Assembly: GCF_000620085.1 (NCBI RefSeq)
Contig: NZ_JHVJ01000003.1
Location: 248,001-312,000 of the forward strand
DNA: 64,000 bases
Origin: Marinobacterium jannaschii DSM 6295
Lineage (GTDB): Bacteria > Pseudomonadota > Gammaproteobacteria > Pseudomonadales > Balneatricaceae
Reading direction: 5' to 3'
The position numbers were made by a program, and so were the translations under genes. The notes below the pieces were generated by a model that was not told the origin of the DNA, searched no databases, and was given only the letters and a program-made list of their open reading frames with translations. Below, one piece after another: positions 1-64,000 of the stretch (the first letter of the stretch is position 1; the number at the start of each line of letters is the position of its first letter).

Positions 1-501
1 GCTTACGGCGGAACCCTGGACTGGGGCCTGACACCGGCTGACTACGCCGGCACTACCCTGCGTATGACACGCGACCGTCGCCTGATTGTGCGCAATCAGT
101 ATCGCTATGTACCGTGCTACGGCAGCAGTTTTGAAGAGCGCCAGAAGATCCGGCAGCAGCACCGGGAAGCGATGGATGTACGCTATCCGATGCTGAAAGA
201 CCTGCCGTTTGAGTACACCTGGGGAGGGGTCTGCACCTTGTCCCGTAACTACACCTCATTCTTCGGCGAGCTGGAGCCGGGACTGTTCGCGTCCTGTTGC
301 CACAACGGTGTCGGTGCCGCACGCGGGACTATCTCCGGAAAACTGCTGGCGGAACAGGCATCCGGTGGCGATTCGCGCCTGCTGCGCTATATGCGGGAAG
401 TGTCTGGTATGCCCGCATTAGTGCCGCCGAAGCCATTTCTCGGCGTCGGTGTTCGTGCCCGTCTGAAGATGGCGGAATGGGTCAGTCGCAGCGAAGTCTG
501 A
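1..501 (+). CDS. FAD-dependent oxidoreductase, DAO family (C-terminal part)
   Basis: The reading frame is open from the first base of the window, so the start and the N-terminal Rossmann FAD motif lie outside. The visible 166 residues resemble the C-terminal half of glycine/D-amino-acid oxidase-type flavoproteins (PuuB/OrdL-like). They contain the WGG stretch followed by a Gly-rich segment (HNGVGAARGTISGKLLAE) that in this family closes over the flavin, then a basic tail. Such enzymes oxidise the C-N bond of amines or amino acids; the substrate cannot be told from this fragment. A hairpin terminator follows the stop. Family assignment is fairly sure, function is not. Confidence 0.75.
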   Translation, partial: AYGGTLDWGLTPADYAGTTLRMTRDRRLIVRNQYRYVPCYGSSFEERQKIRQQHREAMDVRYPMLKDLPFEYTWGGVCTLSRNYTSFFGELEPGLFASCCHNGVGAARGTISGKLLAEQASGGDSRLLRYMREVSGMPALVPPKPFLGVGVRARLKMAEWVSRSEV

Positions 502-537
502 TCCAGTCCTCATCTCAGTGCGGGTGCACGGAGCCTT

Positions 538-560
538 GGCCTGCACCGCAGGCCCTTTTT
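538..560 (+). terminator. Rho-independent terminator after the oxidoreductase
   Basis: Seven-base stem GGCCTGC/GCAGGCC with a 3-nt loop, followed by C and five Ts. It lies 37 bases after the oxidoreductase stop and before the cupin gene, separating the two transcripts. Confidence 0.75.
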
Positions 561-625
561 ATTCCATGCCGGTGCCAGCATTGCGCTGTCACCGGCGTTA
601 AAAATCTGGTTAAGAGAACCATTCG

Positions 626-982
626 ATGACCAAAGCAAGACTGATTAAACACAACGAACTTGAGTTTCAACATCGGGGCGGGCCGCCGGGCAGCGCTTCT
701 GTGGCCCGTGCCGTGGGCCCCGATATCAGCAACAGTATGGCCGCCGGTTTTGCCCGTTTTGATGGCTGCGAGATCAGCTGGACACTGTTGTACGATGAAG
801 TCATCGTGGTGATGGAAGGAACTTTCCGAATCCGTACCCCGGAAGCGCTGCTGGAAGCGAAGCCGGGGGATGTACTCTGGTTACCGGACGGTACCGAGTT
901 GAAATATGAAGGTGAGCAGGCACTGATCTTCTATGCCGTGCATCCGGGGGACTGGAAAGAGCGGTTTGGCATCGAACCCTGA
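626..982 (+). CDS. EutQ-like cupin domain protein
   Basis: A 118-residue single-domain cupin. The strand pattern and the phrases SWTLLYDEVIVVMEGTFRI and KPGDVLWLPDGTEL match the two cupin motifs of the EutQ-type family. EutQ itself has acetate kinase activity in ethanolamine utilisation, but stand-alone cupins of this type occur outside eut operons and often lie beside amine-oxidising flavoproteins, as here. The metal-ligand His/Glu set is poor (Y-D-E-V in motif 1), so catalysis is uncertain. There is an AAGAG sequence ahead of the ATG. The family is reasonably clear; the role is unknown. Confidence 0.7.
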   Translation: MTKARLIKHNELEFQHRGGPPGSASVARAVGPDISNSMAAGFARFDGCEISWTLLYDEVIVVMEGTFRIRTPEALLEAKPGDVLWLPDGTELKYEGEQALIFYAVHPGDWKERFGIEP

Positions 983-1120
983 AAATACGCTACCCCGTTG
1001 GCAAGCGCCTCTCGTCTGACTATTGATGATATGTCGGAATGAAGGTGCTGAGATTCAGCACTGTCCGGGACTACGAAGCATCACTTCACAACGCCAGTTG
1101 GGGCGCCGCGATGTCAGGTT

Positions 1121-1993
1121 TCAAATACAGGGGGAGTCGTAACTGGCTAATTCGGTATCCGCAGGAAGCGATATCTTCTCCGCCCTGCGGTCTGCGTCGA
1201 TCTGACGTCGGTATGCGGCAGGTGTCAGGCCCACCATCTTCTTGAATTCACGTGTCAGGTGGGCCTGGTCATAATAGCCGGCGATCAGCGCCTGCTCACT
1301 CAGGCTGGTCTTCTGACTGCTGGCTTTAATGACCTGCCGGGCCCGCCCGACGCGGGCAACCTGGCAATAGCGCTTAGGTGTCATTCCTACCTGATGGTTG
1401 AAAAGGCGTTCCAGCTGGCGCTGGCTCAGGCAGACCTGTGCTGTTAGCTGATCCAGCGTGTGGGCGGGCGCGCATTGCCGCAGCCAGTTGACCGATTTCT
1501 TAATCGCCGTATGGACCTGATCGGCTGCGCAGAGTCGTTCCAAAAGCCATCGGTTAAGACAGTGCAGGCGTTGCTCGATCAGGGGGCGTTCGGCGAGTTG
1601 CTCGTGCAAGCTGTGCCAGTGTGAAGCCTGCCAGATATCGGTTGCCGGAAGGATTTCCTGAAACAGTTCGCACATGGGTTGCTGAACGAAAGGGTAGGCC
1701 ATCCCCGGGTAAAAATGGATGCCGATCATATCGATTCTTTTGCCCGGCATAAATGCGGTGGTCTGAGTCGTGGGGCCGCGGTAGAGTGCCGCATCGGTGA
1801 ATGGCTGCTGATTCAGGCAGACCGCATCGGAAAAGTTCAGGATCAGACAGCTACCGCCGTCACCCGGCAGGTATTCTGTCGTGCGGCTTACCGCGGCCAC
1901 CGGTCTGGATATCGTCCAGTAGTGCTTGATAAAGGGGCGCAGCGCTTCAGCCGGGTGGTGGAGCTGGAAGTTGAGATAGGATCTGTCCTTCAT
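1121..1993 (-). CDS. AraC family transcriptional regulator
   Basis: A 290-residue regulator with an N-terminal DUF6597-like sensor domain (about residues 5-150) and a C-terminal double helix-turn-helix of the AraC/XylS type (about 175-270). The latter is recognisable from LSQRQLERLFNHQVGMTPKR and the closing FKKMVGLTPAAYRR. A longer frame opens at a TTG at 2059, but it would run through a GC-rich hairpin. The ATG at 1993 gives the usual start just ahead of the sensor domain. The gene lies 90 bp downstream of the AhpD-like gene on the same strand; that pairing is common for this AraC subgroup, so it may control its neighbour. Confidence 0.85.
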   Translation of the reverse strand: MKDRSYLNFQLHHPAEALRPFIKHYWTISRPVAAVSRTTEYLPGDGGSCLILNFSDAVCLNQQPFTDAALYRGPTTQTTAFMPGKRIDMIGIHFYPGMAYPFVQQPMCELFQEILPATDIWQASHWHSLHEQLAERPLIEQRLHCLNRWLLERLCAADQVHTAIKKSVNWLRQCAPAHTLDQLTAQVCLSQRQLERLFNHQVGMTPKRYCQVARVGRARQVIKASSQKTSLSEQALIAGYYDQAHLTREFKKMVGLTPAAYRRQIDADRRAEKISLPADTELASYDSPCI

Positions 1994-2039
1994 CGAATAT
2001 GCCCGGTGGTTGCTGTGAAGGTGGTGACAGTGTAACACC

Positions 2040-2057
2040 GGCCCGGAAAGCCGGGCC
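2040..2057. terminator. GC-rich hairpin, possible terminator of the AhpD-like gene
   Basis: GGCCCGG-AAAG-CCGGGCC, a perfect 7-bp stem between the stop of the AhpD-like gene (2084) and the AraC start. There is no U-tract on either strand, so termination is not certain. It could instead attenuate read-through into the AraC gene. Confidence 0.4.
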
Positions 2058-2083
2058 AATGTTCGGTCACTCTGAGTTTCTGG

Positions 2084-2548
2084 TTAATCTGCGGCTTCGA
2101 GCATTGCGTGATCTTTAAAACTGATCGCGATCCGGTTCCAGCTGTTAATGGTCACGATGGCTAATGTCAGGTCGACCAGTGCTGTTTCGCTGAATTGCTG
2201 CCGGGTTTGCAGAAACAGCTGATCGCTGATCTCTGTACTGGCAATCAGGGTATTGGCCTCGGCCCAGGCCAGTGCGGCCTGTTCCTTATCGCTATAGAAG
2301 GGACATTCTCGCCAGACGCTAAGGCAGTAGAGGCGCTGCTCCGTTTCTCCGTCCTTGCGGGCTTCCCGGGTGTGCATGTCGATGCAGTAGGCGCAGCCAT
2401 TAATTTGCGATACCCGCAGTTTAATAAGGTGCAGTAATGACTTCTCCAGAGTGCCTTTAAGCTGGCATTGTGCGAGGTATTTTTCCAGCCCCATCATGGC
2501 CTGAATCGCTTCGGGAGATTGGGTGTGATAATCCAGACGTTTGCTCAT
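2084..2548 (-). CDS. AhpD-like carboxymuconolactone decarboxylase family protein
   Basis: A 154-residue protein of the AhpD/CMD alkylhydroperoxidase-like family. It carries the diagnostic CAYCIDMH motif (CxxC plus His), the redox-active dithiol that reduces peroxides in AhpD, with ARKDGETEQR following as usual. The chosen ATG has GGAG seven bases upstream; a longer frame starting at 2623 has no such site. Members often act as cytoplasmic peroxidase-like proteins under an adjacent AraC or sigma regulator, which fits the neighbour at 1121. The true electron donor and substrate are unknown. Confidence 0.88.
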   Translation of the reverse strand: MSKRLDYHTQSPEAIQAMMGLEKYLAQCQLKGTLEKSLLHLIKLRVSQINGCAYCIDMHTREARKDGETEQRLYCLSVWRECPFYSDKEQAALAWAEANTLIASTEISDQLFLQTRQQFSETALVDLTLAIVTINSWNRIAISFKDHAMLEAAD

Positions 2549-2637
2549 AACTGACTCCATTGCATGGTTGAATGAAGCCAGCTTAAAGTGGCGCCGGACT
2601 GCAGGATTGTATAATTCCGACATGCTCGCAGGAACCG

Positions 2638-3561
2638 TCAGGCCGGATCAGGTTCCCGGGCAACCAGGGTGCAGTTTCGGCCGCGGTCCTTGGCGGCATA
2701 GAGGATCTCATCTGCCTGCGCCAGCAGGCTGTTCTGCATGAGGTCGGTATCGTCCGGGTCAATCAAGACAACGCCTATGCTCATGGTGATCTCCAGCGAC
2801 AGCTCATCGATCTCGAACGACTGATCCGAGATGGCGTGGCGAATGCGTTCGAACAGCTGAAACCCCTGGGTATGTTCCGCAGTCAGTACGATCAGAAACT
2901 CTTCACCGCCGTAGCGGCCGATATGGTCATAGGGCCTCAGGGTCTGGCTCATCCGTTTCGAGACTTGTTGTAACACCTGGTCGCCGGTGAGATGGCCGTG
3001 GCTATCATTTATCTGCTTAAAATGGTCTACATCACAGAGGCCGATGCACAGTGGCTGATGCTGGCGCTGGCTCCTGGCGACCTCCTTTGTCAGTGCATCC
3101 ATCACTGCGCGCCGGTTCATCAGGCCGGTGAGTTCATCGTGATTGGCCTGATACATCAGGTGGTCTTTCATCCGCAGCAGTTCCTGCTGCAGCTCAAGCA
3201 TCCTTTTTGCTACCTGCAGCCGTGCTTGCAATTCTGCGATCTCAAACGGCTTTGCGATGTAGTCATTGGCACCGGCACCGAGTCCTTTAACAATATCCTC
3301 AGTCTTGCTGCGGGCCGTCAGCATAATGATAAAGCGAGGCTCATCGCCGGCCTGCTGGCGTACCCGCTGGCAGAGGGTCAGTCCGTCAATGCCCGGCATC
3401 TCCCAGTCCAGCAGTAACAGCTGTGGCGCATCATCTTGCTGCAACAGTTGCCAGGCCTTGAGTCCGTCTTCAGCTTCAACAGGATCAAACCCCCATTTAC
3501 GGGTGACCGATGCGAGTATCGTCCTTGATGTCAGATCATCATCAGCTATCAGTAGCTTCAA
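2638..3561 (-). CDS. Response regulator with GGDEF output (diguanylate cyclase)
   Basis: 307 residues. An N-terminal receiver (about 1-120) has the acidic pocket IADDD, phospho-acceptor LLLDWEMPG and switch KPF. It is followed by a short helix and a GGDEF domain (about 140-300) with the catalytic motif RYGGEEF. RPYD stands five residues before GGEEF, so the allosteric I-site is intact. PleD/WspR-like enzymes of this layout make c-di-GMP from two GTP when phosphorylated. The ATG overlaps the stop of the hybrid kinase by 4 bp, so the two are translationally coupled and the kinase's Hpt domain is the obvious phosphodonor. Confidence 0.93.
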   Translation of the reverse strand: MKLLIADDDLTSRTILASVTRKWGFDPVEAEDGLKAWQLLQQDDAPQLLLLDWEMPGIDGLTLCQRVRQQAGDEPRFIIMLTARSKTEDIVKGLGAGANDYIAKPFEIAELQARLQVAKRMLELQQELLRMKDHLMYQANHDELTGLMNRRAVMDALTKEVARSQRQHQPLCIGLCDVDHFKQINDSHGHLTGDQVLQQVSKRMSQTLRPYDHIGRYGGEEFLIVLTAEHTQGFQLFERIRHAISDQSFEIDELSLEITMSIGVVLIDPDDTDLMQNSLLAQADEILYAAKDRGRNCTLVAREPDPA

Positions 3562-6500
3562 AGTACTGCCTCTTCAATTTCGGCTTTTAGTTGCGTAAAT
3601 CGGTTTTCAAGCTCAGCAATACCCCGCTGGAGGCTGCTTAACTCACCGCTTTTTCCGGCGTTTTCCAGCTGACCGGCCAGCTGGGCGAGTGCGCAGCCTC
3701 CGATATTGGCTGAGGCACCTTTAATCTTGTGAGTCAGGGAGATCGCCTGCTCAAAGTCGCCGGAAGTCAGGTATCTTCTGAGCTGATCAATCTGTGTGGT
3801 CATATCGCTGATAAAGCCCTGTGCAACATTGCGGATAAGTTCGGGGTCATTGAGCAGGCGTTCGCTCATGGCGGAGTAATCAAATATCACGGGCAGCGTT
3901 TCTGCTATATGGCTGGTTTCGCCGGCATCCGTGTTTTCAGGTTTATCAGTAGTGTCATCTTCTCCGGATGCCGCTATCGGTAACCACTTGCGCAATGCCT
4001 GCACAAGATGCTCCGGTTCGACCGGTTTGCTGATGTAATCATCCATACCCGCCGCCAGGCAGCGTTCCCGGTCGCCCTGCATGGCATTCGCCGTCATGGC
4101 AATAATCGGTATATCCGGATTGGCGGCCTGGGTCAGGCCACTGCGAATACGTTGCGTCGTTTCATAGCCATCCATCTCCGGCATCTGGCAATCCATAAAT
4201 ACCAGGTCAAATGCTTTCACACTCAGACAGTGCAAGGCTTCCTGACCATTCTCCGCGATCGTGACCGAGAGGCCGAAACTTTCCAGTATTCCACGGGCGA
4301 CAAGCTGGTTAGTCGCATTGTCCTCCGCGACCAGCACCTCTGCTTCGAAGTGATTTTCATCTGTGCCTGACAGCGAGGGGGCCAGCAGGGTATCCGACGG
4401 GATATGGGCTGTCATAAGCAGGCTGTTAAACAGTTGAGACTGGTTGATCGGCTTGCTGACAAAGCCATCCAGGCCATAGCTGTTGAGGTTTTTTAACCGG
4501 CTACGCACCGAGTGCGCCGCCATCAGGACGCATTTGAGTGTTGCGAAGGCAGGGTCTTGCTTCAGCGTCTGACAGAAATCCAGGCCGCTTTTTTCCGGCA
4601 TCTGAAAGTCGATTAATGCGGTTGTAAATGGCTGCCCGCATTCGAGCGCCTGTTTCAGTAGCTGGCTGGCGCTTGCCGGAGTCTCGGCCAGAGACGCCTC
4701 AGTGCCCCAGGCACTCAGCACATCGGCCAGCAACTGGCGGTAAGTGCCGTTATCGTCCAGCACGAGGATTTTCTCATCCTTAAGGGAGGGCAACGCTTCG
4801 GAAATCCGTCCCTTATCTGAGTTTTCCAGCTGGATGCTGAACCAGAACGATGATCCCTTGCCTGATTCGCTACTGACACCGATCTCCCCATCCATCATAG
4901 CAACCAGCTGTTTGCAGATAGCCAGGCCAAGGCCGGTGCCGCCATATTTTCGGGTGGTGGAACTGTCGGCCTGGGTGAATCGTTCGAACAGGGCCTGACG
5001 TTTCTCTTCATCCAGCCCGATACCGGTATCGGTGACAACAAAGCGCAGTGTCGAGGAGTGCTCATCCGAATGCACACATTCATAGAATACCGAGATTTCT
5101 CCGTGTACCGTGAATTTCAGCGCATTACTGAGCAGGTTAGAGAGGACCTGTCGAATCCTGACCGGATCGCCCTTAAACCACTGATGCCAGACAGGGTTCG
5201 CAGGGCAGATCAGCTCCAGTCCTTTCTCATCGGACTGTGCAGCAAACATTGCCGCGATATCTTCGATCAGTAATCCCAGGTCAAATTCGATCGACTCCAG
5301 GTTAAGCTTTCCTGCCTCGATCTTAGAGAAGTCGAGGATGTCGTTGATGATACTCAGCAGGGAATCTGCGCTGCGCCTGACCGTTTCGGCGTACTTCTGC
5401 TGTTCGGGGGCAAGTGCCGAATTGAGCAGCAGGCTGGTCATGCCGATGATGCCATTAATCGGGGTCCGGATTTCATGGCTCATATTGGCCAGGAAATCAC
5501 TTTTGGCATTGTTGGCGGACTCGGCAGTCTCTTTGGCCCGTTGCAGGGCCAGTTCGGCCTCTTTGCGTTCAGTAATATCCAGGTGGGTACCGATCATCCT
5601 TCCCGGCGTTCCCTCAGACTCCCACTCCACGACCTGTCCCGTCGCCAGAACCCAGACCCAGTGCCCGTCCCGGTGTTTCATGCGGGCTTCGCAAATATAG
5701 GTGTCGCTTTCGCCGCGCCAGTGTTGTTCCAGCAGTTCGCCTGATCTTTTCAGATCTTCCGGGTGGGCAAACTTTATCCAGGTATCGATAGAGGTGGGCG
5801 AGATCTCCTGCAGTGTATAACCGATGATTTCAGCCCATCGCTCGTTGAAGCTGACGGTGCCGCTTTGTACCTGCCAGTCCCAGATGCCTACACCGGTACA
5901 GTTAATTACCAGCTGGATCTGGGTTTTACTTTCAGCCAGTGCAATCTCGGCCAGTTTGCGCTCGGTAATATCGGTGCGTATGGAGACGTAGCTCTGGATG
6001 GTACCGTGAAGATCCTTAAACGGCACGATAGTACTGTGCACCCAGTAAAGGCTGCCGTCCTTACGCCGGTTACAGATCTCGCCACTCCAGACCTGTCCTG
6101 CGGTGATGGTTTTATAGAGCGAGTGGAAAAATGCGGGGTCGTGATAGCCGGAATTGAGAATCCGGTGGTTTTCACCGACCAGTTCGCGCGCACTGTAGCC
6201 ACTGACGGATGAAAATTTCTCGTTGGCAAAGGAGATCGTACCGTTAATATCCGTCACCGACACCAGTGCATGCTGGTCCAGCGCAAACTTCTGCTCCTCA
6301 AGTTCCGACAGGGCTGCTTCGCGTTTGGCAATTTCGATATCGAGGTAATCGATGGATGTCATATTGCGCTGCAGGTTGCGCGCCATCTGGTTGACTGCTT
6401 CCGCCAGCTGGCCAATCTCATCCCTGCCCAGGGTCGAGATGCGATAGTCCAGCTGGCCGGCACCGATTCTTTCTGTGCCACTGTGAAGTAACTGGATTCT

Positions 6501-7442
6501 CTTCAGCAACCCTTTGCGCAGCAGGGCATATAGCAGTAACCCCATTAGCAGACTGGCCGCCACGGTCACCTGAATAATAGTGTCGGTTATCTTGTTCAGC
6601 GGGGCCAGTGCCTGAATCTTGTCGTAAACGACAACCAGGTTACTGACACCGTTCTCCAGTTGCAGCGAGTCGGTTTTCCAGATCAGGTCGCTGGACGGGA
6701 CAAAGTAATCACCTGAGCGGTATCTGTCCTGATTACGGGATAGCTGATTAAACTCATCGAGCAGAATTCTGTTGTCAGAATCGGTCAGAAGGGCCGCGAC
6801 TACTGGGTTTTCAGTCGCATTGAGATCCGAGACATCGGTCCTGAGAATCTCTGAATTTACCAGGGTCCAGTTGATCGCCAGTACTGCAAAGCCCTCGGTT
6901 TTGCCATTGACTCTGATCGGTGCGGTAAACCACTGGGTCAGGCCTTCCGGAAGCTGGAGCAGCTTGCGGAAACTGTCCGATACCGGAGGGCCAGGCATAG
7001 CGCTGGATTTATACTGCCGGCTTAATCCCGGATGAGCGCCGATATTTTTAAGCAGAAGCTGCTCGCCTGCCAGGCGGGAGCCATCAAAGCGACGGGTGCT
7101 GGCTGCAAAGACCTCAAGCGTCGGATCGGTAATGAGCACGTAATCCAGGTATTTATAGGTCGCGGTAAAGTTGTTTAGCAGCTGATTGATCCCGCGACTG
7201 TCTCCGCTATAGAGTGCCTTGTGCAACTGCCGGTTGCGGGTAACGATCATCGATGCCTGGCGATAACGTGATTCTTCAGTTAACAGCTGAGTGCGATTGA
7301 ACCGGACGTTTGCATTCAACTGGTGTTCAATCTCCTTAAGGACTCCCTTCTTGGTCTCACTCAAGGTGAAGTAACCCAGGCCGCACATCACAACAGCCAC
7401 CACCAGAACGCCGGAGAGGACCAGTTTAGGAACCAGTTTCAT
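3558..7442 (-). CDS. Hybrid sensor histidine kinase (HAMP-PAS-PAS-HisKA-ATPase-REC-REC-Hpt)
   Basis: 1294 residues. There is a TM helix at about 5-28, a periplasmic sensing region to about 285, and a second TM at about 287-307. Then come HAMP, two PAS/PAC domains (about 385-500 and 510-635), and HisKA with [13 protein letters not shown]. The HATPase has all boxes (NALKF, DTGIGL, GGTGLGL). Receiver 1 (ALIDFQMPE) and receiver 2 ([12 protein letters not shown]) keep Asp and Lys. The C-terminal Hpt has HKIKGAS. This is a complete BarA-type multistep phosphorelay. It sits 15 bp after a periplasmic binding protein and overlaps the REC-GGDEF gene, implying ligand sensing through the binding protein and output as c-di-GMP. 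Confidence 0.95.
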
Positions 7443-7457
7443 GATAGGAATTCCTGT

Positions 7458-8465
7458 CTAATCAACGAGTCTCACCATTTCTTTGGCTTGCGGAGAAAGT
7501 TCGATATTGAGTTTTTGCAGGCTGGATCGGTTGGCGAGAAACAGGGGAGGGTTCTGATATTCTGTTTGCAGGCTGGCGGGGGCTACCTTGTCTTTTAATA
7601 TTCGGGCGGCTTTGATGCCGGATATTTTTCCCAGGGTATAAAAGTCGGCGACCGGGCCAAAGGCCGAGCCGTTAATGATGCCGGCCTTATTAGAGCTGAG
7701 AATCGGAATCTTGTGCACGAGAGAGATTTCGATCAGGGCATCTTCTCCGCCATTCTGGATAAGCGTGTCTGTGGTGGTGATCAGCAGATCCGTCTTGCCT
7801 ACCAGCGAGAGAGCCATCTGCTTCAATTCGTTAATATCCGATGCTTCCTGATCGAAGGTTTTGATACCTGCCCGCCGCAGCAGTCTGATCAGGTTGGCGC
7901 TCTGGATCTTTGAGTTTGGCTCGCCTTTACGATGGAAGATCGCAGCGCTGCTGGTTTGCGGCGATATTAACCTCAGCAGCTTAAGGTACTGTTGCAATGG
8001 CACATAGTTGCTGGTGCCAACCAGGTTATTACCTGAATACTCAAACGATTCGATCAGGCCTGAATCGGCAGGATAAGTGACGATAGAAAAAACGATAGGG
8101 AGGTCATTGCCAACGATCTCTTTGACGACAGAAGTCCCGGGAGTGGTGAGCGAGTAGATCAGGTCGACTTCCCGGCTGAGGAAACTGTGAACAACCGTTC
8201 TCTGGGTGATCGTATTGGCGGCCTTTTCACCTTCCAGCAGGGTCAGGTTGTCACCTTCAATCAGCCCGGCTTCGGCCAGCCCGTCCCTGAAGCCCCTGAT
8301 ATTGTCGGGGTATCCGCTCCACACCGCCATGCCGATAGTGTAATGCTCGCCAGCCTGAGCGAACGCTGCTGTCATCAGTGTTGCCAGCAGCAATATAGAG
8401 CGCAGCAGGTGTTTTAACAGCGTATCGGCGAGTCGGAAGGGGATACTCTGTTTCACTGGTCGCAT
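7458..8465 (-). CDS. Periplasmic ABC-type substrate-binding protein, probable sensor partner
   Basis: 335 residues with a long N-terminal signal segment (hydrophobic about 20-36, cleavage near AQAGE). The mature part matches the ABC_sub_bind family (PF04392, TrpX/YtfQ-like two-lobe fold), with IGMAVWSGYPDNIRGFRDGL at the start and the GSAFGPVADFYTLGKISG region near the end. No permease or ATPase gene lies nearby. It is instead the first gene of an operon with a hybrid kinase and a diguanylate cyclase, so it more likely presents a ligand to the kinase than feeds a transporter. AGGGAA lies upstream of the ATG. The ligand is unknown. Confidence 0.85.
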   Translation of the reverse strand: MRPVKQSIPFRLADTLLKHLLRSILLLATLMTAAFAQAGEHYTIGMAVWSGYPDNIRGFRDGLAEAGLIEGDNLTLLEGEKAANTITQRTVVHSFLSREVDLIYSLTTPGTSVVKEIVGNDLPIVFSIVTYPADSGLIESFEYSGNNLVGTSNYVPLQQYLKLLRLISPQTSSAAIFHRKGEPNSKIQSANLIRLLRRAGIKTFDQEASDINELKQMALSLVGKTDLLITTTDTLIQNGGEDALIEISLVHKIPILSSNKAGIINGSAFGPVADFYTLGKISGIKAARILKDKVAPASLQTEYQNPPLFLANRSSLQKLNIELSPQAKEMVRLVD

Positions 8466-8662
8466 AATGATTTCCCTATCATATCTGGTGATTCCGTCCG
8501 CAAGCGCAACAGTCTGCTGCGATATCGTGACTTGCTTAAGGCAGCAACCTGAGCCTGCCCGGAATCCGAGTGCGGACTTGAGCCAATTTCATAGCAGTAT
8601 AGACTCCCCGCAAGGGTTGGCCTACTTTGAGTCAGTCAACGATTAAACAGAGGCAGGGGTAA

Positions 8663-8995
8663 ATGGTTCAGGATGATCGCGATTTTGTGGCAAAGCGAAA
8701 AAGGCTGATTTCCAGCTGGCCTGCGGTGGGAATTGCATTGATCGGCCTTATCGTCGGGTTTAGTCTCTGGCTGTTTTTCAGTTCACGCTGGCTGATCGAT
8801 CCCTGGTTTGTGATGCAGCAGATTCAGCACGATCAGATCAGTCTGACAACGCTTCAGACCATGGCGTTACTGTTGCCGGTGATGTTTCTTGTATGTCTGA
8901 TCCTACTGGCGCTGATCACCTTGCTGGCGTTTGCCGCTTTCGCCAACGAAAAACGCTTAATAAGAATTATCACGGCCAGTGCCGGGTGCCTGTAA
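8663..8995 (+). CDS. Small two-helix membrane protein, unknown
   Basis: 110 residues, preceded by AGGGG a few bases before the ATG. Two clear hydrophobic spans are at about 22-40 (VGIALIGLIVGFSLWLFF) and 68-92, joined by a polar 25-residue loop rich in Gln and Asp. The C-terminus is short and basic. I do not recognise a named family. It is followed 60 bp later by the pentapeptide-repeat gene on the same strand. Confidence 0.65.
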   Translation: MVQDDRDFVAKRKRLISSWPAVGIALIGLIVGFSLWLFFSSRWLIDPWFVMQQIQHDQISLTTLQTMALLLPVMFLVCLILLALITLLAFAAFANEKRLIRIITASAGCL

Positions 8996-9054
8996 ATACT
9001 GTTTCTAGCTGTCTACACTGTGGCCTTCTATCAGGCATAACATGGAGACGTTGT

Positions 9055-9390
9055 GTGATTAAACTGAATAACGCAAACATCACGGGTTCGGATTTTGATG
9101 ATGTCAATCTGTCAGGAACCCGCTTCGACAATGTAAACCTCAGCGCTTCGAGCTTTCACTATGCGACCATGAAAGGCTCGGGCTTTGACGATATCAACCT
9201 GTCGCAGTGTCGTTTCAACAATATCCGGGCTGAAGCGGTCCGGTTTACACGAGTCAATCTGTCCGGGGCGGTACTGAAAGATTGTTGCCTGAAAAATGTG
9301 GTAATAGACGGCTCGGAGCTGGAGGGTATGACCATCGAGGGGATTGCCGTGAGCGAGCTGCTCGACAGCTATCGTCGTCATAATCCCTAA
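9055..9390 (+). CDS. Pentapeptide-repeat protein
   Basis: 111 residues built almost wholly from A(D/N)LXX-type pentapeptides: GSDFDDVNLSGTRFDNVNLS and similar units to about residue 95. These predict a right-handed quadrilateral beta-helix. An upstream frame opens at 8893, but the GTG at 9055 has GGAG seven bases before it and begins just ahead of the repeats, so I prefer it. Many such short proteins have no known role; the gyrase-protecting Qnr/MfpA proteins are about twice as long, so that role is not claimed. Confidence 0.8.
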   Translation: MIKLNNANITGSDFDDVNLSGTRFDNVNLSASSFHYATMKGSGFDDINLSQCRFNNIRAEAVRFTRVNLSGAVLKDCCLKNVVIDGSELEGMTIEGIAVSELLDSYRRHNP

Positions 9391-9474
9391 GCGCCGGGAT
9401 ATCTGTTAGAATCCGCCGCTGATCTCCTTTTAGGTGCCTCAGGCACTGCATTCATTATCTGTCAGGAATAATCT

Positions 9475-9942
9475 GTGACCAAGAACGATATCCTCTGCCG
9501 CCTCTGCAAGCTTTTCGATTTTGATGCGACCGCCGCCAGTGCAGTCTTTGCTGCGGCTGATCATGAAGTATCTCCGGAGCGGGTAGCCGACTGGTTCAAA
9601 AAGCCGGGAGAAACGGGTTGTCGTAACTGTGACGACAAGGATCTGGCGATCTTTCTCAATGGCCTGATTAATACCCGACGTGGACGCAAAGAGGGGGCTC
9701 AGCCCGTACCCGAAGAGCAGCTCAGCAATAATATGATATTTAATAAGCTGAAGATCGCACTGAACCTGCAGGCAGATCAGCTGATTGAAATGATGGCGGC
9801 GGAAGGGATCGAGATGAGCAAGCATGAACTCAGTGCTTTGTTCCGCAAGATCGATCATAAACACTACCGCCCATGCTCACAGCAGCAGCTGGCGGCTTTT
9901 CTGCGAGCCACAGAGAAGCACCTGGCCGGCAACAAAGGCTGA
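9475..9942 (+). CDS. DUF1456 family protein (YehS-like)
   Basis: 155 residues with two similar halves. Each has the DUF1456 pattern: ND/NN-I-L-K-L-ALNL then a short helix and a closing LxxFL. These are seen as MTKNDILCRLCKLFDF and SNNMIFNKLKIALNLQADQ. E. coli YehS is the family reference and has no established function. The start is GTG with CAGGAA upstream. A strong terminator hairpin follows 18 bp after the stop. Confidence 0.88.
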   Translation: MTKNDILCRLCKLFDFDATAASAVFAAADHEVSPERVADWFKKPGETGCRNCDDKDLAIFLNGLINTRRGRKEGAQPVPEEQLSNNMIFNKLKIALNLQADQLIEMMAAEGIEMSKHELSALFRKIDHKHYRPCSQQQLAAFLRATEKHLAGNKG

Positions 9943-9960
9943 GCGGTTTTAGCTGAACAC

Positions 9961-9989
9961 TGACGGGCAGATGCAGGATCTGCCCGTCA
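9961..9989. terminator. Bidirectional hairpin between yehS-like and cytochrome b561 genes
   Basis: Perfect 12-bp stem TGACGGGCAGAT/ATCTGCCCGTCA with a 5-nt loop, between two convergent genes and followed by an AT-rich stretch on the plus strand. It is well placed to end both transcripts. Confidence 0.8.
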
Positions 9990-10011
9990 ACTTTATTCTG
10001 ACCGGGTCAGG

Positions 10012-10536
10012 TCAGCGGCCACGTACCATCTGACGGATCAGGTTTTCCGGCCCCAGTCGGCTGAGCAAAACCACTGCCGTCACGTGTAGCGATACCAGTG
10101 CCAGAGTGGCATTGGCAAAAAACTCATGTATCCCTTCCAACAGCTCTTCTGCGGGCAATATCTCGGCCTGACAGGCCCATCCGCTCAGCGCCGTCAGCAG
10201 CAATGACAGCATCAGGGCGATAACCATAGCCCCACCGACCGGATTATGACCTTCCGATGGCGTATGCCGGCCATGGTTGAGTAGTTCTTGCAGTGAGGCT
10301 TTAAATGAAGCGGCTGTAGGAACAAAGTTTATAAAGCGGGCGTTTTTTGAGCCGATAAAGCCCCATAGCAAGCGCAGTGTCAGCATGCCGAGAATCCAGT
10401 AACCCGCCCATTCATGCAGGCGCTTACCCTCTTCAAACAGGGTGAAATTCAATACAAAGGCCAGCGCGACCGACCAGTGAAAGAATCGGATAAAGAGGTC
10501 CCATTTATTGCCACCGGGTGTCGGGGTGTTGTTCAT
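10012..10536 (-). CDS. Cytochrome b561 / Ni-Fe-hydrogenase-type b subunit
   Basis: 174 residues with four predicted membrane helices. It opens with the family signature WDLFIRFFHW (first haem His) and has later His residues in LHEWAGYWILG, GIHEFF and LVSLHVTAV. The family carries electrons between quinol and periplasmic or membrane partners using two b haems. The gene runs divergently from the OmpR-type regulator at 10815. The 278-bp gap holds two direct-repeat boxes suited to that regulator, so it may be a target of the two-component system. Confidence 0.87.
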   Translation of the reverse strand: MNNTPTPGGNKWDLFIRFFHWSVALAFVLNFTLFEEGKRLHEWAGYWILGMLTLRLLWGFIGSKNARFINFVPTAASFKASLQELLNHGRHTPSEGHNPVGGAMVIALMLSLLLTALSGWACQAEILPAEELLEGIHEFFANATLALVSLHVTAVVLLSRLGPENLIRQMVRGR

Positions 10537-10612
10537 ATTCAGTCTCCGCGAGCGTTCATCTACAACAGTCTGTTGACTGCCAAGTCGTTGAGGCGAAGTC
10601 TGGCGCTGAATC

Positions 10613-10684
10613 CTTAAAGGTTTCTTAAGGGATCGGAATTATGCCCAGCCTTTCAAATATGGGGGTTCTTAAGTAAGCGTTAAG
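10613..10684. promoter_or_regulatory. Two PmrA/QseB-like direct-repeat boxes
   Basis: CTTAAA-N5-CTTAAG at 10613-10629 and CTTAAG-N5-GTTAAG at 10668-10684. Both have the 11-bp period of the YTTAAK-N5-YTTAAK box bound by PmrA/QseB-class OmpR regulators. They lie between the divergent cytochrome b561 gene and the regulator gene, so autoregulation and control of the cytochrome are both plausible. The match is by eye and partial in one half-site of each box. Confidence 0.65.
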
Positions 10685-10814
10685 AAATCGCTGGTATCCA
10701 TAGCATGGGGAGCTGCAATCCATTGTTTTAAAGAGATTTTGAATGCATTGTTGGCAGCCTCCACGGGATCGGCGACTATATCGCCTCGGACTGAACTGAT
10801 CGAAATGGAATAAG

Positions 10815-11480
10815 ATGAAACTGCTGTTGGTAGAAGATGACCTATTGCTGGGTGAAGGGGTGGTGACTGCGCTGGAGAATCAGCGCTATCGTGTCGAGTG
10901 GGCTCGGGATGCGGCGGGTGCCGAAGCGCTTTGCCGGGCCGCTGAATTTGATCTGATGGTGCTGGATCTTGGCTTGCCTGATATGGACGGTATGACGTTG
11001 CTGAAGCGTTTGCGTAATCAGGGCGTTAAGGCTCCGGTATTGATCCTGACCGCGCGCGATGGCATTGAGGAGCGGGTGCGCGGGCTGGACGCAGGGGCCG
11101 ACGATTTTGTCTGCAAGCCGTTTGACCTGCAGGAGTTCCTGGCGCGGCTAAGGGCACTGAGCCGCCGGGGGGCGGGTATTGTGTCACCGGTAATCACCCT
11201 GGGTAATATCGAGATCTGCCCGAAGTCCTTCAGTGTCAGGCAGGCGGGGGAGGTGGTCAGCCTGTCGCGTTATGAATTTGACCTGCTACTGCACCTGGCC
11301 TCCCATCCGATGCGGGTATTCTCCCGCGATATGCTGGTGGACCAGCTCTACAGCTGGGATAAGGAGATCGGTAGCAACACGGTGGAGGTGTATGTGCACC
11401 ACCTGCGCAAGAAGCTGGGAAAGGCCGTGATCCGCACGGTTCGCGGTGTTGGTTATCAACTGGGTGAGGCATCGGCATGA
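10815..11480 (+). CDS. OmpR-family response regulator (QseB/PmrA-like)
   Basis: 221 residues. The receiver (1-115) has acidic pocket EDD, phospho-acceptor LMVLDLGLPDMDG and switch KPF. A winged-helix output domain (about 125-218) ends with the usual HHLRKKLG...IRTVRGVGYQL. The length and the LLVEDDLLLGEG opening match the QseB/PmrA/TctD group. Its stop overlaps the start of the kinase gene by 4 bp. Direct-repeat boxes typical for this group lie upstream. Confidence 0.95.
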   Translation: MKLLLVEDDLLLGEGVVTALENQRYRVEWARDAAGAEALCRAAEFDLMVLDLGLPDMDGMTLLKRLRNQGVKAPVLILTARDGIEERVRGLDAGADDFVCKPFDLQEFLARLRALSRRGAGIVSPVITLGNIEICPKSFSVRQAGEVVSLSRYEFDLLLHLASHPMRVFSRDMLVDQLYSWDKEIGSNTVEVYVHHLRKKLGKAVIRTVRGVGYQLGEASA

Positions 11481-12943
11481 ACCGTTCAATCAGACGCGGG
11501 CTGATGTTAATGCTGGTGGCTGCAGTCGTATTGTTAATCGGCAGCAGCCTGGTGGTCAGTTATCTGGATATTGGCCATGAAAGTGAGGAGATGTATGACG
11601 CCGAGCTGGCGAAAACCAGCCGTATCCTGGAATCGCTGCTGCTGGCGACCCATAACGCTGAAACTATCCGCCAGCTGGATGATCGGCGGGTGGAACACAA
11701 TATGCCCGAGCCGTCGCTCAATGTCAGGGGCGACGATAAGGACGAGTATGATGAATCCGGCCACAAATATGAGAACAAGCTGAGCTTTCAGGTCTGGCAT
11801 CAGTCCGGCAAGGCCCTGATTGGTAGTGGTCAGAAGTCGTTCCTGGGGTTCCCGGCCGGGCCAGGCTTTACCTATGCCGACTCGGACCTCGGCGACTGGC
11901 GTACCTTTGCCCTGTTTAGCGATCGGCTGCAGAGCTGGATCATCGTTGGCCAGCGCATGGACCTGCGCGAGGAGCTGACCGAGGAGATAGCCGAACACAA
12001 TGTCGTGCCGATGATGGTGGTGATACCGGTGCTGCTGGTACTGATCGGCTTTATTATCCAGCGTGGCTTTATGCCGCTGATCCGCGTCAGCGGCGAGATC
12101 TCGCAACGGGGGCCGGATATGCTGACGCCGATCTCTGAGGAGGGGGTTCCGGCAGAACTGACGGATATGGTCAGCTCGGTTAACCGGCTGATGTCGCGGC
12201 TCGAACAGGCACTCGAACAGCAGAAGCGCTTTACCAGCAATGCCGCCCATGAGATCCGTACACCGCTGGCGGCCATCCGTATCCACGCCCAGAACCTGCC
12301 TGCTGAAAGCGATGATGTAAAGCGGGTGCGGCAGCAGATCCTGTCCGGGACCGATCGCCTGACCCATATGGTCAATCAGCTACTGACCCTGAGCCGCATC
12401 GAGGCAGCGGAGTCCTGCGGCGATCGCCGCTGCACTGATCCGGCAGAGCTGATTGAAACCCTGCTGGGCGAATTCCGTTTACTGACTGCCGAGAAGCAGC
12501 AACAGATCGCCTTGCTGGTACCCAAACCGGTTAAGGCCGAACTGAACCCGGATGCCTTTCTGATCCTGATGCGTAACCTGGTGGACAACGCCGTTCGATA
12601 CACCCCTGCCGGCGGCCAGTTGCTGGTGGATCTGAAAGCCGAGGAGCAGAGTCTCGTAGTGGTGGTGCAGGACAGCGGACCGGGCCTGACCGCCGAGCAG
12701 CGCCAGCAGGTGTTTGATCGTTTCTACCGGGCAGGTGGAAACGATGTGGAGGGCTGCGGCATCGGGATGTCGATTGTCGCAGAGATCTGCCAGCGTTGTG
12801 ATTTCCGTATTGAGCTGCAGGATAGCGATATTGCGGATACCGGGCTTAAGGTAGTGGTGACCTGTGAGGCGGCTATCCTCGTCGACGAGGGTGCCGGTTC
12901 AGGAACAGGGCTGGGGCCAGCGTTGCAGGCTGAGCCGGTATAA
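11477..12943 (+). CDS. Sensor histidine kinase, QseC/PmrB-like
   Basis: 488 residues. TM1 is at about 9-30, a periplasmic loop runs to about 172, and TM2 is at about 175-195. Then HAMP, HisKA with NAAHEIRTPLAAI, and HATPase with NLVDNAVRY, DSGPGL and GCGIGMSI. The periplasmic loop has an acidic patch (GDDKDEYDESGHKYE), the kind of feature that binds cations in PmrB/PhoQ-like sensors, so metal or pH sensing is possible. The gene is coupled to the upstream regulator. Its last 45 bp overlap the convergent gene at 12899, so its 24-residue tail lies inside another coding sequence. Confidence 0.93.
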   Translation: MNRSIRRGLMLMLVAAVVLLIGSSLVVSYLDIGHESEEMYDAELAKTSRILESLLLATHNAETIRQLDDRRVEHNMPEPSLNVRGDDKDEYDESGHKYENKLSFQVWHQSGKALIGSGQKSFLGFPAGPGFTYADSDLGDWRTFALFSDRLQSWIIVGQRMDLREELTEEIAEHNVVPMMVVIPVLLVLIGFIIQRGFMPLIRVSGEISQRGPDMLTPISEEGVPAELTDMVSSVNRLMSRLEQALEQQKRFTSNAAHEIRTPLAAIRIHAQNLPAESDDVKRVRQQILSGTDRLTHMVNQLLTLSRIEAAESCGDRRCTDPAELIETLLGEFRLLTAEKQQQIALLVPKPVKAELNPDAFLILMRNLVDNAVRYTPAGGQLLVDLKAEEQSLVVVVQDSGPGLTAEQRQQVFDRFYRAGGNDVEGCGIGMSIVAEICQRCDFRIELQDSDIADTGLKVVVTCEAAILVDEGAGSGTGLGPALQAEPV

Positions 12944-13618
12944 CTGGGCTTCAATCTGCTTGTAGCGGCTGTCACTGGCCGCCTGTTTCAGGCGTTGCGC
13001 CAGTGTCTGGTTGGCCTCGCGGTCGGGGGATAGCAGCCAGATAGTCTGGCAACTGGTATCTCCGATCATGAAGGGCATCCCCGGGGCGGCGTCGATCAGG
13101 GCATTAATCAGTCCGTCGATGCCGCCCAGCACACCGCTGAGGCGGTTAAGCGAGAGCAGTCGTAGTCCTTCCTGATAGCTGTCGATCGGTTCCAGCGGTA
13201 GCGGGTGCTGGTTGCGGATGCCAAATTCCAGCCCGCCGATACTGCCGACCGGGTTATTGGGATGGGCATTCTGACTGTAGAGGATACCGACCTCCAGCCG
13301 GGTCAGAGCCAGCAGGGGTTCGAACCGTTCGGGCAGGGTTTCAGGATCGCCCGCGACCAGCAGGTGATCGCTGCGCGCCGGGGCCAGTGCCTGCTCCTTA
13401 TCCGACACCCGTATCTCTCCCTCTATCTCCGCCAGTTGCAGCAACGCCCGGGTCAGACTGACGATCAGGCCATCAGGTTGTGTCTCTCTGTTATAAGCGT
13501 AACTGCCCATTTCGATAACGACGATCTCGGGGGCTTTGGCCTGTGCAGGTTGTAACGGACCTGCCATCAACAGGCCGAAGGTAACTAAACAGAGTATCAG
13601 AATGAGGAATTTGGGCAT
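12899..13618 (-). CDS. Periplasmic substrate-binding-protein-like protein (SBP family 3-like)
   Basis: 239 residues with a clear signal peptide (hydrophobic 4-20, cleavage near AQAKA). The mature part has the feel of the small amino-acid-binding/MltF-type periplasmic fold: EIVVIEMGSY start, a central LEFGIRNQHPLP, and an end rich in Arg/Gln helices. There are no transporter genes around it. It is transcribed toward the sensor kinase and overlaps its 3' end by 45 bp. It may bind a ligand for a membrane sensor or be a stand-alone solute-binding relic. Confidence 0.7.
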   Translation of the reverse strand: MPKFLILILCLVTFGLLMAGPLQPAQAKAPEIVVIEMGSYAYNRETQPDGLIVSLTRALLQLAEIEGEIRVSDKEQALAPARSDHLLVAGDPETLPERFEPLLALTRLEVGILYSQNAHPNNPVGSIGGLEFGIRNQHPLPLEPIDSYQEGLRLLSLNRLSGVLGGIDGLINALIDAAPGMPFMIGDTSCQTIWLLSPDREANQTLAQRLKQAASDSRYKQIEAQLYRLSLQRWPQPCS

Positions 13619-13713
13619 CGTCTGGGTCTGCAGCGTCAGGCTGAGGCCGGAGATCCTTGGCTCCTTCTAATTATAGGTGCAGTCTTTGCCTGGGGATTAT
13701 TGCGAAGCGCCAT

Positions 13714-13737
13714 AAAAAAGCCGACCCGAAGGCCGGC
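13714..13737 (-). terminator. Terminator of the formate dehydrogenase operon
   Basis: Read on the minus strand: GCCGGCC-TTCG-GGTCGGC followed by six Ts, a stable tetraloop hairpin. It lies about 260 bp beyond the fdhC stop, so the operon message has a long 3' tail that also contains the hairpin at 13788-13815. Confidence 0.85.
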
Positions 13738-13787
13738 GAAATGTGCAAAAAGGAAAGCGGACAAACCGTAAGGACTGTCGCAGTAAC

Positions 13788-13815
13788 CGGGCCTGAAACA
13801 TCCTGTTCAGGCCCG
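13788..13815. repeat. 10-bp perfect inverted repeat downstream of fdhC
   Basis: CGGGCCTGAA/TTCAGGCCCG with an 8-nt loop, in the 380-bp gene-free stretch between the fdhC stop and the periplasmic protein gene. A very similar stem (CGGGCCTGA/TCAGGCCCG) lies after the arsM-like gene at 42847-42890. It probably folds in the 3' UTR of the fdh message. I see no gene in the rest of this gap. Confidence 0.7.
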
Positions 13816-13995
13816 CTGCGTCCGAACGGCAGCGCTTAACAGCACAGAGTGGAAGATGTCAGGGAACGGTCAGGAGACCCTCACACCTCCAGCCACGGCA
13901 AATGACGGTTTGCCAATGCCCCTGAACAACCCGGCCTGCCAGAACCGGGCAATAGCAATCGCGACAGGGGAGTGCCCACGATTGCCTCAGAGTCG

Positions 13996-14964
13996 TTACA
14001 CAGTGTCCTTCGCCTCGCGGGCTTTAACCTCCTGATACCAGAGGTCGTGATGCTGCTTTGCCCAGGTTTCATCAACCTGTCCCGTGGTCATTCCCTCCAG
14101 TGCACCTTCAGTCCCGAGGGTACCGATATAGATGTGGCCCAGGGAGGCTGCGATCAGGATCAGTGAGCCTGCGGCATGCACCAGGTTGGCCCATTGCATG
14201 GTGTTGCGAACCTGATCGAAGTTGGGGAAGTCCAGGATCAGTCCGCTGACGCAGACGGCGATGCCAAACAGGGTCAGCAGCCAGAACCAGATTTTTTCAC
14301 CACCATTCATATAGCCTGCGCTGGGGTGGGCGTTGCCGATAATGCCGCCGCCTTTGATAAACCAGGTCAGGTCGGTGCGGTTAAAGACGTTGTGCTTCAT
14401 CCAGCGCAGGATCATCAGCAGCAGGCCGAGCACAAACAGCGGGCCCAGATAGTTGTGGGCTAGCTTGCAGGCCAGCATATAACTGGCCCAGAGGCCGTCA
14501 CCCATGACGGACTTCAGTACAAACTTGCCATAGAGCAGGCTCAGGCCGGAAATCCCCAGAATGATAAACAGGATCGCGACCGTCCAGTGGTTAGCCCGGT
14601 CTAGTCGTGACCAGCGCTGGATGGTGTTGCCGCTGCGTGGGGCATCCAGCTTCTTCTGACCGACGATCAGGTAGAAGATCGCCAGCAGACCCAGGGTGCC
14701 GCCGACAGCGAATGCCCCGGCCGGGGTGATCCATTGATTGCGCCAGTAGCGCCAGTAATCGCCCTGCACATTGATCAGGTTGCCCGCTTCAGCCGTGCTG
14801 GATTGGGTAGTGCCGTTTTCGCCCTGACGGATCACCTGCCAGTATTCGGCTCCGGCAAACGCCGCCACGCGCTGCTCGGACGGCACTGAATCTTCGGCCT
14901 TAACAGGCAGGATGATCAGGCTGATAAGCAGGGCGGCCAGCTTGAGTAAGAGTTTTATCTGCAT
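13996..14964 (-). CDS. fdhC: Formate dehydrogenase cytochrome b556 (gamma) subunit
   Basis: 322 residues: a signal peptide (about 1-23), an 80-residue periplasmic segment, then five membrane helices. It ends in the FdnI/FdoI-type cytochrome b fold, with RLDRANHWTVAILFIILG, MLACKLAHNYLG and LVHAAGSLILIAAS supplying haem-b histidines. It passes electrons from the iron-sulfur subunit to quinone in the inner membrane. It is the last gene of the fdh operon, 57 bp after fdhB. The extra N-terminal periplasmic segment is typical of the type-3 enzymes with a Tat-accessory gene, not of E. coli FdnI. Confidence 0.92.
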   Translation of the reverse strand: MQIKLLLKLAALLISLIILPVKAEDSVPSEQRVAAFAGAEYWQVIRQGENGTTQSSTAEAGNLINVQGDYWRYWRNQWITPAGAFAVGGTLGLLAIFYLIVGQKKLDAPRSGNTIQRWSRLDRANHWTVAILFIILGISGLSLLYGKFVLKSVMGDGLWASYMLACKLAHNYLGPLFVLGLLLMILRWMKHNVFNRTDLTWFIKGGGIIGNAHPSAGYMNGGEKIWFWLLTLFGIAVCVSGLILDFPNFDQVRNTMQWANLVHAAGSLILIAASLGHIYIGTLGTEGALEGMTTGQVDETWAKQHHDLWYQEVKAREAKDTV

Positions 14965-15021
14965 AGAACTGTTCCGACAGAGGCCGGCGACACTCAGGTG
15001 CGCACCGGCCTTATTACGCCC

Positions 15022-15636
15022 TTAGGCCTTTGGCTGGGCCGCATCGTAGGCCAGCTCTTCAGCCGACCCGTTGCTGGCCCAGGCACCGTCGGCGTGGCCA
15101 CGGTAGATCACCCGCTCGCGGAAGATATCGGATACCTTATCCGCATCGCCCGCCAGCAGGGCCTTGGTGGAGCACATCTCGGCACACATCGGCAGCTTGC
15201 CCTCGGCGATACGGTTGGCACCGTACTTGGCTTTCTCCTCCGGGCTATGATCCTCCTCCGGGCCACCGGCGCAGAAGGTGCACTTATCCATCTTGCCGCG
15301 CTCGCCGAAAGAGGATTTGCTTGGAAACTGCGGGGCACCGAATGGGCAGGCGAAGAGGCAGTAACCGCAACCGATGCAGGCATCCTTGTTGTGCAGCACG
15401 ATGCCGTCGTCGGTCTTGTAGAAGCAGTCGGTCGGGCAGACCGCCATACAAGGGGCGTCGGAGCAGTGCATGCAGGCGACGGAGATGGAGGTCTCATCCG
15501 GCAGGCCGTCGTTGACGGTGACTACGCGGCGGCGGTTGACGCCCCATTCCACTTCGTTTTCGTTCTTACAGGCGGTGACGCAGCCGTTACACTCGATGCA
15601 ACGCTTGGAGTCACAGAGAAATTTCATATTAGCCAT
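15022..15636 (-). CDS. fdhB: Formate dehydrogenase iron-sulfur (beta) subunit
   Basis: 204 residues. Cysteine sets for four [4Fe-4S] clusters are visible: CIECNGCVTAC, CMHCSDAPCMAVCP, CIGCGYCLFACP and CTFCAG...CAEMC. There is no membrane anchor or Tat signal, so it should be exported as a complex with FdhA, whose signal carries it. Length fits the short fdh3B class, not the longer FdnH/FdoH with a C-terminal TM helix. It sits 14 bp after fdhA and 57 bp before fdhC. Confidence 0.95.
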   Translation of the reverse strand: MANMKFLCDSKRCIECNGCVTACKNENEVEWGVNRRRVVTVNDGLPDETSISVACMHCSDAPCMAVCPTDCFYKTDDGIVLHNKDACIGCGYCLFACPFGAPQFPSKSSFGERGKMDKCTFCAGGPEEDHSPEEKAKYGANRIAEGKLPMCAEMCSTKALLAGDADKVSDIFRERVIYRGHADGAWASNGSAEELAYDAAQPKA

Positions 15637-15650
15637 GTTCTGTTATCTCC

Positions 15651-18509
15651 TCAGGCGCTGGCTTTTTCGATACGGCACAGGGTCACTTTGGTCTCCTGCA
15701 TATTGGTGACAGGGTCATAGCCATAGGTCATGGCGGTGTTAGCCGCCTCGCCGGTGACATATGGATCGGATCCCTGAGGGTATTTGTCGCGCAGGTCCTT
15801 ACCCTGGAAACGACCACCGAAGTGGAACGGGATAAAGGCCACGCCGCGATCGACCCGAGGGGTCACCAGTGCTTTCACCTTGATGCTGCCGCCCTCGGGG
15901 CCATGCACCCAGACATCCTCGCCGTCGCGGAAGCCAAGGGTGTTGGCATCGGCCGGATTGACCTCGACAAACATCTCCTGCTGCAGCTCGGCCAGCCAGG
16001 GGTTGGAGCGGCTCTCTTCGCCGCCGCCTTCATATTCCACCAGACGGCCGGAGGTGAGGATGATCGGATATTCACCGGAAACATCCTTATCCTGGATCGA
16101 CTTGTAGAGCGTCGGCAGGCGGTACATCGATTCGGAGTCATCCCAGGTCGGGTATTTGGCGACCAGATCGCGGCGTGGCGTGTAGAGCGGCTCACGGTGC
16201 AGCGGTACTTTGTCCGGGAAGGTCCAGACCACGGCGCGGGCCTTGGCGTTACCGAACGGGGCGCAGCCGTGCTTGATCGCGACGCGCTGGATGCCGCCGG
16301 AAAGGTCGGTCTTCCAGTTCTTACCCTCGGCTGCTTGTTTCTCCTCGGCGCTGAGGTCGTTCCACCAACCCAGCTGTTTCAGCAGCTTGTCGTTAAATTC
16401 CGGATAACCGTCGTTGATCTCAGAGCCCCTGGTGTAGGAACCTTCCGCCAGCAGGCTGATGCCATCGCGCTCGACACCGAATCGGGCACGGAATGGCAGG
16501 CCGCCCTCAGCCACCGGTTTACTGGTGTCGTAGAGAATCGGCGTACCCGGGTGGCCCATCTCGGCGCCGCCCCAGCACGGCCATGGCATGCCGTAGTATT
16601 CGCCATCCAGCGGGCCGCCTTCGCCTTTCAGGGTATCGAAGTTGAAGGTGTGCCAGTTTTGCTGGTGGGCCTTGAGGCGTTCCGGACTCTGGCCGGTGTA
16701 ACCGATGGTCCACATGCCGGCATTGAATTCACGGGTGATATCCTCGATCAGTGGCTGGCTGCCATTGACCTTGATGTTCTTAAACAGCTGCTCGCCGAAG
16801 CCCAGCTTGTGCGAGAACAGGTACATGATCTCGTGGTCGGGCTTGGATTCGAACAGCGGCTCGATCACCTGGTCGCGCCATTGCAAAGAGCGGTTGGAAG
16901 CGGTGACGGAGCCGTAGCTTTCGAACTGGGTGGTGGCAGGCAGCAGGTAGACGCCGTCCTTGCGGTCGTGCATTACGGCGGCGTGGGTCGGATACGGATC
17001 GACGATCACCATCAGATCCAGCTTCTCCATCGCCTTTTTCATCTCGACGCCGCGGGTCTGGGAGTTCACCGCGTGTCCCCAGTAGAACATCGCACGGATG
17101 TTATCTTTCTGGTCCATGCGGGTCTTCTCTTCCAGTACGCCATCAACCCAGCGCGATACCGGAATGCCCTTGTTGTTGATCGGCTTCAGCTTCTGATAGA
17201 CCTGCGGGTCGAAGCGGCCTTTGATCCAGTCAACGTCGAGGTTCCAGACTTTGGCCCAGTGTTTCCAGGCGCCGTCGGAGAGGCCGTAGTAACCGGGCAG
17301 GGTGTGGGAAAGTACGCCCAGGTCGGTGGCGCCCTGCACGTTGTCGTGGCCACGGAAGATGTTGGTACCGCCGCCGGAGATGCCCATATTGCCCAAGGCC
17401 AGCATCAGGATGCAGTAGGCACGGGTATTGTTGTTACCGGTGGTGTGCTGGGTGCCGCCCATACACCAGATTACGGTGCCGGGACGGTTTTCCGCCAGCA
17501 TCCGTGCTGCGTGCTTTATCTCCTGCTCGCTGGCACCGGTGACATCCTCAACCTTTTCCGGTGTCCAGTTGGCGACCTCGGCGCGGACCTCGTCCATACC
17601 GTATACGCGCTGGCGGATAAATTGCTTGTCCTCCCAGCCGTTCTCGAAGATGTGCCACAGCAGGCCCCAGATAAAGGCCACATCGGAGCCCGGGCGGATA
17701 CGCACATAGTCGTTGCACTTGGCGGCGGTGCGGGTGAAACGCGGATCGACACAGATCATATGCGCCTTGTTGCGTTCCTTAGCGCGCAGGATATGCTGCA
17801 TCGCCACCGGGTGGGCTTCGGCCGGGTTGGAACCGATCAGCAGGATCGACTTGCAGAAGTGGATATCGTTGAAGGAGTTGGTCATAGCGCCGTAACCCCA
17901 GGTATTTGCCACACCCGCCACCGTGGTGGAGTGACAGATACGTGCCTGATGGTCGACGTTGTTGGTGCCCCAGAGAGCGGCAAACTTACGGAACAGGTAG
18001 GCCTGTTCATTGCTGAACTTGGCGGAGCCGAGCAAGTAGATTGAGTCCGGGCCAGACTCCTGGCGGATCTGCAACATCTTGTCGCCGATATCGCTGATCG
18101 CCTGATCCCAGCTGACTTTCTGCCACTTACCGTTTTCCAGCTTCATCGGGTATTTCAGGCGGCGGTCGCCATGACCGTGCTCACGCAGGGCCGCACCCTT
18201 GGCACAGTGACCTCCGGCATTGAAGGGGTGGTCGAAGGCCGGTTCCTGGCCGGTCCAGACGCCGTTCTGGACTTCGGCATAGACGCCACAGCCGACAGAA
18301 CAGTGGGAACAGATGGTGCGTTTTACTTCGGTGGGAACGTTGTGTGCTACTGTTTTCGCCTGGGCTTGTTGCATCATGCCCGGCGCCATCATGCTGGCAG
18401 CAGCGACGCCACCGGTGGCAATACCGCTGTTCTTGAGGAAACGGCGGCGGCTCAGGCCAAGGCCCGCTGTGGCTGCAGCAGGCTGATCAGATTTTTTTGT
18501 CAGTCGCAT
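15651..18509 (-). CDS. fdhA: Formate dehydrogenase catalytic (alpha) subunit, Mo/W-bis-MGD, Cys type
   Basis: 952 residues. The Tat signal is SRRRFLKNSG at 20-29, with cleavage near QAQAK. The [4Fe-4S] ligands are C67, C70, C74 and C102. The active-site ligand is C192 in QARICHSTTVAG, where E. coli FdnG has selenocysteine, so this is the Cys form and needs no selenium. The adjacent His (ICH) is conserved. The C-terminal molydopterin-binding domain (TSGRLVEYEGGGEESRS) is complete. It oxidises formate to CO2 on the periplasmic side. The cofactor is probably matched by the tup, mob, moe and moa genes at 33.8-38.9 kb. Mo versus W use cannot be read from the sequence. Confidence 0.96.
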   Translation of the reverse strand: MRLTKKSDQPAAATAGLGLSRRRFLKNSGIATGGVAAASMMAPGMMQQAQAKTVAHNVPTEVKRTICSHCSVGCGVYAEVQNGVWTGQEPAFDHPFNAGGHCAKGAALREHGHGDRRLKYPMKLENGKWQKVSWDQAISDIGDKMLQIRQESGPDSIYLLGSAKFSNEQAYLFRKFAALWGTNNVDHQARICHSTTVAGVANTWGYGAMTNSFNDIHFCKSILLIGSNPAEAHPVAMQHILRAKERNKAHMICVDPRFTRTAAKCNDYVRIRPGSDVAFIWGLLWHIFENGWEDKQFIRQRVYGMDEVRAEVANWTPEKVEDVTGASEQEIKHAARMLAENRPGTVIWCMGGTQHTTGNNNTRAYCILMLALGNMGISGGGTNIFRGHDNVQGATDLGVLSHTLPGYYGLSDGAWKHWAKVWNLDVDWIKGRFDPQVYQKLKPINNKGIPVSRWVDGVLEEKTRMDQKDNIRAMFYWGHAVNSQTRGVEMKKAMEKLDLMVIVDPYPTHAAVMHDRKDGVYLLPATTQFESYGSVTASNRSLQWRDQVIEPLFESKPDHEIMYLFSHKLGFGEQLFKNIKVNGSQPLIEDITREFNAGMWTIGYTGQSPERLKAHQQNWHTFNFDTLKGEGGPLDGEYYGMPWPCWGGAEMGHPGTPILYDTSKPVAEGGLPFRARFGVERDGISLLAEGSYTRGSEINDGYPEFNDKLLKQLGWWNDLSAEEKQAAEGKNWKTDLSGGIQRVAIKHGCAPFGNAKARAVVWTFPDKVPLHREPLYTPRRDLVAKYPTWDDSESMYRLPTLYKSIQDKDVSGEYPIILTSGRLVEYEGGGEESRSNPWLAELQQEMFVEVNPADANTLGFRDGEDVWVHGPEGGSIKVKALVTPRVDRGVAFIPFHFGGRFQGKDLRDKYPQGSDPYVTGEAANTAMTYGYDPVTNMQETKVTLCRIEKASA

Positions 18510-18529
18510 CGTGTCTTCCTTACGGCGCT

Positions 18530-18733
18530 TCAGTTGCGGGCAGAGTCGTAATAGCTGCGGATATGATCGGTCTCACGGTAACCGCTGCTGTTGTCGGCTG
18601 GTTCTTCGGGGGCAGGGGCCTGCGCCTGTACCTGGGAGGCGAGGGTGGCCGCACCTACGGCACCTCCCGCCAGGCCGAGCTTCTTCAGGAAGCTGCGGCG
18701 GCCATTGTCGGGCCGGTTTGTCTTCTGGCTCAT
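18530..18733 (-). CDS. Small Tat-signal protein of formate dehydrogenase clusters
   Basis: 67 residues: a Tat signal (GRRSFLKKLG then AGGAVGAATLASQVQAQA) and a short polar tail (DNSSGYRETDHIRSYYDSARN). It matches the 'formate dehydrogenase region TAT target' family found just ahead of fdhA in type-3 clusters. CGGAGAG lies before the ATG. It is probably a small periplasmic accessory or chaperone-like subunit; its biochemical role is not established. It sits 20 bp before fdhA. Confidence 0.9.
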   Translation of the reverse strand: MSQKTNRPDNGRRSFLKKLGLAGGAVGAATLASQVQAQAPAPEEPADNSSGYRETDHIRSYYDSARN

Positions 18734-18758
18734 GTTTCTCTCCGCTTGTTATTGTTAC

Positions 18759-19021
18759 GGAACCTGCGAACAAGTCTGAGACTTCCTCTGCGGGCGATAA
18801 AATGACTTAACGCGCGAATGGCTGCGCAGCGAAATGACGAGTCCTTTCCAAGCAGCCAGACAAAGCAGTAAGTTGTTTTAGCGCCCGCCCTTCGGGGCCT
18901 TGAGAGCCATCCAATATCTGCGTTAGCGATTTTCGTCAGGCAACCAGCATGACTGTAATCGCTGCCTTGATCTTGAATGGCTCTAAAGGCCAGAGTCGTT
19001 TCAGACTTATTCGCAGATTCC
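18759..19021. repeat. 263-bp inverted-repeat-bounded element inside the fdh operon
   Basis: The ends 18759-18779 and 19001-19021 are 21-bp inverted repeats matching at 19 of 21 positions (plus-strand right end TCAGACTTATTCGCAG...). Inside lies a second long imperfect hairpin: arms 18903-18918 and 18969-18984 (AGAGCCAT ends, 14/16), continued by the perfect AGCGATT/AATCGCT at 18925-18931 and 18957-18963. It fills the whole gap between the TorD-like stop and the small Tat protein. No open frame of note lies in it. It could be a MITE-like insertion or a structured intercistronic RNA element. Confidence 0.75.
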
Positions 19022-19052
19022 TTTGCCGGTAACCGCTCACCGGTTTCTCTCT

Positions 19053-19691
19053 TCAGAACTGCAATGTGCTCTCAGCCGGGGCTGTGGGGGCGAGTCGCAG
19101 GTAGTGGTTCTCTTCCTGTTCATAGAAGGCGGTACCCAGCAGGGCCACGGTGCTGTAAAACAGGGCGTTGTCCGCATTCTGCAGATCCCGGAAGAAGCGC
19201 AGTGCCCAGGGGCTGAGGTGGCGCTTCCAGAACTGCATCTGCTGGCGGGCACTGAAACCGGAACTGATCATCATGCTCATCACCTCGCACTGGGCGGCGA
19301 TATGATCTTCCGGTTCCTTGATATCGGGCTGGCGCTCGTAGCCGAGCGAAGCCAGATCCTGGCGCAGGGTTGCCAGTGGCTTCTCCATCAGGGAGCCGGT
19401 GAGATACCAACAGCCAAAGGGCATCAGCTCACCGCGGCCGATACCGATAAACAGTTGCTGATACTCATCTCCGATCTGAGGCGGCTGGCTGTGTGAGGCG
19501 CTCAGGGCCAGTGCTGACCAGGCCCGGCTCATCGGGTTGTCTTCCTCTTCCGGCTCCAGTGTGGCCAGCCAGTCGAGTAGCGCAGCATCGGGTGCGCGGC
19601 GCAGCAGGCTGGCCAGCAGGGCGAAGATATCGGCGCGCAGGGCGTCCTGTTCGCTGATCGCTGCGGTGGTCTCTATCGCTGTCATGGTCAT
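19053..19691 (-). CDS. TorD-family molybdoenzyme chaperone
   Basis: 212 residues, all-helical, with the TorD/NarJ-type features: an ALRADIFALLASLLRRAPDA opening, a central DEYQQLFIGIGRGE (the family's conserved E/D-Y-xx-LF...P/G loop), and a late FWKRHLSPWALRFFRDL. These cytoplasmic chaperones bind the Tat signal of the catalytic subunit and help insert the molybdopterin cofactor before export. FdhA is the obvious client. It starts 3 bp after the polyferredoxin stop. Confidence 0.92.
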   Translation of the reverse strand: MTMTAIETTAAISEQDALRADIFALLASLLRRAPDAALLDWLATLEPEEEDNPMSRAWSALALSASHSQPPQIGDEYQQLFIGIGRGELMPFGCWYLTGSLMEKPLATLRQDLASLGYERQPDIKEPEDHIAAQCEVMSMMISSGFSARQQMQFWKRHLSPWALRFFRDLQNADNALFYSTVALLGTAFYEQEENHYLRLAPTAPAESTLQF

Positions 19692-19694
19692 GGC

Positions 19695-21371
19695 TCAGAT
19701 CTCCAGCTGCTTTTCCGGGTGGGCGGTCAGGTCCTGATAGATGTCCTGCACCCGGCAGTCTTCACACATCTTCAGGCGGTTGAGGGCTTCACCCTGAAAC
19801 ATCGGATGTCCCGCCAGCTTGTCGAGCATCTTTTCCACCGTGCTGCGCGGCGCAAAGGGCTTGCTGCAGCTGAGGCATTCGAAGGCGGGTTCCTGATGGA
19901 GCTGAAGCGGCTGGTCGCGCAGCGGGTCGAGGCGTAGTCGAGCCTGCAGCTCGATCGCATCTTCAGGACAGGCGGCATCACAGAGACCGCACTGCACGCA
20001 GTTGCGCTCGGTAAAGAATAGGGCCGGCGTTTCTCCGCCATCGGTCAGGGCCTGGGTAGGGCAAACGGCAACGCAGGAGACGCAGAGGGTGCAGCGTGAG
20101 CGATCAATGCTTACCTGACCAAAGGGAGCGCCCGCCGGCAGGGCGAGGACATCGCGGGATTGTTTTGTCTGAGTGGCTGTCTGGGCTGCCAGCTGGTCCA
20201 GAGCGCTAAGCAGCGTATCGCGCTTGGCGGCCGCCGGATTGAGCGCCAGGGAATGGAACCGCGCGGCGCTTTCCGGCGGCTGCCACAGGCTGAGGTCTGT
20301 ACTGTCGATCAGGCTGAGGCGGATGCCAGCCAGGTTCAGCCCTTCAAGCATCGCCCGGGTGATACAGATCTCCCGCTGCAACAACGCGCGCATCGACGCC
20401 GGTTGCTGCGGGGTGTCCAGTAGCAGAACCTGGCTGGCGCCCATGGCGAGGGCGGCCAGCCAGATCTCCTGACCGGCGGCCGCCAACTCCTCCAGCTCAA
20501 CCGGCAGCAGGTTACCCGGCAGCTGTTCAAACTGGCTCTCCAGAAGCTGGCGGCCGGCTTCACGATCGTGCAGGACGATGACGGCATCGCTGCCATCGGC
20601 GTCATAGTAGGCCTGCAACAGGTCGCGAATCTGGTCGATAATGCGCGACGGTTGCGGCAGGGCATAGCTGATGGCGCCGGTTGGGCAGGCCGTGCTGCAA
20701 CCACCCGCGCCGTGACAGAGGTGAGGATCGATATTGATCAGCTGCCGGATGGAACTGATCGCATCCGCCGGGCAGACATCAAGGCAGCGGGTGCAGCCGG
20801 TCTGGCCACGGCCACTATGGGCACAGATATCATTGTTGATGCGGAAATAGCGTGGCTTCTCAAACTGGCCGATATAGTCCGGTAGTTGTTGCAGCAGCTG
20901 CGCCAGCTGATCGGGATCGCCGTGGCAGTGGAAATAGCCCGCCGGAGCCAGCTCCGAATGAAACAGTGGTCTTTCACTCAGATCGAGAATCAGATCAAAA
21001 CGAGTACGGTGCTGTGCCAGCTGGGACAGCGATGCGTATTGACCATTGATCGCCACCTGCACCTCAAACTGTCCCATAAAGCCTTTAACGCTATGCAGTG
21101 GCATACGGAACAGCGGCATATCCGGTACCGCCGCCAGGGCATTTTGCAACTGCACTTCATCACTGTTCTGTACCGCTTGTGTCACATACAGGGTGATGCT
21201 GGCCATGCCTTTCAGCTGTGCTGCTGCGAGGCGGATCTGGTCCTCCGCACCAGCGATCAGCAGGTGTCCCTGTGTGTTATAGCTCACGGTCGCCGATGCC
21301 AGGCTCAGTGGCGGCAGCGCCTGTTGTCGGGCCTGCCGGCGGGCATCCCGGTTGATCTGCTCTTGTCTCAT
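19695..21371 (-). CDS. Poly-[4Fe-4S] ferredoxin-like protein of the formate dehydrogenase cluster
   Basis: 558 residues. A first ferredoxin pair is at about 185-245 (CTRCLDVCPADA and CHGAGGCSTACPTGA). A second pair lies at about 425-480 (CTLCVSCVAVCP and CVQCGLCDAACPEDA). A C-terminal CxxC...CxxC (CLSC and CEDC) looks like a zinc or rubredoxin-like site. The middle section resembles part of HdrA/MvhD-like or QmoC-associated domains (VLLLDTPQQPASM). There are no membrane spans, so it is cytoplasmic. It is regularly found in fdh3 clusters with DUF3305/3306 and TorD; its partner and reaction are unknown, presumably electron supply for maturation or formate-linked redox. Confidence 0.9.
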   Translation of the reverse strand: MRQEQINRDARRQARQQALPPLSLASATVSYNTQGHLLIAGAEDQIRLAAAQLKGMASITLYVTQAVQNSDEVQLQNALAAVPDMPLFRMPLHSVKGFMGQFEVQVAINGQYASLSQLAQHRTRFDLILDLSERPLFHSELAPAGYFHCHGDPDQLAQLLQQLPDYIGQFEKPRYFRINNDICAHSGRGQTGCTRCLDVCPADAISSIRQLINIDPHLCHGAGGCSTACPTGAISYALPQPSRIIDQIRDLLQAYYDADGSDAVIVLHDREAGRQLLESQFEQLPGNLLPVELEELAAAGQEIWLAALAMGASQVLLLDTPQQPASMRALLQREICITRAMLEGLNLAGIRLSLIDSTDLSLWQPPESAARFHSLALNPAAAKRDTLLSALDQLAAQTATQTKQSRDVLALPAGAPFGQVSIDRSRCTLCVSCVAVCPTQALTDGGETPALFFTERNCVQCGLCDAACPEDAIELQARLRLDPLRDQPLQLHQEPAFECLSCSKPFAPRSTVEKMLDKLAGHPMFQGEALNRLKMCEDCRVQDIYQDLTAHPEKQLEI

Positions 21372-21614
21372 TTCTCACCTCATCTCCGGTCAGCTCTTAA
21401 TAGGTTCTGGCTGAGCTGTCCCGGTGCAGGCTCTGCGGCCTGTCTGGTTATTAAAAGCAACTGCTGCTCCATAGTTGGCAGCAGTGAAGGGGGTTAAAGG
21501 CGGTTCAGGTCGGTTGCTTTCCGGGCTTTGCCCGGGCGCCTGCGTCAAACTGTCCCTGTCGCTGTTTTGCGCTGTATCAAAGCGGGGCAGTTCTGTTGCC
21601 TGACGGTGGGGCGC

Positions 21615-22166
21615 TCAGGCGTCCAGGTCTGCGTCACCGACCTCATCCGGACATTGATTCCATTGTTGTTTCGTCGCAGCTGCATGGGGCAACTGCTCTG
21701 CTTCTGCAGAGGATCCTTCTCCTGGCTGGGAAGCGGCTGTTTCAGTTTCTGGCTGGTGGTTGTCCTCAAGAGCGTCGCTGACCTTATCCAGGGCGGACTC
21801 CTCCTGCTGTTTTACCCAGCTGCGCAGCTGGGCGGCGGCTTCCTGAGTCAGCGCCTTCATCGTGCTGAAGTCCTCGTCATAGTCATTGAGTCCATCACGC
21901 ACGTTGAACTGGGGCAGGTGAAACAGTTTGCGCAGTGCCAGCTTGCGCAATTCATCGCTGACGCCCGGTGACAGGAAGGGACTGAAATCTGACGACTCAC
22001 CCAGCAACTCAACCTCCGGCATATCTTCGTCCGTGAGGGCTTCGGCTTCAGATGCCTCTTCCTGTTGCAGGGCTTCGGCTTCTGCATCTGGCCCGGCCTG
22101 CTGTTCAGCCTGCGCAGCGGCCTTACGTCGCGACCAGCGGTTGATAAATCCGTCTTCAGTTTCCAC
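21615..22166 (-). CDS. DUF3306 protein of formate dehydrogenase cluster
   Basis: 183 residues, highly acidic, with the DUF3306 N-terminal signature (FINRWSRRKAAA) and a later DFSPFLSPGVSDELRKLALRKLF. The remainder is Ala/Glu/Gln-rich and likely disordered. DUF3306 occurs almost only beside fdh3 genes; no function is proved. The start is GTG and overlaps the DUF3305 stop by 11 bp, so the two are coupled. A 243-bp gap without a gene separates it from the polyferredoxin. Confidence 0.9.
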   Translation of the reverse strand: METEDGFINRWSRRKAAAQAEQQAGPDAEAEALQQEEASEAEALTDEDMPEVELLGESSDFSPFLSPGVSDELRKLALRKLFHLPQFNVRDGLNDYDEDFSTMKALTQEAAAQLRSWVKQQEESALDKVSDALEDNHQPETETAASQPGEGSSAEAEQLPHAAATKQQWNQCPDEVGDADLDA

Positions 22167-22599
22167 TGCTGCGCCCCCGTCCCTTTTTCTTTTTTTTACC
22201 TGCGTCGATCAGTTCGCCGTGGATGCCAAGGTAGGTGTCTATCCAGCACTGCACGGCTTCCGGCATCGGTGTTTCAAGCACCTGATGCTCACCATCCATA
22301 AAGGAAGCCGCTTCCTCCTGGCTGGCGGTGATATGTATCGGGGTGAGGCTGCCGTCGCTTTCATCTTCGCTGCAGAGCAGGAACAGGTGCGGCTGACGTG
22401 AATTCAGGTTAAAGCGGTAGGAGGTACGGTCATCGCGGTGCAGCTGCAGTTTGATCGCCGTATAGGCCGGATCGTCGTTCTGGTGTGGTAGCAGATCGGC
22501 GACGACCCAGCGCTCACTCTGCCAGCGGCCGCTCTGGCTGCTCTGCTGGCTGAGTCTGACCTGCAGTGGCCAGTGGTTGTCTGTTCTCAGGGTGGACAT
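22156..22599 (-). CDS. DUF3305 protein, first gene of the formate dehydrogenase operon
   Basis: 147 residues of the DUF3305 family (WPLQVRLSQQ... then RTSYRFNLNSRQPHLFLLC), with a basic Lys-rich tail (KKKKKGRGRSS). GGGAG stands 8 bases ahead of the ATG. It is the first cistron of the leftward fdh operon, about 120 bases after a sigma-54-type promoter; the leader holds five 15-bp repeats. The family is tied to type-3 formate dehydrogenases but its job is not known. Confidence 0.9.
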   Translation of the reverse strand: MSTLRTDNHWPLQVRLSQQSSQSGRWQSERWVVADLLPHQNDDPAYTAIKLQLHRDDRTSYRFNLNSRQPHLFLLCSEDESDGSLTPIHITASQEEAASFMDGEHQVLETPMPEAVQCWIDTYLGIHGELIDAGKKKKKGRGRSSGN

Positions 22600-22655
22600 C
22601 TTTGAGGCTCCCGTGCGCCGCCATTGTTAGCGGGGCTGATTGCAAGACGCAGTTT

Positions 22656-22730
22656 GGTCGGTAACTACTTGGTCAGTAATTATTTGGTTGGTCGCTACTT
22701 GATCGGTAGCTACTTGATCGGGAGTCACTG
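22656..22730. repeat. Five tandem 15-bp repeats in the DUF3305 leader
   Basis: Units start at 22656, 22671, 22686, 22701 and 22716. The consensus is about GRTCGGTARCTACTT, with the last unit most divergent. They cover the predicted transcription start and the 5' leader of the DUF3305 transcript and abut the -12 element at 22729-22744. Possible roles are a reiterated protein-binding site or a leader-RNA element. Confidence 0.85.
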
Positions 22731-22744
22731 CAATTGGCAGGCCA
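22729..22744 (-). promoter_or_regulatory. Sigma-54 promoter for the DUF3305-fdh operon
   Basis: On the minus strand TGGCCTG-CCAA-TTGCA: GG and GC are exactly 10 bases apart, and it matches the TGGCACG-N4-TTGCA consensus at 10 of 12 defined bases. The predicted start is near 22719. The dyad at 22842 is about 130 bp upstream, a usual distance for an enhancer-binding protein. Confidence 0.75.
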
Positions 22745-22828
22745 GTCAGCCTGAAGGGGCGTCAGAGCGGGTTTTTGCAGAGGGCAGGGTAGGCGTGTCC
22801 GGCATGGCTGGTATAAAAAGGGACAGTC

Positions 22829-22856
22829 GGTCAGTCGGCCTGGGACAAAATGTCCC
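22829..22856. promoter_or_regulatory. Predicted enhancer-binding site, fdh divergent region
   Basis: GGTCAGTCG (22829-22837), four bases, then the perfect dyad GGGACA-AAA-TGTCCC (22842-22856). The same 9-mer and dyad occur upstream of tupA at 33568-33596. A further half-site GGGACA is at 22820-22825. It lies between the two divergent sigma-54 promoters and could serve both. Confidence 0.8.
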
Positions 22857-22896
22857 GGATGCGGTGCCGGTGAAGCCATTCTTCTGGCTTCCAGCC

Positions 22897-22912
22897 GGGT
22901 ACGGTTCTTGCT
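22897..22912 (+). promoter_or_regulatory. Sigma-54 promoter for fdhD
   Basis: GGGTACG-GTTC-TTGCT: GG-N10-GC spacing is exact, and ACG plus TTGCT match the consensus. The predicted start is near 22922, 31 bases before the fdhD ATG. The dyad centre lies about 73 bases upstream of it, rather close for an enhancer site. Confidence 0.7.
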
Positions 22913-22952
22913 GGAGTGTTGCTAAAGACTTTATGGGTCAAAGGAGACCGCT

Positions 22953-23804
22953 ATGTCCGAGCTGCAATGCCATGATCTGATCCTCAGTCAGGCCCAGGCC
23001 CAACTTACTGAAACCGTATCGGTGCTGGATGAGCGGGGAGAGCGCCGTCAGATTGAGATCGCCTGTGAGCGTCCGCTGACGATTTACCTCAATAAACGTG
23101 AGATTGTCACCCTTATGACGCTGGGCGATGACCCCGAAGCGCTGGTGCTGGGATACCTGCGTAACCAGGGATTTGTCCGGGCATTAACAGAGGTGGCGGC
23201 GATTCAGGTGGACTGGGAGGTGGAGTCTGCGGCTGTCGTCACCTACGGTGAGCCGGAGGGGCTGGAGGAAAAGCTGGCGCAGCGCACCGTCACCACAGGC
23301 TGCGGCCAGGGCACCATGTTCGGTAATCTGATGGAGCGGCTGACCGATATCTGCTTACCGACCCCGCAGGTACGCCAGAGCACTGTCTATCGGCTGCTGA
23401 AAAACCTCAGCGAGCACAACGATACTTACCGCAATGCCGGGGCCGTGCACGGTTGCGCTATCTGCGAAGGCGACAGGGTGGTGGCCTTTGTGGAAGATGT
23501 CGGCCGTCACAACGCGGTTGATACGCTGGCCGGACGGATGTGGCTGGATGGTATCAGTGCCGAGAACAAGCTGTTCTATACCACCGGGCGACTGACCTCG
23601 GAGATGGTGATTAAGGTCGCGCAGATGAATATCCCGGTGTTGCTGTCCCGATCCGGTGTCACCCAGATGGGACTGGCGCTGGCTCGGGAGTTAGGTATCA
23701 CGATGCTGGCGCGGGCCAAGGGACGGCATTTCCTGCTGTTTTCCGGTGCAACGACACTTGAATATGATGCCGCCGCTGACGCTGACCATGGTGGTCGGGG
23801 CTGA
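22953..23804 (+). CDS. fdhD: FdhD formate dehydrogenase sulfurtransferase
   Basis: 283 residues. FdhD moves sulfur from IscS to the bis-MGD cofactor of formate dehydrogenase. The family core RPLTIYLNKREIVTLMTLGDD-P and FVEDVGRHNAVDTLAGRM are clear. The usual CxxC sulfur-carrying pair is reduced to one cysteine here (C117 in TTGCGQGTM; the second position is Gly). An extra CAIC pair lies just ahead of the EDVGRHNA motif. AAGGAG stands 6 bases before the ATG. It overlaps the next gene by one base (TGATG) and runs divergently from the fdh operon. Confidence 0.94.
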   Translation: MSELQCHDLILSQAQAQLTETVSVLDERGERRQIEIACERPLTIYLNKREIVTLMTLGDDPEALVLGYLRNQGFVRALTEVAAIQVDWEVESAAVVTYGEPEGLEEKLAQRTVTTGCGQGTMFGNLMERLTDICLPTPQVRQSTVYRLLKNLSEHNDTYRNAGAVHGCAICEGDRVVAFVEDVGRHNAVDTLAGRMWLDGISAENKLFYTTGRLTSEMVIKVAQMNIPVLLSRSGVTQMGLALARELGITMLARAKGRHFLLFSGATTLEYDAAADADHGGRG

Positions 23805-24766
23805 TGGCAAAGCTACAGATGCCAGAGCTACAGCAGACGGAATCTGCGACGGCGCTGAGCAGGTCTGCGCGCAACGCAGATCCTTTTATGAATGTGCGTC
23901 AGGTCGCTGAGTATCTGCACCTGAACGAGAAGAAAGTCTATGCCATGGCGGCTGAAGGTACGATCCCGGCAACAAAGCTGACCGGTAAGTGGTTGTTTCC
24001 GCGGGTGCTGATCGATCGCTGGCTGCTGGAAAGCTGTCATAGCGGCCTGATGAACGACCGTCTGATTCTCAGCGGCAGTGATGACCCGCTGTTGCAGGCG
24101 GCGACTAACCGATTGACCCAGAAGCTGCGTACCCGGGCCCTGTTCAGCTATACGGTGACCGGTACCCGGCTCGGACTCGATCTTCTGGCACAAGGCCATG
24201 CTGATGCCTGTGCCATTCACTGGGGACGGGCTGAGGATAGTGACCGCCAGCATCCGGCGCTGTTGCAACAGTACAGTCAGTCGAAGCAGTGGATACTGGT
24301 TCACCTCTACCGGCGTCAACAGGGCTTTATTGTGCGCGAGACCGATTGTGAGCGGCTCAGGCAACCGCAACAGGCATTTGCCGCCACTACCCGCTGGGTT
24401 GTGCGTCAGGAGGGGGCCGGGTCGCAGCGATTCCTCGGCGAGTGGCTGGCCGGACATGCCCAGCCGATAGACAGCCTCAGTGTGGTACAGACTGCCTATG
24501 GCGAGAGTGAGGTAGCAAGCCTGATCTCCCGGGGGGAGGCCGATATCGGGCCTGGTACTCTCAGCGCGGCGATGGAGTTTGGCTTAAGGTTTATTCCGGT
24601 GTGTGAGGAAAACTACGATCTGGTCGTGCCGCGCAACGTCTACTTTCGGCGTCTGTTGCAGCAGCTGTTTGAGTTTCTGCAGGGACATGAAGGGGCCGCT
24701 CTCGCACTGCGGCTGCAGGGATATGATCTGAGCCGTTGCGGGCGTTTAGTCTGGAGTGCGGACTGA
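23804..24766 (+). CDS. HTH regulator with molybdate/PBP-like sensor domain
   Basis: 320 residues. The N-terminal excisionase/MerR-like winged helix (about 28-80) reads MNVRQVAEYLHLNEKKVYAMAAEGTIPATK. A PBP-like domain follows (PF12727 type, about 90-310), the fold of ModA-like periplasmic proteins moved into a cytoplasmic regulator. Motifs include GLDLLAQGHADACAIHW and GEADIGPGTLSAAMEFGL. Related proteins accompany molybdenum-enzyme genes and are thought to read molybdate, tungstate or cofactor state. Co-transcribed with fdhD. Its likely targets are this locus or the tup/moe genes; that is inference. Confidence 0.87.
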   Translation: MAKLQMPELQQTESATALSRSARNADPFMNVRQVAEYLHLNEKKVYAMAAEGTIPATKLTGKWLFPRVLIDRWLLESCHSGLMNDRLILSGSDDPLLQAATNRLTQKLRTRALFSYTVTGTRLGLDLLAQGHADACAIHWGRAEDSDRQHPALLQQYSQSKQWILVHLYRRQQGFIVRETDCERLRQPQQAFAATTRWVVRQEGAGSQRFLGEWLAGHAQPIDSLSVVQTAYGESEVASLISRGEADIGPGTLSAAMEFGLRFIPVCEENYDLVVPRNVYFRRLLQQLFEFLQGHEGAALALRLQGYDLSRCGRLVWSAD

Positions 24767-24801
24767 AGCGGATTCCGCCGGTTTGAGACGCGGACATAAG
24801 T

Positions 24802-24829
24802 AAGGCCGATTCCCGTAAGAATCGGCCTT
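24802..24829 (+). terminator. Hairpin after the fdhD-regulator operon
   Basis: AAGGCCGATTC/GAATCGGCCTT, an 11-bp perfect stem with a 6-nt loop, 36 bases after the regulator stop. A short CG follows the second arm, so the U-tract is only TT. Confidence 0.7.
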
Positions 24830-24951
24830 CGTCAGGTTCGATTCCGGTAACGAGCCGGATCGATACTGGTGATCAGGTTTGACGAAATTACTGTCACCAG
24901 GAGCTGGCGCTGGATCCCCGGGCCGGTATAAGCCTCGTCACCCGGGTCACC

Positions 24952-24972
24952 CCACTGGCCGTGCGCCAGTGG
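24952..24972. repeat. Perfect 8-bp hairpin in a gene-free stretch
   Basis: CCACTGGC-CGTGC-GCCAGTGG within the 476-bp gap between the PBP-like regulator and the diguanylate cyclase. Two CCCGGG blocks (near 24917 and 24942) lie just upstream of it. I see no gene in this gap; it may be a structured untranslated region or a REP-like sequence. Confidence 0.55.
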
Positions 24973-25242
24973 CCAGACTTGTCAGATGGCTGGAACTCTC
25001 GTTCTCAGTTCCAGTCTACGCATACCAACTACATTTCGTCACGCAGTTGCTTCTTTGCTGCAGTTCATATGGGTGCTGGCAACTCTAATTATAGAAGCCT
25101 TACGGCATTTATTAATGAAAGTTTAAACAGAAAAAACCGCTAAACGGGAATCGAATGCAAGGGCTTTTTATTGCAGTCGAACTCATTGGCATTGTGGGTA
25201 TAATGAATAGCCTTACAGGAACTGTGGCTGGCGGTCATCACA

Positions 25243-26928
25243 TTGCGAATTAAAAATCAGTTATTAGTAGGGCTATTATTGCTGTTTTGCGGTGCTGGTT
25301 TCGCCTTGTTTCTGACCCTGGGCCTGATTGTGCTGCCAAATGTCGAGCTGTTGGAAAAGCAGGCGCTGATCAAGGATATGGTGCGCGTAAAGAAGCAGCT
25401 TGAATCGACACAGAAGCAGCTTCATGCCTTTGCCCGCGACTATGCCGAGTGGGACGAAACCTACGCCTTTATGGATGATCGGAATGACAGCTTTGCGCAA
25501 TCAAATCTGGTCGCCGGTACCCTTAATGCCGCCAAAGCGGATATTCTGCTGCTGTTTGATCCCGATGGGCAGGCACGCGGCCAGCTTTATAGTCAGGCCG
25601 CAGTGGACCTGCTGGGTGAACTCCGGATTAGCCGCTATCTGCTGGAAGTGCCTGACTCGCCTGATTACGGATTTATCCGGATGGGAGATCAGGTGCTGAT
25701 GTTCGCCCAACAGCCAATTACCGATAGTGACGTGTCGCAGCCTCCCCGGGGCGTTTTGTTCTTCCTGAGATTTGTGGATTCCCAGATGGCCCGGTCCATA
25801 TCGGAAAACCTGGGGTTTGATGTATCACTCTCCATTGGAGACCGAAGTAGTGCCGAAGAACGGATTGAAGTCGGATTTTTCGGGGGCGACCGGAGCCTGG
25901 CATGGCACTCCATAGACCTGCTGCTGGAGCCGAGATTCGTACTCACCATACGTCTCGTGCAGAGCCGGCCGTTTTACGCTGCAGCCTGGGAAACAATGGC
26001 CTGGGCGCTGCTGTCTCTTCTGGTGATGGGCGGGCTGCTGTCCGTCGGTGTTTTCTACTATCTCAACCGCAACCTGGTCAGGCCTATTCAGGCTTTGAAA
26101 CAGCAGGCCGATCACTATGGAGAATCGGGTGATCCGACCATTCTGAAGACGCTTCGCCGCAGCGATGAACTTGGTATGCTGTCCGAAAGCTTCGTCAAAA
26201 TGGCGGCCAGCCTGGAGTCGCATCGGCGCTCGCTGGAAACGGAGCGACAGCAGTACCTTGATGCCAGTTACACCGATGCCTTAACCGGGCTGAAAAACCG
26301 CCGCTTTCTGGATCAGTATCTCAAGGACTGTTTTGCCAGGGGCGGGGCGGATACCTGGTTGTTTGTATTTTTCGATCTCGATCACTTCAAGCATGTAAAC
26401 GACCGCTATGGCCACGATGTGGGGGATATCGCCCTGAAGCAACTGGCCGGGCTGGTGCAAAGTCATAGCCGGGAAGGGGATATTGTCGTCCGCCAGGGCG
26501 GTGAGGAGTTCGTTCTGCTGTGTAACGGTTCCGATCTGGCCCAGGCCCGGCAGATCGTTGAGCGGATTCGGACCGAGGTCTCTGCTTACCTGTTCGGGCC
26601 ACCCGGTCGTGCCTTTCATATGACCTGCTCCCTGGGGTTCTGCCTTCTCAGGCCCGCGCAGTGCATAGAAGATATCAGTGTCTGGTATGAGATGTTGAAA
26701 GCTGCAGACCTGTCACTCTACGGGGCAAAGCGCAGCGGACGTAACACCTGGGTTGGCGTCAGTTGTCAGGACCAGGATGTACTCCGGAAAGACTTCTCTA
26801 AGGTTGATCTTCTGACAGAGGAGGTGGCAGCAGGAGTATTAACCTTGCATAGTTCTCTGCCCCTGGGACAGCCTGTCGACTGGCACAGTGGTGAGGCGCA
26901 GGTCACTAAATCGCTGAACCAGAGCTAG
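25243..26928 (+). CDS. Membrane diguanylate cyclase with CHASE4-type sensor
   Basis: 561 residues. TM1 is at about 8-30 and the extracytoplasmic CHASE4-like domain at about 45-235 (DYAEWDETYAFMDD is its hallmark). TM2 is at about 250-270, then HAMP and a GGDEF domain (about 340-505) with VRQGGEEF. REGD stands five residues before GGEEF, so the inhibitory I-site is present. A 50-residue tail follows. The start is TTG with GGCGG 8 bases upstream; no ATG fits. A TATAAT sits at 25199-25204, about 40 bases ahead, without a good -35. It makes c-di-GMP in response to an external signal. Confidence 0.92.
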   Translation: MRIKNQLLVGLLLLFCGAGFALFLTLGLIVLPNVELLEKQALIKDMVRVKKQLESTQKQLHAFARDYAEWDETYAFMDDRNDSFAQSNLVAGTLNAAKADILLLFDPDGQARGQLYSQAAVDLLGELRISRYLLEVPDSPDYGFIRMGDQVLMFAQQPITDSDVSQPPRGVLFFLRFVDSQMARSISENLGFDVSLSIGDRSSAEERIEVGFFGGDRSLAWHSIDLLLEPRFVLTIRLVQSRPFYAAAWETMAWALLSLLVMGGLLSVGVFYYLNRNLVRPIQALKQQADHYGESGDPTILKTLRRSDELGMLSESFVKMAASLESHRRSLETERQQYLDASYTDALTGLKNRRFLDQYLKDCFARGGADTWLFVFFDLDHFKHVNDRYGHDVGDIALKQLAGLVQSHSREGDIVVRQGGEEFVLLCNGSDLAQARQIVERIRTEVSAYLFGPPGRAFHMTCSLGFCLLRPAQCIEDISVWYEMLKAADLSLYGAKRSGRNTWVGVSCQDQDVLRKDFSKVDLLTEEVAAGVLTLHSSLPLGQPVDWHSGEAQVTKSLNQS

Positions 26929-27006
26929 TCAGGTTTACAGGCGCCAGCCGGAAGTCAGGCTGCCTAAAAGCCGGAGTTAAGATGGCTTGCCTGTCTCTGC
27001 CTCTGC

Positions 27007-29685
27007 CTACGCGGGTTGATAGCCCAGGTGGTGCTGAATGGTTTTCTCGGTCAGCGTCATTGCCTCATCCAGCTCGGCCAGATTGATTGCAGCGATATCG
27101 ATAGTCTCCAGCTGACGTGCGATGTCTGCCAGCTCAGTTGCGCCAATCGAAAGTGCGGCCCCTTTGATACTGTGCGCGGTGCGTTTTACCTCATCATCAT
27201 TGCGACCTTCGAGACTGTCTGCGAGGTCTTGCCGTAGTCCTTTGAGTTCAGTCAGATACATAGTTGCCAGCTGGTCAACCGGCAACTGTACATTCTGGCT
27301 CAGCTCTTCGAGTACGCTCATTTCCATTTGAGTCTCCATATTATGTTTCGGGGCAGACGCGGTACTAACTTTAGAGCCTCGGCGGTAGGCTAACTCCATG
27401 TCTGGCAGGTGTTGAGTGAGTATGCGGTTTAAGCTTAGTCTATCCAGCGGCTTAATCAGCAGGTCATCTATCCCGCAGCTCAGTGCTTTTCGGTAACTCT
27501 CACTCATCGCATCCGCTGTCAGGGCGATAATGGGCACCTTCGAACCGTCCTTCTCTTCCATTGCCCTTATCTGGCGGGTTGCCTCAAAGCCATCCATGAT
27601 AGGCATGCGCAGATCCATCAGCACAAGGTCCGGCTTCTGGCGTAACCACTGTTCTACGGCTTCAGCACCGTTATTCGCCAGTGAGAACCTCAGCCCCAGA
27701 GAGTCGAGCATGCCGCAGACTACAAACTGGTTGGCTTCGACATCTTCAACCACCAATACATGCCCCTGCAGTCTGGGCAGTTTTTTTGCCAGTGGGGAGA
27801 GGTTCTGCTGATTCTGGGGGATCACCAGGGGGCGCTCCTCAGGTGAATCAGGAAAGCGGGCAATACAGTGTTCGGCCATTGTCAGCAGGTCCTGATGGGG
27901 CAGCGGCAGTCTGGCATAGCCTGTAGCACCGCTGTGCTTCGCCCTCAGGTAGTCGTTGATACTGTATTCGGCCGCCAGCAGCATCACCGGTGGCGAGTCA
28001 GGCTGCTGCTCTTTGAGGCTCTTAACAAAGCTGAATCCATCGTGCTCGGGCGGACAGTGGTTAAATATGATCAGGCCGTAGTGGGCGGCATCCTGGGTAA
28101 CGGATTGCAGTGCCTGTTCTGTGCTATCAAGATGTTCGATGCGGGCTCCATGCGTTTGCAGCAGGCTTTGCTGGGCCTTGTCCGGGGTGGGCGATATCAG
28201 CAGAATGGTGCCGGCCTGGCTGAACTCACCCCGATAGCGGCTGGTTGTTGCGGCGGTAACCGGCAGTTTCAGTTCGCAGCTAAACAGCCTCTCTGCTGAG
28301 CGGTGATTTTCCAGTGTGCCGCAGAGCAGGCTGATAAGTTTGTCGCAGACAGACTTTTTGATATTGACCCTGTGCTGCGATAGATAGTCGTCGACCTGGC
28401 GGCTGTCTCGTTCGATGCTCAGTGGCTCTGCTCTGCCTGAAGGATAACTCTCACTGCTGTCCTGCAAGGTTATGGACAGCGACCGCGGCTCATTCATGCC
28501 AATGGCGAGGCGAATCTCTCCCTGTCGGGTTTGCAGCAGCGAGCGGTTCAGCATATAGGAGATGATCTGCATCAGTCGTCGCTGGTCGGACACAATATTG
28601 GTTGGGCAGCCGGGTAAAAAGACACAGCAGAGTCTGACGCCCGACCGGTCAGCCAGGGGCTTCAGTTCGAAAATCAGTTGTTGTAGCGCCCTTTGCAAAT
28701 TAAATGACTGGTAATTCAGTTCGAGCCGGTTGCTGTTGAGTTCAGTCAGATCCAGTATGTCGTCCAGAAGCAATTTGAGCTCACTACCTGACTTCGACAG
28801 TATTTCAATCTGCTGGCGTCGGGAGCCGTTCAGCGATGTGGATGAGAGCAGCTCTGCGATTCCAAGGATTGCATTCAGCGGCGTGCGAATTTCATGGCTG
28901 ATGACTGCGAGAAATTCGTTGGTTGAGATCTCCTTGCGGACACCTTTCTGGCGCAGTGCGTTGGAGCGTTCGATAAGCAACCCTGCCGCAAGCATCGAAA
29001 TCGAGAGTATATTCAGCAGTAGCAGGAAGTTCCGGCTTTGCTCTGCTGTCGGGCCATTATCCGCGGCATAGAGCCATTGCGATGTTGCCAGCAGTAGGAT
29101 TGCCGATAACAGCAGATACTCCAGTGGTTTGTCCTGCCAGCGAACCGTGACAATCAACGTAAGGGCGCTGGTGCAATACAGTGCCAGGGGCAGGTAGACG
29201 CTGATGCGGTGCACTGTTACGGAGTCTGCGGTAAACAGGTTGGGTATAAACAGGGTGATCGATGAGATCAGCGCGGCGGCCAATATCCCGATAGTACTCA
29301 ACAGGCTGTTGGGTAGTGAGGATTGTGTTGGAAACAAGAGGCTCAAAAGCAGCGTGATGCTAAAACAGATCGGGGTGATAAAGCTGATCCAGCCGGCGGG
29401 CGGAGGCAGCTGATAAGCGGTTGTTGCCAGAAACAGGTCGAAAAAACTCAGCGTGGCCGTAATAACCAACGTCAGTGCCAGCCCGGTCAGCAGCGGATTC
29501 TGCAGCGACCTCCTGCAGAGCAGGGCAAGCGTTGCGGTGATGCTGAAGACGGTTGCAAGCAGCGCACTGAGAACATTAGTGCCGCTCAGGTTTAAGGGAA
29601 GAAACAGCAGGGTTTCTGTCTGAGTCGCTAAAAGCAGGAGTATGGGGGCGGCTATCGGTAATATTGTGCGCAGGCTTTGTTTCAT
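27007..29685 (-). CDS. Hybrid sensor kinase with degenerate ATPase domain (pseudokinase-like)
   Basis: 892 residues. About seven membrane helices fill residues 8-235 (7TM-type sensor). HisKA has H264 in VISHEIRTPLNAI. The ATPase region is eroded: the N-box reads MLNRSLLQT (Arg where Asn is expected), the G1 box DSSES replaces DTGIG, and no GxGLGL G2 box is present. Receiver 1 lacks the Asp (FNHCPPEHDG) and the switch Lys. Receiver 2 is intact (LMDLRMPIMDG, KPL). The C-terminal Hpt has HSIKGAA. It cannot plausibly autophosphorylate, so it may relay or sequester phosphate from another kinase. It is convergent with the diguanylate cyclase at 25243. Confidence 0.9.
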   Translation of the reverse strand: MKQSLRTILPIAAPILLLLATQTETLLFLPLNLSGTNVLSALLATVFSITATLALLCRRSLQNPLLTGLALTLVITATLSFFDLFLATTAYQLPPPAGWISFITPICFSITLLLSLLFPTQSSLPNSLLSTIGILAAALISSITLFIPNLFTADSVTVHRISVYLPLALYCTSALTLIVTVRWQDKPLEYLLLSAILLLATSQWLYAADNGPTAEQSRNFLLLLNILSISMLAAGLLIERSNALRQKGVRKEISTNEFLAVISHEIRTPLNAILGIAELLSSTSLNGSRRQQIEILSKSGSELKLLLDDILDLTELNSNRLELNYQSFNLQRALQQLIFELKPLADRSGVRLCCVFLPGCPTNIVSDQRRLMQIISYMLNRSLLQTRQGEIRLAIGMNEPRSLSITLQDSSESYPSGRAEPLSIERDSRQVDDYLSQHRVNIKKSVCDKLISLLCGTLENHRSAERLFSCELKLPVTAATTSRYRGEFSQAGTILLISPTPDKAQQSLLQTHGARIEHLDSTEQALQSVTQDAAHYGLIIFNHCPPEHDGFSFVKSLKEQQPDSPPVMLLAAEYSINDYLRAKHSGATGYARLPLPHQDLLTMAEHCIARFPDSPEERPLVIPQNQQNLSPLAKKLPRLQGHVLVVEDVEANQFVVCGMLDSLGLRFSLANNGAEAVEQWLRQKPDLVLMDLRMPIMDGFEATRQIRAMEEKDGSKVPIIALTADAMSESYRKALSCGIDDLLIKPLDRLSLNRILTQHLPDMELAYRRGSKVSTASAPKHNMETQMEMSVLEELSQNVQLPVDQLATMYLTELKGLRQDLADSLEGRNDDEVKRTAHSIKGAALSIGATELADIARQLETIDIAAINLAELDEAMTLTEKTIQHHLGYQPA

Positions 29686-29804
29686 ACACCTTCCCTGGTG
29701 AGTCGAATCAGAATGCTGAATCCACCCAGCCGGGTGAACTCTCCTTGCGGTTGCTGCTGCCTACGGCAGAGGATGGCTCAATCTGCCATCGCCGCCCTGA
29801 TAAT

Positions 29805-29856
29805 TAGTTTATCCTAATATAGAGCGTTCGGTCGCCCGGTAAGAATAGTTTATCCT
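29805..29856. repeat. Two direct repeats upstream of the pseudokinase gene
   Basis: TAGTTTATCCT occurs at 29805-29815 and 29846-29856, 41 bp apart (about four helical turns). They lie in the 315-bp gap between the two kinase genes, which holds nothing else I recognise. Possibly binding sites for a regulator of the gene at 27007. Confidence 0.45.
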
Positions 29857-30000
29857 TCGCCCGAGTGCAGGTTGCTTACCTGATTTTTTGTGGTTTTATC
29901 CTTTTGTGTCGTCTTTTTCCTGCATTTAGCCGGAAATTTGCGTGCAGTGCCTGTTTTTCAGTAAGTCGTACGCGGTCAGCCTGTGGGCGGTTCGCCGGGT

Positions 30001-32139
30001 CTATTCCTGCGCAATTAAGCGTTGATTGGTACGTTCGACCGACGACAGGCGATCGAGTATGCCGCTCAGTTTGTCGTCGCTTTTGCCGTTATGTTCGGCC
30101 TTGCTGGGTAACCAGACGGTAAAGCAGGTGCCTGCCCCCGGGGTCGATTCGACACTGATATCGCCCCCGTGTCGCCTGATCAGGCCATAGCTGACGGACA
30201 GTCCCAGCCCGGAGCCGCTTTTCTTGGTGGTAAAGAAAGGATCAAAGATCTGTTTCAGATTCTCGGCGGCAATGCCGGAGCCGCTGTCGCTGACCTGGAC
30301 GCTGGCGCCGATCAGTTGATGATTGTCGTCAAACCAGTCGCGGGTGATCAGACGGATCTGTCCGGGCCCTCCGAGCGCATGAATGGCATTGAGTATCAGG
30401 TTGACCAGTACCTGCTGAATCTGCTGTGGGTTTACTTCTACAGAGGCGTTGGCGTTGCATTGCAGGACGGCCTCGGCCTGGTGTTTATCCAGTGCATGGC
30501 GCACCAGCTGCAGAGTATCGGTTACCACCTGGTTGATGCTGAGAGACTCAAAGCTGTCCATCTGTCGAGAGGGCCTGCTGTACTGAAGCAGGTTGTTGAT
30601 CAGTGAACGAATGCGGTAGACCTGATCGATAATGGCATCGATTTCGGCCTGAACCGGCTCGGCATTTTCCTGCAGTTCTGCGGAAATCAGGTCAATATTG
30701 CCGAGAATCACCGCCGCCGGATTATTGATCTCGTGGGCGATGCCGGCTGTCAGTTCTCCCAGGGCGGCGAGCTTTTCCTTATCCAGCAGGCTGCGACGGG
30801 TGTTTTTCAGCAGCCGGATATGCTGTTTCAGCGCTTCGGTGCGTCGACGCAGGGAGCGCGTACGCCGCTCTACGGTGGCTTCCAGCAGATCGTTGGCGTG
30901 GCGGATCTCGCGCTCGCGCTGTTCCAGCAGTTCCAGCATGGCATCAAACTGGCGCGCCAGTTCGGTCAGTTCATCGTCACTGTGCAACGGGCCGATTCTC
31001 GGTTCCATATTGCCGTCGCGTACAGCGCGTACCACGGCCTGGATCTGCAGCAGCGGTTTCAGCAGCAGGCGGGTGTGATTCAGCACGACTATGCTGGCGA
31101 CCAGCATGATCAGGGCGATCATCAGGGCGGCTTCCAGCAGGGAACGGTAGTAGATCGCGGTAAAGGGGGCTTCATTGAAGCCGGCGTAGATCATGCCGAT
31201 CTTGCGCTGATTGAAATCCATGATCGGCTTGTAGGCGGAGATATACCAGTCATTGACGACAAAAGCCCGGTCTATCCAGGTGTCACCGGCCAGCAGTACC
31301 CGCTGCTTAACCTCATCGGATACCCGGGTGCCGATCGCCCGGCGGGTTGTGCTGAAGGAGCCGTTCTGAGCATCGTTAAGTGTGTGTGGCACATTGGTGC
31401 TGATACGGACATCATCCAGGAACAGGGTGACGGTACCGAGGCCGCCCGGAGGCAGGCTTCCCGCGCCGTAGACCAGATCCCGGATCTTATCGACGCTGGC
31501 AGTGGTATTGTTCAGCAGCAGGCCCGAATCCAGCACACCCAGAGGCTCTCCCTCAGCACTCATCACCGGATGAAGGGCGCGAAGCACCATGCCGCGCTGC
31601 TCGCGGATCTGAGGGGTTGGGGCTGCGTGGGGCGTTTCGATCAGTTGGATATCCGCTTGTGCGGCCAGTCCCGGGCGGATCTGCTGCAGTTCCTCGGGGC
31701 TGTGAACCGAGAAACCACTGCGGGATTTACCTTGCATCAGTTCGGGCAGTACCTGTTGCAGGGAGTTTCCTGTCAGTTCGGTGAGCCGGGGCCGTGGGAT
31801 AAATCGCAGAAAGCTCAGTTGGTGCTGTTGCCGGATCTGTTCCAGCTCCCGCCCCAACCGGATAAGATTATTGTCCCTGAGGTGGGGGTAAACGCGGTAG
31901 CTGCCGGCGATCTGCCGGAGGGTAGCCAGTTGCTCCTTTTGCACCAGTTGCAGGAAGCTGTCGGTGACAGCGAGGTCTGCGCTGACTTTCATATACAGCT
32001 GACGGTCGCTGTAGCTGTTGGTCCAGTAAGCCGCCATGATGGCAATGCCAATGGCCGTCACCAGCAGGGGTAACAGGGTCAGGAACAGCAGCTTGTTGCG
32101 CAGGCTTCGGTTGCCGGGCCACTTTAGCAGACGGTTCAT
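30001..32139 (-). CDS. Sensor histidine kinase with periplasmic Cache-type domain
   Basis: 712 residues. TM1 is at about 17-38, a large double-Cache-like periplasmic region runs from about 40 to 330, and TM2 is at about 338-358. HAMP, a coiled coil and HisKA (GIAHEINNPAAVILG) follow. The HATPase has NLILNAIHA, DSGSGI and GSGLGLSVS. It is the NtrB/DctB-like class that pairs with sigma-54 activators. Its start overlaps the stop of the activator gene by 4 bp, so they form one operon. The Cache domain usually binds small organic acids or amines; formate or a related carboxylate is a guess from the neighbouring regulon. Confidence 0.93.
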   Translation of the reverse strand: MNRLLKWPGNRSLRNKLLFLTLLPLLVTAIGIAIMAAYWTNSYSDRQLYMKVSADLAVTDSFLQLVQKEQLATLRQIAGSYRVYPHLRDNNLIRLGRELEQIRQQHQLSFLRFIPRPRLTELTGNSLQQVLPELMQGKSRSGFSVHSPEELQQIRPGLAAQADIQLIETPHAAPTPQIREQRGMVLRALHPVMSAEGEPLGVLDSGLLLNNTTASVDKIRDLVYGAGSLPPGGLGTVTLFLDDVRISTNVPHTLNDAQNGSFSTTRRAIGTRVSDEVKQRVLLAGDTWIDRAFVVNDWYISAYKPIMDFNQRKIGMIYAGFNEAPFTAIYYRSLLEAALMIALIMLVASIVVLNHTRLLLKPLLQIQAVVRAVRDGNMEPRIGPLHSDDELTELARQFDAMLELLEQREREIRHANDLLEATVERRTRSLRRRTEALKQHIRLLKNTRRSLLDKEKLAALGELTAGIAHEINNPAAVILGNIDLISAELQENAEPVQAEIDAIIDQVYRIRSLINNLLQYSRPSRQMDSFESLSINQVVTDTLQLVRHALDKHQAEAVLQCNANASVEVNPQQIQQVLVNLILNAIHALGGPGQIRLITRDWFDDNHQLIGASVQVSDSGSGIAAENLKQIFDPFFTTKKSGSGLGLSVSYGLIRRHGGDISVESTPGAGTCFTVWLPSKAEHNGKSDDKLSGILDRLSSVERTNQRLIAQE

Positions 32140-33524
32140 GCCGGTTGTCCGGTGTCTGCGACCGCCTGCCAGGCTGCCAGTTTGCGATCCAGCGTTTTGC
32201 GTGAAACCCCGAGCGCGCGGGCGGCGGATGACTTATTGCCCTGATGTTGTTCCAGCGTTCTTAAAATCTGGTATTTCTCCAGTTTTTCCAGGCTCCAGCC
32301 ATCGAAGCAGTCGTTTGATGCCGGCTCACTCGCGGCATTCGCTTCGTTAAAGTACTCAGCCGGTAACTTGCTCAGCAGGATGCAGCGCTCGATCAGGTTT
32401 TTCAGCTCACGGATATTGCCGGGCCAGGGATAATGCTGCAGAGCCAGCAAGTCGTCGTGACTGAAAGGGATCGCCGGTAATCCCAGCTCGCGAGATAACT
32501 TGGCGGAAAAGTGGTGTACCAGCTGGGGTATATCCTCTTTGCGATCACGCAACGGTGGCAGGGTAATGCTGAGCACATTGAGGCGGTAGTAGAGGTCTTC
32601 GCGGAAGCGACCGGCTGCTACTTCCTCCTTAAGATCACGATTGGTCGCGGCGATAATCCGCACATCAATAGTGGTTTCCTGTTCGCTGCCCACCGGTCGT
32701 ACCGCCTTCAGCTCCAGTGCCCGGAGTAGCTTAGCCTGCATCAGCAACGGCATTTCGCCGACTTCATCCAGGAACAGGGTGCCTCCGCTGGCAAAGTTAA
32801 ACAGGCCGTCGCGTGCCTTGTTGGCACCGGTAAAAGCCCCTTTGGTGTGTCCAAACAGCTCCGCTTCCAGCAGATCCGGGGCGATCGCCCCGCAGTTAAC
32901 CGGTACAAATGCCCCCTGACGCTTGCTGAGCTGGTGTAGCTGGCGTGCGGCCAGTTCCTTGCCCGTACCGGACTCGCCCTCGATCATCACCGCTGAAGGC
33001 GTCGGGGCGACGCGCTGAATCACCTCCTGAACCTGGGTAATAGCGCTGCTGGTGCCGATCATCTGGCTGGTCGGAAATGCCTGTTCGACTTCACGCTGCA
33101 GTACGAAGTTGGCGCGGCTGATGGCGCGCCTGTGCAGGCAGCGTTCGACAGCATTCATCATCTGCTCGAGCCGGAAGGGCTTGAGAATAAAGTCCGCAGC
33201 GCCTAAGCGCAGGGCGTTAATCGCTGTTTCCAGATCGGCATAGGCGGTCATAAAAATAACGTCACTACTGCCATCTCCCGGCTGCAGGGCCTCATGCCAC
33301 TCCATGCCGGAGCGGCCGGGCAGCTTGATATCGACAATCAACAGGTCGAAATGACAGCGTTTACGTAACTCCTCCGCCTCTTCGACGCTTCCCGCTACCT
33401 CGACCAGCGCAAAACGTTTGCCCAGTGCTTTTTGCAGAAAGCTCCGCATGCCCGCTTCGTCATCGACGATCAGTACAGATACGGCGGGGGTGCCGGCGGA
33501 TGGGAAATTCTGATCGCTGTGCAT
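32136..33524 (-). CDS. Sigma-54-dependent response regulator (NtrC family)
   Basis: 462 residues. The receiver (about 10-125) has [13 protein letters not shown]. The AAA+ domain (about 150-385) has Walker A GESGTGKE, sigma-54-contacting GAFTGA (in KGAFTGANK), Walker [11 protein letters not shown] and an R-finger. A Fis-type helix-turn-helix ends the protein ([19 protein letters not shown]). GGAG precedes the ATG. It is first in the operon with its kinase. The 310-bp gap shared with tupA holds the dyad elements and a sigma-54 promoter facing tupA, so this protein is the best candidate to bind them. Confidence 0.95.
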
Positions 33525-33567
33525 AGGAGTCTCCGGAGATAACGCGGGCTGACAGGTTAGCGGGTCA

Positions 33568-33626
33568 GGTCAGTCGCTGGTGGGACATTTTGTCCTGTTG
33601 GTTGTTGTGGTTGGACATTATGGCCT
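33568..33626. promoter_or_regulatory. Predicted enhancer-binding sites upstream of tupA
   Basis: GGTCAGTCG (33568-33576), five bases, then GGGACA-TTT-TGTCCT (33582-33596). A weaker dyad TGGACA-TTA-TGGCCT is at 33612-33626. The two dyads start exactly 30 bp apart, placing them on the same DNA face. The first copies the arrangement at 22829-22856. They lie about 180-215 bp upstream of the predicted tupA start, a usual range for enhancer-binding proteins. Confidence 0.78.
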
Positions 33627-33776
33627 GTTTTTGAGGGGGCGCATCATACGACCATTGGATACCTTTGGGCAAACTGCCGCTTGAAATCCGCCTTTAGTCG
33701 GTCATTTTGAGCCGGATTTGCTGAGATCGGTGAAGCAACTGCGCGTGATTGCACGACCGATCCGCATATTATGAAT

Positions 33777-33792
33777 TGGCATTCATATTGCT
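33777..33792 (+). promoter_or_regulatory. Sigma-54 promoter for tupA
   Basis: TGGCATT-CATA-TTGCT: exact GG-N10-GC spacing and 10 of 12 consensus bases (TGGCA and TTGCT complete). The predicted start near 33802 leaves a 30-base leader to the tupA ATG. Confidence 0.8.
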
Positions 33793-33833
33793 GTACTTAG
33801 TGCATCGGTAACGGGATCTTAAGGAATCTGACA

Positions 33834-34643
33834 ATGAAGAAATGGATGAAAGGGTTGTTGTCTGCGACTGTACTGTCGCTCTCTGTAGCACAGGCGGTCG
33901 CTGGGGAAACCGTTGTCCGTCTGGCCACCACCACCAGTACCTACAACTCGGGGCTTCTGGATGTACTGTTGCCGGTTTTTGAGCAGAAACACCAAACCCG
34001 GATTCATGTAATCGCCGTCGGAACCGGCAAGGCTTTGCGAATGGGACGCGCTGGCGATGTCGATCTGGTGATGACCCATGCGCCGGGGGCCGAGAAAAAG
34101 TTTGTAGATGAGGGTTTCGGTATCAACGCCCGCAGCCTGATGTATAACGATTTCGTCCTGGTCGGGCCTGCGCAGGACCCGGCCGGACTTAAGTCGGCGA
34201 ACTCGGTCGCCGATGCAATGGCACGCATCGCGTCCGGCAACGCGGTGTTTGTTTCCCGCGGAGATGATTCCGGTACCCATAAGAAAGAGACCGGCCTATG
34301 GCATAAGGCATCGGTCACACCCACATTCAGCAGCTACCGAGAGGTGGGGCAGGGGATGGGTAAAGTGCTGCAGATCGCCGATGAACTCAACGGTTACACT
34401 CTGACAGACCGTGGCACTTGGCTGGCCTATGAAGACCGTTTGCAGCTGAAGCTGGTATTTGAAGGCGATAAGGCGCTGTTTAATCCCTATCAGGTGATTC
34501 TGGTGAATCCGGAGCTACATAAAGGCTTAAACACGCTGGGGGCGGAAAACCTGCAGCGCTGGCTGATCTCTGAGGAAGGCCAGAAGCTGATTGGCGACTT
34601 CCGCATCAAGGGTAAGGCGCTATTCCACGCATCGGCCAGCTAA
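33834..34643 (+). CDS. tupA: Tungstate ABC transporter, periplasmic binding protein
   Basis: 269 residues with a signal peptide (cleavage near AVAGET). The mature protein opens with the TupA signature TTTSTYNSGLL, then VGTGKALRMGRAGDVDL, and later SRGDDSGTHKKE, the residues that cradle the oxyanion in TupA/WtpA-like proteins. TupA binds tungstate far better than molybdate in studied examples. AAGGA stands 8 bases upstream of the ATG. It is the first gene of a six-gene operon with tupB, tupC, mobA, moeA and moaA and follows a sigma-54 promoter. Confidence 0.95.
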   Translation: MKKWMKGLLSATVLSLSVAQAVAGETVVRLATTTSTYNSGLLDVLLPVFEQKHQTRIHVIAVGTGKALRMGRAGDVDLVMTHAPGAEKKFVDEGFGINARSLMYNDFVLVGPAQDPAGLKSANSVADAMARIASGNAVFVSRGDDSGTHKKETGLWHKASVTPTFSSYREVGQGMGKVLQIADELNGYTLTDRGTWLAYEDRLQLKLVFEGDKALFNPYQVILVNPELHKGLNTLGAENLQRWLISEEGQKLIGDFRIKGKALFHASAS

Positions 34644-34652
34644 GCGTCAGCA

Positions 34653-35351
34653 ATGGATAGTCTGATCACAACCAGTATTGCCGCGCTGGAACTGCTTTTT
34701 AGCGGTGACGCCGAGCTTTGGACCATTATCGGCGTCTCCTTCCGCGTCTCGCTCAGCGCTATTGCCATCGCTGCCATCCCGGCTTTGCTGCTGGGATTTA
34801 CGCTGGCTATGGTGCAGTTTCCGGGGCGCTGGGCGCTGGTTGCTATCTGTAACGCCCTGATGGCCGTGCCCACCGTGGTGGTTGGCCTGACGCTTTATCT
34901 GGTGTTGTCCCGCAGTGGCCCGCTGGGCGAGTGGCACCTGTTGTTCACTCAGCCGGCGATGGTGGTGGGGCAGGTTCTGCTGTGCTTTCCGGTGTTGGTC
35001 TGTATGAGTCATTCGGCATTTCAGAGTGTTGATAAGCGGGCCTGGGAAACGGCCCGTACACTCGGAGCCCCCTGGCACAAGGCGCTGCTGACGCTGGTCA
35101 ATGAAGCCCGCTTTGCGTTGCTTGCCGCGCTGGTGGCGGGCTTTGGTCGCATCATTTCTGAAGTGGGCTGCTCAATGATGGTGGGCGGTAACATCCTCGG
35201 ATATAGCCGCAATATCCCAACAGCGATTGCCCTTGAGACAAGTAAAGGCGAGTTCGCTCAAGGTGTGGCCCTGGGCATGGTATTGCTGCTGCTGGCGCTG
35301 TTGCTTAATTTTCTGCTGGCCAGTGTGCGGGGGCGGGGCCAACAGGTATGA
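34653..35351 (+). CDS. tupB: Tungstate ABC transporter, permease
   Basis: 232 residues with five to six membrane helices. The ABC permease EAA-type loop is seen in KRAWETARTLGAPWHKALLTLV, which contacts the ATPase. A later SEVGCSMMVGGNILGYSRNI matches TupB/WtpB. It forms the channel for oxyanion import with TupA and TupC. It sits 9 bp after tupA; its stop overlaps the tupC start (ATGA). Confidence 0.93.
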   Translation: MDSLITTSIAALELLFSGDAELWTIIGVSFRVSLSAIAIAAIPALLLGFTLAMVQFPGRWALVAICNALMAVPTVVVGLTLYLVLSRSGPLGEWHLLFTQPAMVVGQVLLCFPVLVCMSHSAFQSVDKRAWETARTLGAPWHKALLTLVNEARFALLAALVAGFGRIISEVGCSMMVGGNILGYSRNIPTAIALETSKGEFAQGVALGMVLLLLALLLNFLLASVRGRGQQV

Positions 35352-36043
35352 GGAAACAGGATATGGCATTAAGGCTTGAAGCTCGTCAGCTGGTAAAACG
35401 TTTTGGGGCACGCGAGCTGTTCCGGATACCTGAATTTAATCTGCGGGCGGGCGAGAGTCTGTATCTTCAGGGTGAAAACGGCGTTGGCAAGACCACTCTG
35501 ATGAAGATCCTTGCCGGACTCGATAAACCCTGTGACGGCTCTGTCCGGCTGTTGCCCGCCAGGCGGCGCTGGTGGCTGTCAGCACTGGATCAGAAGGTGA
35601 TCTACCTGCATCAGACGCCCTATGTTTTCGCCGGCAGTGTGGCGGACAATATCGCCTACGGACTGCGCTATCGCGGCTTCGATCAGCAGACAATTCGCCA
35701 GCGCGTGGCTCTGGGGTTGCGCTGGTCGCGCCTTGAAGCTCTGGCTGAGCATGATGCCGTGACGCTTTCAGGCGGCGAAAAACAACGAATGGCGCTGGCA
35801 CGGGCCTGGGTGCTGGAGCCGCAGCTGCTGTTACTCGATGAGCCGACCGCCAATCTGGATGTGGATTCTGTCAGCCTGGTGGCTGATATGGTGTCCGGCA
35901 TGGTGGCGGATGGGGCGGCGGTAATAGTCAGTAGTCATCAGAAGACCGCACTTACCCGGCTCTGCCAGCGCCGGTTGCATCTGATCAACGGGCAGTTACG
36001 TGAAGTATTCTCCTCAACCCGACAGGAACAGTATGGGCATTAA
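35348..36043 (+). CDS. tupC: Tungstate ABC transporter, ATP-binding protein
   Basis: 231 residues. Walker A is GENGVGKTT (about 45), signature LSGGEKQRMALARA, Walker B LLLLDEPTANLD, and the H-loop is SSHQ. It hydrolyses ATP for the TupAB importer. The ATG at 35348 overlaps tupB by 4 bp; an internal ATG at 35363 has a better ribosome site (AGGAA 7 bases before) and is a real alternative. The 3' end overlaps mobA by 11 bp. Confidence 0.93.
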   Translation: MRKQDMALRLEARQLVKRFGARELFRIPEFNLRAGESLYLQGENGVGKTTLMKILAGLDKPCDGSVRLLPARRRWWLSALDQKVIYLHQTPYVFAGSVADNIAYGLRYRGFDQQTIRQRVALGLRWSRLEALAEHDAVTLSGGEKQRMALARAWVLEPQLLLLDEPTANLDVDSVSLVADMVSGMVADGAAVIVSSHQKTALTRLCQRRLHLINGQLREVFSSTRQEQYGH

Positions 36044-36629
36044 TTCAGACATCACCGCAGTTGTACTGGCGGGAGGGATGGCGCGGCGCATGGGCGGCGG
36101 TGACAAGGGACTCATCCAGTTCAGGGGCCAGCCTCTGATCAGTCATGTGCTACAGCGGGTCGAATCACAGGTGGGCCTGACATTAATCAACGCCAACCGC
36201 AATCACAGCGACTACCATGCGCTGGGATTTGAGGTGCTGTCAGATCCGCAGGCGGGTTATCAGGGGCCAATGATGGGGTTTCTGAGTGGCCTGCAGGCGT
36301 TAAGCAGTGAATGGCTGTTAGTCGTGCCCTGTGACAGCCCTTTTGTGCCAATGGATCTTGCATCCCGGTTGTTGCATGCGGCGCGGCAGCAGTCGGCCAG
36401 GATAGCGGTCGCCCGTGACGGGAAACGGATACAACCGGTATTTGCCCTTATCCATCGTTCGCTGCAGGAAGATCTGGAATGTTGCCTTGCCGATGGCGAG
36501 CGTAAGATCGATCGCTGGTATGCGCGTCATGTCATGGCCGAGGTGGATTTTTCCGACCAGCCGGCCGCCTTTATTAACCTGAATACCCCGGATGAGCTGG
36601 CTCAGATGGATAAGGGGACTGAAGCATGA
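36033..36629 (+). CDS. mobA: Molybdenum cofactor guanylyltransferase MobA
   Basis: 198 residues. The nucleotidyltransferase start is ITAVVLAGGMARRMGG-GDKGL, with VPCDSPF as the metal-binding DxD-like site. MobA attaches GMP to Mo- or W-molybdopterin to make bis-MGD, the cofactor of FdhA. I chose the ATG with AGGA 6 bases upstream, not the one at 36000. It overlaps tupC by 11 bp and moeA by 4 bp, so the operon is continuous. Confidence 0.94.
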   Translation: MGINSDITAVVLAGGMARRMGGGDKGLIQFRGQPLISHVLQRVESQVGLTLINANRNHSDYHALGFEVLSDPQAGYQGPMMGFLSGLQALSSEWLLVVPCDSPFVPMDLASRLLHAARQQSARIAVARDGKRIQPVFALIHRSLQEDLECCLADGERKIDRWYARHVMAEVDFSDQPAAFINLNTPDELAQMDKGTEA

Positions 36630-37882
36630 CGGCCGCAGTGAGTTGTTTCGATAGTTCGGTAGCCGGGCAGATGTTGCAGGTCGATGAGAGTCTTCGCCGT
36701 ATTCTTGAGGCGGTGCCTCTGCCGGATCAGAGCGAAGACGTGCCGTTGCATCAGGCGCTGGACCGGGTGCTGGCCGAACCGGCGATATCCGCGATCAATG
36801 TGCCGCAGCAGACTAATTCGGCAATGGATGGTTACGCCATCCGGGCCGCCACCCGGGGGGGCGCTTTGCCGGCCCGGTTTGAGGTGGTGGGGCCGTTGTT
36901 TGCAGGCCAGTGCTGGGATAAAGCTGTTGCGGCGAGTGAGGCGGTGGAGATAATGACCGGGGCGCCTTTGCCAGTGGACTGCGATGCCGTTGTGATTAGG
37001 GAAGCTGTGCAGCGTACGGGCGCGTTTATTCAGTTCGATCATGCAGTCGCGGTCGGGGAAAATGTTCGCCAGGCGGGTGAGGATATAGCCCGGGGTAGCT
37101 GTGCGCTGGCTGCCGGGACACTGCTGCGGCCGCAGGAACTCGGCTTGCTTGCATCACTGGGATATACTCATGTCAGGGTCTTTAAACGGCTTAAAGTGGC
37201 GGTTTTCTCGACCGGCGATGAGGTGGTCGCTCAGGGGCAGGAGTTGGCAGCGAACGCTATCTATGATACCAATCGCTATAGCCTTCACGGTTTACTGGGC
37301 CGCCTCGGTTGTGAGGTGATCGATCTGGGTATCGTCGCCGACAATCCACAGGCGATGGTGGCAGTGCTGGAGAAGGCCGCCGCAGCGGCAGATGTGGTGT
37401 TTTCGTCCGGCGGCGTGTCGATGGGCAAAGCCGACTATATAAAGAGTGCGCTGGAGCAGGTGGGATGTATCGGATTCTGGCGTATAGCGATGCGACCGGG
37501 CAGACCGCTGGCCTTTGGTCATCTCGGAGACACCCCTTTCTTCGGCCTGCCGGGTAACCCGGTGGCGGTCATGGTAACCTTTATGCAGTTTGCCCAGCCC
37601 GCGCTGCGCAAGATGATGGGTCAGAGTCACTGGCAGCCACGCAGGATGGTGGCGCAGGCTGAAAGTAATTTCCGCTCCCGTGCAGGACGCACAGACTACA
37701 GTCGCGGCATTTGTCGTATTAACGATGCCGGAACGCTGGTAGTAGCGTCTACCGGTAAGCAGGGATCGGGTATCCTTTCCTCGATGGTCGAGGCGAACTG
37801 CCTGGTCGAAATTGGTGATAATACGGAGAAGGTTGCGCTTGGTGATCAGGTGGTCATCCAGCCATTCAGTGACCTTCTCTGA
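36626..37882 (+). CDS. moeA: Molybdopterin molybdenumtransferase MoeA
   Basis: 418 residues with the full MoeA layout: an N-terminal clamp ([12 protein letters not shown]...[11 protein letters not shown]), [14 protein letters not shown]-like EIMTGAPLP, and the MogA-fold domain with [19 protein letters not shown] and [11 protein letters not shown] beta-barrel C-terminus follows. It inserts molybdate, or tungstate from TupABC, into adenylylated molybdopterin. Coupled to mobA. Confidence 0.95.
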
Positions 37883-37893
37883 GGAGAATGAAA

Positions 37894-38886
37894 GTGGCAG
37901 AACAGTTAATTGACGGCTTTGGTCGCAAGATCACTTATGTCCGGCTGTCAGTGACAGATCGTTGTGATTTTCGCTGCGTTTACTGTATGAGCGAGAATAT
38001 GACCTTTCTGCCACGCCAGCAGGTACTGTCGCTGGAAGAGATTGAGACCATTGCCCGTGCCTTTACCGAGATGGGGGTGACTAAGATCCGCCTGACCGGC
38101 GGCGAGCCTCTGGTGCGGAAAGATGTGTTGCAACTGTTCAGTAGCGTCGGGGCCCTGCCAGGCTTGAAAGACTTCTGTCTGACCACTAACGGTTCGCAGT
38201 TACGCCGCTATGCCGAACACCTTAAGGCGTCGGGCCTGAAACGTCTTAATATCAGCCTGGATACGCTCGACCCCGTGCGTTTTGAGCGCCTGGCGCGAAA
38301 GAATCGTCTGGATCAGGTGCTGGATGGCATCAGTGCGGCCAAGGACGCCGGCTTCGAGAAGATCAAGCTGAATGCTGTGATCCTCAAGGGCCGTAACGAC
38401 GATGAAATAGTGCCGCTGGTTGATTACGCCCGCGATATGCAGGTGGATATCAGCTTTATCGAGGAGATGCCGCTGGGGGATATCAGCGAACATGACCGGG
38501 CTGAGACCTTCTGCTCCAGCGATGATATCCGCCAGCAGATTGATCAGGTGTATCCGCTGATGGCGACGGCGGAAAACAGCGGTGGTCCGGCGCGCTACTG
38601 GCGGATGCAGGACAGTGAAAGCCGTATCGGTTTTATCTCCCCGCATAGCCATAACTTCTGTGGCGACTGTAACCGGGTGCGGGTCACTGTTGAAGGGAAA
38701 CTGTTGCTCTGCCTGGGCAACGAGAATGCGGTGGATCTGAAGGCGATACTGCGCCGCTATCCCGGCGAGATCGATCGGGTCAAGGACGCCATTCGTCAGG
38801 CGATGAACGTCAAGCCTGAGCGTCATCACTTCACGACCGACGGTGATGTGCAGATCGTGCGTTTTATGAATATGACTGGCGGCTGA
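37894..38886 (+). CDS. moaA: GTP 3',8-cyclase MoaA
   Basis: 330 residues, a radical-SAM enzyme that begins molybdopterin synthesis. The first cluster is in CDFRCVYCM (CxxxCxxC) and the second in [10 protein letters not shown]...CLG. GTG at 37894 is preferred over the ATG at 37888: GAGGAG stands 7 bases before it, and the product then starts like E. coli MoaA (xAxQLxDxFxRK). The C-terminus lacks the usual GG-terminal run, ending instead in NMTGG, which supplies it. It is the last gene of the tup-mob-moe-moa run. Confidence 0.95.
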
Positions 38887-38917
38887 TCAAACCAGCCCTG
38901 CTTTCGGGGCCGCGCGA

Positions 38918-39232
38918 TCAGCGGTCCCGGATATAGATGGCGATGGCCCGGGCCTGATTCGGGTCCAGCTGGGGAAAGTTCGGCATATTGGGAAAGCGAT
39001 CGCTGCCATAGAGGATCAGGTTAATCACTTCACCGCCGCTCAGGTTTGTCGAGCGATTGGCCGGTACGCCCGCCAGGAAATTACCGCCCCCGGATTCTTT
39101 ATGACAACCAGCGCAATGCTTGTTGTAAAGCAGCTTTCCGCTGCTGTTCTTCTGCTTATCATCGTCTCCGCAACCACTCAGACTCAGTATTACGGCAAGA
39201 CAGGTGACGGCTGTAACTGACACTCTGTTCAC
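38918..39232 (-). CDS. Small class I cytochrome c, lipoprotein
   Basis: 104 residues. A lipobox-like signal ends in LSLSGCGDD, so the mature protein is probably an outer- or inner-membrane lipoprotein. The single haem site is CAGCHKESGGG, and the distal Met is likely in PNMPNFPQL. This pattern is the small c551/c552-type electron carrier. It is convergent with moaA and lies 31 bp from it. Its partner is unknown. Confidence 0.88.
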   Translation of the reverse strand: MNRVSVTAVTCLAVILSLSGCGDDDKQKNSSGKLLYNKHCAGCHKESGGGNFLAGVPANRSTNLSGGEVINLILYGSDRFPNMPNFPQLDPNQARAIAIYIRDR

Positions 39233-39416
39233 ACCTGCTCTCCTTTTGCGGTCAGACCCCTGATCTTACTAATCGGCCTGAAGTGTCGATAGTTTATAAC
39301 TAAAGTGAATGTTCTATCGGTATAATCGGCGGCATAACTGATCCGGGACAGGTTAAATGTGATCCCGGTTACATATTTTGCAGGGGATCTCGGTGGAGAT
39401 CTGGTTGGAGGGTTCA

Positions 39417-40400
39417 GTGGATAATCGGCTTCATATTACCAACGGCGATGTTGCGAATCAGGTGCTGGAAAAGCATGGAATAGAAGGGACATTTCTTGCC
39501 TGGGCCGATGTGATGCATGAAGGGCCGCTGCCACAGGGGTTGTCGCTGCAGGAGATGTCGCTGATCCGGGCAGGCTTTATCGCAGACCGTGGCTGGGCCA
39601 GTCAGTTTGAAGCCCGCACCCACTTTGAGACCCGGGATACGTTGTTTCTGGGAGCTGCCAGGGATGGTCAGGTGGTGATCTGGAATTCCTGGGAGCTGTA
39701 TGACCAGCTGCACATGCTCCAGCTACTGCATCAATACAATACTGAAACAGCGGTGGGGTGGAGTGCTCCGCTACTGGTATTTGTCGATACCCATATAGGC
39801 TCTGCCGATGCCGATTATAATTTTGATAAGTCGCTGCAGGCAGCAAAGCCGGCAACCCCGCGTCAGTTTCAGCTGGCAGAGGTGGTCTGGCAGGCGGTGA
39901 CTTCCGCCAATCCTCGGGCACTGGCCGCGGTGCTGGAAGAGGATCTTACGGTATTTCCTTACCTGCGAGGCGCCCTGCAGCGTTTCTTGCAAGAGTATCC
40001 CTCCGAGCAGGGAATCTGCCGTACCGAGCGCCAGATACTCGAGGCGGTAGATGATGGCGAGAACAGACCGGGGGCAATATTTGGCCTGTCTCAGAAAGCA
40101 GAAGAGATCGCGTTTATGGGGGATTCCAGTTTCTGGCAGTTTATGCGCGGGCTGATTCACTCTGACATGCCCTTGCTGGCGCTGAGAGGCGGCGGGGAGT
40201 TTATCCTGCCAGGTATGTTCGGTCCGGATGAGGCATTTCTGGCACAACGTCTGGAGCTCACGGAAGAGGGGCAGCAGGTACTGGATGGTGAACTCGACTG
40301 GCTGAGTAAGCATCAGCCTGATCGCTGGATTGGCGGTGTGCACCTGAATCCGGAAAACCTCTGGCGCTGGACCGGCGAATGCCGCTTTAAGCGGGGTTGA
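39417..40400 (+). CDS. DUF1835 family protein
   Basis: 327 residues. The DUF1835 opening is LHITNGDVANQVLEKHGI with ADVMHEGPLP, and a C-terminal half resembles DUF3658 (LQRFLQEYPSEQGICRTERQILEAV). The function is not known. A TTG frame opens at 39378, but the GTG at 39417 has GGAGGG just upstream and begins right at the conserved part. A TATAAT at 39321-39326 may be its -10 box. It ends 3 bp before bluB. Confidence 0.87.
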   Translation: MDNRLHITNGDVANQVLEKHGIEGTFLAWADVMHEGPLPQGLSLQEMSLIRAGFIADRGWASQFEARTHFETRDTLFLGAARDGQVVIWNSWELYDQLHMLQLLHQYNTETAVGWSAPLLVFVDTHIGSADADYNFDKSLQAAKPATPRQFQLAEVVWQAVTSANPRALAAVLEEDLTVFPYLRGALQRFLQEYPSEQGICRTERQILEAVDDGENRPGAIFGLSQKAEEIAFMGDSSFWQFMRGLIHSDMPLLALRGGGEFILPGMFGPDEAFLAQRLELTEEGQQVLDGELDWLSKHQPDRWIGGVHLNPENLWRWTGECRFKRG

Positions 40401-40403
40401 CCG

Positions 40404-41042
40404 ATGCTGATCTCTGAGCAGGAGCGTGACGCGCTCTATAAAACACTGTTCGCCCGACGTGATGTACGGCGTAACTTCCGGCCGGAACCTATACCGGAAG
40501 AGGTACTGCAGCGGATTCTGATGGCTGCTCATCATGCGCCCAGTGTCGGTTTTATGCAGCCCTGGGACTTCGTGCTGGTGGAGCAGCCGGAAACGCGGGC
40601 ATCTATACGCGACGGCTTTGTCGAGGCCTCCGGGATGGAGGCAGAGATCTTCGAGGGTGAAAGGCAGCAGCTGTATCGCTCGCTGAAGCTGGAGGGAATT
40701 ACCGATTCGGCGATGGGTATCGTTGTCACCTGTGATCGTAAGCGGATGGGGGAGCAGGGCTTGGGACGGGTGCTGAATCCTGAAATGTCACTCTACAGTA
40801 CCGTATGCGCCATCCAGAACCTCTGGCTAGCGGCGAGGGCCGAGAATGTCGGAGTTGGCTGGGTCAGTATTCTCGATTATGAGGTGTTGCGCCGGCTACT
40901 GGGTATCCCGGATTCGGTTGACGTAATTGCCTACCTCTGTGTCGGATATACAGATGGTTTTGCGGCCAGTCCTGATCTGGAACAACGCGGATGGCAGGAC
41001 CGGTTGCCGTTAAGCGAATTAATTCACCGTGAACGGTGGTAG
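40404..41042 (+). CDS. bluB: 5,6-dimethylbenzimidazole synthase BluB
   Basis: 212 residues of the BluB nitroreductase-like family: RRDVRRNFRPEPIPEEVLQRIL, then HHAPSVGFMQPWDF, and a later GWVSILDY. BluB cleaves FMNH2 with oxygen to give the lower ligand of vitamin B12. No other cobalamin genes are in the window, so it presumably serves a corrinoid pathway elsewhere or remodelling of scavenged corrinoids. GGGG precedes the ATG by 7. Confidence 0.93.
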   Translation: MLISEQERDALYKTLFARRDVRRNFRPEPIPEEVLQRILMAAHHAPSVGFMQPWDFVLVEQPETRASIRDGFVEASGMEAEIFEGERQQLYRSLKLEGITDSAMGIVVTCDRKRMGEQGLGRVLNPEMSLYSTVCAIQNLWLAARAENVGVGWVSILDYEVLRRLLGIPDSVDVIAYLCVGYTDGFAASPDLEQRGWQDRLPLSELIHRERW

Positions 41043-41157
41043 CTGCCAATTATGACAGTTATGATGGGCGGCCTAAACCAATCGGGTGCGTAGAGGTGAT
41101 TGGCATCGGCGTCGTTGCTCTCCTTAATCATCGTTCCCTCCTGTCGGAGAATTATCC

Positions 41158-41637
41158 ATGCAGATCGCTGAAAACACCGTCGCTAATATCCATTACACCC
41201 TGAAAAATGACGCAGGTGAGGTGCTGGACTCCTCTGAAGGTCAGGAGCCTCTGCCGTTTCTGTGTGGCGCTCAGAACATCATCGCTGGTCTGGAAAAGGC
41301 ACTGGTTGGTAAAGTCGTTGGTGACAAGCTGGATGTGACCGTTGCACCGGAAGAAGGCTACGGCGAAGTTCATGAAGAGATGGTGCAGGTTGTACCACAT
41401 GAGAACTTCCAGGGTGTTGAGCAGGTGGAAGTAGGCATGCAGTTTATGGCTGAAGCGCCTTGGGGTCAGCAGCCTGTGACTGTTGTAAAGGTAGAAGAAG
41501 AAGGCGTCACTCTGGATGGTAACCATCCGCTGGCAGGCCAGACTCTGCACTTTAACGTTGAAGTCGTTGAAGTACGCGCTGCCACTCAGGAAGAGCTGGA
41601 GCATGGTCATGTGCACGGCGAAGGTGACGATCACTAA
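41158..41637 (+). CDS. slyD: SlyD-type FKBP peptidyl-prolyl isomerase
   Basis: 159 residues. The FKBP core is VANIHYTLKNDAGEVLDSS...EPLPFLCG and an insert-in-flap domain follows. The tail (EHGHVHGEGDDH) is His-rich but far shorter than E. coli SlyD's metal-binding tail. It isomerises proline bonds and chaperones folding in the cytoplasm; nickel handling is possible but weak here. GGAG is 8 bases upstream. A terminator follows the stop. Confidence 0.92.
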   Translation: MQIAENTVANIHYTLKNDAGEVLDSSEGQEPLPFLCGAQNIIAGLEKALVGKVVGDKLDVTVAPEEGYGEVHEEMVQVVPHENFQGVEQVEVGMQFMAEAPWGQQPVTVVKVEEEGVTLDGNHPLAGQTLHFNVEVVEVRAATQEELEHGHVHGEGDDH

Positions 41638-41712
41638 GAGTTCGCAAATGGCGCCATATCTGTGCGCCGTTTAGCTGTCGTCGGCAGGCGGCAGACAGTT
41701 GAATTTTGAAAG

Positions 41713-41747
41713 ACGCGTGCACTGGTGAACCGGTCCACGCGTTTTTT
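41713..41747 (+). terminator. Rho-independent terminator of slyD
   Basis: Stem ACGCGTG/CACGCGT (41713-41719 and 41736-41742), extended inside by ACTGGT/ACCGGT, then a run of Ts. It lies between slyD and the methyltransferase gene. Confidence 0.8.
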
Positions 41748-41769
41748 ATGGCTGAAGAAAAGGTGAAAG

Positions 41770-42819
41770 ATGCATCAAGAGGTCCAGGAATATTACGGCA
41801 AGGTTTTACAGGGCAGCGATGACCTGCAAACCAATGCATGTTGTACAGATACCCAGTTGCCGCGCTATATCAAAGATGCGCTGAGTAACGTGCATGATGA
41901 AGTGATGATGCGCTATTACGGCTGCGGGCTGGTTGCGCCTGAGGCACTGCAGGGCTGCTCCATACTGGATCTGGGCAGTGGCTCGGGGCGGGATTGTTAT
42001 GTGCTGGCTCAGCTGACTGGTGAGCAGGGGCAGGTTGTTGGTGTGGATATGACCGATGAACAGCTGGAAGTGGCGAACCGTCACAAAGCCTATCACCAGC
42101 AGAAATTCGGTTATAGCGCTGGCAACGTGACGTTCCATAAAGGCTATATCGAACAGCTCGATCAGCTTAACCTGCCGGACAACAGCTTTGATATCATCGT
42201 TTCTAACTGCGTAATCAATCTGAGTCCGGATAAAGAAGCCGTGTTTCGTGAAGCCTGGCGTCTGCTGAAACCGGGTGGTGAACTGTATTTCTCTGATGTC
42301 TATGCGGACCGCCGTATCTCTGCGAGCCTGCAGCAGGATCCGGAACTCTACGGTGAATGCCTCTCGGGTGCTCTTTACTGGAATGACTTCCTGCGTCTGG
42401 CCGCTAAGGCCGGCTTTGCTGATCCGAGACTGGTTGAAGATCGTCCGATCACTATCGACAACGAGCGGATTCAGGCAAAGATTGGTCATATTGGCTTTTA
42501 TTCTGCCACCTACCGGCTGTTTAAGATCGAACAGCTGGAAGATGCCTGTGAGGATTACGGCCAGGCCGTGATCTATAAAGGGACACTGGCGCAGCATCCG
42601 GAATTCTTTCAGCTGGATGCCCATCACCGTATCGAACGTGGCAAAGTATTCCCGGTTTGCGGTAACACCTGGCGTATGTTGCACGACACCCGTTTTGCTG
42701 AACACTTTGAATTTGTCGGCAACTGGGATACTCATTACGGCATTTTCGATGGTTGCGGCACCCTGATGCCATTTTCCCGCAACGACGCGGATGAGGGTGG
42801 CAGCGGCGGTTGCTGCTGA
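41770..42819 (+). CDS. arsM: Arsenite methyltransferase (ArsM-like)
   Basis: 349 residues. The SAM-binding motif is ILDLGSGSGRDCYVLA. Cysteines sit at 24/25, 52, 137 (VSNCVINLS) and 187 (YGECLSGALY). The 28- and 50-residue spacings match the four arsenic-binding Cys recalled from characterised ArsM. The protein ends in a GGCC-like Cys pair. It adds methyl groups to As(III) using SAM. No ars operon genes are adjacent. A downstream hairpin at 42847-42890 ends the unit. Confidence 0.9.
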   Translation: MHQEVQEYYGKVLQGSDDLQTNACCTDTQLPRYIKDALSNVHDEVMMRYYGCGLVAPEALQGCSILDLGSGSGRDCYVLAQLTGEQGQVVGVDMTDEQLEVANRHKAYHQQKFGYSAGNVTFHKGYIEQLDQLNLPDNSFDIIVSNCVINLSPDKEAVFREAWRLLKPGGELYFSDVYADRRISASLQQDPELYGECLSGALYWNDFLRLAAKAGFADPRLVEDRPITIDNERIQAKIGHIGFYSATYRLFKIEQLEDACEDYGQAVIYKGTLAQHPEFFQLDAHHRIERGKVFPVCGNTWRMLHDTRFAEHFEFVGNWDTHYGIFDGCGTLMPFSRNDADEGGSGGCC

Positions 42820-42846
42820 AGCTAGCCCTAGCCAGTTAGCCCTATC

Positions 42847-42890
42847 CGGGCCTGATCAGGATGCAATGGCAGTATTTCTGTTCAGGCCCG
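42847..42890 (+). terminator. Hairpin after arsM
   Basis: CGGGCCTGA/TCAGGCCCG, 9-bp perfect arms with a 26-nt loop, 27 bases after the arsM stop. The following CTTCCCTTTC is only mildly T-rich. Its arms resemble those of the hairpin at 13788. The rest of the 324-bp gap to the next gene holds nothing I recognise. Confidence 0.65.
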
Positions 42891-43143
42891 CTTCCCTTTC
42901 TGCCTGAGATCCGACTTAGTCTGGCGCTAGGTTATCGGCACTCTTTCCCACTCCCGCCTGTAAAATCACGGCTTCATTCGCTAAAAAGCTGCACTCCTGC
43001 ACCCTTGGGCTAAGCTGAAGACTGGTCGTAATCCAAAACTCGTATCGTTACGTAAACCCGACTAATAATCAGGCCAGCAGAGGGCAGTTTGGGCACCGCT
43101 ACCAGCCGGTACGGGCTTAGTGGCCAAAACGGGAGACTGAAAC

Positions 43144-43449
43144 ATGAACGTCGCAGATTTTAAATCACTGGCTGAGGCGCACTCACTGAGAGCGGTTAAC
43201 TTTATCGAATCCGGCTGTGGCCCAATGGTGATTGAGGTGGAGTATGACAAAGATTCAGAACCTGTCCGTGAATTGATTAAGGACAGCCATGGTGAAGTGG
43301 TGACCTGCAAAAACGTTACCCAGGCCTATGGGCTTTGCCAGAAGGCGGGGGTGCATAAGGCAAACCTGGTGCAGGTTATACCTCATGATGAAGCATGTCA
43401 GGCAGAGTATGCTGACTACCACCGCGAATCGATGCCCCTTACTTTTTAA
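43144..43449 (+). CDS. DUF6482-like small protein
   Basis: 101 residues. The layout (short helix, beta-rich middle with IEVEYDKD, then a VTQAYGLCQKAG helix, and VQVIPHDEAC near the end) resembles the DUF6482 proteins of pseudomonads, which have no known function. GGGAG stands 8 bases before the ATG. Its stop is 6 bp before the peroxidase gene, so the two are probably co-transcribed. Confidence 0.7.
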   Translation: MNVADFKSLAEAHSLRAVNFIESGCGPMVIEVEYDKDSEPVRELIKDSHGEVVTCKNVTQAYGLCQKAGVHKANLVQVIPHDEACQAEYADYHRESMPLTF

Positions 43450-43455
43450 GACACT

Positions 43456-44013
43456 ATGATGAAATCGTTATTCGTTTCACTCTCGGCACTGCTTTTTACC
43501 CCGTCAGCTACGGCATGTACTGACCTGCTGGCGTATGAGGTTAAGACCCTGGCCGAGAACAAAACGGTCAATCTGTGTCAGGCCTACAGTGGCAAGGTAG
43601 TGCTGGTTGTGAACACGGCAAGCAAATGCGCTTTCACCGGTCAGTATGAAGGCCTGGAAAAGTTATATCGCGAATACCGTGACCAGGGCCTGGTCGTGCT
43701 CGGGTTTCCGTCGAATGACTTTGGTCAGCAGGAGCCGGGTACAGCGCAGCAGATCAGTAACTTCTGCCGCACCACTTATGGTGTGGAATTTCCCATGTTT
43801 GCCAAGGCCCGGGTTCGTGGCGCCGATGCAGACCCATTCTGGCGCAATCTTGTGACAGCCAGTGGTACCACGCCAAAGTGGAATTTCTACAAGTATCTGA
43901 TTAACCGCAATGGCGAGGTGGTCGATGTTTACAGCAGCATTACCTCGCCTGACAGCGGGCGCTTCAGGCGCGCCATAGAAAGGCTGTTACAGGAACCTGT
44001 AAAGGAATCATAA
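43456..44013 (+). CDS. Glutathione peroxidase-family protein with signal peptide
   Basis: 185 residues. A signal segment (cleavage near ATA-C) makes it periplasmic or lipid-modified. The catalytic pattern is NTASKCAFTGQYEGL (Cys form), FPSNDFGQQEPG and WNFYKYLI, giving the Cys-Gln-Trp-Asn set. It reduces peroxides with glutathione or, more often for bacterial Cys forms, thioredoxin. There is no strong ribosome site; translation may be coupled to the DUF6482-like gene. Confidence 0.9.
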   Translation: MMKSLFVSLSALLFTPSATACTDLLAYEVKTLAENKTVNLCQAYSGKVVLVVNTASKCAFTGQYEGLEKLYREYRDQGLVVLGFPSNDFGQQEPGTAQQISNFCRTTYGVEFPMFAKARVRGADADPFWRNLVTASGTTPKWNFYKYLINRNGEVVDVYSSITSPDSGRFRRAIERLLQEPVKES

Positions 44014-44064
44014 GCAACCACGGCCGTGCTGAGCCAATAGTAAATCTGGACGGAGGAAGACAGG

Positions 44065-45084
44065 ATGTCCAACGGAGAAACGCTTCGGGTAGCGGTTATA
44101 GGAGCCGGATTGTCTGGTACGGTAGCCGCCCGCTATCTGTGTGATCATGGCTGCGAAGTCACTTTGTTCGATAAAAGCCGGGGTACCGGCGGCAGGCTGG
44201 CGTCGTGCCGGCTTGGGGATAACAGTGTCGACCTGGGATTGCCGTTTTTCGAATCCGCAGGCGTACGGTTTAATCGCTGGCTGGAGCGGCAGGTTGAAGC
44301 GGGCATACTGAGCCACTGGTATCCATCCCACCAGCTTTTCAACGGAGACCTTATTGAATCTCCACGAGTCTATGCAGCTACCGCCAGAATGAGTGCCTTA
44401 ACCCGCAGTCTTATCTCGGATTGCCACCTGATATCTAAAAAACGCATCTCGCTGGTCTGGCCCTCCCGAGAAGGTATTAGCCTGCGTGATGAAGATAATC
44501 GCCTCAGTGGTGAATTTGATGCGGTGCTGATCGCTACGCCAGCACCACAGGCTGTACCGCTGCTGGACGGTGTCGGACGCTTTCGGTCACGTGCGGCCGC
44601 AGTAGAGGTACAACCGGCCTGGGTGACCGCCCTGACCTTGATGGAACCGCTGAACTCACCGGTTGAGCTGATATCCGGTGAGCATGAGGTGTTTCATCGT
44701 CTGGTAAGAGACAGTGCAAAGCCGGGGCGACAGGGGGCGGATCGCTGGGTGCTGGAAGCCCGTGCCGACTGGAGTCGTCAGCATCGTCGTGATAGCCCGG
44801 ATTATGTACAGCACAGAATGCTGACTGCCTTCGAGGATCTGCTGGGGCCGTTGCCTGAAATTAGTGATATTCGCACTCACCGCTGGCTGTATAGCCATAC
44901 ACAGGGCAGTGAGACTCAACTCTGTCTCTGGGGCGAAGATGTTTGCATCGGCGTCTGTGGTGACTGGTTTGCCGGTGGCGGTGTTGAGGGGGCATTTGAA
45001 AGCGGGCTGGCTTTAGCGGAAAAAGTAATGCAATCTCTTACCGCTGGCCGACCTGTTGAAGTTGAGGCTGAGCAGACCGGTTAG
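44065..45084 (+). CDS. Renalase-like FAD-dependent oxidoreductase
   Basis: 339 residues. The N-terminal Rossmann motif is VAVIGAGLSGTVAARYL, with FDKSRGTGGRLAS and a C-terminal GDWFAGGGVEGAFESGLALAE for FAD binding. The family includes renalase, which repairs 2-/6-dihydro-NAD(P) forms; bacterial members share this role. AGGA is close upstream of the ATG. The last residues run into a spacer before the moxR gene. Confidence 0.87.
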   Translation: MSNGETLRVAVIGAGLSGTVAARYLCDHGCEVTLFDKSRGTGGRLASCRLGDNSVDLGLPFFESAGVRFNRWLERQVEAGILSHWYPSHQLFNGDLIESPRVYAATARMSALTRSLISDCHLISKKRISLVWPSREGISLRDEDNRLSGEFDAVLIATPAPQAVPLLDGVGRFRSRAAAVEVQPAWVTALTLMEPLNSPVELISGEHEVFHRLVRDSAKPGRQGADRWVLEARADWSRQHRRDSPDYVQHRMLTAFEDLLGPLPEISDIRTHRWLYSHTQGSETQLCLWGEDVCIGVCGDWFAGGGVEGAFESGLALAEKVMQSLTAGRPVEVEAEQTG

Positions 45085-45152
45085 GGGTAATCTCCCGGGG
45101 CGGTCTTTTCAGCAGTGCCAGTTGTTCTGCGCAGTGATTTAAGGGAAAAGGG

Positions 45153-46073
45153 ATGCAGTCAGAGATAGACCGGGCGATTGACGCGATTAGTGAAGTACTT
45201 TTTGGCAAGGAGAAGCAGATCCGGCAGGCGTTAACGTGCCTGCTGTCACAGGGCCACCTGTTGATCGAGGATCTGCCGGGGATGGGGAAAACCACGCTGG
45301 CGCATGCCTTGGCCCGGGTGCTGGGGCTGGATTACCAGCGGGTTCAGTTCACCAGCGATATGCTGCCCGCAGACATTCTCGGCGTATCGGTGTTCGATGC
45401 GGCCAGCGGCAGTTTTCGCTATCATCAGGGCCCCGTCTTTACGCAATTATTGCTGGCAGACGAGATAAACCGCACCACGCCGAAAACCCAGAGCGCTTTG
45501 CTTGAGGCGATGGAAGAGCGTCAGGTCTCGGTTGACGGAGACTGTTTACCTCTGCCGCAGCCATTCTTTGTTATCGCCACCCAGAACCCGGTGCATCAAT
45601 ACGGCACTTATCCGCTGCCGGAGTCCCAGCTTGACCGTTTTCTGATGCGGATCTCTCTCGGTTATCCGGAACATGACGCAGAGAGGGCGTTACTGCGGGG
45701 GGGCGATGGACGGCAGCGGATTGCGGATCTACCGGTTTGTCTGCATCCGGACATTTTAGTAGAGATCTCCCGGGCCTGTGACCAGGTACAGGTTTCCGAA
45801 AGCTTGCTGGATTATCTACAGCGCTTGCTGCGTTACAGTCGTGAAAACAAAAATTTCGCTTATGGTATCTCCCCGAGGGGCGCGCTGGCGCTGCTGCGTT
45901 GTGCAAAAACCTGGGCCTATATGCATGGCCGTAGTTACGTGGTACCTGAAGACCTGCAGGCGCTACTTGGGCCGGTGTTTGGCCATCGCCTGAAAGCCAG
46001 TGAGGAGTTTGCTGACTCCAGTGGTCTGGCGCTGGTGCAAAGACTGCTGGGCGAGGTTGATGTCCTTGGCTGA
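45153..46073 (+). CDS. MoxR-family AAA+ ATPase
   Basis: 306 residues. Walker A is DLPGMGKTTLA and Walker B LLLADEINRTTPKTQ, followed by the MoxR insert FVIATQNPVHQYGTYPLPE. It is a chaperone-like ATPase that usually works with the neighbouring DUF58 protein. GGGAAAAGGG lies before the ATG. Its end overlaps the DUF58 start by 14 bp, making a moxR-DUF58-tgpA unit. Confidence 0.94.
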   Translation: MQSEIDRAIDAISEVLFGKEKQIRQALTCLLSQGHLLIEDLPGMGKTTLAHALARVLGLDYQRVQFTSDMLPADILGVSVFDAASGSFRYHQGPVFTQLLLADEINRTTPKTQSALLEAMEERQVSVDGDCLPLPQPFFVIATQNPVHQYGTYPLPESQLDRFLMRISLGYPEHDAERALLRGGDGRQRIADLPVCLHPDILVEISRACDQVQVSESLLDYLQRLLRYSRENKNFAYGISPRGALALLRCAKTWAYMHGRSYVVPEDLQALLGPVFGHRLKASEEFADSSGLALVQRLLGEVDVLG

Positions 46074-47043
46074 GACGATCATTCCCCGTGGCCTGACTAA
46101 GCGCTATCAGGACTGGCTTAGTCATCGACGTGGAAAGGGCACCAGTCTTGAGCTGAACCAGCGTCGTATCTTCATATTCCCCTCTGCCGCAGGGCTTGCC
46201 TTTATTGGCGTAGCGATCCTGCTCTTCCTGCTCGGAACCAATTACCAGAATAATCTGGTGATGGCGCTTGGCTTCCTGCTGACCAGTGTTTTTGTGGTGA
46301 CGATCCTCCATACCTACTTCAACCTGTCCGGCCTGAAAGTGAGTGCTGTTCGCAGTAATCCATGTTTCGTCGGGGAGGAGGCCGGATTTGAGTTGCGGTT
46401 GGATGCCTGTCGTGGGCGCAGCCATGAAAATATCAGGCTAAGCTGGCCGCAAGGCGGTACTGCACTGGTCAGCCTTAAAGGGCAATCCTATCAATTCTGT
46501 ACGCTTAACTACCCGGCGCAGCAGCGTGGTGTGCTGCGTCCCGGGCCTCTGAGAATAGAGAGTCGCTTTCCGCTGGGGATTCTGGTGGCCTGGAGCTGGC
46601 TGGGCATTGATCAGGGTACGGTCGTTTACCCTCAACCGCTGGCTTGCGGTGCACTGCCGGATTCGGCCGACTCAGAAGGCGATGGACAGGCAGGCATGCG
46701 GCAGGGGAATGATGACTTTGCCGGACTGCAGCCCTATCAGCCCGGAATGTCACCCCGACGGATAGACTGGAAAACCTATGCCCGGGGGCAGGGGCTTCAG
46801 GCGAAGCAGTATGTCGCGAATCAGAGTACCCATGTCTGGCTGGATTTCAGTTTGTGGCCGGGGACGGATCTGGAGACGTTGCTATCCCGCCTGACCTACT
46901 GGGCGTTGAGGCTCAATCAGGAGCAAACGCCCTTTGGTCTCAAGTTACCCCAGTGCCGTATAGCGCCCTCATTGGGACAGAACCATCTCGATGCGGTATT
47001 GCGTGCATTGGCCGTTTGTGGAGTCGGCACAGATGAAGCCTGA
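46060..47043 (+). CDS. DUF58 membrane protein
   Basis: 327 residues. Two adjacent TM helices are at about 33-75 (AAGLAFIGVAILLFLLG and VMALGFLLTSVFVVTIL), followed by a soluble beta-rich region. The DUF58 core is near the end (DDFAGLQPYQPGMSPRRIDWKTYAR). It pairs with MoxR in a conserved module. An upstream in-frame ATG at 46000 lies deep inside moxR; the one at 46060 has GAGG and is preferred. It overlaps the transglutaminase gene by 11 bp. Confidence 0.9.
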   Translation: MSLAETIIPRGLTKRYQDWLSHRRGKGTSLELNQRRIFIFPSAAGLAFIGVAILLFLLGTNYQNNLVMALGFLLTSVFVVTILHTYFNLSGLKVSAVRSNPCFVGEEAGFELRLDACRGRSHENIRLSWPQGGTALVSLKGQSYQFCTLNYPAQQRGVLRPGPLRIESRFPLGILVAWSWLGIDQGTVVYPQPLACGALPDSADSEGDGQAGMRQGNDDFAGLQPYQPGMSPRRIDWKTYARGQGLQAKQYVANQSTHVWLDFSLWPGTDLETLLSRLTYWALRLNQEQTPFGLKLPQCRIAPSLGQNHLDAVLRALAVCGVGTDEA

Positions 47044-49021
47044 ATTTCAGCTTTCACGACCGGCGCTGATCTGGCAGATGGTGGCAGTGCTGCTGGTGGT
47101 GCTGCCTCTGGTATGGGAGTTGCCGGTCTGGCTGCTGCTGGTGACCCTGATGACCACAGGATGGCGCTATATGGTCTATCTCGGGCGCTGGTCTTTCCCG
47201 CACTGGAGTATTCGTACGATCCTGGTCGCCGGACTGGGCTTGCCACTCATGCTGAAAATTGGCCAGGGTATCAGTCTGGACTCGATGGTGTCATTGCTGG
47301 TATTGGGATTCAGTCTCAAGATGCTGGAGATTTATAAACGCCGCGATGCATTGCTGGTGATGATGGTTGCTTACCTGGTAGCCGCCAGCACCCTGTTATT
47401 TGATCAGTCTATGACGGCTACCTTCTATGTGCTGTTTTGTATCCTGATTATCACCACCGCTCTGGGCGCCGTGTTTCAGAGCAGTGATAGCGGTTTATCG
47501 GGCCCTTTCCGCCATAGCGCCATGATTCTGTTGCAGGCGTTGCCGCTGATGGTGGTGCTGTTTTTACTGATGCCCCGTCTGCCGCCACTCTGGACGGTGC
47601 CGTTGAGCAGCACTTCGACCAAAACCGGCTTAAGTGAAAAGATGTCTCCCGGCGATATTTCACGCCTGACCCGTAACGCCGATATTGCCTTTCGGGCGGA
47701 GTTTGTTGATCGTAAGCCAGAGCAATCAGAGCTCTACTGGCGGGTCATGACGTACGGCAGCTATGACAAGGGCACCTGGTCCGAACCCGATGGAGCGCAT
47801 CCGCTGTTGCCTCGCCATGTCAGCGTCACCGATATTGACCTGGCCCGGTCACTGGGAGATGAGCTGGCCTACAGTGTCGTGATGGAGCCAAGTTTTCAGC
47901 AATATCTGCCTGCACTGGATATACCTCTGGCCTTTTCGGCAGAGATACGTCAGTCCACAGATTTTACATTGCGGGCCAGTGAGCCTCTCAGGGAACGCTA
48001 TCGTTACCAACTGCGTTCGGCAACTCAGTACCGCACTTATCCCAGAAGCGCTGAATCCCTGTTGCGCTATCTTCGCTTACCGCCCGGCAACCCGAAGAGC
48101 CGGGCGCTGGCGCAGCAGCTGGTGGCCGAGAATGCAGATGCTGAATCATACATCGCGGCTCTCCTGACCCGCTTTAACAACAGTTTTATCTATAGCCTGA
48201 CGCCGCCGTTGCTGGGGCAGAATGATATTGATGACTTCCTGTTTGAGAGTCAGACCGGATTTTGCGGGCATTACTCCGGGGCACTGGTGTTTATGCTCAG
48301 GGCGGCGAATATTCCGGCGCGGGTGGTGGCCGGTTATCAGGGAGGCGAGTGGAGCCCCGATGGTAGCTATATGCTGGTCCGGCAATATGATGCCCATGCC
48401 TGGGTCGAGGCCTGGTTACCTGAAAGAGGTTGGGTGCGTTACGACCCGACTGCCGCGGTTGCACCGGAACGGGTACAGATGCCAGCGCAGGACATGTATC
48501 AGGATCAACCCGACTTTCTGGCCGATCTTCCACTGGCAGGCCTGCATCAGGCCGACTGGCTGGCGCAGCTGCGCTGGCAGCTGGATGCGATCGATTTCCG
48601 CTGGCAGCGCTGGGTACTGAACTATCAGAATCGCCAGCAGGGGCTGCTGGAACGGTTACTGGGAAAAGTCGACTCTATACGGCTGGTGTTTGCGTTAATG
48701 ATCCCATTCGCGCTGATGTTGCTGGTTATCTACTGGCAGCAGAGACGGCAGGAAAATCCGGTTGTCCGGCCTGTTTGGCAGCGTCAGCTTGATAAGCTGC
48801 TGAGTAGCTTGATCCCGTTAGGATGGTCCCGTCATGAAGGCGAGACGCTGAGACAGTTTTGCGAACGGGTGGCCGAGGGGCAGCCCCAATGGCGCAATGA
48901 GCTGGTTATGCTGGCAGACTGTCATGAACGATTGCAATACAGCTGCGAGCAGGACCTGCGTCTGGAAAGTGCCATGATTGAGCAGCTGAAGCGTTGCAGG
49001 GATCAGTTAGGCCGTCGCTGA
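47033..49021 (+). CDS. tgpA: Transglutaminase-like membrane protein TgpA (DUF3488)
   Basis: 662 residues. The first ~190 hold five or six TM helices (DUF3488), then a periplasmic transglutaminase core with C411 (TGFCGHYSG), H455 (YDAHAWVEAW) and D471 (VRYDPTAA). A TM helix near 565-583 and a DUF4129 tail follow. P. aeruginosa TgpA is the reference and is needed for viability there. It is the third gene of the moxR-DUF58-tgpA unit. Its last 15 bases overlap the convergent glycosylase gene. Confidence 0.93.
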   Translation: MKPEFQLSRPALIWQMVAVLLVVLPLVWELPVWLLLVTLMTTGWRYMVYLGRWSFPHWSIRTILVAGLGLPLMLKIGQGISLDSMVSLLVLGFSLKMLEIYKRRDALLVMMVAYLVAASTLLFDQSMTATFYVLFCILIITTALGAVFQSSDSGLSGPFRHSAMILLQALPLMVVLFLLMPRLPPLWTVPLSSTSTKTGLSEKMSPGDISRLTRNADIAFRAEFVDRKPEQSELYWRVMTYGSYDKGTWSEPDGAHPLLPRHVSVTDIDLARSLGDELAYSVVMEPSFQQYLPALDIPLAFSAEIRQSTDFTLRASEPLRERYRYQLRSATQYRTYPRSAESLLRYLRLPPGNPKSRALAQQLVAENADAESYIAALLTRFNNSFIYSLTPPLLGQNDIDDFLFESQTGFCGHYSGALVFMLRAANIPARVVAGYQGGEWSPDGSYMLVRQYDAHAWVEAWLPERGWVRYDPTAAVAPERVQMPAQDMYQDQPDFLADLPLAGLHQADWLAQLRWQLDAIDFRWQRWVLNYQNRQQGLLERLLGKVDSIRLVFALMIPFALMLLVIYWQQRRQENPVVRPVWQRQLDKLLSSLIPLGWSRHEGETLRQFCERVAEGQPQWRNELVMLADCHERLQYSCEQDLRLESAMIEQLKRCRDQLGRR

Positions 49022-49600
49022 GATCAGCTTGATCCGTCGTTGCAGTTCAGGAACCAGCTGCTGTTCAAACCAGGGATTGCGCTTCAGCCAGATCTGGTTT
49101 CGTGGTGAAGGGTGAGGCAGCGGGATTATACCGTCCGGCGCCTCTTGCCAGTGGCTGACCCGCTCGGTCAGGGTTTTATACTGATCCTGCAGGTAGTATT
49201 TCTGAGCATACTGGCCGATTAATAGGGTTAACTCCAGATCAGGCATCTGCTGCAGCAAAAGGTGGTGCCATTTCGGCGCGCATTCCGGGCGCGGTGGCAG
49301 ATCGCCGGAGCGGCCTTTGCCAGGATAGCAGAAGCCCATCGGGACTATGGCGATCCGGCTCTGGTCATAGAACGCTTCGTCACTCAGGTTTAACCACTGT
49401 CGCAGGCGTTTGCCACTGGCGTCATCCCAGGGAATACCGCTGGCATGGACACGGGTGCCCGGTGCCTGGCCTATGATCAGTATTCGCGCGCTGGAAGAGG
49501 CGCGGACAACCGGATTGGGTCCAAGAGGGAGTTGCTCTTTACAGAGATCGCATTGGCGGATCTGTGTCAGCAGGTCGTGTAGAGGGATGGAATCGCTCAT
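49007..49600 (-). CDS. Uracil-DNA glycosylase superfamily protein
   Basis: 197 residues. The superfamily motifs are LIIGQAPGTRVHASGIPWDD (active-site loop) and PLPHPSPRNQIWLKRNPWF (substrate loop). A short CDLC pair at the N-terminus is not followed by the second Cys pair of the iron-sulfur classes. The open frame extends back to 49936 through the ferritin gene, but the ATG at 49600 is where the conserved part starts; the ribosome site is weak. Likely a repair enzyme, but catalytic activity is not certain. Confidence 0.83.
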   Translation of the reverse strand: MSDSIPLHDLLTQIRQCDLCKEQLPLGPNPVVRASSSARILIIGQAPGTRVHASGIPWDDASGKRLRQWLNLSDEAFYDQSRIAIVPMGFCYPGKGRSGDLPPRPECAPKWHHLLLQQMPDLELTLLIGQYAQKYYLQDQYKTLTERVSHWQEAPDGIIPLPHPSPRNQIWLKRNPWFEQQLVPELQRRIKLISATA

Positions 49601-49658
49601 TGTATCAGTTGCGGGATCAGAGCTATCTGATCCCGCATCGTCGCTTCGGTCTGCGTGA

Positions 49659-50198
49659 TTACAGATCGTTAGTGGACGCGACTTCCATAATGCTGGTGCC
49701 TTTGTTGCCCACCAGATTGCCCACTTCCTTATCGATAAAGAACAGGCCCTTGCCGTCTTCGCCGATGATCTCAATCTTATCCAGGATGCCCTTAAACAGC
49801 TTTTCTTCTTCGTGCTGCTCGGATACGTACCACTGCAGGAAGCTGAAAGTCGAGTAGTCCTGATTGGTAAATGCGGTATGGGCCAGCTCATTGATCTTGC
49901 TGGTAACGAGGCACTCATGTTCCAGCACGTTTTCAAACAGATGCTTGATTGAGTCGAACTGGGTGGGTGGCTCTTCGATAGCGCCCATCTGAGCCAGAGA
50001 GCCCGTTTCGTTGACGTAGGTGAAGAGACGTTTCATATGTTCCATCTCTTCATCAGCGTGCTCACGGAGGAAATTGGCGCAGCCTTCATATCCTTTATGT
50101 TCGCACCATGCGCTCATCTGGAGGTAAAGATTGGAAGAGTAAAACTCCAGATTGATCTGTTCATTGAGCTTGTCGAGCATCTGCTGGCTAAGCATCAA
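49659..50198 (-). CDS. ftnA: Non-haem ferritin FtnA
   Basis: 179 residues, close to E. coli FtnA along its length. Ferroxidase ligands are seen as [12 protein letters not shown] (E), HADEEMEHM (ExxH) and a late [13 protein letters not shown]. It stores iron as a 24-mer shell. A 60-bp spacer separates it from the uracil glycosylase gene. The 371-bp gap on its upstream side shows no gene and no clear Fur box. Confidence 0.94.
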
Positions 50199-50569
50199 AA
50201 GTCTCCTTAAATACTGCGGGATTTGTGAAGCGACTGCGGCGCATAAAGATCTGGCCCGGTAAAGCGACCTGCCTGTCCCTGATCAGACTAGCTGACCTCT
50301 TTAGGCTTGCAGAGCCACTTTTTACTGTTGGCTGAACGTGCACACTTAGTGCATAGATAAAGGCTTTTATGAGTGACTTCAGCAAGCTTGTCGAAATGTT
50401 TTTCGATATCATCCTTGCTGAATTTGCACAGGCTTTTAGCTTTCACCCTGTTACATACCGGGTCCGTTAATTTGTGGCTATTCTGTCATAATCGCCGATG
50501 CCATGCATCACTCTTAATCCTTTGTCGAGAGGCGGCCTGTGACCCTAAAGAACCGCCGGACTCCTGAAA

Positions 50570-51268
50570 ATGAAGATGAATGAAACACCCCGATACACAT
50601 TGGTTCGCAGCACACGTCGTAAAACTGCTGCCATTAAAGTGGACCATCAGGGAGTGAAGGTCTCGGTACCTGAAAGGGCCGATCCCCTATGGGTGGAACG
50701 TTGGGTAGCGTCGAAAGCTGATTGGATAGCCCTGCAGCAGGAAAAACTTGCCCGGCAACAACGTTGCCACGGTATTCGCATCAGCCAGGGAGCTGTAATA
50801 CCGCTATTGGGAGAGTCATTGCAACTGGGCTGGGAGATTGGTAGTCGCAATCAGGTTTCTAAGGCGCCGGGGCGCTTAAATGTCCTGCTCTCTTCAAGAG
50901 GGCGTGGCGCTGATGACGAGCGTGTTAGCAGGTTGCTGCAGCAATGGTTTAAGAGTCAGGCCGCAGAGATATTCGAACCCAGGCTGCAGCAATGGAGTCA
51001 GCAAATGGGACTGGAATACAGTGGTTTTAAGGTGAAAGGCTACCGGCGGCGCTGGGGGAGTTGTGATAATCGCGGTGCAATCTCTCTTAACTGGCGGTTG
51101 ATTTTGGTGCCACCTGAGCTGCTGGACTATGTGATTGTGCATGAGCTGTCTCATCTGCAACATTTCAATCACGGCAACGCATTCTGGAAGCTTGTTGAGC
51201 GTTACTATCCTGAATGGCGACAGGCTAAAGAAGCGCTGCAGCAGCGGGACGCTTTGCTGGAGTTCTGA
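50570..51268 (+). CDS. YgjP-type (DUF45) zinc metallopeptidase
   Basis: 232 residues of the YgjP/WLM family. The zinc site HELSHLQHFNHG (HExxH...H) is near residue 190 and the family's RRRWGSCDNRGAISLNWRL stands just before it. The function of YgjP is not established; the fold is a minimal gluzincin. The ATG lacks a good ribosome site; a second ATG two codons later is possible. A strong terminator overlaps the stop. Confidence 0.88.
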   Translation: MKMNETPRYTLVRSTRRKTAAIKVDHQGVKVSVPERADPLWVERWVASKADWIALQQEKLARQQRCHGIRISQGAVIPLLGESLQLGWEIGSRNQVSKAPGRLNVLLSSRGRGADDERVSRLLQQWFKSQAAEIFEPRLQQWSQQMGLEYSGFKVKGYRRRWGSCDNRGAISLNWRLILVPPELLDYVIVHELSHLQHFNHGNAFWKLVERYYPEWRQAKEALQQRDALLEF

Positions 51269-51297
51269 CAGATCCGATACCAGAACGGATCTGTCAG
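51265..51297. terminator. Bidirectional terminator after the YgjP-type gene
   Basis: Perfect 12-bp stem CTGACAGATCCG/CGGATCTGTCAG with a 9-nt loop, beginning at the last bases of the peptidase gene. It lies between convergent genes. Confidence 0.8.
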
Positions 51298-51341
51298 CAG
51301 GTGGGGTAATCGTCTCTGTAATAGACGTTAGCCTGAAGAGG

Positions 51342-52145
51342 TCAGATTTCCAGGTCGTTAACCAGTTGCTCGATCAGGACCTTTACCATCTCATATGAGA
51401 GTGGTTTGCTGCAGATAGCCGATACGCCTGCCTGCTGTATGGCCGCCAGATGGCTTTCGTTCTGCTCACTGGTAATCATCATGATAGGAACTGTTGGAAT
51501 ATCGCTATGATGGCGAATATGCTCGGTTAGTTCTTTGCCATCAACATTGGGCATATTGTAGTCAGTGACGATCAGGTCAAAACGCTGGCCAGCGCGTATA
51601 CGCTCCAGCGCCTCTGAACCATCGCCCGCCTCAGTGATTTCGCCAATCGCAAGTGCATCCAGCATCTTCCGCACAACCTTACGAGACATGCGGCTGTCAT
51701 CTACCAGCAGCACGCTCAGGTCTTCATGATCCTCATCATGATGTTCTGAAGAGGTGTCGCTGATGTAGTGTAATGTGCTGCGCAGGGCGGTGCAGAGCTC
51801 ATCGCGGCTGAACGGCTTGGGTAGAATCGCAATAGCGCCAGCCTGGCGTATAGGTTCCAGGTAACGGTAGTGGGTCTCCGAAGAGATCAGCAGAAAAGTC
51901 ACATCGCGCAGGGCAGGGTGTTCGCGCATCTGATTGACCAGTTCAGTGCCGGTCATATCTGGCAGGTGCATTGAAGATACGGCAATATCCGGCACACGTT
52001 TAAGCATCGACTCCCATGCGGGCGTTGCTTCCGTGAACTCGTCTATCTGTTCAATCCCGAAGCTTCTCAGGCGATCGCAGATTATATTGCGTTGCAGATT
52101 GGAGGGCTCTACGACTACAACGTACAGATCAGTTAAATCCATCAT
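51342..52145 (-). CDS. Double-receiver response regulator, first receiver lacking its Asp
   Basis: 267 residues, two receivers and no output domain. Receiver 1 (about 5-125) has Ser58 (AVSSMHLPDMTG) where the phospho-acceptor Asp belongs, and its acidic pocket is EP, not DD; the switch Lys is kept (LPKPF). Receiver 2 (about 142-265) is intact: LLVDDSRMSRK, IVTDYNMPNVDG and SKPLS. It could act as a scaffold or phosphate sink, or be the output of a chemosensory-type system. No kinase is adjacent. The 900-bp gap upstream is gene-free. Confidence 0.9.
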   Translation of the reverse strand: MMDLTDLYVVVVEPSNLQRNIICDRLRSFGIEQIDEFTEATPAWESMLKRVPDIAVSSMHLPDMTGTELVNQMREHPALRDVTFLLISSETHYRYLEPIRQAGAIAILPKPFSRDELCTALRSTLHYISDTSSEHHDEDHEDLSVLLVDDSRMSRKVVRKMLDALAIGEITEAGDGSEALERIRAGQRFDLIVTDYNMPNVDGKELTEHIRHHSDIPTVPIMMITSEQNESHLAAIQQAGVSAICSKPLSYEMVKVLIEQLVNDLEI

Positions 52146-53043
52146 CTACTTCCGTCTCCACACGGCCTTGTATTTTCCCTGACTACGGCGCGTTTCTAGC
52201 TACCTGGAATACCATTGACCGGATCTGAATAATGACTTGCTACCAAAGACCCGGTGTAAGCTTTGCCGGTCTGAGGTTCAGGACCAAAAGAGCTTAGTTT
52301 TCAACGCAGTGTAAATGAATACCGACCCAAATGTCAGGCCAATGTCCATCTATTGTAGCGCATTGTAACGAATTGAGCTTTTTCCCGGCCTGGCTTCCCT
52401 CAGCGAGTGAGTAAAAGCGCCAGGATATGTGGATTTTTTGTGCAGTTGTGTCGCTGTTCAGGTGTGATAGGCGCAGCAGTGGTGTCTTCAGAGAGCCTTC
52501 TCAGGCTCGTATACCCGGTCTGTACTTTCGTTGTTATTTATGAGGCCGCATTCTGCGGATTATGCCTTGCGCGGCAGGAGATGTTTCGATGGCAAACCGG
52601 ACAGAAAGCTCATTTAGGAGGGGGCTGGTTGGCAGGCTGCCCCTGGCAGTAAGGCCGGAGCGTATAGGCGGTAATCTCCGGCGAAAAGTACAGAGATTAG
52701 GTTCGTCCTTGTTTAAATTGGCTGTTCAGAACTTTCTCTTTGGAAGTACCTGAACTCCATGGGCCGTGATTCTGACTGCATGATTTGATCTGAGTCAGCA
52801 AACTAATCTGTTTGCATTTTTCCATTTGGTAACTGAGCGTAGCATTAGCCTTAATCCTGTCGCTTATAGAGAACGATCGTCGGGAGTGAAAGGGATGTCT
52901 GGGAGCTAGGAGCATCCGTGGGCCAAATCGTATAAAGGCTGGCGGAATTGTTCCTGATGCGAAATCCAGCGTATCAGATCGCACCAACAGGGTTCGGAGA
53001 CACAATCACTGAACTTCAAGCTTTATAGCTTTGTGAGAGGCTA
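52146..53043. other. 898-bp stretch without a recognised gene
   Basis: Several short frames open on both strands but none has a ribosome site and composition like its neighbours. There is a hairpin GCAAAC-TAATCT-GTTTGC near 52798-52816, possibly an operator of the TetR gene just downstream. The stretch may be a decayed gene or an untranslated RNA; I cannot choose. Confidence 0.5.
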
Positions 53044-53655
53044 ATGATTAGCAAAGGCAATGCCGAATTAACTCGGCTACATATATTACAGGCTGCAACA
53101 GATATTATCGCTGAGAAAGGTCTGGCGGCACTGACAGCAGGCAGTCTGATCAGCCGGGCAGGTATCAGCAAAGGTGGACTTTATCATCACTTTCGTCAGA
53201 TGGATGAAGTGGTTCTGGCGGCGCTGGATCAGTTGGTGGATGAATATCTCGCTGGCCTTCAGACGGTTTCGGCCCAGCGCCCGGAAGTGCTTTTCGCCCA
53301 GCTGGAAACTGATCTGAGAGAGCTTTACCTCCAGCGTAGTCAGCGGATTAAGGCGTTGCACGGCTTTCTCGGTGCCGTTATGCACGTACCAGCGTTTCGC
53401 GGGCCCGTCACCAAAGTGTTACGTGGATTGAAGGAACGTCATCGTCAGCAGTTTAAGGCGGCATTTCCGCTGGCGCATACCGATACGCTGAATGCCGCCA
53501 CAGAGATGCTGGAGACTTTTATCCTGGGATCGATTCTGCAGAGCTATCTGGAACCCGATGGCGATTATATGGCCCAGTGGCCGGAGTTCAGCAAGCACCT
53601 TTGGTGGCGTCTGAGTGAGGCATCCGGCAGTGTTCAGGTCTCTGCTGTCAGCTAA
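53044..53655 (+). CDS. TetR-family transcriptional regulator
   Basis: 203 residues. The N-terminal helix-turn-helix is clear (RLHILQAATDIIAEKGLAAL and AGISKGGLYHHF). The C-terminal domain resembles the TetR_C group of small-molecule repressors. AGAGG precedes the ATG. No target operon is obvious; the long gene-free region upstream may hold its operator. Convergent with the next gene. Confidence 0.92.
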   Translation: MISKGNAELTRLHILQAATDIIAEKGLAALTAGSLISRAGISKGGLYHHFRQMDEVVLAALDQLVDEYLAGLQTVSAQRPEVLFAQLETDLRELYLQRSQRIKALHGFLGAVMHVPAFRGPVTKVLRGLKERHRQQFKAAFPLAHTDTLNAATEMLETFILGSILQSYLEPDGDYMAQWPEFSKHLWWRLSEASGSVQVSAVS

Positions 53656-53723
53656 GTCGCTGTATCTGAGTGGTTGTATAGAAAGATAAACGCGAAAAAT
53701 AAGTAGCTGGGAAAAAGTACAAA

Positions 53724-53746
53724 ACGCCTCTGCTTTTCAGGAGGCG
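53724..53746 (-). terminator. Terminator overlapping the 3' end of the small membrane gene
   Basis: On the minus strand, stem CGCCTC/GAGGCG then TTTTG. The first arm lies within the last codons of the gene at 53737-54210. Confidence 0.7.
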
Positions 53747-54210
53747 GATTTGTTCGCAGAATCGTCAGAATGGTCTGCTAATTGAGCGATCAGCAGCTGC
53801 CGTAGAGATTCGCTCTCCTTAAATCCGGGTAGCTCGATGTTACCCTCTTCTCTGGTTGTCAAACTCAGAATCTCTATGCCCAGGCGGGATCGGGATGCAA
53901 CAGATTCAATATTGCGAAAAGTGATGCGTTGCTGCTGGTCCTGGGCTGGTTTTTCGATGAGCAACGAGCGCGGCGCAAGAGTGACAGAAGATTGCTGCCA
54001 TTGTTCGTTCAGGTTGTCGATCTTGCGAAGCTCACGACTGCTCAGAAAGAAGAGCAGTGCCATAGGCACTAGCAACCAGGGTTTTGCCAGGTCCAGCAAT
54101 AGCAGACCAATTGCAAGTCCGATCAGGCCCAGCTGAATGCGGCCGAGGAGGGACTGCAGTTGGGTGACCTTCTGGTCATTCCATTCGAAGTGGTTCGGGG
54201 ATTCTGACAT
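53737..54210 (-). CDS. Hypothetical membrane protein
   Basis: 157 residues, with one hydrophobic hairpin (about 25-60: LGLIGLAIGLLLLDLAKPWLLVPMALLFFL split by a charged turn). A PH-like cytoplasmic segment may follow (RITFRNIESVASRSRLGIEIL then LTTREEGNIELPGF). No named family recognised. It is downstream of the YceI unit on the same strand but separated by a strong terminator. Confidence 0.65.
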   Translation of the reverse strand: MSESPNHFEWNDQKVTQLQSLLGRIQLGLIGLAIGLLLLDLAKPWLLVPMALLFFLSSRELRKIDNLNEQWQQSSVTLAPRSLLIEKPAQDQQQRITFRNIESVASRSRLGIEILSLTTREEGNIELPGFKESESLRQLLIAQLADHSDDSANKSAS

Positions 54211-54283
54211 CAGAGCATATCCTGTTGCTTGTTTTCGACGCTAACTATACCGGCTTAGATCGATTGTTTGCAGCAGAAACAGA

Positions 54284-54316
54284 AAAGCGGCGCCAGTCGA
54301 GAACTGGCGCCGCTTT
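54284..54316 (-). terminator. Terminator of the yceI operon
   Basis: Perfect 14-bp stem AAAGCGGCGCCAGT/ACTGGCGCCGCTTT with a 5-nt loop and T-runs on both sides. It lies 24 bp beyond the yceI stop and before the next gene on the strand. Confidence 0.88.
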
Positions 54317-54339
54317 TTTAGTGTGCTTCAGGGGCGCTA

Positions 54340-54915
54340 TTACTTGCGCTTACCTTCTACATTCAGGTCCAGATAAACTGTTTCTGATGCCGGGCCCAGG
54401 TTGTAGTTGATACCAAAGTCTTTTAGTTTCAGCTCAGTTGTGCCGGTGAAGCCTGCACGATAGCCGCCCCACGGATCTTTGCCTTCGCCTACTTTAGCAA
54501 TCTTAACGTCCACTTCTTTTGTTACGCCATGCAGGGTCAGGTCACCGGTCATAGTGCCGCTGCCATTGCCATTAAACTTGATCTCTTTACTTTTGAATGA
54601 TGCATCCGGGTATTTGGAAACATCCAGGAAGTCTCCGCTGCGCAGGTGCTTGTCGCGCTCAGCGTGATTTGAGTCGATAGACGCGGTTTTGATATCGACA
54701 TTGATGCTGGAAGCGTTAGGATTGGCGGAGTCGTAGCTGAAATCACCTTTGAAATCATTGAAACGACCTACCAGCCAGCTGGTGCCCAGGTGGCTGATGC
54801 GGAACTCAATAGAGGCGTGCGCACCCGCAGTGTCGATCACATAGTCGGCGGCCTGTACCTGTGAGGTTGCCAGAAGGCCTGCAATTGCGAATCCTTTAAT
54901 CATCTTTGCTTTCAT
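54340..54915 (-). CDS. yceI: YceI-family periplasmic protein
   Basis: 191 residues with a signal peptide (cleavage near VQAAD) and the YceI lipocalin-like barrel: DTAGAHASIEFRISHLGTSW, KTASIDSNHAERDKHLR and DLTLHGVTKEV. Members bind long isoprenoids such as ubiquinone-8 in the periplasm. It follows the cytochrome b561 gene by 8 bp in the order typical of this pair. Confidence 0.93.
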   Translation of the reverse strand: MKAKMIKGFAIAGLLATSQVQAADYVIDTAGAHASIEFRISHLGTSWLVGRFNDFKGDFSYDSANPNASSINVDIKTASIDSNHAERDKHLRSGDFLDVSKYPDASFKSKEIKFNGNGSGTMTGDLTLHGVTKEVDVKIAKVGEGKDPWGGYRAGFTGTTELKLKDFGINYNLGPASETVYLDLNVEGKRK

Positions 54916-54923
54916 GGTTAATC

Positions 54924-55481
54924 CTATTTTATTCCAAATATACGTTTCAGGGTTTCGTCTTTGTCGATGAAGTGATGCTTAAGCGCAGCCAGCGCATGCA
55001 ACGCTGCCAAACTGACCAGTGCAGTGGCGATCCAGTAGTGAATTGCGCCGGCTACGTCTTCCTGGTTGTCTATCAGTGCCGGTAGGGCAGGGATTTCGAA
55101 CCAGTTAAAGACCGCTATTGGACGCCCGTCAGCGGTAGAAATCATGTATCCCGACACTAATACTCCTAGCATCAGAATATAGAGCAAGTTGTGAACGGCT
55201 TTAGTCGCCAGTGTCAGTATCGCTGGCTGGGGTAGCTCGGCCGGAGGCTTATTGCCGGTGCGCCAGATAATACGGATAGTCAGTAACATCAGGACCAGAA
55301 TACCGATACTTTTATGCCAGTGTGGTACGGTGCGGTATTCCGGATCGTAATATGTCAGGCTGTCGATGTAGAGTCCCAGTGGATACAGCCCGATAATTGC
55401 CAGCGCCATAATCCAGTGGATAGATATCAGGCCCCAGCCGTAGGAATTTCTATCGTTCAATAGTTTTTTGTTAAAAGCCAT
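54924..55481 (-). CDS. Cytochrome b561 (YceJ-like)
   Basis: 185 residues with four membrane helices. Haem His residues are in SIHWIMAL, HWHKSIG, VHNLLYIL and IHYWIATALVSLAALHALAAL. It carries electrons across or within the inner membrane. Its partner is YceI, co-transcribed after it, which is the usual yceJ-yceI order. The upstream 558 bp are gene-free. Confidence 0.9.
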   Translation of the reverse strand: MAFNKKLLNDRNSYGWGLISIHWIMALAIIGLYPLGLYIDSLTYYDPEYRTVPHWHKSIGILVLMLLTIRIIWRTGNKPPAELPQPAILTLATKAVHNLLYILMLGVLVSGYMISTADGRPIAVFNWFEIPALPALIDNQEDVAGAIHYWIATALVSLAALHALAALKHHFIDKDETLKRIFGIK

Positions 55482-56039
55482 CAGATTCAGAACCTTATCT
55501 CATTTCTGCCGCTTATGCAGCGTGCCTATATGAACACAATTGGTTCAATTAGTGCCGTTAAGATTTGTAAACAAACTGTTTCATTTTTTGAAACTGATTG
55601 TGATTATCGTTTCCTGTAAGTCATCGCCTTAATGCGAGTCGCCACACTTTCTGCTTGCCGTGTAGCCGGGTGATCTGTCGGCGCTGTTTTCCGGTTTGGG
55701 GAAGAGCATTATTGCACCTGAGTGATTTGAAGCCTGCACAAGTGACATCTCCTTGGTCTGCCGTGCTTCTCCATAGTTGTACCTGTCCGTTGCTGCACCG
55801 GTCTGGCTGGTTTCTCGTGCGCGCAATCTCTATATGTCGACTCAAAGATGTCTGGAATTTCGATAACAAAGGATATCTGTTTCGCTTGGCGCTTAGCTGT
55901 CCGTCATTACCGCCGGACGACTGCGGCCCTTTAAGTGGGCGGAAATATCTTAGCTCGCCGCAAAATCCGGATACGCATTGATAAGCAGACTTTACTCATG
56001 CAGGATGTATGCGTCTAATGCATTTAGGTGATAGTTGTT
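55482..56039. other. 558-bp gene-free stretch upstream of two divergent genes
   Basis: Between the cytochrome b561 gene and the rightward LysR gene. Short frames at about 55620-55980 on both strands lack ribosome sites and family features. AACAAACTGTTTC and TTTTTTGAAACTG near 55567-55592 form a small inverted repeat that could be an operator. Confidence 0.45.
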
Positions 56040-56981
56040 ATGCGTGAAGTGGATTTGAGATCGGTGGATCTTAATTTGCTGGTTGTACTGCGGGCGTTGT
56101 TAAAGCAACAGCATGTCAGCCGTGCTGCTGAAGAGCTTAATATGAGTCAGCCTGCCGTGAGCCGGGCATTACAACGATTGAGGAGACTGTTTCAGGATCC
56201 GCTGCTGGTGAAAGCCGGTCAGGGGTATGATCTGAGTGCCCGGGCGCTGGTATTGAGGCCAAGGCTGGAGATGTTGCTACAGGACGCCCATCAGTTGGTG
56301 AGCCCGCCTCGTTTTGAACCGGAGACGGCCAGCGGTGTATTGAAGATCACCAGTCTGGATCTGGAAGGGGCGCTTTATCTGCCTCAGCTCATTCGCCGCT
56401 TCAGAGACCTGGCACCAAAGCTAAGAGTAGAGCTGGTACCCCAGGTGGCAAGCCATTTCAAACTACTGGAAGAGGGCGATGTGCACTTCTGCCTCACCGG
56501 AATGACTCCATACCGAAATGCTGATCAGTTTCATCGGCTGGCTCTGGATCACATGGAATCGGTGGCCCTGCTCTCCTCGCGGCACCCGCTTGCGGCTGCT
56601 CCGATCAGTCTCCCCGGCTATGTGGAAGCGCCGCATGGTCTGGTGTCGATTACCGGCAAAGGCCCGGGTTATGTCGATGGCGTACTACAACAGTATGGCC
56701 TGCAGCGTGAAGTCATGCTGCGGCTATCAAGCTTTATGTCAGTCGCCGAGTATTGTGAGGGTTCAGATCTGGTATTTACTCTGCCGCGTAAGCTGGCCGA
56801 GCACATCGCCTGTGGCCGTGAGCTGGCGATAAGGCCTCTACCGGAAGAGGTTGTGAAGCAGGAAATAACTTTCTTTATCTACTGGCATAGCCGTTACCAT
56901 TTTGATCCGATGTGTCAGTGGGTGAGAGAGCAGATCCGGGCTTTAATTGAGTTGGGCGAAATAGAGGGGACAAACAGCTGA
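56040..56981 (+). CDS. LysR-family transcriptional regulator
   Basis: 313 residues. The winged helix-turn-helix is at 6-65 (LDLNLLVVLRALLKQQHVSRAA then MSQPAVSRALQRLR). The effector domain (95-300) is of the NodD/PcaQ-like type. A GTG at 56028 is in frame; the ATG at 56040 has AGGTG upstream and is preferred. Its target is not obvious: yceH is next, 55 bp away. Confidence 0.92.
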   Translation: MREVDLRSVDLNLLVVLRALLKQQHVSRAAEELNMSQPAVSRALQRLRRLFQDPLLVKAGQGYDLSARALVLRPRLEMLLQDAHQLVSPPRFEPETASGVLKITSLDLEGALYLPQLIRRFRDLAPKLRVELVPQVASHFKLLEEGDVHFCLTGMTPYRNADQFHRLALDHMESVALLSSRHPLAAAPISLPGYVEAPHGLVSITGKGPGYVDGVLQQYGLQREVMLRLSSFMSVAEYCEGSDLVFTLPRKLAEHIACGRELAIRPLPEEVVKQEITFFIYWHSRYHFDPMCQWVREQIRALIELGEIEGTNS

Positions 56982-57036
56982 AATCCCATTACATTGATCG
57001 GTAGTCCGAAATTTGCAATAGAAACGGGAGTAGCTA

Positions 57037-57684
57037 ATGGATATCAATCTCTCTGCCAATGAAGCGCGACTGATCGGCTGTCTCATGGAAAAAGAGATTA
57101 CAACACCAGACCAGTATCCGCTGTCGCTGAATGCTCTGACCAGTGCCTGTAATCAGAAGAGTAATCGCGATCCGGTTATGGAGCTGTCTGATGCAGAGGT
57201 GCTGGATACCCTGACAGAGCTGGGGAATAAACGGCTGATTCGGGAGGAGACCGGATTTGGTAGCCGGGTGATCAAGTATAAGCACCGATTCTGCAATACT
57301 GAGTTCAGTGAGCTACAGCTTTCTGAAAAGGAGTATGCGCTGGTCTGCGTTCTGTTGTTGCGAGGTCCGCAGACCCCTGGCGAGCTGCGGACCCGAACCA
57401 ATCGCCTGTGCGAGTTTACCGATGTAGCAGAAGTCGAGAAAACTCTGATAGGAATGTCCCAGCGGGAAAACGGTGCTTTAGTTTCCCGGCTTCAGCGTGA
57501 ACCGGGTAAACGGGAAAGCCGTTATGCGCAGCTGTTTTGCGGTGACCCGGGCGATGTTTGTGCGACTGAAGTTGCGGAGGCTGCGTCAGCTCCTGGCCGG
57601 ATTGAACAGCTCGAAGCGCAGGTCAGCAGACTTCAGCAGCAGATTAATATGCTGGAAGAACGCTTAAGCCAGCTGGAATCTTAG
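57037..57684 (+). CDS. yceH: YceH family protein (DUF480)
   Basis: 215 residues. The DUF480 N-terminus is [27 protein letters not shown], with two winged-helix domains and a terminal coiled coil ([19 protein letters not shown]). GGGAG stands 7 bases before the ATG. The function is not known. A hairpin terminator follows. Confidence 0.93.
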
Positions 57685-57707
57685 CTTCTGCTAAGCGGAT
57701 CTCAGAG

Positions 57708-57737
57708 AGGCAAGGGTGATCATAGTTTCCCTTGCCT
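57708..57737. terminator. Terminator between yceH and lysE
   Basis: AGGCAAGGG/CCCTTGCCT, a 9-bp stem with a 12-nt loop, 24 bp past the yceH stop and 21 bp beyond the convergent LysE stop. Confidence 0.65.
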
Positions 57738-57757
57738 TATCCGCTTCTCGGTTGCGA

Positions 57758-58366
57758 TCAGCCGACGGCTACCTTGATGCCCAGTAAGACTAATGCTCCG
57801 CCAATGACCCGTTCCAGTTTGGTTCGAACCTGAACGAGACGGTATTGGATCGCCGGATGGCTGAGGGCATAGACGATGAGTGAGAACCACAACAGCTCAG
57901 TTATCACCGGGGTAATGCCAAATAGCAGTTTCATCTGCCAGCTTTCTGCATTTTCCAGGACCTGACTGAAAAGAGCGATAAACATCATCAGGATCTTCGG
58001 ATTCAACAGGCTAACCATTAAACCGGATAGAAACGGATGTGATGAACCTGGTAGCGCCGCAGTATCATCAGGATCGTTCTTTTTGGGCTTGGTAAACAGG
58101 TAGGTTACGCCGATATAGAGCAGATAGGCGCTGCCTAACCAGCGAATAGCATCATAGAGTGCAGGGGTTTCATTAATCAGAGTCGCCAGTCCGGCGATGG
58201 TCAGCAAAACGTGAATTGCCAGCGCAGTCGCCAGTCCCAGAGCGGTAATCAGTCCCTGCCGGGATGAACCGCTGAGCGTATTACGCAGTACCAATGCTGT
58301 ATTTGCGCCCGGAATCATTGCGCCCATCAACATTACGCCTGCCAGTATTAACCACTCCAACATCAC
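57758..58366 (-). CDS. LysE-family exporter (A)
   Basis: 202 residues with six TM helices. Family motifs are GAMIPGANTALVLRNTLSG-SRQG and SLLNPKILMMFIALFSQ. These are amino-acid or small-metabolite exporters (LysE/RhtB class). It is the outer member of a mirror-image set: LysE, LysR, LysR, LysE between 57.7 and 61.2 kb. It lies 118 bp after the stop of its LysR neighbour. Confidence 0.92.
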   Translation of the reverse strand: MMLEWLILAGVMLMGAMIPGANTALVLRNTLSGSSRQGLITALGLATALAIHVLLTIAGLATLINETPALYDAIRWLGSAYLLYIGVTYLFTKPKKNDPDDTAALPGSSHPFLSGLMVSLLNPKILMMFIALFSQVLENAESWQMKLLFGITPVITELLWFSLIVYALSHPAIQYRLVQVRTKLERVIGGALVLLGIKVAVG

Positions 58367-58484
58367 GAATCCTTAACGTCTGTACACCTTAGAAAGGACG
58401 CCAGTGTAAGAATCAAAGTGATTCAGGGCTAATCGCTATTTTCGATAAAGGTCATAACAAATACGTATGACCTTTCCGCTCAGT

Positions 58485-59402
58485 TCAGACTGGATGATCG
58501 TGGCTGAGAGCCTGGAAGATACGCTCGCGCAAATAGCGATGGGCTGGATCATTCTGCAACCGGTGATGCCAGATCAGGTAATATTGCGCTGCCGTGATCT
58601 GTAACTCTGCTGGCAGGGATTTGCTTACCAGTCCGTAGCCTGGTCCCAACTGACGGGCAATATAGTCGGGAAGCGTCAGCAGATAATGACTTCGGGCAGT
58701 GATAGCCAGCGCCGAATGGATAAAGGGTACGGTTAGCTTCAGTTGACGATAGAGACCGAGTTGATTGAGGGCATCGTCTACCGCGCGGATTTTATCGCCG
58801 CCACCGGTAACCGCAATATGGCCGGAATCGATGTAACGCTGAATCGTCAGTTCACCTTCGGCAAGGGGCCCTTCAGCGCTGACCAGACAGCTATAGTTAT
58901 CCGTGGCAATACAGCGGCCGTAGATATCATCAGGGATCTGGTCCAGCAGGCAGGTTGCCAGATCCAGCCTTCCCTGACGCAGACTGTCCATCATGCCCGG
59001 GTGCCAGAGGTGAAAATGCAGGTCCAGTCCCGGAGCATCCAGCTGTAACTGAGCCAGCACCGGAGGTAAAAGCTCCTGAGTGATGTAGTCGGTTGCGGCA
59101 ATGTTAAATTGCCCCTGATATCCTGCCGGTTCAAAGTCACCGGGAACAAAAAGGCTTTCCAGCTGATTAAGCAGGTCGGGAAGCTGTTGCCACAGACTCT
59201 CGGCTCTCGGCGTCAGATGCATGTCGTTACCTACCCGTACCAGTAACGGGTCGTTAAATATCTCACGCAACTGCGAAAGATTGCGACTCATGGCTGGCTG
59301 GGTAATATGCTGCGTCGATGCCGCACGTGTGACACTGCGTTCATTTAGCAGATGGTAAAGTGAAAGCAGAAGATTTAGATTAATCCGGGAGAGTTCCATC
59401 AC
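58485..59402 (-). CDS. LysR-family transcriptional regulator (A)
   Basis: 305 residues. The helix-turn-helix is INLNLLLSLYHLLNERSVTRAA then ITQPAMSRNLSQLR. The effector domain shares landmarks with the divergent LysR at 59517: TDYITQELLPPVL vs TDYVAQFIFPEVL, a GGGDK vs SGGDK step, and the closing DPAHR. The two are paralogues. Probably controls the LysE exporter just downstream on the same strand. Confidence 0.92.
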   Translation of the reverse strand: MMELSRINLNLLLSLYHLLNERSVTRAASTQHITQPAMSRNLSQLREIFNDPLLVRVGNDMHLTPRAESLWQQLPDLLNQLESLFVPGDFEPAGYQGQFNIAATDYITQELLPPVLAQLQLDAPGLDLHFHLWHPGMMDSLRQGRLDLATCLLDQIPDDIYGRCIATDNYSCLVSAEGPLAEGELTIQRYIDSGHIAVTGGGDKIRAVDDALNQLGLYRQLKLTVPFIHSALAITARSHYLLTLPDYIARQLGPGYGLVSKSLPAELQITAAQYYLIWHHRLQNDPAHRYLRERIFQALSHDHPV

Positions 59403-59516
59403 CGAAGCATATCAGGTTAGGTTATGACCGTGTACTCTCCCCTGTATCGTGAAGCTGTAAAGGTCCGGTGAAGCGGATTCACGTCCTTTGCACGGTACCA
59501 AATATGGAAATGGAAA

Positions 59517-60428
59517 ATGTATCGCTTGAATCTTAATCTGCTGAAAGCACTGGAAGTGTTGTTAGAGCAGCGAAATGTCTCCCGTGCTGCGGAAGAACTG
59601 AACCTGACCCAGTCTGCGATGAGTCGTCAGTTGGGGCAGTTAAGAGAGCACTTTAGTGACCCGCTGTTGTTGCGTGAAGGCAGTGGTTTCCTGCTGACGG
59701 CCCGGGCGCAGCAACTGAAGCCCAAAATACAGATTATTCTGGAGCAGATCAGGAGCCTGGACGAAGAGGTTGGATTTGATCCGGCAACTTGCTATCGCAG
59801 CTTTAACTTTGCCTGTACGGACTATGTGGCTCAGTTTATATTTCCCGAAGTGCTGCAACACCTCTGGCGGCGCGCACCGGGCATAGATATCCGCTACCAA
59901 AATCTGGAAGCGGACTGGGTTCACAGGCTGGGTCAGAAACCGCTCGATTTTGTTTCTACCATGATTGAAGATATCCCGGAAAACGTGCAGGGGCACTATC
60001 TGGGCTCTGACGGTGCTGTCTGTCTGATGGCTATAGATCATGAGCTGGCTGCGGCGGCGCAACCATCACTGCAGCAGATGCTGCAGTACAAGTTCGTAAC
60101 CGTAACCAGTGGTGGTGACAAGGATTCGTTCTTTGACCAGCACCTGATGGCAAATGGTCTAAAACGCCGTATCGCTTATTCAGTACCGTTCTTTTGTGCG
60201 GCCTTCAGCGCACTGGCAAGCAGCCAGCTGCTGATGGTTTTGCCTGAGCATATCGCTAACAACGCCGCAAAACGTTATCCGCTCATCACTAAACCGCTAC
60301 CGTTACCGACACCTGAAAACCACTATCAGTTATTGTGGCACGGTATCTACCATCAGGATCCGGCACATCGCTGGGTGCGTGAGCAGCTGGCTGAACTGAT
60401 GGGAAACTCAATTTATTCTCCCCGCTAG
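59517..60428 (+). CDS. LysR-family transcriptional regulator (B)
   Basis: 303 residues, divergent from LysR A with a 114-bp shared promoter gap. The helix-turn-helix is LNLNLLKALEVLLEQRNVSRAA then LTQSAMSRQLGQLR. The effector domain ends in HQDPAHRWVREQL. It is followed by a LysE exporter on the same strand, mirroring the other pair. Confidence 0.92.
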   Translation: MYRLNLNLLKALEVLLEQRNVSRAAEELNLTQSAMSRQLGQLREHFSDPLLLREGSGFLLTARAQQLKPKIQIILEQIRSLDEEVGFDPATCYRSFNFACTDYVAQFIFPEVLQHLWRRAPGIDIRYQNLEADWVHRLGQKPLDFVSTMIEDIPENVQGHYLGSDGAVCLMAIDHELAAAAQPSLQQMLQYKFVTVTSGGDKDSFFDQHLMANGLKRRIAYSVPFFCAAFSALASSQLLMVLPEHIANNAAKRYPLITKPLPLPTPENHYQLLWHGIYHQDPAHRWVREQLAELMGNSIYSPR

Positions 60429-60558
60429 GTTGCTTCGGTATTAAAGGATGGGTATGCGTAAAAATCATAGCGGCGATGATTAATAGGCATTTTTTGCATG
60501 CTCTGGTTTGCTCTATGCTTGGTGTCCTTTGTAGTTGCCTGGTAAAGAGGATATAGCT

Positions 60559-61170
60559 TTGGAGCTTACAACCTGGTTTTCAATTGTGGCGATATGTTGC
60601 CTTGGTGCAATCTCTCCGGGACCGAGCCTGGCCGTAGTGTTACGGCACTCGGTGGGTAACTCCCGTATTCACGGTGTCTATACCGCAGTTTCACATGCCC
60701 TCGGCGTCGGTATCTGGGCGGCTTTGACAATTCAGGGGCTGGCTTTGGTCGTTGCCAGCTCTCCTCAGGCATTTCAGCTGATTACCTGGGGCGGGGCAGC
60801 CTACCTTGGCTGGCTCGGAATTAAGGCGATCACTCACAGAGGGGGCGGAGCCTTTGATGCAGGTAATGCAGATAGGGTGTCGTACTGGCGGGCAGCGCTT
60901 GATGGCCTGATGATATCGTTGCTGAATCCCAAGCTCGCGATCTTTTTTATCGCGCTGTTTTCGCAGTTTGTCGATCAGGATATGGCTCTGACATCACAGT
61001 TGATAATGATGTCCACTGCGGCTGTTATCGACGGCGCTTGGTATTGCCTGATTGCATTATTGCTATCGCATTCATCTGTACTGGCAGGCCTGCAGCGCCG
61101 GGCTGTGCTGATAGATCGCATCAGTGGCGCGGTACTGCTAGTGCTGGCAGTGAGGGTGGTGACGCTCTGA
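60559..61170 (+). CDS. LysE-family exporter (B)
   Basis: 203 residues with six TM helices and the family motifs GAISPGPSLAVVLRHSVGNSR and SLLNPKLAIFFIALFSQF. The TTG start has AGAGG 8 bases upstream; a TTG at 60535 is less well placed. It lies 130 bp after LysR B. Motif 1 here has GPS, where exporter A has GAN, so the two may not share substrates. A strong terminator follows. Confidence 0.9.
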   Translation: MELTTWFSIVAICCLGAISPGPSLAVVLRHSVGNSRIHGVYTAVSHALGVGIWAALTIQGLALVVASSPQAFQLITWGGAAYLGWLGIKAITHRGGGAFDAGNADRVSYWRAALDGLMISLLNPKLAIFFIALFSQFVDQDMALTSQLIMMSTAAVIDGAWYCLIALLLSHSSVLAGLQRRAVLIDRISGAVLLVLAVRVVTL

Positions 61171-61173
61171 CAA

Positions 61174-61198
61174 AAAACGCAGCGTCGAGCTGCGTTTT
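61174..61198. terminator. Bidirectional terminator between LysE B and the HDOD gene
   Basis: AAAACGCAGC/GCTGCGTTTT, a perfect 10-bp stem with a 5-nt loop, A-rich before and T-rich after, 3 bp past the LysE stop. Confidence 0.9.
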
Positions 61199-61221
61199 CT
61201 GTCGTAAGGCGGGACTATCTG

Positions 61222-62439
61222 TCAGGTGTTATACATCATCTGCAATGATTCTTCGGCCCATTCCAGAGCGTCGCTATAGGCGCTGCGATAGATATCCTGA
61301 TTCTCGTCTTCGCTCATCAGGCCGAATTCGCCATTGATATAGTGCCTGACATTACACAACAGCGCACCGGCCGGGCCATTCTGGTGCCGGACCGCCTGCT
61401 CAATCTCTTCGCTGACGGCAATCTGTTCAAATATTTCGGTTTCAGTGATATCCAGCATCGCGCCCATCATTGAGAGCAGGCCGGTCATGAAAGCGGTACT
61501 TGGCGTAACGACATTGCCCTGCCGGGCGACCGATTCACACATCCGGCCTGTTTGCAGGATCTGACGAGTAAGTTCGGTGGGCTTGCTATTGTTTCCGGAC
61601 AATGAGATCAGCGTAACCCATTTCTTGATTTCGCTGAGGCCGAGCGTGACGATCGCCTGTGAAATGCTTTCTATCTCATTTGCCAGTGCGTAGAGAGATG
61701 AGTTGACGATCTTCAGTAGCTTAAAGGTAAGGTTAGGGTCACGGGTGATGATCTGTTGTAGCTCATCCGGTGATATATCCGGATTTTCCAACGCCGCTAA
61801 CAGCTGTACCACTACCATCTCGTTACCGGATAACTTGCGGCCTTCAACGATGGTTGGCTTGGAAAGAAAATACCCCTGGAATAATTTAAAGCCCAGTGCC
61901 ATACACAGCTGGAACTCTTCGTGGGTTTCAACCTTTTCTGCCAGCAGGGTGACATTATAGTCTTGCAGCTTCTTCACATGCTGTATCAGGGTAGGGCCTT
62001 TGGTCTGCGTCAGGTCGATCTTGACGATATGGGCCATATCCAGCAAAGGATCATACTCGGGGCTATAGATGAAGTCGTCCAGGGCAACCCGGTAACCCGC
62101 ATCGACAAAGCGTTTGACGCCGGCAATGGTTTCTTCATTCACCTCGACGTCTTCAAGCACCTCAAGTACCAGTAGTTCCTTGGGGAAGGCCGGCAGGCGG
62201 TCGTCTTTTACAAAACTTTCCGGAAGGTTCAGAAACGCAGGCAGCGTCTTAATATCACCGGCGTCGAATATACTGGTAAAACTGTTGATTAAAACATCGG
62301 ATGTGGCTTTGTTGCCATCAAACACATTGGCGACGTTTTGTTTGTTGGAGCGGTACAGCAACTCATAGGCGACTACATTGAGCCGCCGGTCAAATATTGG
62401 CTGCCGTGCCATCAACACATCGCTGAGTGCGTTTTCCAT
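61222..62439 (-). CDS. Degenerate-EAL plus HDOD signalling protein (YuxH type)
   Basis: 405 residues. The N-terminal EAL-like domain (about 1-200) lacks a true EAL: ELLYR stands in its place and the metal-binding set is missing, so it should not cleave c-di-GMP. The C-terminal HDOD domain (about 205-400) has the LLKIVNSS-xYAL and VTLGLSEIKKWV features. Such proteins relay c-di-GMP or stress signals by binding, not catalysis. ATG at 62439 has AGGA 6 bases upstream; the longer frame at 62460 does not. Confidence 0.92.
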   Translation of the reverse strand: MENALSDVLMARQPIFDRRLNVVAYELLYRSNKQNVANVFDGNKATSDVLINSFTSIFDAGDIKTLPAFLNLPESFVKDDRLPAFPKELLVLEVLEDVEVNEETIAGVKRFVDAGYRVALDDFIYSPEYDPLLDMAHIVKIDLTQTKGPTLIQHVKKLQDYNVTLLAEKVETHEEFQLCMALGFKLFQGYFLSKPTIVEGRKLSGNEMVVVQLLAALENPDISPDELQQIITRDPNLTFKLLKIVNSSLYALANEIESISQAIVTLGLSEIKKWVTLISLSGNNSKPTELTRQILQTGRMCESVARQGNVVTPSTAFMTGLLSMMGAMLDITETEIFEQIAVSEEIEQAVRHQNGPAGALLCNVRHYINGEFGLMSEDENQDIYRSAYSDALEWAEESLQMMYNT

Positions 62440-62585
62440 AATCAGTCCTGATGAATACAAATGGTACGGTTAGTAATTGTAGTTACAGGCTGCGCGAAAC
62501 TACAGTACTGTTACAAATTTTCTTTTTCCGAACCAACATCTGGGCAATGTGAAAAAGGTACGCTTTTTCAGTTGCTTACCGGCTC

Positions 62586-63668
62586 TCAGGCAACTTTGGC
62601 GCAGTTCACCTGATTCCTGCCATTATGCTTCGCGTTGTATAACGCTTCATCGACATCCGTGATCCATTCTTTATGGGTTTTATAGTCGGAACTGAATTCT
62701 TTGACGCCCAGGCTGATCGTGCAAAACACACTGTGCTCCGTGCACATTGGTGTTATAGCGGTCGCGACGCGGATACGTTCGGCCACCTTTGAAGCTTCCT
62801 TGATGGAGGCGCCGGGTAGCAAGATGCCAAACTCTTCGCCGCCGTAGCGGCCTGTTATATCGATTGAGCGCAGGTTGCGGCGGATTATCGCCGCAAGTCC
62901 CCGTATAACCTCATCCCCTACCGTATGGCCAAAGGTGTCGTTAATATTCTTGAAGTGATCCACATCGATCAGGATGAGGCTGGCGGTGTCGTTGCTGGTC
63001 TTTAGGCGTTGGTACATGTCCGATACGCACAGTTCCCAATAGGCGCGGTTGTATAGTTCGGACAGTCCGTCTTTACGGCTTATGACCTGTAATGAGCGTT
63101 TTTGCTTGTTCAGGTCCTTGGCGAGCCGGTGGCTGACGATGCCTACACATAGAGGAAAGCAGACAATCAATGGCAGTGTGGCTATGACGATGAGTAGCGA
63201 AGGGGCTGGCTGCCATTGAGGTTCATGTAACAAAACAGAGGCGGCAGCGCCTCCCAGGGCCGGAACACAGGCACGTCTCAGCATCTTGAAGCCACCGATA
63301 CTGATCATGCTCATGCTTAGCATCGCAAGGATGGTCGCCGCGGGTAGCAGATTGAAGTCCATGACCGGAATCCAGAAGGCGGCGCAAAAGGCATCGATCC
63401 TCAGGTTGGACAGTTCGCAGCTGTAATGATGTTTGCGGCTAACCACCCGTGACCAGGCGATGTGGGGCCAGAGCAGGCCATTGATAATCAGCAGTGCCCA
63501 TAGCCAGTCAGCTGCATTTTGTTGCAACAAGACTGAGGCAACAGCAAGCAAGGTTAAGGCGGTACCGATGGTGCGGGGCCAGATCAGGCGCTCCGCGAAC
63601 TGGAGTCCCCTGGAGGTTCGCTTCAGACTGGGATAGAGCTGCAGGCGCGTCATTCCATTGACATTCAT
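62586..63668 (-). CDS. Membrane diguanylate cyclase
   Basis: 360 residues. About five TM helices fill residues 30-185 (MASE-like, unnamed), then a GGDEF domain (about 195-355) with TGRYGGEEFG and the I-site RSID five residues before it. It makes c-di-GMP. Upstream it has no ribosome site of note; an ATG five codons later is possible. Together with the genes at 2638, 25243 and 61222 it shows a dense c-di-GMP circuit in this stretch. Confidence 0.9.
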   Translation of the reverse strand: MNVNGMTRLQLYPSLKRTSRGLQFAERLIWPRTIGTALTLLAVASVLLQQNAADWLWALLIINGLLWPHIAWSRVVSRKHHYSCELSNLRIDAFCAAFWIPVMDFNLLPAATILAMLSMSMISIGGFKMLRRACVPALGGAAASVLLHEPQWQPAPSLLIVIATLPLIVCFPLCVGIVSHRLAKDLNKQKRSLQVISRKDGLSELYNRAYWELCVSDMYQRLKTSNDTASLILIDVDHFKNINDTFGHTVGDEVIRGLAAIIRRNLRSIDITGRYGGEEFGILLPGASIKEASKVAERIRVATAITPMCTEHSVFCTISLGVKEFSSDYKTHKEWITDVDEALYNAKHNGRNQVNCAKVA

Positions 63669-63960
63669 AGTCTTGGCTGTTGTTTAGAAACGGTCTGCTG
63701 AGTGTAGATCAAAACACCTTAGTATTAGTACCTTTTTCTTAGCAAATGTTAGAAATAAGTCTATAGAACTCTGTTCGAATTCGAGGGTAGCCACAGCTGG
63801 CGAAAGAGGCCGTATCGTTGTGGCGCCGGCTTTTCGGGGTGTCCCTTAAAGCCGATGCCAGCTGAATAAACCGGCAGTCTGTAGATCACTGGCCTGTTGA
63901 ATGCCGGTGGCGATGATCCATGTGTTACGGGTATATCCAGTTTAAAACGTGTTTGATTTC
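63669..63960. other. 292-bp intergenic stretch
   Basis: No frame of note. A C-rich arm pair (ACCGGC near 63871 and GCCGGT near 63905) could pair. The stretch leads to what looks like the end of a gene at the edge of the window. Confidence 0.4.
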
Positions 63961-64000
63961 TTACTTCTGACGCTGGCTGATGACCCCGGCCAGGTCGTCT
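63961..64000 (-). CDS. Possible C-terminal end of a gene running in from the right
   Basis: On the minus strand the last 13 codons read DDLAGVISQRQK then TAA. The composition looks like a protein tail, but 12 residues are too few to name a family. Could be chance. Confidence 0.3.
   Translation of the reverse strand, partial: DDLAGVISQRQK

Follow-up and report, generated by a model that had tools for sequence, protein, structure and literature searches.

A conserved palindrome upstream of sigma-54 promoters as the likely operator of an NtrC-type activator joining formate dehydrogenase, TupA-type uptake and cofactor genes in Marinobacterium jannaschii

In the stretch of 64,000 nucleotides of Marinobacterium jannaschii DNA analysed here (the window), genes for formate dehydrogenase and genes for TupA-type uptake and cofactor synthesis are found at two places, and the locus raises the question of whether one operator and one activator join them. 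The original prediction was that they are joined through a composite element, made up of the 9-mer GGTCAGTCG and a palindrome, and a direct check of the window bears out the letters and coordinates of both copies. The first consists of GGTCAGTCG at 22829-22837, a 4-base gap and GGGACAAAATGTCCC at 22842-22856, while the second has the same 9-mer at 33568-33576, a 5-base gap and GGGACATTTTGTCCT at 33582-33596. Matches to GGGACANNNTGTCCY with zero mismatches are found in the window at these two palindromes only. Two further sites, a third palindrome (GGGACAGTTTGACGC) on the minus strand and a degenerate tandem copy (TGGACATTATGGCCT), were absent from the original prediction (Table 1). A tandem copy with at most three mismatches, 30 bp from the best site, is present in 14/14 loci of the nearest clade, the window included.

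Table 1. Sites, promoter boxes and genes of the locus (positions in the window).
Feature	Position	Strand	Remark
9-mer GGTCAGTCG	22829..22837	+	not conserved in relatives
9-mer GGTCAGTCG	33568..33576	+	not conserved in relatives
Palindrome GGGACA-AAA-TGTCCC	22842..22856	.	between divergent DUF3305 and fdhD genes; proposed upstream activating site
Palindrome GGGACA-TTT-TGTCCT	33582..33596	.	between activator gene and tupA; proposed upstream activating site
Third palindrome GGGACAGTTTGACGC	21542..21556	-	upstream of Fe-S/fdh operon; 79 bp from sigma-54 box, as in relatives
Degenerate tandem copy TGGACATTATGGCCT	33612..33626	+	30 bp from the 33582-33596 palindrome
Sigma-54 -24/-12 box of fdhD, GGGTACGGTTCTTGCT	22897..22912	+	kept in relatives
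Sigma-54 -24/-12 box of DUF3305 gene, TGGCCTGCCAATTGCA	22729..22744	-	kept in relatives
Sigma-54 -24/-12 box of tupA, TGGCATTCATATTGCT	33777..33792	+	kept in relatives
Sigma-54 -24/-12 box of Fe-S/fdh operon, TGGAGCAGCAGTTGCT	21456..21471	-	spacing kept in relatives
NtrC-type response regulator, proposed binder	32136..33524	-	receiver, AAA+ sigma-54 activator domain with GAFTGA, Fis-type HTH
Sensor histidine kinase with single-Cache domain	30001..32139	-	adjoins activator gene
tupABC-type ABC transporter, mobA, moeA, moaA	33834..38886	+	proposed target operon
fdhD and HTH_17/PBP_like gene	22953..24766	+	proposed target operon
DUF3306 and DUF3305 genes	21615..22599	-	proposed targets
4Fe-4S protein, nitrate-reductase-delta (NarJ-type) chaperone, formate-dehydrogenase alpha, cytochrome b561	13996..21371	-	proposed targets, operon extent inferred

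The products of the proposed target genes differ in how closely they fit their profiles. The tupA product is TupA-like only, scoring 233 bits where the NCBIfam cut-off is 400, and its specificity for tungstate is presumed. FdhD lies above the Pfam cut-off, with an NCBIfam score of 131 bits where 140.9 are required, while the formate dehydrogenase alpha subunit reaches 481 of 666 bits. The gene at 21615-22166 is presumably DUF3306, and DUF3305/DUF3306 genes are known to occur beside fdh operons (PMC4464133). The gene order of the locus is largely kept in relatives.

Conservation was followed in 85 regions, the window included: 32 between the activator gene and tupA (activator and mobA in the three f2 loci), 30 between DUF3305 and fdhD, and 23 between DUF3306 and the Fe-S gene. 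G056, with an activator fragment, was left out of all sets and G085 (fragment) out of the fdhD set; the Fe-S region of 8/10 g13 genomes was left out as the fetched stretches were too short. G344 is not part of the fdhD and Fe-S sets, since the two stretches fetched from it gave no FdhD. The relaxed motif GGGWCA-N3-TGWCCC, with A or T at position 4, was chosen after the relatives were seen. Between DUF3305 and fdhD it is found within one mismatch in 27 regions and within two in all 30; the corresponding counts are 21 and 29 of 32 on the activator side, and 6 and 19 of 23 for the Fe-S regions. Dinucleotide shuffling gives expectations of 0.05, 0.05 and 0.03 (activator, fdhD, Fe-S) within one mismatch, and of 0.81, 0.94 and 0.82 within two. 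No site within two mismatches was found in L137, L138 and L143 on the activator side, nor in L128, L143, L204 and L226 in the Fe-S set. In genus g13, 9/10 activator-side sites have two or three mismatches. In the 400 bp upstream of 16 activator homologues that are not linked to fdh, a palindrome with one mismatch was found once (L154), 0.03 being expected. The palindrome, conserved at these promoters, thus supports the view that the fdh, fdhD, tup and cofactor genes share a single operator.

The palindrome also tracks the activator gene across the genomes examined, in agreement with the proposed tie between the operator and the adjacent NtrC-type regulator. Whole genomes were scanned in a chosen set of 29, consisting of 14 of the nearest clade and G344, plus 14 without an activator orthologue. 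The strict motif with an AT spacer, GGGWCAWWWTGWCCC, occurs in 13/15 activator-positive and 0/14 activator-negative genomes; it is missing from G075 and G344, where the sites differ from the strict form. Among its 17 distinct places, 16 are at promoters of the proposed regulon, and the reversed-pattern control occurs once on each strand in 3/29 genomes. The remaining strict palindrome (G069) lies between genes read as TRAP-transporter genes in a 3-kb locus where no sigma-54 box scores 1.5 or more, and is probably unrelated. In six loci without an activator orthologue (L196-L201; g9, g14, g4) no palindrome was found, and 2/20 gene starts have a box scoring at least 2, which equals the random rate. 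In L203, where FdhD is 31% identical, there is nothing within one mismatch of the relaxed motif and one two-mismatch match to the original motif.

In the host genome the exact sequence GGGACANNNTGTCC occurs at seven distinct places, two of which are those described above. Four others lie inside ORFs, with products named by eye only, and are rejected as members of the regulon. The last is found upstream of a second mobA (L009:1501-1514, corresponding to G000:C11:15531-15544), the product of which is MobA by NCBIfam if read from an inner ATG. By eye, no correctly oriented sigma-54 box is seen there, and a terminator-like hairpin lies between GGGACANNNTGTCC and mobA.

At 60% identity or more, the activator is found in at least 29 of 116 family genomes among the matches listed; two of these matches are fragments (G056, G086), and short fragments elsewhere could be missed. 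FdhD, at 59% identity or more, is present in 28 of the 29 activator genomes listed and in 0 of the other 87, and the HTH/PBP gene (at least 48%) is found in the same 28 genomes as FdhD. None of the four genus-mates has an activator orthologue, their best matches being around 40% identical. An order-wide search of 390 genomes gave 11 with an activator match at E 1e-130 or better, six of them in the family. G344, of family f37, has an activator that is 66-67% identical and, in the same place, GGGACATAGTGTCCC, a perfect palindrome with a different spacer. In three f2 genomes, the site at fdhD is a perfect GGGTCA-N3-TGACCC, and copies with one mismatch lie between the activator gene and mobA. In each of the three families examined, the palindrome lies ahead of the activator gene. 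L191 is the one other match from outside the family, and its 4.3-kb locus contains neither an fdh gene nor a palindrome. L191 falls in a sister group of activator-kinase pairs (L145-L159 and L191) of 51-58% identity, 15 in family genomes and one elsewhere, where no fdhD or tupA homologue was found in the fetched stretches.

Both copies of the element had been placed in sigma-54 promoter regions, and boxes are indeed found where this implies. Chance matches are common, as the window holds 52 boxes of like quality where 43.8 are expected, and the window boxes therefore count as evidence only because relatives keep them. A box scoring at least 2 is present in 29/32 of the tupA- or mobA-side promoters, 28/30 of the fdhD promoters and 29/30 of the DUF3305 promoters, the baseline being 9.9% of 1000 random stretches of 350 bp for compared regions of 237-782 bp. 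For the Fe-S operon, the distance from site to box is 78-79 bp in 18/19 regions having both. Judged from this conservation across orthologous promoters, the -24/-12 boxes are probable sigma-54 promoter elements, and the palindrome upstream of them has the sequence features of an upstream activating sequence, as which it is proposed. Helical phasing of the site-to-box distances was dropped as evidence. The fits favour 11.1-11.3 bp over 10.5 at the fdhD and DUF3305 promoters and yield no distinct period at the tup promoter, and the genomes compared are related and so not independent of one another. By eye, a ggtcggtaactacttggt-like unit is seen to form imperfect direct repeats at 22655-22722 of the window, in the interval from the DUF3305 start to the sigma-54 box of this gene.

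By its sequence, the activator is an enhancer-binding protein of the two-component NtrC type, with Asp65 at the phosphoacceptor position of the receiver, GAFTGA, an HTH and an adjacent kinase. A kinase homologue lies beside the activator in 29/32 loci (28 in the family and L195; partial in L140 and L202). The best NCBIfam model is AtoC, with 388 of 714 bits, and none reaches its cut-off among the 25 of 110 matching models listed. A tree of 54 rows places the four fdh-linked rows from g10 with the 16 unlinked activators (support 91/85). Linkage to fdh therefore takes two label changes on this tree, which does not recover the linked activators as a single clade. The recognition helices differ modestly, linked activators having S or A before RKTL and unlinked ones mostly T. 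The f2 activators (L225, L226 and L227 in G116, G160 and G195) all have Asn at the phosphoacceptor position, their acidic triplet DDE is altered to DEG, DTA or DEC, and the receiver profile of L225 gives 27.9 bits, below the cut-off of 30.2. A similarity search of the 17-20 kb stretches of these three loci gave no kinase homologue; the palindromes are nonetheless kept.

The conserved site, the boxes, their spacing and the genes, and the co-occurrence with the activator are direct observations. Taken together, they make it quite probable that the activator encoded at 32136-33524 has GGGWCA-N3-TGWCCC as its upstream activating sequence, and that this sequence joins four promoters as one regulon. 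An activator dimer would bind each palindrome, with tandem sites 30-31 bp apart at the tup promoter. The adjacent Cache-domain kinase would phosphorylate the activator, which would then remodel sigma-54 polymerase at the promoters of tup-mob-moe-moa, fdhD-HTH/PBP, DUF3305-DUF3306 and the Fe-S/fdh operon. One regulon would in this way cover the enzyme itself together with metal uptake, cofactor building and FdhD sulfuration. For the input signal, formate and W/Mo status are both guesses. A more far-reaching version, which we regard as speculative, has a dedicated formate/tungsten regulon where the activator senses formate or metal outside the cell and jointly sets uptake, cofactor and enzyme; f2 would then have kept the operator, lost the receiver phosphosite and the adjoining kinase, and rewired control to an input that does not depend on phosphorylation, with the neighbouring PBP_like protein as one possibility.

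Other readings of the same sites have to be weighed against binding by the activator. The composite element could be one bipartite operator for two proteins or for an asymmetric complex, and in the host genome GGTCAGTCG-N3..7-GGGACA has exactly two matches in 5.18 Mb, both at this locus, and the reversed-pattern control has none. In relatives the halves are not kept together. The exact 9-mer is found in 0/82 homologous regions, and within 30 bp of 75 palindromes there is no match with 0-1 mismatch, the best matches having two (7), three (21), four (37) or five (10) mismatches. This rules out the 9-mer as half of a conserved element and makes a bipartite operator highly improbable. It also divides the outcome of the test proposed with the original prediction, namely conservation upstream of fdhD/DUF3305 and tupA and rarity elsewhere: the palindrome passes, going beyond chance, while the 9-mer fails and is a repeat within the host genome. 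GGTCA in the 9-mer resembles the loose half-site GGWCA, and the 9-mer may thus be a weak extra site; the four genus-mates searched have neither activator orthologue nor FdhD and so allow no within-genus comparison of its role. That the palindromes are RNA hairpins or terminators is less probable still. A hairpin with a stem of 6 bp and a loop of 3 bases is able to form, and 33576-33602 scores as terminator-like (one found, 0.5 expected), but neither 22842-22856 nor 21542-21556 is among the terminator-like sites listed. The palindromes lie upstream of sigma-54 boxes, two of the three between divergent genes, and the proposed transcripts would therefore exclude them. The drift of the half-site from GGGACA to GGGTCA and the fixed spacing to the -24 box fit binding by a protein.

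Which protein binds is a separate matter. The HTH_17/PBP_like protein (23804-24766) is a possible molybdate/tungstate-sensing regulator and, given its presence in the same 28 genomes as FdhD, a possible binder; it would then repress or tune the sigma-54 promoters, while the activator would bind elsewhere. Its gene lies beside fdhD, and a PBP_like domain joined to an HTH makes a plausible sensor, the sensing role being presumed. Against this stand three g9 loci (L196-L198) with tup genes and an HTH/PBP homologue (31-36%), two of the three also with fdhD, but without an activator orthologue: they have no palindrome within one mismatch of the relaxed motif and no sigma-54 box scoring at least 2 at the 14 gene starts scored. 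Their HTH/PBP homologues are distant, and may thus differ in specificity. The presence of the site upstream of the activator gene in every family examined also speaks for the activator, and the fixed 78-79 bp to the -24 box suits an enhancer. We therefore consider binding by the HTH/PBP protein unlikely. Sigma-54 promoters need an activator, the site tracks the activator gene and the box spacing is fixed, which makes the activator the most likely binder.

Enhancer-binding proteins of the NtrC/AtoC/ZraR type share the architecture described here, with a receiver, a GAFTGA AAA+ domain, a Fis-type HTH and an adjacent kinase, and act from palindromic sites upstream of -24/-12 promoters. We know of no member that has GGGWCA-N3-TGWCCC as its site. 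FhlA of E. coli is a sigma-54 activator of formate-linked genes, those of the formate hydrogenlyase regulon, but it belongs to the one-component type, binds formate and uses a different operator, while the activator in the window has a receiver domain. In Geobacter sulfurreducens the formate dehydrogenase operon GSU0777-0781, which includes fdhD, is RpoN-dependent and thus similar in its control; unlike here, the passages on this operon name no operator or cognate activator, and the main text does not contain the string 'tungst' (PMC2725144). Methylorubrum extorquens has moeA1-mobB-tupBCA, bringing together tungstate uptake, MoeA/MobB and FdhD for a tungsten formate dehydrogenase, but coordinated regulation is there inferred from clustering, and 'two-component' is absent from the main text (PMC13197769). 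A sigma-54 survey reports one COG whose sigma-54-regulated members include formate dehydrogenases (PMC12316311), and the Desulfovibrio sigma-54 regulome covers pyruvate formate-lyase regulators, with 'tungst' and 'fdh' absent from its main text (PMC4641369). Among the matches listed from the open-licence PMC literature, outside which most subscription literature lies, there is no description of this operator or regulon. With the present finding, an operator and four promoters become open to direct testing, along with a candidate activator. If true, it explains how metal uptake, cofactor synthesis and the formate dehydrogenase apo-enzyme stay in step, and the f2 variant would be a natural case where the operator of a response regulator is kept after loss of its phosphorylation site.

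Some minor features of the locus differ between the window and its relatives or recur among them. In the window, a GGDEF gene and a hybrid kinase gene (25243-29685) lie between the HTH/PBP gene and the kinase gene. The HTH/PBP gene and the kinase gene are direct neighbours in 12/13 nearest-clade relatives, and L122 has a GGDEF homologue between them. At 22815-22826, 22 bp from the fdhD palindrome, the window has an A-tract followed by GGGACAG, and AAAAAGGGRCAG is found upstream of this palindrome in 8/14 nearest-clade rows, as counted by eye in the alignment. The stretch is possibly an extra half-site or a bend.
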